Part shown: positions 1 through 29,021 of the stretch, one piece after another | How the letters are laid out: every line of letters begins with the position of its first letter | Numbering within the stretch: position 1 is the stretch's first letter | IMG/VR virus record: IMGVR_UViG_3300025305_002424 | Coordinates: 1-29,021 of that record | Length of the DNA: 29,021 nt | Strand: one strand, 5' to 3' | From: a virus | Notes under the pieces: model-generated | Told to the model about the DNA's origin: nothing | What the model saw: only the letters and a program-made list of their open reading frames with translations | Database searches by the model: none | Program-made: the position numbers and the translations under genes

Positions 1-370
1 GCTTACGGGTTCTGTCTTCTACCCCTTTCGCGGCATCGATAACCATAAGGCACGAGTCAACGGCCGTTAGCGTACGATAAGTGTCTTCTGAAAAGTCTTC
101 GTGCCCCGGGGTATCTAGCAGGTTCACCAAATGGTCGCTGTAGGGAAACTGCATAACCGAGGTGGTTACCGAGATACCACGCTCTTTTTCCATTTCCATC
201 CAGTCTGACTTTGCATGCTGGCCTGACTTTTTACCTTTCACGGTACCGGCGGTCTGCAGCGCGCGTCCAAACAACAATACTTTTTCAGTAATGGTGGTTT
301 TACCCGCATCCGGGTGCGATATGATTGCGAACGTACGTCGCTTATTGATTTCATTAATAAATTTATTCAT
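1..370 (-). CDS. prfC: Peptide chain release factor 3 (RF3), 5' part only
   Basis: RF3 is the translational GTPase that removes RF1/RF2 from the ribosome after termination. The first 123 residues are visible; the rest lies beyond the left edge. The G1 P-loop (HPDAGKTT, residues 19-26), the switch I region (RGISVTT, 64-70) and the G3 motif (DTPGHEDF, 86-93) are intact, and the sequence stays close to enterobacterial RF3 from [15 protein letters not shown] onward. Translation starts at an ATG with only a weak purine stretch before it. This is the only clear host gene in the window. The phage operon runs in the same direction and ends about 125 bp upstream of this start. The 5' end of prfC is also the known integration target of SXT/R391 elements, whose core site lies in the codons around the IISHPD motif. 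Here that stretch is uninterrupted. Confidence 0.97.
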
Positions 371-465
371 TAGTGCTTTTTAAAATTCATTCGGGGGCCG
401 CTGCGGGGGCCATAAAGTATTTCTTAGGGTTGCTTGGCCTTACTTCGTTATGCGCGGATGATACC
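371..465. other. Phage-host junction region upstream of prfC
   Basis: This short gene-free stretch separates the terminator of the last phage gene from the prfC start, so the prophage end should lie here or just inside. It contains a GGGGGCC direct repeat about 12 bp apart (near 394-412), which can also pair with itself because GGCC is self-complementary. I could not recognise an attachment core, a target-site duplication or Mu-type terminal repeats. The prfC promoter is expected here but no convincing -35/-10 pair was found. Confidence 0.4.
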
Positions 466-496
466 AAAAAAAAGGAGGCGTTACTGCCTCCTTTTT
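466..496 (-). terminator. Rho-independent terminator closing the phage tail operon
   Basis: An 11-bp perfect stem (AAAAAGGAGGC / GCCTCCTTTTT) surrounds a six-base loop and is followed on the minus strand by an eight-base T run. It overlaps the stop codon of the last phage gene. The stem's own A and T tracts make it potentially bidirectional, which would also isolate prfC from the phage late operon. Confidence 0.85.
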
Positions 497-759
497 CAAG
501 CTACTATTTTGCTCTTAATTGGGTCTTTTTCACTTCCCCATTTAAGCACCTTTATACCCTCGCTTTCTGCCCATAGCTTTATCGCTGTTTTTATTCGGCT
601 ATTAAGTTGCCCATGACCGATGTAAATAACAGCGTCTGCAGTTCCTTCTGTTTGAGCAAAAAATTTAAATTGCCTACCGTCCAGTTTTATCCGAACGATC
701 CGACATGGGATAAACACCTCAACATCTGCACCGTTGTAATTCTCTGTACGGTAGGTCAT
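496..759 (-). CDS. Small hypothetical phage protein, last gene of the late operon
   Basis: This encodes an 87-aa soluble protein with no signal peptide or membrane segment and no family I recognise. It begins ten bases after the stop of the SGNH tail protein, with a good ribosome binding site (AAGGGGATAGGA) directly before the ATG. Its TGA stop lies inside the terminator hairpin. The position after the receptor-binding genes would fit a tail-fibre accessory or chaperone, or an end-of-genome moron. That is inference from place only. Confidence 0.75.
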   Translation of the reverse strand: MTYRTENYNGADVEVFIPCRIVRIKLDGRQFKFFAQTEGTADAVIYIGHGQLNSRIKTAIKLWAESEGIKVLKWGSEKDPIKSKIVA

Positions 760-769
760 TCCTATCCCC

Positions 770-3283
770 TTAAAGCGTCTTTATCGTTGACTGATAATAT
801 TTAACGCTAGCGTTTCCACTTTGCGTAGGTGCGATCATCACCACGCCTTTTTCATCACCATCCACATAGACTGTAAATGTTAAATCGAAAGATTTAGTAG
901 AACTGTCTAACTGTAAATCTCCAAGCCTGCAGTGCGCTTTGCTTCCTTCTAAATTAATGGAGGCAGTTTTGCTGCTTAATGTGAGTATTCCCGTCCTTGT
1001 CTCAACTGATATTTCTATACGATCAATATCATTTTGCTCTAGGTTCAAATATCCATCGTCATCAAGCACTAGATTCTCAGTGCGACTCGGTTTAAATCTA
1101 AATGTCTCTCTATTTGATCTTCCGGGGTACGCGGTTACAACTCCATCGTTGTCTAACGTGAAATGAAGTTTGTCTAATATGTTTAACACGTTGCTTTGCT
1201 CCACTCCTGCCACGTTTATTGTTGTACTGCTTATTTCGCTTGTTGCGCCTTCGTTATCAACTACCACTAGATCAAAAGTTAACGCTTGAGGGTCTAGTTT
1301 GCTAGGTGCGATAAATTTAGGTTTTTCAATAGTGTCACTATCTAAATCTACGCTATCTCCAGAAGCTTGAACCCATCCATAGCCTGATATACTGCCGTTG
1401 GGGTCTGGATCATAAGAAGCGCTTCCGTCTAACTGTACGAGTGAACCCGCCGCTACTGACTGATTAGCGCCAGCGTTGGCTATTGGGGGTTGGTTTGGTA
1501 TTTCTTCAGGCGCTGTAAATGCAGCAAAACGAATTAGAGCTGCCTCATTTACCTGCGTCCCTGTTTTTAAGTGCGTGCCATCACTATCGGTTTCTACGTC
1601 AACAACTTCGGTATCACCACCAAAACGGCAGTAAGGGTTATTCTCAATGATGTAATCAAATTCAGCGCGAAGTGTATCACTTGCCCCATTCTCATACGTT
1701 CTTGGAATATCCGTCAGATAATGAATACTTCCAAATTCCGTATGTAAAGCGTTAATCATTTCATCTAGCCAAGCACGTAGAGTAGCGCTATCTGTACCTA
1801 CGTTGGACTCGCCACCTAAAGAAGCGGTATAAGTAACACCGCCACAATCGGCTTCGGTTGTCTCCGCAATAATTCGGCTATTCCACAAATCATTGCTAGA
1901 CGGAACCCAGCGTTCAATACTAGTGCCACCCACAGCAACGTTAATAACACCGATTGGTTGGCCTAGCTTTGCATACTCAACGGCTATTCGAATCCATGTT
2001 GAACCACCGCTACTATCTTCACTAGTGGGGTCATTAATGTACTGCCACACCCCATCTTTGAAGCATGTTGGTCTAACCATACCCGAGGTTATTTCGTTAT
2101 TACGTATACTGTTCTGGGTACTTGCCCCTCTACCTGACTCGTTTGATTGCCACCATGCAAGCCATATCGGTGCAGCGGTTAAGTAGTTTGCGGATGCAAC
2201 AACGTCCGTATTTGTACTAACTCGCACTTTAAGGTTTTGTTGAACACGAATAATTATATCGTCTGAGAAATTTCCGTTGCTATCTGTTGGCATGGCGAAC
2301 CAATTACCAGAACCATCAAGTTCATATTCTGCTACTGCTCCAGCAGGTAGGTCAGTAATAACACCAGATACAGGAAAAATAGCCTCGCCATTTATGTCTG
2401 CTTTTCTTGTGTAATAGCTATACGTTTTACTGTCGAGTGTGATTGTGGGGGCTGCTGCAACTACGCCATCTTCTAACACAAAAAAACTAACATCGTCGGT
2501 GTCTGTTGTGCCGTCACTGCCCGTGGTAGTTAACCTGAAAGTGATTTCAGTTAATTCGGTAAAACTAGGGGCTGTAAATGTCGGACTAACCGCTGTGTCA
2601 TCGCTAAGTATTACGCCTGTGCTTGTAACCTCAGACCATGAGCGGCTAACCACGCCTGTTGATGCTGATGAATCTAGTGTTACTGTATCGCCAGCGTTGA
2701 TGTTGCTTTGGTTTGAACCCGCATTCGCTACGCTTGGTGTAGGCGTTGATGCAGCATCGTAACCGCCACTGGTAAACCCTATGAGAGTGCCGTGTTCGTA
2801 ATCCCCTGTAGTGTTAGTTAGTACAGTATCGCCTTGAACTCCGCCATCAAAATCGTGAGTAATGACTCCTCCGGGACTGCTATCACCTACTATTGTGGCA
2901 ATGCCCGACATCTTTCCTTGTAGGTGGCCTCCGTTTGAACCTCTGCGACCCCACTCCCTAATATCTAAAGGCCCAGTGGACGTACCCGTAACAGTGTTGC
3001 CGCCAAACGTGAACGTTATTTCCGAACCTACGCGGGTAATCCTACCATCTGTGATCACTGCTGGAAGAGAGATAGCCGGTGCATCTACTGTTGAACCCCC
3101 ATTACTCAAGCGTAGACGAGTTTCATTTGACCTAATTTGGATAAATGAACTGCCGCTACCGGAACTAAAAACATAACTGAAGTTGTTATCTATTTCTATT
3201 GTCGGAAGGGTTACATCAAAATCACCACTTAGATAAGCCGTGAAACCTTGTATATGACCGTTCCCATCAAATACTATTGCCAT
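770..3283 (-). CDS. Phage tail protein with SGNH-hydrolase (esterase) domain between PKD-like domains
   Basis: An 837-aa protein and the most distal large tail gene. The centre (about residues 370-590) shows the SGNH/GDSL hydrolase blocks in order: WQSNESG with candidate nucleophile Ser380, VGGTSI (451-456) for block II, GGESN with Asn494 for block III, and DGTH with Asp568 and His571 for the catalytic Asp-His pair. This spacing resembles the sialate O-acetylesterase-like carbohydrate esterases. PKD/REJ-like beta-sandwich domains sit on either side (about 184-270 and 600-692), each opening with an NAG-NQS motif. An N-terminal module of about 180 residues probably joins it to the tail, and a C-terminal beta-rich module of about 140 residues ends the protein. 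There is no signal peptide, as expected for a virion protein. The likely role is removal of acetyl groups from a surface polysaccharide during adsorption. The substrate is unknown. Confidence 0.82.
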   Translation of the reverse strand: MAIVFDGNGHIQGFTAYLSGDFDVTLPTIEIDNNFSYVFSSGSGSSFIQIRSNETRLRLSNGGSTVDAPAISLPAVITDGRITRVGSEITFTFGGNTVTGTSTGPLDIREWGRRGSNGGHLQGKMSGIATIVGDSSPGGVITHDFDGGVQGDTVLTNTTGDYEHGTLIGFTSGGYDAASTPTPSVANAGSNQSNINAGDTVTLDSSASTGVVSRSWSEVTSTGVILSDDTAVSPTFTAPSFTELTEITFRLTTTGSDGTTDTDDVSFFVLEDGVVAAAPTITLDSKTYSYYTRKADINGEAIFPVSGVITDLPAGAVAEYELDGSGNWFAMPTDSNGNFSDDIIIRVQQNLKVRVSTNTDVVASANYLTAAPIWLAWWQSNESGRGASTQNSIRNNEITSGMVRPTCFKDGVWQYINDPTSEDSSGGSTWIRIAVEYAKLGQPIGVINVAVGGTSIERWVPSSNDLWNSRIIAETTEADCGGVTYTASLGGESNVGTDSATLRAWLDEMINALHTEFGSIHYLTDIPRTYENGASDTLRAEFDYIIENNPYCRFGGDTEVVDVETDSDGTHLKTGTQVNEAALIRFAAFTAPEEIPNQPPIANAGANQSVAAGSLVQLDGSASYDPDPNGSISGYGWVQASGDSVDLDSDTIEKPKFIAPSKLDPQALTFDLVVVDNEGATSEISSTTINVAGVEQSNVLNILDKLHFTLDNDGVVTAYPGRSNRETFRFKPSRTENLVLDDDGYLNLEQNDIDRIEISVETRTGILTLSSKTASINLEGSKAHCRLGDLQLDSSTKSFDLTFTVYVDGDEKGVVMIAPTQSGNASVKYYQSTIKTL

Positions 3284-3294
3284 TCATATTCTCT

Positions 3295-6219
3295 CTATAC
3301 TGTAATTGAAATTGTGTTAGACCAGGCGCCGATTAGCGCACCATTAAGGCAACGGCATCTGATCTGGTATGCGCCTGAAGAAAGTGAAATTGAACGTTTG
3401 AAGCAACCAACAACACCGGGCAACCCAACGTGAGGAACGTTTAACGTAGACCATGAACCACCGTTGCTTGATACTTCAAATTCCATATCGGTCATTACTG
3501 CGCGGTTTAAATTATCCAGTGTGGGGTAGGTTTTAAGCACCTCAATAGAACTTCGGTTTCCACCAAGCAGGCCTCGCCCTTCAAAGTAATAACTACTGTC
3601 TTTTTTCTGGTCGTTCATTTGAGGAACGGTAACGCAGCGAACGCCATCTACGGTGCAATTCCAAATCTCGAAATATGCTGCACTATCACTTACTGAAAAT
3701 ACTTCGCGTGTACCGTAACCTTGAACGTATTCGTTGTTAGCCAGCGTTACGCATCCATGTTTGTGAGTACGTGTGATTTTACAAGCCCCTTCCAAACGGC
3801 TGTAAGTCATTTCAGTGCGCTTCTTCAAATCCGTTACTGAGTCTGAGCCGTTTTTACCGTCTAGGTTATAAATGTGAGCGCTGTATAAAAAACTGTCTTC
3901 ATCCCAGTTAGAGCTATTAATAACGATGATGTCCGAATTACCAAACTGAGAAGTGTAATCACCGTAGTTTGAGTCCAGCCCGAGGTCTGCGGTTATGTTG
4001 CAAAGCTGCTGGTTTTCAACGAATGGTCCGTATAAGTCACCTACTACCGCTACTTGCCAAGTGTCGTACTGGCCTGTATACCCGCCAGTAAAATCCATAC
4101 CGTCAATTTCTAGGGAAACAGCGCCACGAAGATTTACACCGTTCCTACGGTTTTGAACCCATACGTTTTCAAACAAATAGCTGCGGTTAGCATTGGATGA
4201 GCGGTATCCATCTTGTTCGTTCTGCGCTAACTCTTGGTTTTGTATATGAACATCAGCCGTGAAATCATCACGTAGTCTACGAACAGGGTTAATACGCCAA
4301 CTTAAATCTACGTCTGATCCGTTTACTGAACCTTCAAGTGTTGGTACTGCTGGCGTTTCAGTTCTCAGTAGTTTGCGTACATAGATATTTTGGACGTTAC
4401 CTTTGTAACCGCTGGCTGTGATTTGTACTTGTGTAGCGTTAGCTGGCGCTCGAATAAGCCATACTTCTGTACCTTCAATACTGTGGCTATACTGGCCGAA
4501 CTCACTGCCAATTTTAGGTGTAACCGAACCACTTATTTTATCTACCAGCTTAAGTGATATTTGGTAGACCTCGTTTTCTTCAAAGTTGTAGTTCGCGGTT
4601 AACGGGTTGCTTGTTCCGTTTGAGTAGTATTTTCTACTAAACGTGCCGTTTGCATATAAAACCCCACCATTTTCTGACCAACCCGAACCGCTGAAACTAT
4701 CCGGCTGCACGACCTTCGCCCCCACTTCAGGGGATGCGTGAATAGTGAACTGGTGCATGTAGATAAGCGTTTCAGTTGAATACCTAAAGTAATCAATTGC
4801 TGTTTCGCCGGGGTCTAAGTGAAGCCATGCTTCTGCAGGCATATAACGAACTGAGCCGTTAACCGTTGGTAATACCCTTGCGCCACTTGGTAAGGTAATA
4901 ACGCTTTGAAATGGTCTTTCTGCACCTTGCACCGCAATGGCATCGTTAAGTTGCGGTATGTGCATATAAGGCAAGTAAAGCGTTTTGTTCGCGTATACTG
5001 GCAGCGAGTCCATTGTTACTGTGGCTTTTTCACCACGCCATGATTCGCCTTCAAGCAATTCAATTGTTTCGTTGTAAAGGATGCCATTTACCGTGACGTT
5101 GTTTAAAACTACGGTGCAAGCGCCTTGCGCTGATAGGAATGGTAGCGGTAGGTGTGCTCTGTAGTCACCGCCGTTGATAGTAACTGTAGCGTTAGGACCA
5201 ATAACAACTACGCCCAAGCCTCCCACTTCATCGAGGTTACAACCGCAGTTATTTAATTCACCGTCTTTGTGGAAGTAGTAAGCAAAGCTGTCACCAGATA
5301 ACTGGCGAGTCCAACTCACCATGCAATCACGAGCGGTAGATATTTCTGCAAATTCAATACCGGCTCCATCACGAGTAGAGTGCAGCCCCTTTACATCAAC
5401 TTCGCAACCGAACTTAAATCCGTTGCCGCTAAAACCTATGGTGTGTACTTCACGCACAATAGCCTTAGCGCCCTGCTCTATTTCTAATCCGTATAGCAGC
5501 GTTTCGTTTTCACTAAACTCATGGTTGTCATTAGTGATTGTGCCGCCTATAACTTCCATATCAGTGTGACCAGCACGAATTACCATACCAATGTCACCCG
5601 TACCAGATATATCGAAATCCTGAGTTGATACATTGCTCGAACCGATAGGAATATCTAGCACTTTAAAAATGGTGTTGATAAACGTAAGTTTACGTAAAAT
5701 CCAATCAAACATTGCGTAGCCTTGTGTGTCTATGAGGCCAGCGTTACTTAATAGTGCGCCGTGAACTTCCCCACCTCTGTTATCGGATGCCAGTTTTATA
5801 AACGGGTCTGAGTCTTTAGCTTTAATGCCGAAGAAGCGGTGGTAATTAACGCTAAGGATTATTAAGTCACCACTCACTTTTTGAATCCACGGACTGTGGT
5901 TTTCGAGGTTTGTATCAATGCCGCGTTCCCCGACTTGCAGGCCAAAATAGAAAGACAGTGGGTTACCATCACGGCCTTTATCAACATTAAAGTTCCACGG
6001 CAGGGTTCTGGGGGTCCAGTCTCTTACTTTGTCAGGATGCGAACCAATAAAGAAGTTATCACCGGGGTCTACACGATATTCGGGATCTTCGTCTGAACTA
6101 CCACTAAACTCTCGGTTGTAAATATTTTCTAGCTGCTGTGCGGGGTTGCACTCGGCCCACTCTTGTCCGTCAGTCCAATGAGGGGCTGCAGATAAATTGA
6201 CATCAAATAATCTATCCAT
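3295..6219 (-). CDS. Large tail fibre/tailspike-like protein with parallel beta-helix character
   Basis: A 974-aa protein. After about 110 N-terminal residues, residues roughly 205-370 read as short beta strands with regularly spaced Gly, Asn, Val and Ile turns, typical of right-handed beta-helix tailspikes. A second such region occupies about 670-900. Between them (about 480-640) is a beta-rich stretch resembling a carbohydrate-binding module. The last ~70 residues look like a separate beta-sandwich. I identified no catalytic pair, so it may only bind polysaccharide or may cleave it. Its start overlaps the upstream gene by eight bases and it lies just before the SGNH protein, so the three distal proteins are probably made together and assembled at the tail tip. 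The family call rests on composition and context. Confidence 0.68.
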   Translation of the reverse strand: MDRLFDVNLSAAPHWTDGQEWAECNPAQQLENIYNREFSGSSDEDPEYRVDPGDNFFIGSHPDKVRDWTPRTLPWNFNVDKGRDGNPLSFYFGLQVGERGIDTNLENHSPWIQKVSGDLIILSVNYHRFFGIKAKDSDPFIKLASDNRGGEVHGALLSNAGLIDTQGYAMFDWILRKLTFINTIFKVLDIPIGSSNVSTQDFDISGTGDIGMVIRAGHTDMEVIGGTITNDNHEFSENETLLYGLEIEQGAKAIVREVHTIGFSGNGFKFGCEVDVKGLHSTRDGAGIEFAEISTARDCMVSWTRQLSGDSFAYYFHKDGELNNCGCNLDEVGGLGVVVIGPNATVTINGGDYRAHLPLPFLSAQGACTVVLNNVTVNGILYNETIELLEGESWRGEKATVTMDSLPVYANKTLYLPYMHIPQLNDAIAVQGAERPFQSVITLPSGARVLPTVNGSVRYMPAEAWLHLDPGETAIDYFRYSTETLIYMHQFTIHASPEVGAKVVQPDSFSGSGWSENGGVLYANGTFSRKYYSNGTSNPLTANYNFEENEVYQISLKLVDKISGSVTPKIGSEFGQYSHSIEGTEVWLIRAPANATQVQITASGYKGNVQNIYVRKLLRTETPAVPTLEGSVNGSDVDLSWRINPVRRLRDDFTADVHIQNQELAQNEQDGYRSSNANRSYLFENVWVQNRRNGVNLRGAVSLEIDGMDFTGGYTGQYDTWQVAVVGDLYGPFVENQQLCNITADLGLDSNYGDYTSQFGNSDIIVINSSNWDEDSFLYSAHIYNLDGKNGSDSVTDLKKRTEMTYSRLEGACKITRTHKHGCVTLANNEYVQGYGTREVFSVSDSAAYFEIWNCTVDGVRCVTVPQMNDQKKDSSYYFEGRGLLGGNRSSIEVLKTYPTLDNLNRAVMTDMEFEVSSNGGSWSTLNVPHVGLPGVVGCFKRSISLSSGAYQIRCRCLNGALIGAWSNTISITV

Positions 6220-7645
6220 AGTGGGGGATTCTCATTTTAATAGACTCGACGGTTAAAGCGCCTGTTACCGTTGTTCCTGCACGTTTGAAAAAGATGCGCT
6301 CGTTAGTTATGTATCTGCCCGAACCGGAATAGTAGATTTTGTTTGGGCTACTGTTTGAAATGGTCAACGCGAGTGTGTGGCTTAAGTATTCAGTCACAAT
6401 GACTAATTCAAATTCAAAATCGTCAAAGCTATCGCTAAAGAAACGTAACCCATCGTTACCGTCTTCGGCGTCGGTTACCGTGAATACTCTAGGGTTCTGT
6501 GAGTCTTGCGCCCAACTAGGGCCAATACTGTGTAGGCTTTCGGGGAACATATCTTCGCTGTACCAATAACCATCGGCCTTTTGATAAAACGTTCTAAAGG
6601 GTGAGCGCAAAGTGCCAAAGGCGGTATCAAATTTAGCGTTAAGCGAACCTACATTCGATTGATTCACGTCAAACTGGTGCCAACCGGTATCTAGTTCGAT
6701 GTACTCAATAATTCCTTCGAAGTACTCGCTGTTGAACTCACCAATTTTATAAAGGTTCGTTACGCTGGTTTCGTACTCATGCCATTGGTGATTAGCCAGC
6801 GTGGGGTTGTTGGGCAAACCTAAACCGCCCGTTCCCATCGGGTAGACACGCATCTTGATGTTACCAGTGTACGAGCTGTTGTTGTTAAAACGCAGTATCA
6901 AACCACGGTAGAAAATAGGGAACGCACGACTCGCTATGGTTGTTGGGATAGTGAACCATCTATCAGTCAGTGCTACGTGTACTTCACCACGCACATCATC
7001 AAACTGAATCAACCGTTTATTGTTTGGTGATTCAGCGGGGCGTACTTCGGTGCTTTTTAAAGTAGGGTAATCAGTCAGTATTTGACTAATACTTTGTTCG
7101 CGCTTTATGGGTGGATTTAACGCCTGCGTTCTTTTGTTATCCGTGTCGATATCATCCGGTAGCTGGTCAACGGAAACCTTACCCCCAATTTCAGGGAAGG
7201 TAGGAAAGCGCGTCGCCGTTTCTGGCAATACTTCAGCTATATCACCTTGCACTTGCGTCCACGTCGGCCACTGCGTAGCAGTTGGTGGTGGGTCGATAAT
7301 TACAGACCAGCGTAATTCACTAACACTACCAGGACCGTCACCGTATGCTTCAGCTAGTCCGTTTTGTGCTTGTGTTAGTGAAGTGATAGCGGACAATAAA
7401 GCATCGTTCTGACCAAGCGGTATTAGGGTTGCGCTTTTCTCTACTATGTCATTGCCCGTATAAGCAATGGCCAGCGTTAAAGTACGATTAACGGTGTTTC
7501 CGCTTGTAACCACTCGCGGCCTATCACCTGCAATAAAAATCACGCTACCCGGCACTACTGAGAAGTTTGAGTCACTGGTGTTTATTTGAATTACGTTATT
7601 GTTGTTATTAACACTAACGCTTGGGAACTCTCTCACTGCGGTCAT
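6212..7645 (-). CDS. Tail tip / fibre-base structural protein (unrecognised family)
   Basis: A 477-aa protein, Asn/Thr-rich and beta-rich, without membrane segments. The N-terminal ~70 residues form a compact beta-rich module, followed by a linker with many Pro and Thr (about 105-200) and a C-terminal half of alternating aromatic strands. It starts with an ATGA overlap on the J-type tip gene and runs eight bases into the tailspike gene, so it is translationally coupled to both. The likely role is an adaptor between the J-type tip and the distal spike, or the first receptor-binding protein. No enzyme motif was seen. Confidence 0.6.
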   Translation of the reverse strand: MTAVREFPSVSVNNNNNVIQINTSDSNFSVVPGSVIFIAGDRPRVVTSGNTVNRTLTLAIAYTGNDIVEKSATLIPLGQNDALLSAITSLTQAQNGLAEAYGDGPGSVSELRWSVIIDPPPTATQWPTWTQVQGDIAEVLPETATRFPTFPEIGGKVSVDQLPDDIDTDNKRTQALNPPIKREQSISQILTDYPTLKSTEVRPAESPNNKRLIQFDDVRGEVHVALTDRWFTIPTTIASRAFPIFYRGLILRFNNNSSYTGNIKMRVYPMGTGGLGLPNNPTLANHQWHEYETSVTNLYKIGEFNSEYFEGIIEYIELDTGWHQFDVNQSNVGSLNAKFDTAFGTLRSPFRTFYQKADGYWYSEDMFPESLHSIGPSWAQDSQNPRVFTVTDAEDGNDGLRFFSDSFDDFEFELVIVTEYLSHTLALTISNSSPNKIYYSGSGRYITNERIFFKRAGTTVTGALTVESIKMRIPHYG

Positions 7646-10600
7646 GACGGACGCCCCTCTACGCTTATTAAACTCAATCGTTGAGAATCAATGAATTGTT
7701 GCAGTAGAGCACGCTGTTGACCTTCAACTCTTAGTCTGTATGCGAATGTTGCTAGTGAGGTGCTGGTGTCAGTGTAAGTAAATGAACCACCAGAAATTTC
7801 CAGCATGGTGCAAGTTGTAACGCCGTGTTCAAAATCATCGAACTCGTTGTAAGTAACTGTTCCGTTGAAAACTTGACGCTGCAGTTCTGCCCATCCACCT
7901 CCACCTGTACTGCGCTCTAGTATGACCGTCGCTTCAGGCACAAAGTCTTGATTTGTTGGACACGCCTCATCCCACGTGTAGGTACCTCGCCAACCGAAGC
8001 TACAACTAACCGTTTTAGGGTTACCGTTAGTTGTGAATGGGCCTACTTCCACTGAAGGGTTAAGAGTTAGAAGTGTTGAGTCGCCACCGTTTATCAATTC
8101 GCCCGTTGTTAACGAACCGCCTAGATATTCATTAGCAAAGCTGTCTTTCCACCCATACTTTCCATTTGATTTGCGAAGTTGAGCATAGTCGGGCTGTCCG
8201 TTTCCATCTAAGATCGGATCTCCTTCCCAAATAACTAAGTTGTCTGGTCCGAAACCACCATAGTCTTGAACTCGCATAAAATGCTCTAGAATTGTAACTT
8301 CTCTAGCTGCTCTTAATGTGCCTGTGAACTCTGTGTTAGCCCCAATTTCAAGCCGACCACTGATGGTGTTTAACCAGAAAAACACTTCACCTGCAGTGCT
8401 GGCAAATCGGAGGTTATCCATGTAAAGCAGAATGTCGCTGTCGCCATTGCCGCCCTGTATACTTAGCCCGGTGAAATTTTCGTTTTCATCTACAACGCCA
8501 AGGTAATAAGTGCCGCCCAATTCACCTAGTTGTGTCTCAAGTGCTTGCATGAAGTTGATGACTGATAATTCGTCACCATCTTTGTTGACGACCTTTACTT
8601 CGTCGAATGCACGAACTAGGGGCGCACCAACTACCCAGTCTCCGTTTTCATCTTCATAACCAATATTCACCTGCTTGAACTCAGTAAATTGTGCTGCGAC
8701 TGTTTTGGTACCTACTTTTTGTTTGAGGCCGATTATCTCTGTGCTGTTTATCTGGTTAGCGCTTACCGCTTCGGTAACGTTGTATATAAGCTGCTGGTAG
8801 TCGTCGCCTTGTTCGCTGGTTTGCGTGCTCCAATACTCCACATCATTAGTGATAGCATCGATATGGTCACCTAGCGCCGCTGGTAAACCGGGCCATTGAA
8901 TGCGAGATATAATTTCGGGGTCCACTCTGTCGAAGGTGGTACCTATTAAATTGGCAACGCTGAAGCTGCGCCAGTTGGGGTCTTTTTGGTCGCCGTCTAC
9001 AATTCGGTACCATACGTAAACGACACCGTCGTGAGGTGTGTTCGTTATAGTTATTGCGTCGCTTTTGCCAAGATAGAAAGCGTTGTCGAAGTGTTCTTGT
9101 TCGCCACCTTCGTATGAGTACTTCCACTCGTATGTCGCTGAGTTATGCGGCAGTTCTGGGCCAGTAATGATCACTCTGCCGGGTAAAATGTTCACCACAA
9201 CGCCCTGAGTCGGTGTAGACGGCACGCCTATGTCTATTGCTATGGCAGTCGCTATACTCGTTTTAAACCTGTTTCTGGCTGATACAGCAACTAAGAACCT
9301 GCCTATGGGGAGGTGCGCTAGACTTTGTTCCTGTGAAGCTGGTGTAAATGTCAGTTGTGTTGAAGGCGTATTGTCGTCGTAGTTGCTAACTGAAACGATG
9401 TAATTGATCACATTGCGAGGTGTTGCATGATCCCACTTCAAGACGCCTTGTCGCCAACTGTCATTAGGCGTTGTCTCAAATCGTAGGTTGCTCGGCTGCA
9501 CAATGCTCAAAGCATCAGGCAGTGTAGTGTTCGGTGTTAGGTCACCCTCTGCTGGCTTAAAGTTATCAGGGTAAATCTGCGGACCATCTTCAATTATCTG
9601 CAGTTTGGTTTCGAGTTTTTCTGTATCGTATCTAACGTCTTCGACTAGAAACTCTTTGTTTATGCCTGTTTCTAAGTCAATAAATCGAATGTTGGTACCA
9701 GGAGTTGCATCGAGTCGGATTCCCTTTAGTGGATAACTAATGGCGAAGCCAGCACGCGCTCTTTCCATTGCTAGTTTTGCAATTCTTTGGGCTTGATGAT
9801 CTTTGGTCACCATAGCCAAGCGCAGGTTACTCTCAAGGTATGCGCCATCGTTTTCCCTGTACTCATCGCTGGTTATAATGGGCGCATTGGTCATCTGCCA
9901 CTTTAATTCTGGGTTTACGTACTCGGCCCTCACAACGTTTATTTTCTCTTTGTATGGGCGATGAGGGCGATATTCTGGGAACGATTCAAGTTCAGAAACT
10001 TCTATTACTGTGGTTGCTGGACCTGCATACATGGCTGGCTTAAAGTAAACCTTGCCGCCTACGCGATATATCTTTGCTCCCATGCAGGCTAGAATTTCTG
10101 ACAGTGCTTGCCCTTGACGGATGCCATTGTTTAAAACGCCATTAACCGAAAACCGGGTTCCAGTTTTGTCATTTCCTTCTTGGTCTTGGTAAGTGACAAT
10201 CTCGTCGCAGTAGTTCGCTACCGTTGCAATGAAGTCGATAGGGATGCGTCTAACTGGCACAGGCTTAGCGCCATACGTTCTTAGGTAGTGGTAAGCGCAT
10301 AACTCTGGGTTATCTGACCATTCCCAGCTTGCTTCGTCATCGTATCGATGATCACCAACTCCACCGACTGTGTCGTCTTTTCTGGGGTCGTAGACCTTGT
10401 GGCCTTTGACTATGAACTTTATCTCGTTAACGCCACCGGGGAATAGTTCATCATCAACGGGGATTTTGAGTGTAACGTATGTTTGGTTTTTACCTATATG
10501 TTCGGACGTCCAGCCGTCTACATATCTATTTGCTAAATAGTCGACTTCTGTTTGGTCGCCTAGATGCTTGTTGACTGTGACTCTTCCTGCTAATTCAGAT

Positions 10601-10992
10601 GCTGTTTTTCCTTCAATTTCATAAAGGTCTACGCTGTCGCATGGGTGCCCTACTAGGTGCAATACCATTATGTGATAATCTTCGTCACCTATCGTAGGTT
10701 TGGCATATCCGACAATTTTGCCGCCGACTAGCGCTTTCCCGTAAATGATCTTTCTAACGTCATTCGGGTTGGTGTTTAGTGATTGGTCCTGCTGGGGGTC
10801 GGATGTATAGTCGGCCATATCAGGCGTTAACATCTCGCCTAAATATTTAACGCCTTCCATAGCCAATGCGCCACCCACACCGATTGCGATAGCACTTAGA
10901 CCTGCTGATAGGCCAACACCGAGAATCGTTACGGTGGCCCCTATTGAGGCTGCTCCTAGTCCTACTGCGACGCCGACAACTACTGGAGGCAT
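7642..10992 (-). CDS. Tail tip attachment protein, lambda J-like (host specificity)
   Basis: A 1116-aa protein corresponding to the J/TipJ central tip protein that forms the distal end of siphoviral tails. Residues 1-48 are a Gly/Ala/Val-rich hydrophobic stretch. Residues about 60-250 are the beta-rich hub-type N-terminus, about 280-450 the phage-tail_3-like region, about 490-600 a fibronectin III-like domain, and about 680-880 a DUF1983-like segment often seen in J proteins. The C-terminal ~230 residues vary and probably carry the fibre junction. I place the start at 10992 because GGGAGG lies at good spacing before this ATG. The ATG 15 bases upstream has its only purine run directly against it. 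The gene overlaps the NlpC/P60-like gene by 13 bases, matching the lambda K-I-J order. Confidence 0.85.
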   Translation of the reverse strand: MPPVVVGVAVGLGAASIGATVTILGVGLSAGLSAIAIGVGGALAMEGVKYLGEMLTPDMADYTSDPQQDQSLNTNPNDVRKIIYGKALVGGKIVGYAKPTIGDEDYHIMVLHLVGHPCDSVDLYEIEGKTASELAGRVTVNKHLGDQTEVDYLANRYVDGWTSEHIGKNQTYVTLKIPVDDELFPGGVNEIKFIVKGHKVYDPRKDDTVGGVGDHRYDDEASWEWSDNPELCAYHYLRTYGAKPVPVRRIPIDFIATVANYCDEIVTYQDQEGNDKTGTRFSVNGVLNNGIRQGQALSEILACMGAKIYRVGGKVYFKPAMYAGPATTVIEVSELESFPEYRPHRPYKEKINVVRAEYVNPELKWQMTNAPIITSDEYRENDGAYLESNLRLAMVTKDHQAQRIAKLAMERARAGFAISYPLKGIRLDATPGTNIRFIDLETGINKEFLVEDVRYDTEKLETKLQIIEDGPQIYPDNFKPAEGDLTPNTTLPDALSIVQPSNLRFETTPNDSWRQGVLKWDHATPRNVINYIVSVSNYDDNTPSTQLTFTPASQEQSLAHLPIGRFLVAVSARNRFKTSIATAIAIDIGVPSTPTQGVVVNILPGRVIITGPELPHNSATYEWKYSYEGGEQEHFDNAFYLGKSDAITITNTPHDGVVYVWYRIVDGDQKDPNWRSFSVANLIGTTFDRVDPEIISRIQWPGLPAALGDHIDAITNDVEYWSTQTSEQGDDYQQLIYNVTEAVSANQINSTEIIGLKQKVGTKTVAAQFTEFKQVNIGYEDENGDWVVGAPLVRAFDEVKVVNKDGDELSVINFMQALETQLGELGGTYYLGVVDENENFTGLSIQGGNGDSDILLYMDNLRFASTAGEVFFWLNTISGRLEIGANTEFTGTLRAAREVTILEHFMRVQDYGGFGPDNLVIWEGDPILDGNGQPDYAQLRKSNGKYGWKDSFANEYLGGSLTTGELINGGDSTLLTLNPSVEVGPFTTNGNPKTVSCSFGWRGTYTWDEACPTNQDFVPEATVILERSTGGGGWAELQRQVFNGTVTYNEFDDFEHGVTTCTMLEISGGSFTYTDTSTSLATFAYRLRVEGQQRALLQQFIDSQRLSLISVEGRPS

Positions 10993-11396
10993 GGAACCTC
11001 CCAGCATCCTTTAAGCTCTCGCATAGGTAGCTTTGCTAGTCCTTGCTTTGTTGACACCCAAACCGCACCACCCCAAATGATCCCGAGTGCCTCACCGTCT
11101 TCTGTTTCAACAAGGGCTATATCACCTCTTTTGGCTAGTAGTGGTGCCTTTAAAGGACCAAATTTACTTTCTAGTGTCTTTTTTATATCGCCTTTGCCGA
11201 TTTTCTTCAGCGCTTTAACTGATCCAAATTCAGTAGAATATTTGCCTCTAAATTCTTCGGCAAAATCAACACCCGTTTCGGCTTCAACAGCGCCAGCTGC
11301 AAACAGGCAGCAGTCAAACGTTCCCCACTCGAAAGGTGTAGATATGTTCTGTGCAATGTAGTCATTGAGAAGTTCTGGCCAGTTTTCTTTTCTCAT
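10980..11396 (-). CDS. DUF6950 / NlpC-P60-like tail assembly protein
   Basis: A 138-aa protein matching the DUF6950 pattern: FEWGTFDCCLF near residue 23 with a Cys-Cys pair (C28, C29), a FRGKYST motif, then KRGDIALVETEDG and a final hydrophobic strand. It holds the place of lambda gpK, a tail-tip peptidase-like protein upstream of J. The Cys and surrounding Trp-Gly-x-x-Asp motif fit an NlpC/P60 active-site Cys. I do not see the usual catalytic His; the equivalent strand reads GIIWGGAVWV. It may therefore be a structural derivative rather than an active peptidase. The gene overlaps its upstream neighbour by four bases (ATGA). Confidence 0.8.
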   Translation of the reverse strand: MRKENWPELLNDYIAQNISTPFEWGTFDCCLFAAGAVEAETGVDFAEEFRGKYSTEFGSVKALKKIGKGDIKKTLESKFGPLKAPLLAKRGDIALVETEDGEALGIIWGGAVWVSTKQGLAKLPMRELKGCWEVPCLQ

Positions 11397-12028
11397 CTTC
11401 GGTGCGTATCGCCTCTGGTTCGTCTTGTAGTGCCTGATCCATAGTTCGTTTTAACTGGTAAACTGGATAAAGGTGAACCCGCGATAATTTCCAAAAGATC
11501 AAAAAATCTATCACCCGGATATTTGAATTGTTGCGCAGCATCTGTTGTCTTCATAACTTCAACAGGCTGAGCCCATCTTTCTAGCCAATCATTTAAAACA
11601 ATTGTCACTACTGCTGGTATTTCTTTTTCCTGATTTCCTCGCCGTATTTTTACATCGACGACTTCTGCGTCTATGAAGTAGTCTGCTCCGTCGAGGATTT
11701 GTCGGTTTTCATCAAATGCGACTAAGTGTCCGTAGCATTCTCTTCCCATCAGATCGTTATTCATCACTTCGCTTAAAAGCGACTGATCATAGACCTTAAG
11801 CGCTAGCGTTGTGCGGTTGCCATTTGTCGTTGCGTTCTCAGTTACGCTCCCTATTCCACCAAGTTCACCCATGCCTATGTAGGTTTGTGACTTGTATATT
11901 CTTGGCCCTATGCCAGAGTGAACGCGCACCCATCCCGACTCAGTCTCTAGTTCGATAAAGGCCAAAAGTCTAGAAGGGCTTGCTTTTGCTGCTTCTAGCA
12001 TTGTGGGGGTTATCGCTCTTTCTATCAT
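11393..12028 (-). CDS. Minor tail protein (distal tail/hub region)
   Basis: A 211-aa protein, beta-rich, with a Gly-rich motif (YIGMGELGGIGSVTE, about residues 50-64) that is typical of tail proteins encoded between the tape measure and the NlpC/P60-like gene in siphoviruses. The last ~20 residues are basic (Arg-rich), perhaps a flexible tail. It has ATGA overlaps at both ends, so it is co-translated with its neighbours. By position it corresponds to lambda gpL, a tail-tip protein that in lambda carries an iron-sulphur cluster. I see no Cys set that would support a cluster here. The exact family is uncertain. Confidence 0.7.
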   Translation of the reverse strand: MIERAITPTMLEAAKASPSRLLAFIELETESGWVRVHSGIGPRIYKSQTYIGMGELGGIGSVTENATTNGNRTTLALKVYDQSLLSEVMNNDLMGRECYGHLVAFDENRQILDGADYFIDAEVVDVKIRRGNQEKEIPAVVTIVLNDWLERWAQPVEVMKTTDAAQQFKYPGDRFFDLLEIIAGSPLSSLPVKTNYGSGTTRRTRGDTHRR

Positions 12029-12636
12029 AGGAATGCCTCTTCAAAATCTAGGGTAACGTTCTGATAAACTCTCGCGTTACCGCTCAACTGCTGTATTTGC
12101 TCAGGCTTCACCCATCGACCAATGGTTTTGAGAGAGTCAACATCCGAAATGATCACGGAGTTATCTGTCGGCATATTGCGAAGTTCGTTAGTGAATTTGA
12201 GTGTGGTTCGTCCGAACTCATCGGAGTAACAGTCCTCATTTATTTCCATTAATTGATCGTTAATAAGGCATCTGTCTAAGGCGCCAGCGACCAATTGATT
12301 TGGATTAAAGCCATCAGCTTCCAAAATTAAACCGTACTGGTTTGCGCCATTAACTCTTGGCACACCTGCCCATGTACCTGTTTGCTCTTTAAATTTGGTG
12401 TCGTATAAGCGAGATTTATTCACTGAACCTCGCAACTGAGACAAGTGCTGCTTTAGGAGCCTCCCTTGTGCATTTGTGAGTACTCGGAAACTGTATTGCA
12501 CCACCCATAGTTCGCCGGGATTTTCTATGATGTGCTCATGGTTTGAGAATGCGCTTCTTGATATTTTCGTATTGAACTGTGGCACGAAAAGACAGCGGCT
12601 AACTGGTAACGAGGGAAAATCAATTATTTTGCTCAC
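12025..12636 (-). CDS. Minor tail protein downstream of tape measure
   Basis: A 203-aa protein without signal peptide or membrane segment. It follows the tape measure gene with a four-base overlap and precedes the gpL-position gene, where lambda encodes the distal tail protein gpM. Beta-rich segments and an early motif (ENPGELWVVQYSFRVLT, about residues 38-54) suggest a tail-completion or distal tail ring protein. The family is not recognised with certainty, so the role is inferred from gene order. Confidence 0.68.
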   Translation of the reverse strand: MSKIIDFPSLPVSRCLFVPQFNTKISRSAFSNHEHIIENPGELWVVQYSFRVLTNAQGRLLKQHLSQLRGSVNKSRLYDTKFKEQTGTWAGVPRVNGANQYGLILEADGFNPNQLVAGALDRCLINDQLMEINEDCYSDEFGRTTLKFTNELRNMPTDNSVIISDVDSLKTIGRWVKPEQIQQLSGNARVYQNVTLDFEEAFL

Positions 12637-14831
12637 GCTGCTCTCCCGCTCAAGCGTTGAGATAACTCGCCGCCATTACTAAAGTCTTCTGCAATGCGTG
12701 CGTAGCTTTCCTGTTGTGATTGTTGAATGAGTTGCATAATGCGCTGCTCCATACCAGGAGTTGCATTTCTTGCATCCACTTGAATGGTTGGTGAGTAAAC
12801 AAGTGACTTACCCCCGGTACTACCGTTCTTCTCGATGCTTTCACGCATCTTGTCGAAGTTTTCACGCTGTCTCGGGTTCATTACCATTTCATCACGGCGA
12901 AGCATGAAGGTACCTTCGTTCGCTGCTGGTACGCGTGAAAGACCATCATGTGCTTGGCCTGAATAGGTCGCTTGCTTAATATTGGCTAGAATGCTGGCAC
13001 CTGCTGCTGCAGCGTTTGCCATCGCGGGTAAGTTGGCTGGAAATGGCAGAGCCATTGCATTACTTATCGCTGTCGAGAGGTTTAGAACGCCCTGTGCTAT
13101 TGCAAAGCCTTTAGTTACAGCAAACATGACTTTATAAGCTTTGGATTGCTCACCTGCCACTGTGCCTATCATCGATGTTAAGCCACCAAATAGACCTTCA
13201 GACGCGCTCAGTATTGTCGATGCTTTCTGCTGTTCTATAGACTGCACACGCTTCATATGATCCAGTCTTGCTGTTTCAATTAGCGCTAGACCTTGTTCTT
13301 CGGTGATTTTCTTCTGCGCCATTGCATCAGCAATGATCTGCATTTCTTTTTGCGCGTGAAGGATTAAGAGTTCTTCCTCACTCGCATAGCGTTCCATAAG
13401 CTTGTTGTAATTTAAGTTCTGGTCTGCTGTCGGACCATAACTGGGATCATTAGCAGCTGGATCGCTGGCTTGACTAAAATCGCCTAAATCACCAGATTTC
13501 AATTCATCCATTTGAATTTGCCATTTCGCTCTGGCATCTCGTCCTTCAGCCATTTTTCTTTCATAGGCTGCGATAACTTTTTCTGAGTTATCAAATATGT
13601 CTTGAACTGTCTTACTAGCTGCCTCTCTGTATGTCTCGCTTTGCGTATCTACGTTGTCTAGCAGTGTGTTGCGAGTTGAGTTAAAAGCGTCACCAGCTTG
13701 CTTCCACGCTTGCTCAAAGTTGTAAGTAGAGCCGTTTAATGGATTGAGAATGTCGTTAATTTCATAAATGACAGCCATGGTTCTGTCTTTAAGCAAAGTG
13801 AGCGTAGACAAGAATCCTTTAGCGAACGCGGTGCCGTATGTGATACCGATATCTACCATCTTTGCTAGTTCTACAGTCATGAGTTGGACTGTGGTTGCTA
13901 TGTTGGTCGGTAAATTTTCAAAAGGTTTTATGTCATTGGTCATCTGCTCGAATTGTTTTGAGTCGATGAACATTTGCGCGTAGTTGTCATATAGAAAGTC
14001 GGCAGTTTGCTCTACTGCGTTACCGATCTGCTCGAACTGTCCGATCCATGCTTCTACGCCTATTTGCAACTGACCACTCGCCAGCATTGCGCCTAGTTCT
14101 TCTAGTGCCTCTGCCGCCTGATTAACTGTTTCGGTCATGAAGTTACCAGGACCAGCTTGGCTTAGGTTATACATGAACTCATCCCACCGTTGGCCTGCTC
14201 TGTTTAGAGCGGCTTCCAGCGTGGTAGACTGGTTTGCAATGGCGTCACCAAACTTGGTTTGGCCCAAACCGATAAGGTATCGCTGTATTTCCTCGGAGTT
14301 GTTCTTGACTGAGGTTGTGACGCCTCTAAAGCGGAACGTGACCGTATCACCCTCATTTGCTGCCTTGATGCCGAATTCTTTTAATCGCTCGAACTCTGCA
14401 ACGCTGGCGTCTGCTACGGCTTCGATAAAGTCCATAGTAGTTTTGCCAGTACCAGCTGCTACGTTGCCGTATGCCAGTAGCGCTTCTTTGCTGGGGTCTA
14501 AACCTAAGTTAACGAGTTTGTTGAAACCTTCGACTAGCCCTTCGAGGTTTTGCCCGGTGGCGTATGCAAAATCGCTAAGGATAGCCATTGCTTGTGCTTG
14601 ACCAGTAACGCTCCCGGTAGAGGTTCTTAGTTGCGCTTCTAGTCGTTGATAACGTTTTGTAACGTCGACTATCTGTGAAAGGGAAATATAAGAAGCGTAA
14701 GCGGCACCCACTTGCCGGGCGACGCTTACTGCTGTTTGCTTGACTGTATTAAGTGATGACTGGGCCTGTTTCGCTGAACTTTTCAGTCGGGCTGTGTCAC
14801 CGTCAAATAAAACGCTGAGTCTCATCGCCAT
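12633..14831 (-). CDS. Tail tape measure protein
   Basis: A 732-aa protein, long and mostly helical, setting tail length and passing through the tail tube during DNA injection. Residues about 1-200 resemble the lambda-type tape measure N-terminus, including SLSQIVDVTKRYQRLEAQLR. Residues about 340-360 and 545-625 are hydrophobic or Ala-rich, and a coiled-coil-prone stretch spans roughly 395-540. The C-terminal motif DGLSRVPAANEGTFMLRRDE, followed by a MNPRQ segment, is common among lambda-like tape measures. With the usual 0.15 nm per residue, this length predicts a tail near 110 nm. It follows the frameshifting chaperone pair, as in most siphoviruses, with two bases between genes. Confidence 0.93.
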   Translation of the reverse strand: MAMRLSVLFDGDTARLKSSAKQAQSSLNTVKQTAVSVARQVGAAYASYISLSQIVDVTKRYQRLEAQLRTSTGSVTGQAQAMAILSDFAYATGQNLEGLVEGFNKLVNLGLDPSKEALLAYGNVAAGTGKTTMDFIEAVADASVAEFERLKEFGIKAANEGDTVTFRFRGVTTSVKNNSEEIQRYLIGLGQTKFGDAIANQSTTLEAALNRAGQRWDEFMYNLSQAGPGNFMTETVNQAAEALEELGAMLASGQLQIGVEAWIGQFEQIGNAVEQTADFLYDNYAQMFIDSKQFEQMTNDIKPFENLPTNIATTVQLMTVELAKMVDIGITYGTAFAKGFLSTLTLLKDRTMAVIYEINDILNPLNGSTYNFEQAWKQAGDAFNSTRNTLLDNVDTQSETYREAASKTVQDIFDNSEKVIAAYERKMAEGRDARAKWQIQMDELKSGDLGDFSQASDPAANDPSYGPTADQNLNYNKLMERYASEEELLILHAQKEMQIIADAMAQKKITEEQGLALIETARLDHMKRVQSIEQQKASTILSASEGLFGGLTSMIGTVAGEQSKAYKVMFAVTKGFAIAQGVLNLSTAISNAMALPFPANLPAMANAAAAGASILANIKQATYSGQAHDGLSRVPAANEGTFMLRRDEMVMNPRQRENFDKMRESIEKNGSTGGKSLVYSPTIQVDARNATPGMEQRIMQLIQQSQQESYARIAEDFSNGGELSQRLSGRAA

Positions 14832-14833
14832 AG

Positions 14834-15193
14834 TTAGCTTCTCGAGTTGTTGTAGTGATAAGCTGCTGATCTGGCTATGACGCGAACTTTTTCATAGTCT
14901 TCTGGATTGGTGTCCATGCCGCGCATTTGCGCGTCTGCTTGGACGGCTTTGACGTCTAAGCCAACTATCAGCGCACCTGTTGATGAAAAGGCCCAGTTAA
15001 AAAGATCATCAATTGAAAAAAACCATTTAACTGCACTTTCGTTTTCCTCTAATACTTCACAGTCTTTCGCTCCATGCGCGTCTATGTAGTATTGAATCTG
15101 GGCTGGCGTTGCACCGAACTGCTCCATTTGCTCGATCAACTCTTCGTTTTCTTTTGAGGCTTGTTGTGGACCGACCGCCCAGTATCGGCCCAC
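14834..15193 (-). CDS. Tail assembly chaperone, T part (DUF1799-like), reached by -1 frameshift
   Basis: This is 119 aa if started at the GTG, but the frame is open further upstream, back to the slippery site that ends the preceding gene. The GTG has no proper ribosome binding site, while the preceding bases read continuously as Leu-Glu-Asp in the same frame. The region is therefore best read as the second part of a fusion protein, like lambda gpGT. The core motif (FFSIDDLFNWAFSSTGALIV, about residues 58-77) resembles DUF1799 proteins found between tail tube and tape measure. In lambda, the T part recruits tail tube subunits to the G-coated tape measure. Confidence 0.78.
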   Translation of the reverse strand: MGRYWAVGPQQASKENEELIEQMEQFGATPAQIQYYIDAHGAKDCEVLEENESAVKWFFSIDDLFNWAFSSTGALIVGLDVKAVQADAQMRGMDTNPEDYEKVRVIARSAAYHYNNSRS

Positions 15194-15534
15194 GTCTTCT
15201 AGTTTTTTACTGCAATGCCAGAAACCGCTTCGTGGTATGCAGAAATTAGCGCACGGCGTATGTAAGGGATTGATGCAAGCAGTTCTATGTTTGCATCATT
15301 GAATGGGATTTCATTGCCGCTTTCATCGGTAAGTGCCGACCAATCTCTAAGTATTTTTTTAATAAACTCATGGTCGGGGAGTTTGTCTTGCATTGCCTTG
15401 TCGTACTCGGCCTGCGTCAAAAGACCATAGGTAACTTCGAACTCATGTTCTTTTGTCTTCCCACCGTCGATTGGCTCATGCACGCGCACTGGCCATTTAA
15501 CTTTTTTCTCACCTGTTTGAATTATGAAACCCAT
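14834..15534 (-). CDS. Predicted -1 frameshift fusion of tail assembly chaperones (G-T type)
   Basis: Joining the 111-aa upstream product to the downstream frame at the A AAA AAC heptamer gives a 233-aa fusion. The heptamer is in phase, with AAA and AAC as the two zero-frame codons, and is followed immediately by the TAG stop, which places a paused ribosome on the slippery site. This mirrors the conserved tail chaperone frameshift in lambda and many other long-tailed phages. I did not find a clear downstream stem-loop by eye. Confidence 0.75.
15199..15534 (-). CDS. Tail assembly chaperone, G part
   Basis: A 111-aa protein between the tail tube and tape measure genes, where siphoviruses encode the G-type tail assembly chaperone that coats the tape measure protein. 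It has a beta-rich N-terminus (about 1-40) followed by a helical C-terminal part. Its stop follows directly on an in-phase A AAA AAC slippery heptamer, so a fraction of ribosomes should continue into the next gene. It begins eight bases after the tail tube stop. Confidence 0.82.
   Translation of the reverse strand: MGFIIQTGEKKVKWPVRVHEPIDGGKTKEHEFEVTYGLLTQAEYDKAMQDKLPDHEFIKKILRDWSALTDESGNEIPFNDANIELLASIPYIRRALISAYHEAVSGIAVKN
15202..15208 (-). promoter_or_regulatory. Programmed -1 frameshift site (A AAA AAC)
   Basis: On the minus strand the sequence reads GTA AAA AAC TAG. A backward slip by one base lets the A-site and P-site tRNAs re-pair fully or nearly so, and reading then continues CTA GAA GAC GTG into the downstream chaperone frame. 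Position, phase and gene context all match the tail assembly chaperone frameshift known across tailed phages. Confidence 0.8.
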
Positions 15535-15542
15535 TTTATTAC

Positions 15543-16460
15543 CTACTTAGTTGTGTGTTTATGCTCACCAATGACGCGGTAAGGTATGACGTATGTCATG
15601 CGACCTTCTTTGTCACCGTATGTGGCTCGACCAAGTTGGATTTTCTCAGCATCAAGCTGATATATATCACCCGCAGTTATTCCGTGAATGAGTTGCATCT
15701 TCATCGTTTCGGTGTTTAGCGCCTTCGAGAAAGGGTCAAACTCTGCGATTGGTGGGCATTCAATAGTGAAAGAGCCTTCAGTCTTCCAGTCGGTGATTTG
15801 TACTGCCTCTTCAACTGTGTTTTCGTCGTAGACAATCTCGTTGCCTTCTACGCATGTGAACTCGAGCATTTTGTACTCGACATCGTCGAGCATAAACTTC
15901 GTGTTGATGTGGCCCACTTTTAACGGCTTTCTAAACGCTGAGAAGTCAGCGACTGGAATGTTGCCAGATAAGATACCGCCATATAGCCCGGTTATCTCGA
16001 ACTCGATTTTCGGCACTTCGTTGACTGTGATGTTGGTGGTAAAGGTCACGCGTGCGCCAGTGATGATGTGAATTGCACCGTCTTTGTATCCGTAGAATGT
16101 GACGTCTTTCTCACTATTGTCGTGAACCCGAGTGTGTTCTACCGCATCTGCTGCAGGTGTAGTTTGATAGCCGGCACCAATATAAATAGGCTCAAATGCA
16201 GCAGGTGTTGCTGGGGTTCCTGAACCACCCACCTCGATAGAGCCCGACGCTTTCACGTGTGTTCCTACCGGGATGTATTCAGAGTGACCACCTTCACCAG
16301 TATCTAAATCGCGCTCGATGTCATCACCTTCAATGGGTGTTAAATCAAAGCCCGAAGTAAGCATGGCTTTTGGGGTACCGCCGTCCACAGCGTCTGTGCC
16401 ATACGCAGCATCGTTGACCGCTGCCACTAATAACTTTTTCTTCGTTTTACGGTTGCTCAT
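15543..16460 (-). CDS. Major tail tube protein
   Basis: A 305-aa protein directly upstream of the chaperone pair. It has the two-part build of lambda-type tail tube proteins: a basic N-terminal lead (SNRKTKKKLL), a first beta domain (about 20-200) with a Gly-rich segment (SGSIEVGGSGTPATPAAFEP), and a second beta domain (about 200-300). It would form the stacked rings of a flexible non-contractile tail. No tail sheath gene is present in the window, which supports a siphovirus rather than a myovirus like Mu itself. It follows the gp37-like gene after three bases. Confidence 0.88.
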   Translation of the reverse strand: MSNRKTKKKLLVAAVNDAAYGTDAVDGGTPKAMLTSGFDLTPIEGDDIERDLDTGEGGHSEYIPVGTHVKASGSIEVGGSGTPATPAAFEPIYIGAGYQTTPAADAVEHTRVHDNSEKDVTFYGYKDGAIHIITGARVTFTTNITVNEVPKIEFEITGLYGGILSGNIPVADFSAFRKPLKVGHINTKFMLDDVEYKMLEFTCVEGNEIVYDENTVEEAVQITDWKTEGSFTIECPPIAEFDPFSKALNTETMKMQLIHGITAGDIYQLDAEKIQLGRATYGDKEGRMTYVIPYRVIGEHKHTTK

Positions 16461-16463
16461 GGG

Positions 16464-16901
16464 TTACTCCTGATCGAGTCTGTATGTTGTTGTGAATATA
16501 TCCATCCAGAAAATTCCACCCTTTAGGAAGGCGATCCCCTCTCCGCTTGCGAAGTTAAATGCATCGTGGTTTTCGTCAATTTGAAAGCCTGCTATAGCTT
16601 TTCGTGCGGCTTCTTTGATGGTTTTTAGTCGAGCGTTTACATTGCGCCCGTAAATATCATTAGTTGAACGTATCGCGTAGATAATGCCGACTGTCGTCAT
16701 TATGTCTTGGGCGTGATACATGCTGTGAATTGCTTCTGTTTTTGCCTCGTCAGCCATGGGTATAACAAATGCTGAATCACGTCTTACTATGCCGTTCGCC
16801 ACTACTGCTTTTTCATCTACTGCTGTCATCACTTCGCTGAAAACTTTGGTACCGCTAACCTCGATTAGGTTTAACTTATCTTCTAGGGCTTCGTAGTTCA
16901 T
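16464..16901 (-). CDS. gp37-like tail terminator / completion protein
   Basis: A 145-aa protein with the alpha/beta pattern and place of Mu gp37 / lambda gpU-type proteins, which cap the tail tube at the head-proximal end. It lies between the Mu G-type gene (four-base overlap) and the tail tube gene. The family call relies mainly on gene order and size; the sequence shows no catalytic motif. Confidence 0.65.
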   Translation of the reverse strand: MNYEALEDKLNLIEVSGTKVFSEVMTAVDEKAVVANGIVRRDSAFVIPMADEAKTEAIHSMYHAQDIMTTVGIIYAIRSTNDIYGRNVNARLKTIKEAARKAIAGFQIDENHDAFNFASGEGIAFLKGGIFWMDIFTTTYRLDQE

Positions 16902-17437
16902 GATGTAGCCTCGCCATTAGTGATGCGCTCTACGTGGGTTGCAAAGGTGCGTATAATTTTCCGCTTTTGTCGCTGCTCTATGCCCAGAAATGGTCTAGCA
17001 GGAATGTTGCGTTGTATGTTCTTGTTGTGCTCTTTAACCTGCGAATAAACACCGAATCTAAGAGGCCTACCGAATGCTTGGTTTATTAGCCTCGTATGCT
17101 CTGGCACGGTGACTCTTATAGTGCTGTCGTCGCCATATTGGTGCGTGGGTCCGTATACTACGTTGGTACCTACCTCTAGCCTTCCCGGAGTAACAACGGC
17201 ATGAATTGAACTTCTTAGCCTGCCAGTATCGATAAGCGGCTTGCCTTCGCGCTGAACGGGTTCCCATCGTGAGTCGTCTGGTGCTTTTGAGTTTCTAAAT
17301 CCTAGCTTGAAGTCGTTTACTAGTCTTACACCTACGTCACGAAGAAAAGGCGTGAGAATGTCACCTCTAAATTTGGCGAGGATCTTCTGAATGCGAGTGA
17401 ATTGGGTTTCATCGATACGAACCGAGGACTTCGACAT
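16898..17437 (-). CDS. Mu gpG-like virion morphogenesis / neck protein
   Basis: A 179-aa protein with the signature of the phage virion morphogenesis family (Mu gpG, PF05069): DTGRLRSSIHAVV (about residues 70-82), GTNVVYGPTHQYG (about 93-105) and IPARPFLGI (about 145-153). These proteins act at the head-tail junction or in tail completion. It starts one base after the DUF1320 stop and overlaps the gp37-like gene by four bases, keeping the gp36-G-gp37 order seen in Mu-like heads. Confidence 0.88.
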   Translation of the reverse strand: MSKSSVRIDETQFTRIQKILAKFRGDILTPFLRDVGVRLVNDFKLGFRNSKAPDDSRWEPVQREGKPLIDTGRLRSSIHAVVTPGRLEVGTNVVYGPTHQYGDDSTIRVTVPEHTRLINQAFGRPLRFGVYSQVKEHNKNIQRNIPARPFLGIEQRQKRKIIRTFATHVERITNGEATS

Positions 17438-17438
17438 G

Positions 17439-17843
17439 CTAGAAGTCTCTCATGGTGTCTTGGGTGAAAATTCTATTCTTGCCACCGCTAGTAATGATTG
17501 CGCCAGCTTTTTTGTTGGAGTCTTTTTCTGCTGCTCCAATCGTTAGCTTCCCTTCTGAAAGAAGTTTCAACCAAGCGATACGGTCCTTGTATCGCTGATT
17601 GACTTCTTCTGTCGCATGGTGCGAATAAAGACGATAACGCGCAATATCGCAACAGGCAGACGTGATCGTGACAGGAATCTGTTGAAGTGGCACTTCGTAT
17701 CGCTGCGCTAGATATGAGTTTATCTCGCTCGTTGCGTCTGCAATAGCGTCGTCCATTTTACCAGGATTGCCTTGATCGGTGAGTTCATCAATTTCTTGTT
17801 CACCAAACTTTGTGATCAGGTCTGTAACTGTTGCGTATGTCAC
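17439..17843 (-). CDS. DUF1320 (Mu gp36-like) head-tail connector
   Basis: A 134-aa, largely helical protein of the DUF1320/gp36 family, recognisable from the ATVTDLITKFGEQEI start, ATSEINSYLAQRY near residue 38 and a Cys-Cys-Asp-x-Ala-Arg-Tyr motif near residue 64. Such proteins are head completion or head-tail adaptors. Translation starts at a GTG that shares one base with the TAG stop of the upstream Ala/Lys-rich gene, so initiation probably depends on termination of that gene. Confidence 0.88.
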   Translation of the reverse strand: MTYATVTDLITKFGEQEIDELTDQGNPGKMDDAIADATSEINSYLAQRYEVPLQQIPVTITSACCDIARYRLYSHHATEEVNQRYKDRIAWLKLLSEGKLTIGAAEKDSNKKAGAIITSGGKNRIFTQDTMRDF

Positions 17844-18151
17844 TACTCGTCTTCCGTTTCTATGGCTTTAAGGGATACCAGTTCGTCAAACTGCGCTTTT
17901 GACAAACCGTCAACCGGGCCTTTTTCGAACGTCTTATTCCCAATCCGCGTAGAATAAGTAAGTTTGCCACTGTAGGTTTTAGCTTTCTCAGCGGCTTCTG
18001 CGTCGGCTTTTTCTTTCGCTTCGGCGTCTGCCTTGGCTTTTTGCTCTGCTGCTGCCTTAGCCTTCTCAGCGGCTTCTGTGTCGGCTTTTGTCTTGTTATC
18101 TGCAGCAGCTTTTGCTTTCTGCGCTGCGGTTTGGGCTTTTGGTTCTGCCAT
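17843..18151 (-). CDS. Ala/Lys/Glu-rich helical protein, Mu gp35-like
   Basis: A 102-aa protein. Residues 1-58 are low-complexity repeats of AEKAKAAAE/ADAEAKEK type that should form a long charged helix. Residues 59-98 form a small folded end with the GLSKAQFDELVSLKAIE motif, like a HeH/LEM-type helix-extension-helix. This build and the place between major capsid and DUF1320 match Mu gp35-like proteins. The role is unknown, perhaps head stabilisation or DNA contact. The repeats also make this stretch prone to length change and to assembly error. Confidence 0.72.
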   Translation of the reverse strand: MAEPKAQTAAQKAKAAADNKTKADTEAAEKAKAAAEQKAKADAEAKEKADAEAAEKAKTYSGKLTYSTRIGNKTFEKGPVDGLSKAQFDELVSLKAIETEDE

Positions 18152-18188
18152 GGTGCCAGTCCTCTAACGGTTAAGGGTTAAGGCGCTC

Positions 18189-19121
18189 TTAAAGAACGCC
18201 TGTGAATAGGTAGCCAGCTTCTTTGGCGATCTGTACTTCATTAACAGAATCACCGACTGTCACTTTCACGCCACCACGAAGGCCAAGTTCACCCGGCTCT
18301 AGCTGCTTCTGATATGCAACTTTGCCAAGGTATGAAGCTGTCGCCATAAACGTCATGTCTTCTTCAAGGCTCAAAATGTTTGAGTTGCGATAGTGGAAAG
18401 CAGCAGTGCCACCCCATAAGCGAGAAAGGTTCGCTGATTGGCCTTTGTTAGCCATGTTGTATCGAGACTGGCCCACGATAAGTTCGTTAATCTCGAGTAA
18501 GTCGACAAACTCTTGGCGAGTGATCTTACCTTCTTGGGTGTCAACGTTACGGCCCATGGCTTTCAGTAGCGACTTGTTGCGGCTAATGTGAAACCATTCG
18601 GTGTGACCTAAAACGCATACGTTCGGACGCATCAGCGGCTGCTCTAGTGCTAGCCCAAAGATCTCGAAGAAATCAGCATCATAGTCACTGAACTTGTTAC
18701 CAGCGGTTAGTGCTTGCTTGTGATTGTAGTTGTTGCCATCTCGCACGAAATCAGCCACACGCTTTTCTCGCGCTAGATCAACTAGCTTAGTAACACCAAG
18801 CGTTGCACGACCAAGAGGATCGAATGATGGGTGATTTGCTGCTTTGTCGATGTCAGACTGTGGTACCGCGTCAGACAATCCGTAATCCATGGTATGTCCA
18901 GAGCGTTCTTTCGCTGTGAATTCCACTTCGTTCGGCACGCCTTTTCGACCTACCTTGGTGTCTGGGATTGTCATCATTTCTTCGCTGTTATACTCAGTCC
19001 AGCGGAAGTCTTCAGACATTACGTCTACGCGAGGTGCAACGCGGTCAGCGATCAACTCAGCGTTCTTAAAGCCCACCGCGATTGCGGTTAGCTTGGTATC
19101 TTGTACGAATGGTGTAGTCAT
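18189..19121 (-). CDS. Major capsid protein
   Basis: A 310-aa protein, expected to have the HK97 fold and build the icosahedral head. It follows the decoration protein and protease/scaffold genes, as gpT does in Mu-like phages. The ribosome binding site is strong (AGGAGA, six bases before the ATG), as expected for the most abundant virion protein. Recognisable segments include an N-terminal NAELIADRVAPRVDV stretch, common in this family of major capsid proteins, and a C-terminal beta-rich part (GGVKVTVGDSVNEVQI). No N-terminal delta domain longer than about 30 residues is seen, in line with a separate scaffold. Confidence 0.9.
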   Translation of the reverse strand: MTTPFVQDTKLTAIAVGFKNAELIADRVAPRVDVMSEDFRWTEYNSEEMMTIPDTKVGRKGVPNEVEFTAKERSGHTMDYGLSDAVPQSDIDKAANHPSFDPLGRATLGVTKLVDLAREKRVADFVRDGNNYNHKQALTAGNKFSDYDADFFEIFGLALEQPLMRPNVCVLGHTEWFHISRNKSLLKAMGRNVDTQEGKITRQEFVDLLEINELIVGQSRYNMANKGQSANLSRLWGGTAAFHYRNSNILSLEEDMTFMATASYLGKVAYQKQLEPGELGLRGGVKVTVGDSVNEVQIAKEAGYLFTGVL

Positions 19122-19136
19122 TGCTGTCTCCTAGTG

Positions 19137-19496
19137 CTACACAGTAAGTTTGATGCTGATGATGTCACCAGCAGCGTTTGCGGCTTCCGTTGCCCAGCCT
19201 ACGACTTCGTCTGTCGAGGATGCTGCAACGACGCGGCCTTGGGTATCGACTGTCACGTCTGCACCCTTGTTGACCGTGGCCCCTGCTCGAACTTCTGCGA
19301 TACCTTCTAGGATCACGTCTGCTCGTTTACCTGCTGGTACCTCTGCTGGGTCTGCCAACACACCGACTAATCGGTCTGTTTTGGCTGTTGCCACTGCTAC
19401 TGCATCGTCTGCGGCGTCTAACTTGACTACGCTGTAACGAGGGATAGCTGTGGCGGCGATAAAGGCTTTAGTTAGCCCTGTATTTCTCATAGTCAT
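19137..19496 (-). CDS. Capsid decoration/cement protein (DUF2190-like)
   Basis: A 119-aa, Ala/Val-rich, all-beta protein resembling DUF2190-type capsid decoration proteins. It has a repeating pattern of short strands and turns (VGVLADPAEVPAGKRADVIL, then a GIAEVRAGATVNKGADV strand pair). Such proteins bind the outside of the mature capsid and strengthen it. It sits between the protease/scaffold gene and the major capsid gene. A GGAG lies ten bases before the chosen ATG; a second in-frame ATG two codons later is possible but less well placed. Confidence 0.8.
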   Translation of the reverse strand: MTMRNTGLTKAFIAATAIPRYSVVKLDAADDAVAVATAKTDRLVGVLADPAEVPAGKRADVILEGIAEVRAGATVNKGADVTVDTQGRVVAASSTDEVVGWATEAANAAGDIISIKLTV

Positions 19497-19503
19497 GACT
19501 GAT

Positions 19504-20001
19504 CTACTCCGCTTCTTTGATAACGTGGTTAACAGCGCTCACGAGGTCGACGTGATTGCCTGCGACCTTTTGTTCTTCCTGATACGCTACCGCTTTGCGC
19601 GACAACTCAGCCGAAGTTAAAGGGCCATTGTTTTTGCTTTCGTCCTTGGTGTGCTCACCAAAATCGACAGCTTTCTTTGATTGGAGGTACTTGATCAGTG
19701 AGGCGCGTCCTGCCACCTCTACTTTCTCGTCGCCCTCACCGAACTGAACAGTGCCGTCCGTTTTATCTAGCAATTCACAGAAAGAGGTGATACTTGCTCG
19801 ATCTGCAGGTGTGATGTGACCAGCTTTGATCAACGCATCAACGTCGTCGCTAATCTCTTGGCTTCGCTTTTGTTCGGCAGCGACTTTCTCTGCCTCTTCA
19901 AATGACGCGACCTTCTCTTTCAAGGTGCCGTTTTCAACATTTGCGGAATCAAGGCTTTCTTCTAGTTCCTTAATGCGCGTTTTGGCTTGCTCTAAGTCCA
20001 T
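19504..20001 (-). CDS. Internal in-frame scaffold protein (Mu gpZ-like)
   Basis: An in-frame ATG at codon 212 of the protease gene is preceded by GAGG at eight bases' distance. Translation from it gives a 165-aa protein starting MDLEQAKTRIKELEES, a coiled-coil scaffold without the protease domain. Mu (I/Z) and lambda (C/Nu3) use the same nested arrangement. The start is supported by sequence and analogy; expression is inferred. Confidence 0.7.
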   Translation of the reverse strand: MDLEQAKTRIKELEESLDSANVENGTLKEKVASFEEAEKVAAEQKRSQEISDDVDALIKAGHITPADRASITSFCELLDKTDGTVQFGEGDEKVEVAGRASLIKYLQSKKAVDFGEHTKDESKNNGPLTSAELSRKAVAYQEEQKVAGNHVDLVSAVNHVIKEAE

Positions 20002-20634
20002 CTCGTTTTCCTCGTTGAACTGGTTTGTTTGAATGGGTTGTGGTGGGTTTATCATCCGCTCTGACGAGCGCTCCAAGTCGACAATAAGCGGATCGGGTAT
20101 CAGTTCGTCGGCTTCTTTGATGCTGGTGCTCTGAATGATGAACTTTTTGATGTTCTTCATAAGCGTTGCAATCGTGCCGAAAGAAATGCCACTTTCAAAT
20201 GAGTCCTCAAAGTTGACTACGCCTTGCTCGTCAGATGAAAACTCAACCGGGCATAGTCCTTTTATCGCTGGCGCTTTCCCACCTAAAAAACCTACGTGTC
20301 TTAGGTACCAGTTACCCGGTGATGGGTTACTTGGTGAATCAGGCATGTAGAAGCTGGCACTGATTTTCTTATAAGTGCCTTTGGAGACGAGCTCTTCGAA
20401 CTCTGGGTTAACCTGTTGAGGGACGGCGTGTAAGCCTTGTTCGTCTGCTCTGAGGCTTACTACCCATCCCATAGCTGGGTCGTCGGTTGCAGGGTGCCCG
20501 ATTACGATTGGGGCTTCGTGAAGTGATGGGTCGTAAGAATCGACAACGTTGCTCAGCATGTCGTCGCCAAACTCTAATTTAAGACCACCTGAGTCGGTGT
20601 GGGTACCGCGTTTGAATATGTGAAGGTTTTTCAT
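19504..20634 (-). CDS. Mu gpI-like head maturation protease with C-terminal scaffold
   Basis: A 376-aa protein. Residues 1-150 match the Mu I peptidase family (PF10123): APIVIGHP with His47, the KKISASFYMP strand with Ser92 or Ser94 as candidate nucleophile, and LRHVGFLGGKAPAIKGL (111-127). Residues about 212-270 are a Glu/Lys-rich coiled coil, and the C-terminal ~100 residues are helical, as expected for a scaffold. In Mu, gpI cleaves the scaffold during head maturation, and the scaffold gpZ is made separately from an internal start in the same gene. A matching internal ATG with ribosome binding site is present here at residue 212. The start codon used lies at the edge of a perfect 10-bp inverted repeat, which is unusual. 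No Shine-Dalgarno at good distance is visible. Confidence 0.88.
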   Translation of the reverse strand: MKNLHIFKRGTHTDSGGLKLEFGDDMLSNVVDSYDPSLHEAPIVIGHPATDDPAMGWVVSLRADEQGLHAVPQQVNPEFEELVSKGTYKKISASFYMPDSPSNPSPGNWYLRHVGFLGGKAPAIKGLCPVEFSSDEQGVVNFEDSFESGISFGTIATLMKNIKKFIIQSTSIKEADELIPDPLIVDLERSSERMINPPQPIQTNQFNEENEMDLEQAKTRIKELEESLDSANVENGTLKEKVASFEEAEKVAAEQKRSQEISDDVDALIKAGHITPADRASITSFCELLDKTDGTVQFGEGDEKVEVAGRASLIKYLQSKKAVDFGEHTKDESKNNGPLTSAELSRKAVAYQEEQKVAGNHVDLVSAVNHVIKEAE

Positions 20635-20664
20635 GCCTAACCAGGGTTTGTTTAGTTAGGCATG
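20632..20664 (-). promoter_or_regulatory. Inverted repeat enclosing the protease start codon
   Basis: CATGCCTAAC and GTTAGGCATG form a perfect 10-bp inverted repeat with a 13-base spacer. In the minus-strand mRNA, the 3' arm contains the AUG of the protease gene, so the folded form would bury the start codon and the AGG just before it. It could be a translational control hairpin or a protein-binding site. The sequence shows the repeat; the function is inferred. Confidence 0.5.
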
Positions 20665-20714
20665 TTTTATCGGTTTTGATTGGTGGGTTTTACCCGCGTT
20701 TATTCGTTTGGGAA

Positions 20715-20885
20715 CTAAGGCAGGTTAGAAGAAACAACTTTCAATCCGTTAAATTCTGCCTTCAGGTCTTCCATCTGTTCTATAACTTCGTTGGCCTCTT
20801 CGTCTTCAAGCGTCACATGAGCAATGTGCTGATAGCTTCTCTGGTTTTTTCTGGGTAGTGGGAATGTGACAAGCATTTTAAACAC
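20715..20885 (-). CDS. Small hypothetical protein upstream of the protease gene
   Basis: A 56-aa protein starting at a GTG that has GAGAGG seven bases upstream. The internal ATG three codons later is too far from this site, and an upstream TTG has none. The N-terminal half is beta-like with basic residues, and the C-terminal half is an acidic helix (LEDEEANEVIEQMEDLKAEF). No family is recognised. It lies between the divergent regulatory region and the protease gene and may be the last gene of the non-structural cassette. Confidence 0.55.
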   Translation of the reverse strand: MFKMLVTFPLPRKNQRSYQHIAHVTLEDEEANEVIEQMEDLKAEFNGLKVVSSNLP

Positions 20886-20930
20886 GTTAAATCCTCTCAG
20901 TATTTGCGACTTATTTGCTGTACTGAGCAA

Positions 20931-20958
20931 ACTCTACCGCATTAAACTTTCGTATCAA
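20931..20958 (-). promoter_or_regulatory. Candidate promoter for the 56-aa gene (and possibly the head operon)
   Basis: On the minus strand TTGATA and TAGAGT are separated by 16 bases, giving a fair sigma-70 match about 45 bases upstream of the GTG start. A promoter is expected here because the genes further upstream on this strand end at a terminator and are separated by a plus-strand operon. This is a by-eye match only. Confidence 0.35.
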
Positions 20959-20971
20959 ACGCACATTATCT

Positions 20972-21045
20972 GCACGCAGAGTAATTGCATGTATAAATAC
21001 ACAGCACGCAGTTTTTTTGCGTTGCTATTTCCCTGATTTTCTTAT
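20972..21045 (+). promoter_or_regulatory. Divergent regulatory region with repeated GCACGCAG and plus-strand promoter candidate
   Basis: GCACGCAG occurs at 20972-20979 and again at 21004-21011, 32 bp apart, which is about three helical turns and could serve as paired operator half-sites. Downstream, TTGCGT at 21017-21022 and TCTTAT at 21040-21045, 17 bases apart, could drive the XRE regulator gene. The regulator next door is the natural candidate to bind here. All of this is weak pattern evidence. Confidence 0.3.
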
Positions 21046-21078
21046 ATTTTCCACTTACCAAGAGGTAGAGGTGTAACT

Positions 21079-21363
21079 ATGGACAGAGGTAACCGGGCGC
21101 TTGCTGAGTTATTAAAAAGGCGGCGTGAATCATTCGGACTCTTGCAGGAGGAAGTCGCAGAGTCCGTTGGTATGTCATTGAGGTCTTACCAATATTTGGA
21201 GGCAGGAACCACTAAAATTACAGCTGACAAGGAAATTAAGTTAATGCGCGTAATGCGTAATTTGTATGTTCAGAAAACAGGGCTAATGCTTGATGAAGAA
21301 AAAGACAATGAGTCTATCGCTTCTCAATTGAAAGACTTGTTTTTGGGATTACTCAAGGGGTAA
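21079..21363 (+). CDS. XRE-family helix-turn-helix regulator
   Basis: A 94-aa DNA-binding protein. Residues about 8-55 form a Cro/CI-type helix-turn-helix: LLKRRRESFGLLQEEVAESV, then GMSLRSYQYLEAGTTKIT, with a recognition helix around SLRSYQYLE. The C-terminal ~35 residues are helical and may dimerise. It has an AGAGG ribosome binding site and starts a two-gene plus-strand operon opposite to the phage late genes, with the membrane protein gene four bases downstream. It is too short for a full CI repressor with a peptidase domain. It could be a Cro-like or moron regulator controlling its own promoter and the membrane protein. Confidence 0.85.
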   Translation: MDRGNRALAELLKRRRESFGLLQEEVAESVGMSLRSYQYLEAGTTKITADKEIKLMRVMRNLYVQKTGLMLDEEKDNESIASQLKDLFLGLLKG

Positions 21364-21367
21364 CTAA

Positions 21368-22108
21368 ATGATTCTTTCAAAAACATCAGTAAGGATGCTG
21401 GGTTTTATTTTACTCACTGTGACTTTGTTCATGATGGGTCCATCGTTGGTGGATTTTACATCGAGCTCAATAATAGAATTCTTGGCGTTTTACGTTCACA
21501 TTTGGGTGATCTTTTTCGCTGGAATTTTCATGAGGGGAAAAGCAAACCGAAGAGCAATACTGGTTTTGGTATTGAGTATTATTGCTAACCATTATCTGTT
21601 TTACGCATACCTTGAATGGGTTGAAGGTTATACCTATGCAAAGCTATGGTGTATGTTCGTTGCAGGACTTCCCATGTATCTAGCGTTCACGTATTACACC
21701 TATTTTCAGTCTCGATGCTTAACGTTCTTTGAACGTGTAGGTTTGAGCAATCAAGTTGCTGATCGCATTGTGGGGCCAATCGGTACCACGAACTTCTGGA
21801 TAATGTGTAGCTGTTATGCAACGTTCTGGGCGTTTGGTGATTTCTTTATCGCCGTTTACTCTAGCGTATATGGATTGGTTTACAGCGTTCCAGCTGTTGA
21901 CGGTAGAGTAACCGCTGAATTCTTACGTAATGGTCACGTGAACGTGTATGTTGTGTATGACATCGTGATTGTAGTGGTTGACTCTGTCTTTGCTGTACTT
22001 GTTGCGCATCGAGTGCTACGCGATCAAAAACGGCCAGATGCTCTAGGCATTGGCCGCTCAATGACTTGGGATAAAAGCCGGGTTAAGACTCTAAATCGGG
22101 CTTTTTAG
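21368..22108 (+). CDS. Multi-pass inner-membrane protein of unknown function
   Basis: A 246-aa protein with about six hydrophobic segments, near residues 9-29, 36-55, 62-81, 92-112, 143-172 and 191-214. A cytoplasmic-type basic tail ends the protein. The longest loop (about 113-140) is polar. No recognised family. It is co-transcribed with the XRE regulator and read against the surrounding phage genes, the pattern of a moron expressed from the prophage. Superinfection exclusion or host membrane modification are reasonable guesses but have no direct support. Its last 26 bases overlap the end of the convergent small exported protein gene. Confidence 0.75.
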   Translation: MILSKTSVRMLGFILLTVTLFMMGPSLVDFTSSSIIEFLAFYVHIWVIFFAGIFMRGKANRRAILVLVLSIIANHYLFYAYLEWVEGYTYAKLWCMFVAGLPMYLAFTYYTYFQSRCLTFFERVGLSNQVADRIVGPIGTTNFWIMCSCYATFWAFGDFFIAVYSSVYGLVYSVPAVDGRVTAEFLRNGHVNVYVVYDIVIVVVDSVFAVLVAHRVLRDQKRPDALGIGRSMTWDKSRVKTLNRAF

Positions 22109-22253
22109 GACGAATAGTTTTAGTTGTGGGAATGTTGAAGATTTTCTTCAACGCTACAGTAATTTGTGACTCTTCAGCTTTTGCCATTGTAGGTGTAGCA
22201 ACGCCACCAATTAGAACTGTGGCTGTTAATGCAATTGCAGTTTTCTTCATCAT
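22083..22253 (-). CDS. Small exported protein
   Basis: A 56-aa precursor. Start chosen at the first of two adjacent ATGs because AAAGGAG lies seven bases upstream; the longer reading frame has no such support. Residues 1-26 form a classical signal peptide (MMKKTAIALTATVLIGGVAT, then a likely AKA cleavage site), leaving a mature peptide of about 30 residues with a basic, Pro-containing end. The gene converges on and overlaps the membrane protein gene by 26 bases. It has its own promoter candidate and lies beyond the terminator of the lipoprotein gene. The function is unknown; a periplasmic peptide acting on the envelope is possible. Confidence 0.6.
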   Translation of the reverse strand: MMKKTAIALTATVLIGGVATPTMAKAEESQITVALKKIFNIPTTKTIRPKKPDLES

Positions 22254-22275
22254 GATCTTTCTCCTTTGTTGACCG

Positions 22276-22304
22276 TTTAAAAGATGAGAGACTGCATATT
22301 GCAA
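22276..22304 (-). promoter_or_regulatory. Candidate promoter for the small exported protein
   Basis: TTGCAA and TTTAAA are 17 bases apart on the minus strand, about 20 bases before the ribosome binding site. As a terminator lies just upstream, an independent promoter is expected for this gene. Both hexamers are palindromic, so the strand assignment comes from gene context. Confidence 0.35.
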
Positions 22305-22354
22305 TGGTCGTACCCACTTTAAATACCCGCGTAAATTCATACTTTAGACTAAAA

Positions 22355-22378
22355 AAGGCGGCACAATGTGACCGCCTT
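22355..22378 (-). terminator. Terminator after the lipoprotein gene
   Basis: AAGGCGG and CCGCCTT form the outer stem and CAC/GTG extends it inward around a three-base loop with one bulged base. On the minus strand it is followed by a run of T. It lies 29 bases past the lipoprotein stop. Confidence 0.75.
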
Positions 22379-22406
22379 CGTTCTATTTTAGAACCCTTAT
22401 TGCCGG

Positions 22407-22910
22407 CTAGATTGCCGCCATAAACCTTTTCATTGCGTGATACGCCTTAGTGTCTGTCTCGCCCTCTATGAACATATCTTCAACGTAACCATGGTTGGTT
22501 TTAACTCGAAGCCACACCCGCTGGGCGCTCATCATTTTTTCGAAGTTACCTTTGGTTGTAACAAAGACTTTGCTCGACGTTTTTTGGTAACCGTTGATGT
22601 CGTGGTTCGTCAGGTACTGGCTTGGTTTAAGGCTTATTGTTTCGCCGTCTATGTTCAAATCAGCGCTGAAAATATTCATTAGCATTAATGGGCTTTCAAT
22701 TTCCAAGTATACAACGTCTGGTTTATCCTGCTGCCACTGTGCCCCCATGCTTAGGCAAGCGTTTTTGCAGGACAGTCCGTGGGGTTCAATATCGACGACT
22801 TTGTTTTGGTTGAATCCGCTGGTGCTTGTGACCGGGTCTAGGCCAGATGAGGTGCTCATACATCCTGTAAGTAAAACGGCTGAGAGTAGCGTGGCTGATA
22901 TTGCTTTCAT
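22407..22910 (-). CDS. Predicted phage-encoded lipoprotein
   Basis: A 167-aa precursor with a short signal sequence and lipobox (LLTGC, Cys about residue 17), so the mature protein should be lipid-anchored. Residue 2 of the mature chain is Met, which does not signal inner-membrane retention, so outer-membrane sorting is likely. Two further Cys about 30 residues on could form a disulphide. The start at 22910 is preferred because AAGGA lies nine bases upstream; the ATG three codons earlier is too near that site. The gene has its own terminator and follows the terminator of ssb, so it behaves as a separate unit. Prophage lipoproteins often act in superinfection exclusion or receptor masking. That is only a suggestion here. 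Confidence 0.75.
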   Translation of the reverse strand: MKAISATLLSAVLLTGCMSTSSGLDPVTSTSGFNQNKVVDIEPHGLSCKNACLSMGAQWQQDKPDVVYLEIESPLMLMNIFSADLNIDGETISLKPSQYLTNHDINGYQKTSSKVFVTTKGNFEKMMSAQRVWLRVKTNHGYVEDMFIEGETDTKAYHAMKRFMAAI

Positions 22911-22958
22911 GACGTTCATTCCTTTTGTTGGTGTGTGAACATTATCAGTTCAAAAAAA

Positions 22959-22975
22959 GGCGCTAGTAAAGCGCC
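22959..22975 (-). terminator. Terminator after ssb
   Basis: GGCGCT and AGCGCC form a 6-bp stem with a five-base loop, followed on the minus strand by seven T. It lies 12 bases beyond the ssb stop codon. Confidence 0.75.
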
Positions 22976-22987
22976 ATATGAAGTTTT

Positions 22988-23515
22988 TTAAATTGCGTAC
23001 ATCAGTTTGGGGTGCTGCAAACCAAGCCGGGCGAAGGGTATATCATCGTCAAAGTCGAAGTCAGGTTCTGCCATTGGTGGCGTTTTTGGTTGTTCTGGGG
23101 GCTTATTAGAGTTGTTGTTGCTGCGGTTACTTCGTGAAGACCGTTGATAACCACTATTGTTGCCTTCGCTGCTCTGCGCTCTACCTCCAAGCATTTGCAT
23201 TTGATCAACGATGATCTCTGTCGTGTATTTGTCTTGCCCCTGTTGGTCCTGCCATTTACGTGTCTGAAGTTTTCCTTCGACGTAAATCTGGGAACCCTGC
23301 TTCAAGTACTCGCCAGCAATTTCAGCCAGTCGCTTGTACATCGTTAGCCTATGCCACTCTGTACGCTCTTGGACTTGCCCCTGTTGATCTTTCCAGCTTT
23401 CGCTTGTTGCAAGGCTCAGGTTCGCCACCGCGTTTCCGTTTGGCATGTATCTTACTTCTGGGTCATTTCCCAAATTGCCAACCAGGATGACTTTGTTAAC
23501 GCCTTTTGTAGCCAT
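22988..23515 (-). CDS. ssb: Single-stranded DNA-binding protein
   Basis: A 175-aa protein. Residues about 5-110 are the bacterial OB-fold ([20 protein letters not shown] at 7-26, [20 protein letters not shown] at 54-73, [10 protein letters not shown] and the [14 protein letters not shown] strand). Residues 111-155 are the usual disordered linker, rich in Ser, Asn, Gln and Pro. The acidic tip DFDDDIPF, which binds partner proteins in host SSBs, ends at residue 161 rather than at the C-terminus, and 14 further residues follow. It coats ssDNA during phage replication or recombination. It is followed by its own terminator and preceded by DUF2303, a frequent partner in phage recombination/replication gene sets. 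Confidence 0.95.
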
Positions 23516-23559
23516 AATTTCTCCAAAGAGAAGGCGACTAATGCCGCCTTCTAATTTTT

Positions 23560-24372
23560 CTACACGTTGCCAATATAAACGGTTGTCTTCTCTCCAAGGC
23601 TCCCGTTAAGGATTTCTTTGAACTCTTCAGCTATCTCTTCTTGTAGCGCCTCCTGCCCTACTATTCGGAGTTTAATGCGTGGTTCATCTCTACTTGTTAA
23701 AATTGAAAGTCTTATATTAAGCTCTCTCGGCGCTAAGCCATGATGCGTGTTTATATGAAACTTTATTGAAGCAGGTAGCGTGTCCTTGTTCTTGGCTTCA
23801 ATTTTTTCCATGGCGCTTGCTTCATATCCAAAGTCATCAACCTGTGAGTTTACTTCGCGTGCCTGCGAAATGGTTAGGTTTCTGACTGATGAGGATGCTT
23901 GCCCCACTGTCATAGTGCTGTCAGCTGTAGTCTTGATTTCACCTACTTCAGCTTTCCAGTCTTCTAAAAACTCAGCTATCGTCTGTTGATCGTGCGCCTG
24001 ATCTACAATGCGAAGTATAGCGTTGTATACCGCTGTTGTTTTTAGTTTCACCGTTGCTGTGTGATGCTTGTGAAGGGGCAACTCTAGCGTTCCCAAATCA
24101 AAAATACATTTTGCGCTTAGGCTCTCATCGTCTACGAATATTTTACTGTCTTCGTTTACGTTCTCTTCGACGTAGCCTTCAAACTCTGTTATCTGGTTAG
24201 TCTTAAAATTAAGCCTAAAGTGTCTTGCATTCGGCATGAACTTTTCTAGGTCTGTGACGCCCACTTCATTTGTCGTGACGATAAGGCCCGGCAAATCACA
24301 CTCATTGAGCATGTCTGCTGAACGATGTACTGCTGCAGTTTCTTGTATCTTGCTTATTGCTGATTGATCCAT
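23560..24372 (-). CDS. DUF2303 family phage protein
   Basis: A 270-aa soluble protein of the DUF2303 family (PF10065). An N-terminal helical part ([20 protein letters not shown]) leads into a beta-rich domain, then helices around 120-190 and a C-terminal sheet. Members sit in phage early gene groups, often near ssb and recombination genes, but their biochemical role is unknown. Here it lies 44 bases upstream of ssb and nine bases after the stop of the 114-aa gene, probably in one transcript. Confidence 0.82.
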
Positions 24373-24381
24373 TGTATTTCC

Positions 24382-24726
24382 TTACTTGCTTTCTACTAGT
24401 GTGAATTGGCCCGTTATTTCTTCTTGGGGCTGCTCGATTGTGACTACTCCACCTCGCCCTACCCACATAGGAGTTTGGCTGCTTAGGTGCTCTGCAATTG
24501 CCCCACGTTTAGTCGGTTTAAGGTGCTGCAGTTTGGTTTCAATCATCACTTGACCGTGGTCATTAAGTCTCTTGATGTTGAGTTCAATTTTCACCTTGCC
24601 GACGGCGTTGTTTACCACTGCACCAAGTGCAGACTCGGTAAGCATTAGCGCGAGTCTTTCTTTAAAAATTCCGGCTTCTAGTTCAGATATGAAGTCGTCG
24701 ATGTTGGTTAGCTTTCTTTCTGACAT
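24382..24726 (-). CDS. Conserved-looking phage protein of unknown function, upstream of DUF2303
   Basis: A 114-aa protein with an N-terminal helical half (IDDFISELEAGIFKERLALM) and a beta-rich C-terminal half. No family recognised. AAGGAG is placed seven bases before the ATG. The preceding 38-aa ORF overlaps the start by 19 bases in another frame. Tight linkage with DUF2303 suggests the two work together. Confidence 0.72.
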   Translation of the reverse strand: MSERKLTNIDDFISELEAGIFKERLALMLTESALGAVVNNAVGKVKIELNIKRLNDHGQVMIETKLQHLKPTKRGAIAEHLSSQTPMWVGRGGVVTIEQPQEEITGQFTLVESK

Positions 24727-24824
24727 TGCTTTTCTCCTTCTTGGGTGCCGAAAATCTCGGCCAGTTGCTTCTCTAATAAATCCGCTACCACGCTGTCTGG
24801 TAGTTCTAAGTCACGATCATCCAT
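24708..24824 (-). CDS. Very small ORF (38 aa) between the NinH-like gene and the 114-aa gene
   Basis: Starts with ATG sharing one base with the TGA stop of the NinH-like gene (TGATG), a common coupling arrangement, and ends inside the next gene. The product is acidic and helical (MDDRDLELPDSVVADLLEKQ, then a short tail). Without it a gap of about 97 bases would separate two tightly spaced genes. No homologue recognised. Confidence 0.5.
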   Translation of the reverse strand: MDDRDLELPDSVVADLLEKQLAEIFGTQEGEKQCQKES

Positions 24825-25048
24825 CACACAGCCCTACCAAGGTCTGAAAAGATGCGAAGGCGATCACCTCTCTTGATGATCGTGTGCTTCTCTCCGTCTT
24901 TATCGTTCAGATATTTCTTGATCGTCGCCCGGTTGCAGGTGAAGTAATCAGCTGCGTGAGTCTGGTTACCTCTAAACTGAGGCATGATGTCGTGCAGAGT
25001 GACAGTCTCTTTCGCTGGCATTTGGATTGGTTTGGTTGTGCGTTCCAT
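24824..25048 (-). CDS. NinH-like small DNA-binding protein
   Basis: A 74-aa protein whose middle (about residues 17-55) matches the NinH/Fis-like helix-turn-helix pattern: RGNQTHAADYFTCNRATIKK followed by YLNDKDGEKH. In lambdoid phages NinH is encoded in the nin region near replication and late-control genes; its role is poorly known. AGGA lies seven bases before the ATG. Its place among ssb and DUF2303 supports an early or regulatory role rather than a virion role. Confidence 0.72.
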   Translation of the reverse strand: MERTTKPIQMPAKETVTLHDIMPQFRGNQTHAADYFTCNRATIKKYLNDKDGEKHTIIKRGDRLRIFSDLGRAV

Positions 25049-25085
25049 AATTTTTCCTATGGCTATGCCCCCGGAGGGGCGTTTG

Positions 25086-25187
25086 TTAGTCTTCTTCGCG
25101 TTTGTTGGCTATGCCTATTGCGCGTGCAATTAAAAAGGTCACCGCTACGCTTAATATCAGGTAGCCGATAATCATCAGGGCTATCAT
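25086..25187 (-). CDS. Single-span membrane peptide (33 aa)
   Basis: The ATG overlaps the stop of the upstream coiled-coil gene as ATGA, strongly suggesting translational coupling. The product is MIALMIIGYLILSVAVTFLI followed by ARAIGIANKREED: one membrane helix and a charged end. No homologue is recognised. It is too short to call a holin; a small regulatory membrane peptide is possible. Confidence 0.55.
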   Translation of the reverse strand: MIALMIIGYLILSVAVTFLIARAIGIANKREED

Positions 25188-26155
25188 GCTGACTCTCGTT
25201 CGGTGCTCACTTGCGTGCTTATGCCTACCTGCTTTTCTAAAAACTCGATGTACTCTTCTGCTTCTTCGAGTTTTGTGCAGATGCTATCTAGGAGTTCATC
25301 ATCTGCGCGGTCTGCGTCTGAGGGCCATGTTTGAAGTGGTTCGTATGATTGAAGCTTGGCAGGCTGTTCTTTCTTGCCCGGCATAACCATATAGCTAGCG
25401 GCGTCGGCTGTGGTATCGTGCTTCTGCGCCTCTCTAACAGGCTCTTTTGTGTTTTCCTGCTGGTTGCTTGCCTGTTGCTCACTTTCCTGCTGTGGTTCGC
25501 TCTGCGTCGCTTTTTCCTGCATCTCTGCCAGTTGTCGCTGGCTTTCTTCTGCCTGCTGTTTAAGATTGAAGGCCATGTTTAAACCTTGCAGCGTTTGTTC
25601 CTTCAGGTTCGTGGCGTCTGCGAGTAGTTCTTGGAATAACTCCGGGTCGAGTTCTTTTTCTTCCAGCTGATCAATGAGGTTTTTAATGCGTTCGCTTGTG
25701 AAGGCTGGTTGCATCGCGTTGTTGCAAAGGTCGCGCATCCAGTTCATGGCGCTTTCTGCTTTTTCGATGCGCTCTTTCTCTTCGCGTTCCTTGCGCTCGT
25801 CCTCTTCGCGGTATGCCGCTTGTGCTGGCTCGATGAGTTTGTCCATCCGGGCAAGCATGCCCTTAAAGCCTGTGTCGACTGTTTTGCCCAGTGAAGTGAT
25901 CGGCGCTTTTAACGCTTTTCGCGTCTTCTCGATGTCTGCGCGTAGTGGGCGTAGTTCTTTGCAAACCTCGCGGCACGTTTCGTACCCTTCTTTGCTGGTT
26001 GCGTCGTACACCATGCTTTCGTAGTTATCTTCCTTATCAGCGATCTTCTCTTCTATCTGACTGATGATGTTTCCCACTTCGGTTTCGGCTCTAGTGAGCG
26101 CGTTTTCTGGCTTCTTAATGCTGATCTCGTTGGCCTTTTTGTCTGCTGTCGACAT
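25184..26155 (-). CDS. Alternative product from internal start: DUF1351-like coiled-coil protein
   Basis: Translation from the ATG at codon 95 (ribosome binding site GGAG, seven bases upstream) gives 323 aa starting MSTADKKANEISIKK. The 14 bases AACTTAACCAACAA just before it also precede the start of the 90-aa gene upstream, which suggests this is an original gene start with a leader of the same origin. Confidence 0.5.
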   Translation of the reverse strand: MSTADKKANEISIKKPENALTRAETEVGNIISQIEEKIADKEDNYESMVYDATSKEGYETCREVCKELRPLRADIEKTRKALKAPITSLGKTVDTGFKGMLARMDKLIEPAQAAYREEDERKEREEKERIEKAESAMNWMRDLCNNAMQPAFTSERIKNLIDQLEEKELDPELFQELLADATNLKEQTLQGLNMAFNLKQQAEESQRQLAEMQEKATQSEPQQESEQQASNQQENTKEPVREAQKHDTTADAASYMVMPGKKEQPAKLQSYEPLQTWPSDADRADDELLDSICTKLEEAEEYIEFLEKQVGISTQVSTERESA

Positions 26156-26437
26156 GGTATTGCTCCGTTTGTTGGTTAAGTTTTTTTGCTTCATGGCTTC
26201 TTGGTATGTTTCGCGTCCGAGCATCAGCCATCCATGCTCGTACCACTGAATTGAAGGGTCTTGAAAGTTACTAGGAACGATGAATTTTTTGATGTTCTCT
26301 TCACCGAAAAGCGCGTTTAACTCGGCTCTGGTACCTGCGAAGTCGATAAGGCCACCACTTTGATAAGTGGTGCCTCCTATTTCCATGGTGAAGCCGTCCT
26401 TTAAGGCGGCGTAGATGCGTGGCTCTGTCGTTCTCAT
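25184..26437 (-). CDS. Coiled-coil phage protein; probable fusion of two ancestral genes
   Basis: A 417-aa open frame. Residues 1-88 form a small domain (GGTTYQSGGLIDFAGTRAEL), then at residues 84-86 comes a run of seven A, and at residue 95 an internal ATG with GGAG seven bases upstream begins a 323-aa protein. Residues about 110-310 are a long charged coiled coil (REEDERKEREEKERIEKAES), and about 310-375 are Gln/Glu-rich and disordered. The coiled-coil part resembles DUF1351-type proteins that accompany phage recombination systems; this is tentative. If the A run were one base shorter, the first part would end at TAA directly before a leader like that of the neighbouring gene. Either a real fusion, a frameshift or a base-call error is possible. 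Confidence 0.7.
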   Translation of the reverse strand: MRTTEPRIYAALKDGFTMEIGGTTYQSGGLIDFAGTRAELNALFGEENIKKFIVPSNFQDPSIQWYEHGWLMLGRETYQEAMKQKNLTNKRSNTMSTADKKANEISIKKPENALTRAETEVGNIISQIEEKIADKEDNYESMVYDATSKEGYETCREVCKELRPLRADIEKTRKALKAPITSLGKTVDTGFKGMLARMDKLIEPAQAAYREEDERKEREEKERIEKAESAMNWMRDLCNNAMQPAFTSERIKNLIDQLEEKELDPELFQELLADATNLKEQTLQGLNMAFNLKQQAEESQRQLAEMQEKATQSEPQQESEQQASNQQENTKEPVREAQKHDTTADAASYMVMPGKKEQPAKLQSYEPLQTWPSDADRADDELLDSICTKLEEAEEYIEFLEKQVGISTQVSTERESA

Positions 26438-26438
26438 G

Positions 26439-26711
26439 CTATGCCTCCAAGTCTATAAATTTGCCAGCCATCGCGTATGCGCTTGGTAGCGTTAGTTCTT
26501 CTTCGTCTTGAAGGTTGAAGTTGCGGTCAAATATTTGAATGACCGGGCCTGAGTCCTTTGTTGCTAGGATTAGGCTGTTGCTGTGGCCTTCCCATGATGC
26601 ATGTTCGTTTGGCTTAAGTTTGCCGCGTCCAATCTCTAGGGGTAGCGTGGTGTCCACTACGTCAAGTAGTGCTTGAACCATGGTTTCGAAGGTATTTAGT
26701 TGCTCTTCCAT
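26439..26711 (-). CDS. Acidic 90-aa protein, first gene of the non-structural cassette
   Basis: A soluble protein with clear acidic excess (about 16 Asp/Glu against 6 Lys/Arg), an N-terminal helix (EEQLNTFETMVQALLDVVDT) and a beta-rich rest. No family recognised. It is the first gene after the head morphogenesis gene and is preceded by a promoter candidate overlapped by an inverted repeat. Its stop is one base before the next start. Because the upstream gene ends in a toxin-like nuclease domain, this protein could be an immunity protein; it could equally be an unrelated early gene. Confidence 0.65.
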   Translation of the reverse strand: MEEQLNTFETMVQALLDVVDTTLPLEIGRGKLKPNEHASWEGHSNSLILATKDSGPVIQIFDRNFNLQDEEELTLPSAYAMAGKFIDLEA

Positions 26712-26731
26712 CTTGTTTGGCCTTGTTGGTT

Positions 26732-26775
26732 AAGTTCGGTTTACGGTGCTTATTGTTTACCCATAAACCGAACTT
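26732..26775. repeat. 12-bp perfect inverted repeat (candidate operator pair)
   Basis: AAGTTCGGTTTA at 26732-26743 and TAAACCGAACTT at 26764-26775 with a 20-base spacer, centres 32 bp apart. The right arm lies between the -35 and -10 of the minus-strand promoter candidate and the left arm lies at or just after the expected transcription start. A repressor bound to both arms would block the promoter. Pairing in RNA is also possible. Confidence 0.6.
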
Positions 26776-26780
26776 ATCAA
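26752..26780 (-). promoter_or_regulatory. Candidate sigma-70 promoter for the non-structural cassette
   Basis: On the minus strand TTGATA (26780-26775) and AACAAT (26757-26752) are 17 bases apart, with the start expected near 26745, about 35 bases before the ATG of the acidic gene. The inverted repeat arms overlap it. Location between a late gene and non-structural genes supports separate control. Confidence 0.55.
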
Positions 26781-26788
26781 CCTTTTTT

Positions 26789-26810
26789 GTTCCTTTTTAG
26801 GAACTTTTTT
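26789..26810 (+). terminator. Hairpin with T run in plus orientation, just after the F-type gene
   Basis: GTTCCT and AGGAAC form a 6-bp stem with a TTTT loop, followed on the plus strand by six T. It would terminate plus-strand (antisense) transcription before the F-type gene. On the minus strand it lacks a following T run, so it is not a clear terminator for the late operon. Confidence 0.4.
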
Positions 26811-26811
26811 A

Positions 26812-28029
26812 TTACCAAACTAGGAACGTTCCACGTTTCACGCGGTCTTGAATGTACTGGGAAGTGTGTATTTCTGCGGCTTTCACGTAGTCGTATGCCC
26901 GGCCTCCTGCTCTACCATTTGTTTTCGTAGTGATCATGGTGACAGTGCCGTCGTCGTTGTTTCTGGTGTAGATAACAGTTCGGCGTGACTTGTGAAAATA
27001 AACCGCATCGGGGGCAGCTATGATGTTAGGAATGTCGTGAAGTTCTGCGTCTGTTAGATCGCTAGCACGCGCCACGGCTGTGTTGAGTTCTATCATGCCA
27101 GTCGTCGGTTTTATGCCTTGCTGATCTAGTTGAACCAGGGTGCGTTGTGAATATGTCGCTACTGGCCATACTCGTTCGTCGGTTGCACTTCGATTTGCGC
27201 TTAACCAGGACTTGAATGCTTCGTTTATGGTCGCGCTACTTAGCAGGTGTCCTACTTCATCTGCAGGTGAACCTTGTCGTTTCAGTTTACCCATGTATGC
27301 GTTTGCTAGGATACGCATGCGTTCGTGCCCGGCGTTAAAGTTGAAACTGGGCGCGACTCCCTCTGGTAGCTGCTCTGTTATTCCTGTCAGTGGGTTGGTC
27401 CAAGGCTTACGCTTTATATCGGGGTCTGGGCTTACCTCTAGTCCTTCGTCCTCTAAATCATCCGCATCCATTTGAATGGTACCGCATCGGCAGTTGTAGT
27501 CATTTGGGGGGTAATGCTCTTTCCAAAACGGGTGATCGACTGGTAAAACCAAACCATCAAACCGAGCATGTTCCTCTCTGGCCCTTCCGTCATCGACTGC
27601 GTCATACATGAGGTAAGGGAGGCTGTCTTTTACTGACTCTATGGCTTCCCATGCGCCTACTGCGTAGGCACTTTGCATGTTTGTTCTGAAAATCGTTTCA
27701 AGGCGTGCCGGGCTACCCAGCTGCGCGTTCACTACCATGCCTGTTTTCGGGTCTATGAGGTCGTCTTTGCCCCACCACCCTTTGCGCTGCAGGTGTGGTA
27801 CCAACTCTTTATTGAAATCTTGAATGGTTCGCCCTTCGGCGATCATTTTATCGATGAGTTCTTTAGTTGTGGCCAGCAGGTCACGGTCCATCATCTTTGC
27901 TACGGTGAAGGCATAGGCGTGCTCTTCGTTGATCATATCCTGCCAAGCAAAGGAACGACGAAGCCCTTTGTTTTGATAAAACGCTATTGCCTTCTCTGGT
28001 GGCAGGCTGAACGTTTCGCCGTTGATCAT
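26812..28029 (-). CDS. Mu F-like head morphogenesis protein with C-terminal BECR-type nuclease-like domain
   Basis: A 405-aa protein. Residues about 105-185 are the Mu F family core (PF04233): RTNMQSAYAVGAWE, then MYDAVDDGRAREEHARFDGL and PPNDYNCRCGT with Cys180/Cys182. F-type proteins are minor head proteins packaged with the portal. Residues about 295-400 form an extra domain: a lead of DLTDAELHDIPNII, then paired strands DAVYFHKSRRTVIYTRNNDD and TVTMITTKTNG, and a final AYDYVKAAEIHTSQYI. This strand order matches my memory of the phage-borne barnase-EndoU-colicin-RelE-like nucleases found at the C-termini of F-type and portal proteins. If so, it may be injected and act on host RNA. The catalytic residues are not certain (His, Arg and Thr are candidates). 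It overlaps the portal gene by four bases. Confidence 0.87.
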   Translation of the reverse strand: MINGETFSLPPEKAIAFYQNKGLRRSFAWQDMINEEHAYAFTVAKMMDRDLLATTKELIDKMIAEGRTIQDFNKELVPHLQRKGWWGKDDLIDPKTGMVVNAQLGSPARLETIFRTNMQSAYAVGAWEAIESVKDSLPYLMYDAVDDGRAREEHARFDGLVLPVDHPFWKEHYPPNDYNCRCGTIQMDADDLEDEGLEVSPDPDIKRKPWTNPLTGITEQLPEGVAPSFNFNAGHERMRILANAYMGKLKRQGSPADEVGHLLSSATINEAFKSWLSANRSATDERVWPVATYSQRTLVQLDQQGIKPTTGMIELNTAVARASDLTDAELHDIPNIIAAPDAVYFHKSRRTVIYTRNNDDGTVTMITTKTNGRAGGRAYDYVKAAEIHTSQYIQDRVKRGTFLVW

Positions 28030-29021
28030 TTACTTCTACCCTTAAATAACCCAGCCATACGCGCTGCAAACGAGGCACGCTGAATCTTGTTCACGTTCTC
28101 TGTGCTGGTTTCTTCCAAAAGACTAAATAAGTTCTCTTTGAGTGCTTCAAGGTCGCCGCTTTCCTCTGCTAGCGCGAGAATACCTTCTAGTTTTGGCGTA
28201 AGCATTTGGTTGTACGCGGTTGCTAACATTGCCGAGGCGCCATTAATGGCATGCTGGTCCTGTCGGTGTATGTTTGACTGCTGCGCTCTTAGACCTGACT
28301 CTGAAAACTCGGGGTTGTTTTCTTCGCCGGGCATTGGTGGTGGCTGGTTGGCGTTTTCGTCTACTATCCATCCGTCGCCATATGTATCTCTGATGTATTG
28401 TTCAGTCGGATTAAGTCCGAGGCTCTTTATTTTGGCGTCACGCAGTGCAATATCTTTAAGGTCCTGTTCTGGCTCAGTTCGTCGCCACACCTCTGGGTAA
28501 AATTCGGTTTCTGCAAAGTTTAAGTCAATGAGTTGCTTCACCACTTGCGTGTTGAACGTTTCACACAACAAGTCTGCATCAGCTTTGATCACATCGTCTT
28601 TGACGCCTGCATGCACTTCGGCTTGGCTTCGGCTGCTGCCGTTATCGGTGGTCATGGTTTGGCTAAGTACGATTTTGCTGATCGCAGCGTCCATCTTTTC
28701 GTATAGCTTTTCGTATGAAGCACTTCCTGACCTGCTGGCCTCGAGTAGTTCGACGTCAATATCGGAAGGCTTGACCACGCCACTATCAGCATGAATGGCG
28801 TCGATAACGTCTAGGGCTATGCTGCGCTGTTCGGCGTCGGTAAATTGAGATCGGCTAAGGTTCGCCACTGCAGTTGGCATGCCGTATTTCTCTAGATAAA
28901 TCATCCAGAATTTAATGCCATTTCGCTTAAAGAAGACAGGCCAGTAAAGTGAATGCGCCAAGCCTTCGCCATACGGGTTATCGCTGTGGTTCGCGCCTGT
29001 TGAAACTACCCAGAATTTATT
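28026..29021 (-). CDS. Portal protein, DUF935 / Mu gp29-like (N-terminus beyond the edge)
   Basis: The last 331 residues of the portal protein, which forms the dodecameric ring through which DNA enters and leaves the head. The frame is open to the right edge; a TTG at 28961 is not a real start because the reading continues upstream with typical family sequence (NPYGEGLAHSLYWPVFFKRN). Further DUF935 features are KFWMIYLEKYGMPTAVA and ISKIVLSQTMTTDNG. The middle has a Pro/Asn-rich segment, and the C-terminal part is helical and charged. The ATGA overlap with the F-type gene keeps the Mu gp29-gp30 order. Confidence 0.92.
   Translation of the reverse strand, partial: NKFWVVSTGANHSDNPYGEGLAHSLYWPVFFKRNGIKFWMIYLEKYGMPTAVANLSRSQFTDAEQRSIALDVIDAIHADSGVVKPSDIDVELLEASRSGSASYEKLYEKMDAAISKIVLSQTMTTDNGSSRSQAEVHAGVKDDVIKADADLLCETFNTQVVKQLIDLNFAETEFYPEVWRRTEPEQDLKDIALRDAKIKSLGLNPTEQYIRDTYGDGWIVDENANQPPPMPGEENNPEFSESGLRAQQSNIHRQDQHAINGASAMLATAYNQMLTPKLEGILALAEESGDLEALKENLFSLLEETSTENVNKIQRASFAARMAGLFKGRSK

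Follow-up and report, generated by a model that had tools for sequence, protein, structure and literature searches.

The window analysed here, that is the whole stretch of DNA under study, is a viral record of 29,021 bases that carries at its edge a fragment of a translational-GTPase gene (positions 2-370, with a GTP_EFTU domain), which we take to be release factor 3, prfC. Its tail genes follow one another in the order tape measure, distal tail, tail protein, phrog_2134, J, a 477-aa protein, a 974-aa protein and an 837-aa protein, and the last of these is a phage tail protein gene with a sugar-esterase domain of the SASA/SGNH type, from a phage apparently of a marine bacterium. The phage is long-tailed and probably temperate; the temperate life is suggested by the release-factor-like gene at the record edge together with a regulator gene, and an Alteromonas-type host is suggested by the phages V19 and V22 discussed below. 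The distal part of the tail run consists of the following genes:

7642..11007, minus strand: tail tip protein J (phrog_31, central tail fiber J, 6.2e-48; phrog_5616, tail fiber protein, 1.5e-77)
6212..7645, minus strand: 477-aa neighbour, probable fibre or adaptor (68% identity over 411 columns to a 596-aa tail-related protein of V19)
3295..6219, minus strand: neighbour of 974 aa, predicted to be a tail protein (full-length match at 74.3% identity to a V19 region annotated 'tail-related protein')
770..3283, minus strand: 837-aa distal tail protein with the esterase domain (ORF, last large gene of the tail run)

The 477-aa and 974-aa genes overlap by 8 bases, and a gap of 11 bases on the same strand separates the 974-aa gene from the 837-aa gene. 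An earlier note on this DNA had placed the esterase in the last tail protein, and the placement holds, the 837-aa gene being the last large one after J and the 477-aa and 974-aa genes; the trio that it forms with the latter two recurs in unchanged order in five related viral contigs (L003-L007), where the first gene is cut by the end of the locus. The beta-helix spike that the same note saw in the 974-aa neighbour was not confirmed: the Pfam Beta_helix family appears at E 4.2 in one of six members, the single PDB profile match (E 2) is at chance level, and the AlphaFold2 model has a mean pLDDT of 36.6. The predicted secondary structure of this neighbour is strand-rich, which fits a beta-helix without showing one. 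A promoter and terminator scan of positions 1-8000 was uninformative, with fewer sites than in shuffles (1 versus a mean of 12.2, and 5 versus 7.3).

The stretch 1500-2180, which the earlier note had singled out as an SGNH esterase domain, proved to be real and corresponds in frame to positions 1502-2182 on the minus strand, namely aa 368-594 of the 837-aa ORF. From the N-terminus, the protein is built of an N-terminal domain, a PKD-like, an Ig-like, a SASA and a second PKD domain, and a C-terminal domain:

2759..3283, minus strand: N-terminal domain, aa 1-175 (50-71% identity in the five close members; no Pfam match)
2474..2758, minus strand: PKD-like domain 1, aa 176-270 (PF22352, two stretches in the protein; phmmer stretch 182-269)
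2180..2473, minus strand: Ig/FnIII-like domain, aa 271-368 (AlphaFold2 and VIA-align; no Pfam match)
1508..2179, minus strand: SASA (SGNH-type) esterase domain, approx. aa 369-592 (Pfam PF03629 and profile matches)
1208..1507, minus strand: PKD domain 2, aa 593-692, PKD-like stretch approx. 591-690 (PF22352, best stretch aa 604-690)
770..1207, minus strand: variable C-terminal domain, aa 693-837 (31-51% identity in the five close members)

The N-terminal domain is presumed to serve virion attachment. The K319L-like PKD family PF22352 gives 69.9 bits for the whole 837-aa protein, spread over two stretches, and the first PKD-like domain is weak when taken alone (phmmer, aa 182-269 to KIAA0319L, i-E 0.64). 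The Ig/FnIII-like domain, for which the Pfam search returned no family, is well modelled (AlphaFold2 block pLDDT 78-93 over aa 303-362), and VIA-align superimposes it (model residues 1-100) on beta-sandwich domains, among them 1ug9 (Z 9.8) and the fibronectin(III)-like module 3pe9 (Z 8.1). Thus, of the PKD-like domains expected on both sides of the esterase, PKD-like stretches do exist at approx. aa 182-269 and 591-690, but the domain directly upstream is the Ig/FnIII-like one. Pfam gave nothing above its cut-off in the C-terminal domain, and no PHROGs family matches the 837-aa protein at E up to 0.1. Two further leads were set aside: the NCBIfam model myxo_dep_M36 scores 84 bits versus a cut-off of 1500, with its best stretch (aa 581-702) on the second PKD domain, and phage R7M, considered as a relative, matches the second PKD domain only.

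The SASA domain, its catalytic residues and models

Pfam PF03629 (SASA) groups carbohydrate esterases known as sialic acid-specific acetylesterases, whose catalytic residues are a Ser in a QS(N) motif and an Asp-x-x-His near the C-terminus. Residues 373-518 match this family far beyond chance (35.4 bits, cut-off 24.8, E 1.1e-8), so that by the Pfam cut-off the 837-aa protein is a SASA family member. The family was found in all eight member records, in a search that also matched in four of 14 control genomes, and above the cut-off in seven, V22 passing only with neighbouring stretches (25.3); a simple hmmscan search puts the two distant members below the cut-off (V22 20.2 and L008 19.9, versus 24.8). 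A profile built from six members matches two solved esterases, the acetylxylan-esterase-related enzyme 1zmb (E 7.1e-5) and the putative esterase 2apj (E 1.3e-4); the match to the sialate O-acetylesterase 9ega (E 0.021) is less certain; a fourth match, at E 1.2, is at chance level and was discarded. E. coli NanS gave no meaningful alignment with the domain profile (probability 0.09%).

The SGNH/GDSL superfamily takes its name from four block residues, Ser, Gly, Asn and His, and adopts an alpha/beta/alpha flavodoxin-like fold in which the residues of the triad meet. Alignment of the eight members (the window protein, five close relatives and two distant ones, the viral record L008 and phage V22) locates the blocks as follows:

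2144..2146, minus strand: codon of Ser380, the predicted nucleophile, in block I, WWQSN (invariant in 8/8)
1925..1930, minus strand: codons of Gly452-Gly453 in block II, VAVGGTS (invariant in 8/8)
1802..1813, minus strand: block III, GESN, in the stretch GGESN, aa 491-494 (Gly491 and Glu492 invariant)
1571..1582, minus strand: last block, DGTH, Asp568 to His571 (Asp568 and His571 invariant in 8/8)

Ser380, Gly452, Gly453, Asp568 and His571 are thus common to every aligned member, and the numbering of Ser380, Asp568 and His571 in the earlier note is correct; in the profile match Ser380 aligns with the QSN of 1zmb and 2apj. Of the four SGNH blocks that had been read in this protein, those represented by Ser380, Gly452/453 and His571 are firm, and the Asn of block III is the weakest: the SGNH residues are firm in only three of the four blocks because Asn494 is replaced by Asp in the two distant members (GEAD and GETD). 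Block I contains Trp378 in the window protein and its five close relatives (six of the eight members), at a position occupied by Gly in 1zmb, 2apj and the two distant members.

The Ig plus SASA region was modelled with AlphaFold2 from eight sequences, with a poor result for the catalytic part: the mean pLDDT is 59 for the whole model and 29-79 for the blocks of the domain (mostly below 65), with 46 for the Ser380 block and 32 for the next one. The top Foldseek matches are chitinases at approx. 15 Å rmsd, and the list consists mostly of chitinases, glucuronidases and feruloyl esterases, with the acetyl xylan esterase 6ne9 at 18.4 Å; since 32 of the 33 matches with E up to 0.001 lie at 13.0-18.8 Å and the remaining one at 8.1 Å, they were discounted as spurious superpositions. 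With VIA-align the esterase part, taken as model residues 146-322 or 100-322 (aa 418-594 or 372-594), aligns in spite of the weak model with the CE2 esterases 2wao (Z 8.5, 136 residues, 3.2 Å) and 2waa (Z 7.9, 138 residues, 3.5 Å) and with the peptidoglycan O-acetylesterase Ape1, 8gkd (Z 7.6, 138 residues, 3.5 Å), all of which we take to be SGNH folds. Z values of 7.6-8.5 are near the level that the tool calls middling, differences under 1 count as ties, and 7KMM, also returned with a Z of 7.9, is a weak match at 10.5 Å rmsd. The esterase rows agree with the sequence evidence and may be read as weak support for it, without proving the fold. Counted against the esterase reading are the Trp in place of Gly in block I, the varying Asn of block III, the poor model, the NanS comparison, the hmmscan scores of the two distant members, the lack of a PHROGs match and the location of the gene in V22 described below.

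Relatives, selective constraint and gene contexts

The scan of viral contigs yielded seven related records, namely the five close ones (L003-L007), whose SASA domains are 77-95% identical to that of the window, L008 (31%) and V22 (30%). A tblastn search of a phage collection found only V22, whose record is present twice, to match the domain well (28.2%, E 2e-10); two further records, H7 (E 0.07) and H8 (E 0.7, with an uninformative region), were dropped as being at chance level. Two scans of genome contigs produced 31 and 73 pattern matches and no confirmed relative, which is weak evidence, few short peptide patterns having been scanned.

In comparison with the five close relatives, the first PKD-like domain is as well conserved as the SASA domain (79-94% identity), the Ig domain varies from 55 to 96% and the second PKD domain from 40 to 48%, the values for the two terminal domains being those listed above. 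The SASA domain has dN/dS values of 0.02-0.08 in four of the five comparisons, those with a computable dS (L007 is saturated), and the first PKD-like domain is about equally constrained (0.04-0.13); all of these values are rough because dS is high (1.1-3.1). As far as such comparisons go, the SASA domain and the first PKD-like domain are among the most constrained parts of the 837-aa protein, a pattern of selection that argues against a decayed enzyme but is not peculiar to the SASA domain.

The two distant members differ in the setting of the gene. In L008 two genes precede the SASA gene. One is fibre-like, with 36% identity to the beginning of V22 gp26 in a 64-aa stretch; the other is DUF4376-like (20.9 bits, cut-off 25) and shares 36% identity with V22 gp27, described as the chaperone that the V22 tail fibre requires for host binding (PMC7289586). 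These gp26- and gp27-like neighbours therefore lend support to a place of the SASA gene among receptor-recognition genes. V22 itself speaks against such a place, since only two genes separate its SASA gene from the end of the linear record, and the genes for baseplate and fibres, gp26 and gp27 included, lie elsewhere. The V22 product, gp154 (Alteromonas phage PT11-V22, NC_048847, annotated as hypothetical), resembles the window protein at 34.0% identity in three pieces that span aa 176-691 and keeps all five invariant residues; unlike the window protein, it has another N-terminal domain and a Gly in block I, and V22 is a myovirus.

Candidate function and its alternatives

The prediction that this distal tail protein contains a carbohydrate O-acetylesterase domain has good support from the Pfam match, the profile matches to solved esterases, the invariant residues, purifying selection and gene order. 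Since a domain of this type in such a protein has published precedents, a virion deacetylase is the natural reading, and we think it probable that the 837-aa product serves receptor recognition in the distal tail and that its SASA/SGNH domain is an active carbohydrate O-acetylesterase acting on a host surface glycan during adsorption; from these data we infer activity, virion location, an acetylated surface glycan as the substrate and the adsorption role. The virion deacetylase proposed in the earlier note thus stands as regards the esterase domain in a distal tail protein, whereas the beta-helix nature of its neighbour, and the joint action on one glycan that the note held possible, are unsupported. 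In the proposed mechanism the carbonyl of the ester would be attacked by Ser380; His571, oriented by Asp568, would serve as base, and main-chain atoms near Gly452/453 would hold the oxyanion. O-acetyl groups would in this way be removed from the host surface polysaccharide, its backbone staying intact, and deacetylation would let the virion bind and descend to the receptor. Spacers or carbohydrate-binding arms are the possible roles of the Ig and PKD domains.

Virion deacetylases are an established kind of enzyme, and on present evidence the window protein would work like them. In the portions of the literature available, Possum gp66 is described as deacetylating the host O-polysaccharide through a domain homologous to the G7C deacetylase (PMC9569702), Aristophanes gp41 as a tailspike deacetylase, and Phab24 gp164 and other Acinetobacter phage tailspikes as related to sialate O-acetylesterases (both PMC11126041), while SGNH domains are reported among the commonest enzymatic domains of receptor-binding proteins in Klebsiella prophages, two such fibres having been shown to hydrolyse p-nitrophenyl acetate (PMC13123978). 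Deacetylation or esterase activity was measured among these precedents (PMC9569702, PMC13123978, PMC11126041). One of the closest known systems is the Phab24 gp164 group, sialate O-acetylesterase-homologous tail proteins with predicted capsule deacetylation and 7KMM as the nearest structure (PMC11126041); the group differs in belonging to Acinetobacter phages and is likened to the window protein by description only. G7C gp63.1 and Possum gp66, of N4-like phages, share with it an SGNH domain in a surface-recognition tail protein (PMC9569702), but Possum gp66, as reported there, was studied as a trimeric recombinant fragment and has an N-terminal attachment domain, whereas PKD and Ig modules characterise the window protein; the PDB matches listed for that protein and for the profile include no G7C chain. 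The Klebsiella prophage proteins come, as the window protein probably does, from temperate phages, with SGNH domains in tail fibres and beta-helix depolymerases in the same data set (PMC13123978); as far as they are described, host and architecture are different, and the likeness lies in the SGNH domain, SASA membership aside. Literature searches (Alteromonas prophage, tail, esterase, SGNH, O-acetyl), with subscription literature mostly outside their scope, found no paper on the module.

Other roles have to be weighed against this one. The domain might be a degenerate esterase that only binds acetylated sugar, as a lectin-like receptor-binding domain, and both the Trp in place of Gly in block I of six of the eight members and the variation of the block III Asn could be taken in this sense; however, with Ser380, Asp568 and His571 invariant in all eight members and the SASA domain among the regions under strongest constraint, we regard loss of catalysis as unlikely. 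We consider it distinctly improbable that the gene is cargo (a moron) for the sugar metabolism of the lysogen or the infected cell, with no part in the virion, as would be the case for an enzyme like the coliphage NanS-p: the gene is directly continuous with the tail genes, at an 11-base distance on the same strand, its product contains Ig and PKD domains, the three-gene order is the same in five other contigs, and what stands at this position in V19 is a partial relative of the 974-aa protein, even if coliphages are reported to have NanS-p sialate O-acetylesterase genes (PMC10462455), PHROGs has no family for the protein and in V22 the gene is separated from those of the baseplate.

A virion esterase might also have O-acetylated peptidoglycan as its substrate and so aid the passage of the tail through the cell wall. 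This would account for the alignment of the model with Ape1 (8gkd, Z 7.6), but the two CE2 carbohydrate esterases score equally or slightly higher (Z 8.5 and 7.9, which are ties), the sequence profile matches 1zmb, 2apj and the sialate O-acetylesterase rather than Ape1, and the position after J suggests a role at the outer surface, so that this substrate seems very unlikely. An O-acetylesterase directed at a host surface glycan is the reading that we retain.

The third gene position in V19 and in the window group

V19 (Alteromonas phage vB_AmeP_PT11-V19) is a schitovirus that infects A. mediterranea PT11. It has counterparts of the 477-aa and 974-aa genes, and the third position is occupied by a 1006-aa protein with Ig and PKD domains, for which no SASA match was found at E up to 0.1; V19 was also not among the matches of the SASA domain in the tblastn search of the phage collection at E up to 1. 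The similarity of the 1006-aa protein to the window protein is at chance level only, and its C-terminal half is 25% identical to the 974-aa protein. Because V19 has the two preceding genes (68-74%) but a protein without a SASA match after them, the third slot looks exchangeable, between an esterase and another protein, as judged from the one V19 record and the six records of the window group.

A more far-reaching idea, which we hold to be possible but rather doubtful, is that the 477-aa and 974-aa proteins together constitute a unit for host recognition common to unrelated Alteromonas-type phages, with an exchangeable third gene that encodes an O-acetylesterase with an unusual block I Trp in the window group and a partial relative of the 974-aa protein in V19. 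Such an exchange would allow phages that have this unit in common to keep up with hosts whether or not their glycan is O-acetylated. A parallel is offered by the distant Alteromonas phages A5, V22 and P24, which are described as sharing another host-recognition module (PMC10579305): as with V19, unrelated phage families have common tail genes aimed at Alteromonas, but the genes, so far as the paper describes them, are others, namely those of a central fibre, a tail fibre and a chaperone. The main text of that paper mentions V19 twice, as a schitovirus compared with A5, and contains neither 'esterase' nor 'hydrolase'.

Should the retained reading be correct, glycan deacetylation by phage tails would be extended to an Alteromonas-type marine host. 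The protein would otherwise be an ordinary tail enzyme, whose interest comes from that host, from the neighbours shared with V19 and from the conserved Trp of block I. A natural comparison would also be at hand, in which one pair of tail proteins is accompanied by an esterase in the window group and by no detectable esterase in V19, for which a cultivated host strain is named.

Predicted esterase domain of the distal tail protein and of V22 gp154

In the SASA/SGNH domain of the 837-residue predicted distal tail protein, block I reads WWQSN rather than xGQSN in six of the eight aligned members (the window, five close viral contigs and two distant relatives, one being Alteromonas phage PT11-V22) and is conserved among those six. 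The V22 protein gp154, annotated as hypothetical, is predicted from sequence to be SASA-like, with a SASA score of 25.3 bits when neighbouring stretches are counted and of 20.2 bits, under the cut-off of 24.8 bits, in a separate search.

Window 2144-2152 (-), Trp378 to Ser380 codons, esterase block I
L002 (V22) 5437-7977, gp154

Head genes and record edge

In PHROG, the head genes match the families of the portal protein, the major head protein, the head maturation protease and the "minor head protein and DNA pilot"; the head may be Mu-like. Inside the minus-strand structural region lies a plus-strand pair consisting of a 94-residue HTH_3 regulator, weakly matched to capH by PADLOC, followed by the gene of a 246-residue protein with no match in Pfam, PHROG, NCBIfam or PADLOC at the limits used. 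Because the start of a GTP_EFTU-matching gene, presumably release factor 3, sits at the record edge, a host junction is suggested there.

Window 18189-20634 and 26812-29021, head genes
Window 21079-22108 (+), gene pair
Window 2-370, start of translational GTPase gene

Tail genes in possibly different phage backbones

The 477- and 974-residue tail genes (window 3295-7645) are 68-74% identical to genes of the schitovirus vB_AmeP_PT11-V19 (L028 4895-12628) and, as judged by sequence comparison, appear to be exchanged across unrelated phage types; SASA was not matched (E up to 0.1) in the V19 gene occupying the slot next to their counterparts. Past the esterase gene, close relatives differ, with putative genes, read by eye, that are integrase-like in one contig and repressor-like in another, and therefore the same tail set may occupy different phage backbones.

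L005 7385-8512, integrase-like gene
L007 8074-8910, repressor-like gene

What the first reader, a model, noticed from the sequence alone, without database searches (positions are those of the whole stretch)
26812..27150. F-type head protein carries a C-terminal nuclease-like domain, a possible injected effector
Beyond the Mu F core, about 110 C-terminal residues show the strand pattern of phage-borne BECR-fold nucleases (barnase, EndoU, colicin E5/D and RelE relatives). Families of MuF-linked polymorphic toxins in temperate phages are described. The domain type here is judged by eye; active-site residues are not established. If correct, the virion delivers an RNA-cleaving enzyme with the genome.
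Basis: partly seen in the sequence, partly recalled or inferred. Interest (0 to 1): 0.68.

Follow-up and report, generated by a model that had tools for sequence, protein, structure and literature searches.

The report
Phage head protein with degenerate nuclease-fold tail
A phage head protein ends in a domain with the fold of a bacterial RNA-cutting toxin, but the residues expected to do the cutting are missing, as already proposed for the same protein of phage Mu, so it is most likely a retired nuclease kept for another job and not a new injected toxin.

Summary
The 405-aa F protein (window 26812-28029, minus strand) has a Phage_Mu_F core and a distinct C-terminal domain, residues ~288-405. 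The fold guess is right. AlphaFold2 gives a confident model (mean pLDDT 89), and seven of its eight best structural matches are BECR-type toxins (BrnT, YoeB, HigB, Cami1), though at low Z (3.1-4.4). Homologous domains in other F proteins match Pfam MuF_C, PBECR3 and PBECR2. Two parts fail. First, this is not new: the domain aligns with the C-terminus of ordinary phage Mu F and JBD30-type F, and Iyer et al. 2017 already named the Mu domain MuF-C, a PBECR domain they call inactive. Second, an RNA-cleaving effector is not supported. Most of the family (29 of 46 aligned) keeps a helix His and a Ser/Thr in the last strand. The window protein has lost the end of that helix with its Lys and His, and carries Ala-Ala where Ser/Thr sits. 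The adjacent 90-aa ORF does not behave like an immunity gene. The domain looks to be under purifying selection (dN/dS ~0.09, dS near saturation), so it probably retains a function, most likely non-catalytic. New member of a known kind; low-to-moderate interest.

The parts
26812..28029 (-). F-type minor head protein, 405 aa, complete
   Evidence: phrog_220 'minor head protein and DNA pilot' E 1.1e-89
27478..27855 (-). Phage_Mu_F (PF04233) core, residues 59-184
26815..27168 (-). C-terminal PBECR/MuF-C-like domain, residues 288-405, BECR fold, degenerate active site
27025..27081 (-). Residues 317-335: shortened N-terminal helix (TAVARA) and loop; the family's K...H segment (e.g. TLLKNQAAHPEL) is missing
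26863..26901 (-). Residues 377-389: last strand; family consensus T-S-F-R-R-T falls on K383-A384-A385-E386 and following here, catalytic alcohol lost
26731..26776 (.). Inverted repeat (16-nt arms, 94% complementary, 14 nt between the arms) between F and the next gene
26439..26711 (-). 90-aa ORF in the position where an immunity gene would sit; does not behave like one
28026..29021 (-). Mu-type portal protein (PF06074), cut by the window end, overlapping F by 4 nt

Best explanation
The gene encodes an ordinary Mu-F-type minor head protein. Its C-terminus is a degenerate member of the phage BECR clade (PBECR, MuF-C type). The fold is kept but the consensus catalytic residues are lost, so it most likely no longer cuts RNA. 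It is retained by purifying selection for a non-catalytic job in the virion. By analogy with SPP1 gp7, F would be placed inside the procapsid through the portal. The C-terminal domain would then act in head or portal assembly, DNA packaging or early ejection by binding protein or nucleic acid. Shown by computation: domain boundaries, fold, family, residue losses. Suggested by computation: purifying selection. Inferred: lack of catalysis, and the structural/binding role.
For: Whole-length alignment with Mu gp30 and JBD30-type F. AlphaFold2 model mean pLDDT 89 with BECR toxins as seven of the eight best VIA rows; an H-bearing relative's model (pLDDT 96) gives mostly RelE/BrnT/HigB/CdiA rows at Z up to 5.7. 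Pfam MuF_C in 10, PBECR3 in 9 and PBECR2 in 4 of 43 homologous domains. The family profile also hits canonical MuF_C proteins (E 4e-4 and 1e-3) and a canonical PBECR3 protein (9e-6), with no hit to shuffled copies. Of 46 aligned members, 29 have both H and S/T; the window clade has neither. C-domain dN 0.195, dS 2.06 against its nearest relative. The Mu domain is called inactive in PMC5512222. SPP1 gp7 is portal-bound, dispensable and aids infection (PMC6316719).
Against: BECR active sites vary widely and some members work without the consensus His (RelE; own knowledge), so an alternative site among the basic residues 346-383 cannot be excluded. dS is near saturation, so the dN/dS estimate is rough. 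All structural Z-scores are low (at most 4.4 for the window domain). The role in the virion is by analogy.
Confidence: 0.72

Rival explanations
1. Active injected RNase effector: the domain cleaves host, phage or CRISPR RNA after entering with the genome, using non-consensus residues.
For: PBECR fold. MuF-linked toxins are described (PMC5576092). Iyer et al. predict active orthologues.
Against: K, H and S/T of the family consensus are absent. The one His nearby (H331) is Tyr in the two close relatives. No immunity-like partner.
Confidence: 0.15
2. Polymorphic toxin with the 90-aa downstream ORF as its immunity protein.
For: A small ORF lies downstream, as for 89% of MuF toxin genes (PMC5576092).
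Against: L006 and L007 have 98.8% identical F but only 40% identical 90-aa proteins. The ORF lies 100 nt away behind an inverted repeat, directly abuts the following 417-aa gene, and has no relatives in the phage collection.
Confidence: 0.05
3. Purely structural extension with no nuclease ancestry that merely resembles BECR.
For: Weak direct Pfam score and low structural Z.
Against: Continuous sequence relationship to His/Ser-bearing PBECR-like domains and canonical MuF_C/PBECR3 proteins.
Confidence: 0.08

Closest known systems
Phage Mu gp30 (F) with its MuF-C domain (Iyer et al. 2017, PMC5512222; Pfam PF18819)
   Same: Same head protein, same gene position after the portal, same C-terminal domain, His lost; described as inactive PBECR
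   Different: Mu keeps a Ser in the last strand; the window protein has lost that too; about 31% identity; the window clade is a separate branch
F of D3112/JBD30-type Pseudomonas phages (JBD30 gp33)
   Same: Aligns over residues 7-402; helix/loop shortened to the same length
   Different: 28% identity; called a scaffolding protein in PMC11445458
Pfam PBECR3 (PF18812)
   Same: Best Pfam hit of the window domain, positions 51-93 of 115
   Different: Score 15.9 bits, below the 30-bit cut-off; catalytic residues missing
MuF polymorphic toxins (Jamet et al. 2017, PMC5576092)
   Same: MuF core plus variable C-terminal extension
   Different: No known toxin domain, no immunity-like partner; closest in kind to their Ct_MAD class of proteobacterial extensions of unknown function (not tested against that profile)

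Membership tests
Phage_Mu_F minor head protein | PF04233 above cut-off and portal-F gene order | tested here: met
   73.7 bits vs 29.6 cut-off; portal immediately upstream
[quoted passage not shown]
   Model elements E312-316, H317-322, then four strands; BECR toxins are seven of the eight best VIA rows, Z 3.1-4.4
PBECR / MuF-C domain | Pfam score above curated cut-off | tested here: not met
   PBECR3 15.9 bits vs 30; Mu gp30 itself also falls below MuF_C's cut-off, 21.0 vs 27.6
PBECR / MuF-C domain | Profile-level homology to canonical members | tested here: met
   Family profile hits canonical MuF_C and PBECR3 proteins; window domain hits the profile of H-bearing members
Catalytically active PBECR RNase | His (or Arg) in N-terminal helix plus Ser/Thr in last strand (PMC5512222) | tested here: not met
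   His segment absent and Ala384/Ala385 at the alcohol position. Arg321 lies in the helix, one position from the consensus Lys and not at the His position
MuF polymorphic toxin | Known toxin domain at C-terminus | tested here: not met
   No Pfam toxin domain above cut-off
MuF polymorphic toxin | Adjacent cognate immunity gene | tested here: inconclusive
   Small ORF present but varies independently of F
MuF polymorphic toxin | Delivery into the host with phage DNA | not testable with these tools
   Needs virion and infection proteomics

The most novel reading that the evidence does not exclude
Virion-borne PBECR nucleases have been disarmed independently in several phage lineages (Mu, JBD30-type, the window's clade) and kept as non-catalytic modules, for example an RNA- or defence-protein-binding decoy injected with the genome. 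That would be a general shift from toxin to structural or counter-defence part.
Probability: 0.2. Interest if true: 0.5.

Novelty: new member of a known kind. Interest (0 to 1): 0.27.

Why it matters
It adds a further phage clade to the known MuF-C domain and shows residue by residue that it lacks the expected nuclease site. It therefore should not be annotated as an injected toxin. The set of H-bearing and H-less relatives gives a ready test of whether these head domains cut RNA.

Tried and rejected
PDB sequence search: no relative of the window F or Mu F. Foldseek alone gave no significant PDB match for either model; only the VIA second look brought out BECR rows, at low Z. Net charge of the domain does not separate H-bearing from H-less members, so it gives no RNA-binding signal. 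The 90-aa ORF as immunity gene: rejected. H331 as a catalytic His: rejected, wrong position and Tyr in close relatives. Mu transposase family not found, but the control was silent too, so it says nothing. YN00 dN/dS failed in all comparisons with the window; NG86 used, and it gave no dS for core and linker.

Full report
What was checked. The F gene lies at 26812-28029 on the minus strand and encodes 405 residues. Pfam finds Phage_Mu_F at residues 59-184 (E 2.6e-20) and only a sub-threshold PBECR3 match at 329-368 in the full protein; the last 112 residues alone give E 0.012, 15.9 bits against a 30-bit cut-off. PHROGs files the protein as minor head protein and DNA pilot. The portal gene overlaps its start by 4 nt.

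Relationship to ordinary Mu F. tblastn against phage records aligns residues 9-377 with phage Mu gp30 (about 31% identity) and 7-402 with JBD30-type F (28%). The closest F cores, in Stenotrophomonas and Xanthomonas phages (52-55%), match only to residue 249-255 and carry a different C-terminus. Collecting F homologues from viral and genome contigs gave proteins with no extension, with this domain, or with other extensions up to about 900 residues. The C-terminus is therefore modular. An iterated profile found the domain in about 50 of 151 F tails.

Family and fold. The C-terminus on its own matches Mu-type tails at E 4.5e-7 to 1e-5. A profile built only from 29 members with H + S/T, excluding the window's clade, scores it at 23.3 bits; 500 shuffles reach 10.1 at most. 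Of 43 homologous domains, 10 match MuF_C, 9 PBECR3 and 4 PBECR2. The family profile in turn hits canonical MuF_C and PBECR3 proteins that score far above Pfam's cut-offs, while shuffled versions give nothing. AlphaFold2 predicts the window domain at mean pLDDT 89 and an H-bearing relative at 96. Foldseek finds no significant PDB match, but in the VIA alignments seven of the eight best rows for the window domain are BECR toxins: BrnT, YoeB/ParE, a Salmonella toxin, HigB (two entries) and Cami1 (two entries), Z 3.1-4.4. The relative's list is similar with Z up to 5.7, adding RelE and CdiA toxins. The Z values are low, so the fold rests on the agreement of sequence profiles, topology and this pattern together.

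Active site. PBECR families share a His in the N-terminal helix (Arg in one family) and a Ser/Thr in the C-terminal strand (PMC5512222). In the typical relatives this reads LSxxTxxKxxxxHPEL ... TSFRRT. In the window protein the helix is TAVARA and stops before the Lys/His segment, and the last strand reads YVKAAEIHT, so Ala stands at the Ser/Thr position whichever of the two neighbouring columns is chosen. The two close relatives L006 and L007 show the same. Twenty-nine of 46 aligned members keep both H and S/T. On a tree of F cores the window clade stands apart from Mu and from JBD30, and a minimum of nine changes in the His state is needed. These counts use a simple rule for presence of His in an alignment with gaps and are approximate; many inner branches of the tree are weakly supported.

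Constraint and neighbourhood. Between the window and L006 the C-domain has dN 0.195 and dS 2.06 (NG86; near saturation), a ratio of about 0.09, against dN 0.076 in the core. It evolves faster than the core but appears constrained. The 90-aa ORF downstream is an unlikely immunity gene: L006 and L007 have 98.8% identical F proteins but 40% identical 90-aa proteins, and the ORF is separated from F by an inverted repeat and abuts the next gene. A related virus contig, 47.6 kb, carries a phage integrase, and the window has an HTH regulator, so the phage may be temperate; this is inference.

What is known. Iyer et al. [quoted passage not shown] Jamet et al. [quoted passage not shown] SPP1 gp7 binds the portal, enters the procapsid, and is dispensable but aids infection (PMC6316719). 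JBD30 gp33 has been called a scaffolding protein (PMC11445458).

Conclusion. It is a further member of a described family, with a degraded active site. An RNA-cleaving injected effector is the less likely reading; a retained non-catalytic role in the head is the more likely one.

Noticed in passing
window 26439-26711; L006 and L007 4319-4591: The 90-aa protein after F is fast-changing: 40% identity between two phages whose F proteins are 98.8% identical, with a conserved C-terminal end. No relatives in the phage collection.
   Followed up: partly
window 26731-26776: Strong inverted repeat (16-nt arms, 94% complementary) between F and the next gene, without a clear T-run; possible terminator or regulatory site.
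   Followed up: no
L013, L014, L016, L017, L018, L020, L023, L025, L093, L099, L100: F homologues with C-terminal extensions of about 885-905 residues after the core, much longer than the PBECR-like tail; content not examined.
   Followed up: no
window 770-3283: 837-aa protein near the tail module with PKD-type domains and a SASA carbohydrate esterase domain, possibly a tail fibre acting on host glycans.
   Followed up: no
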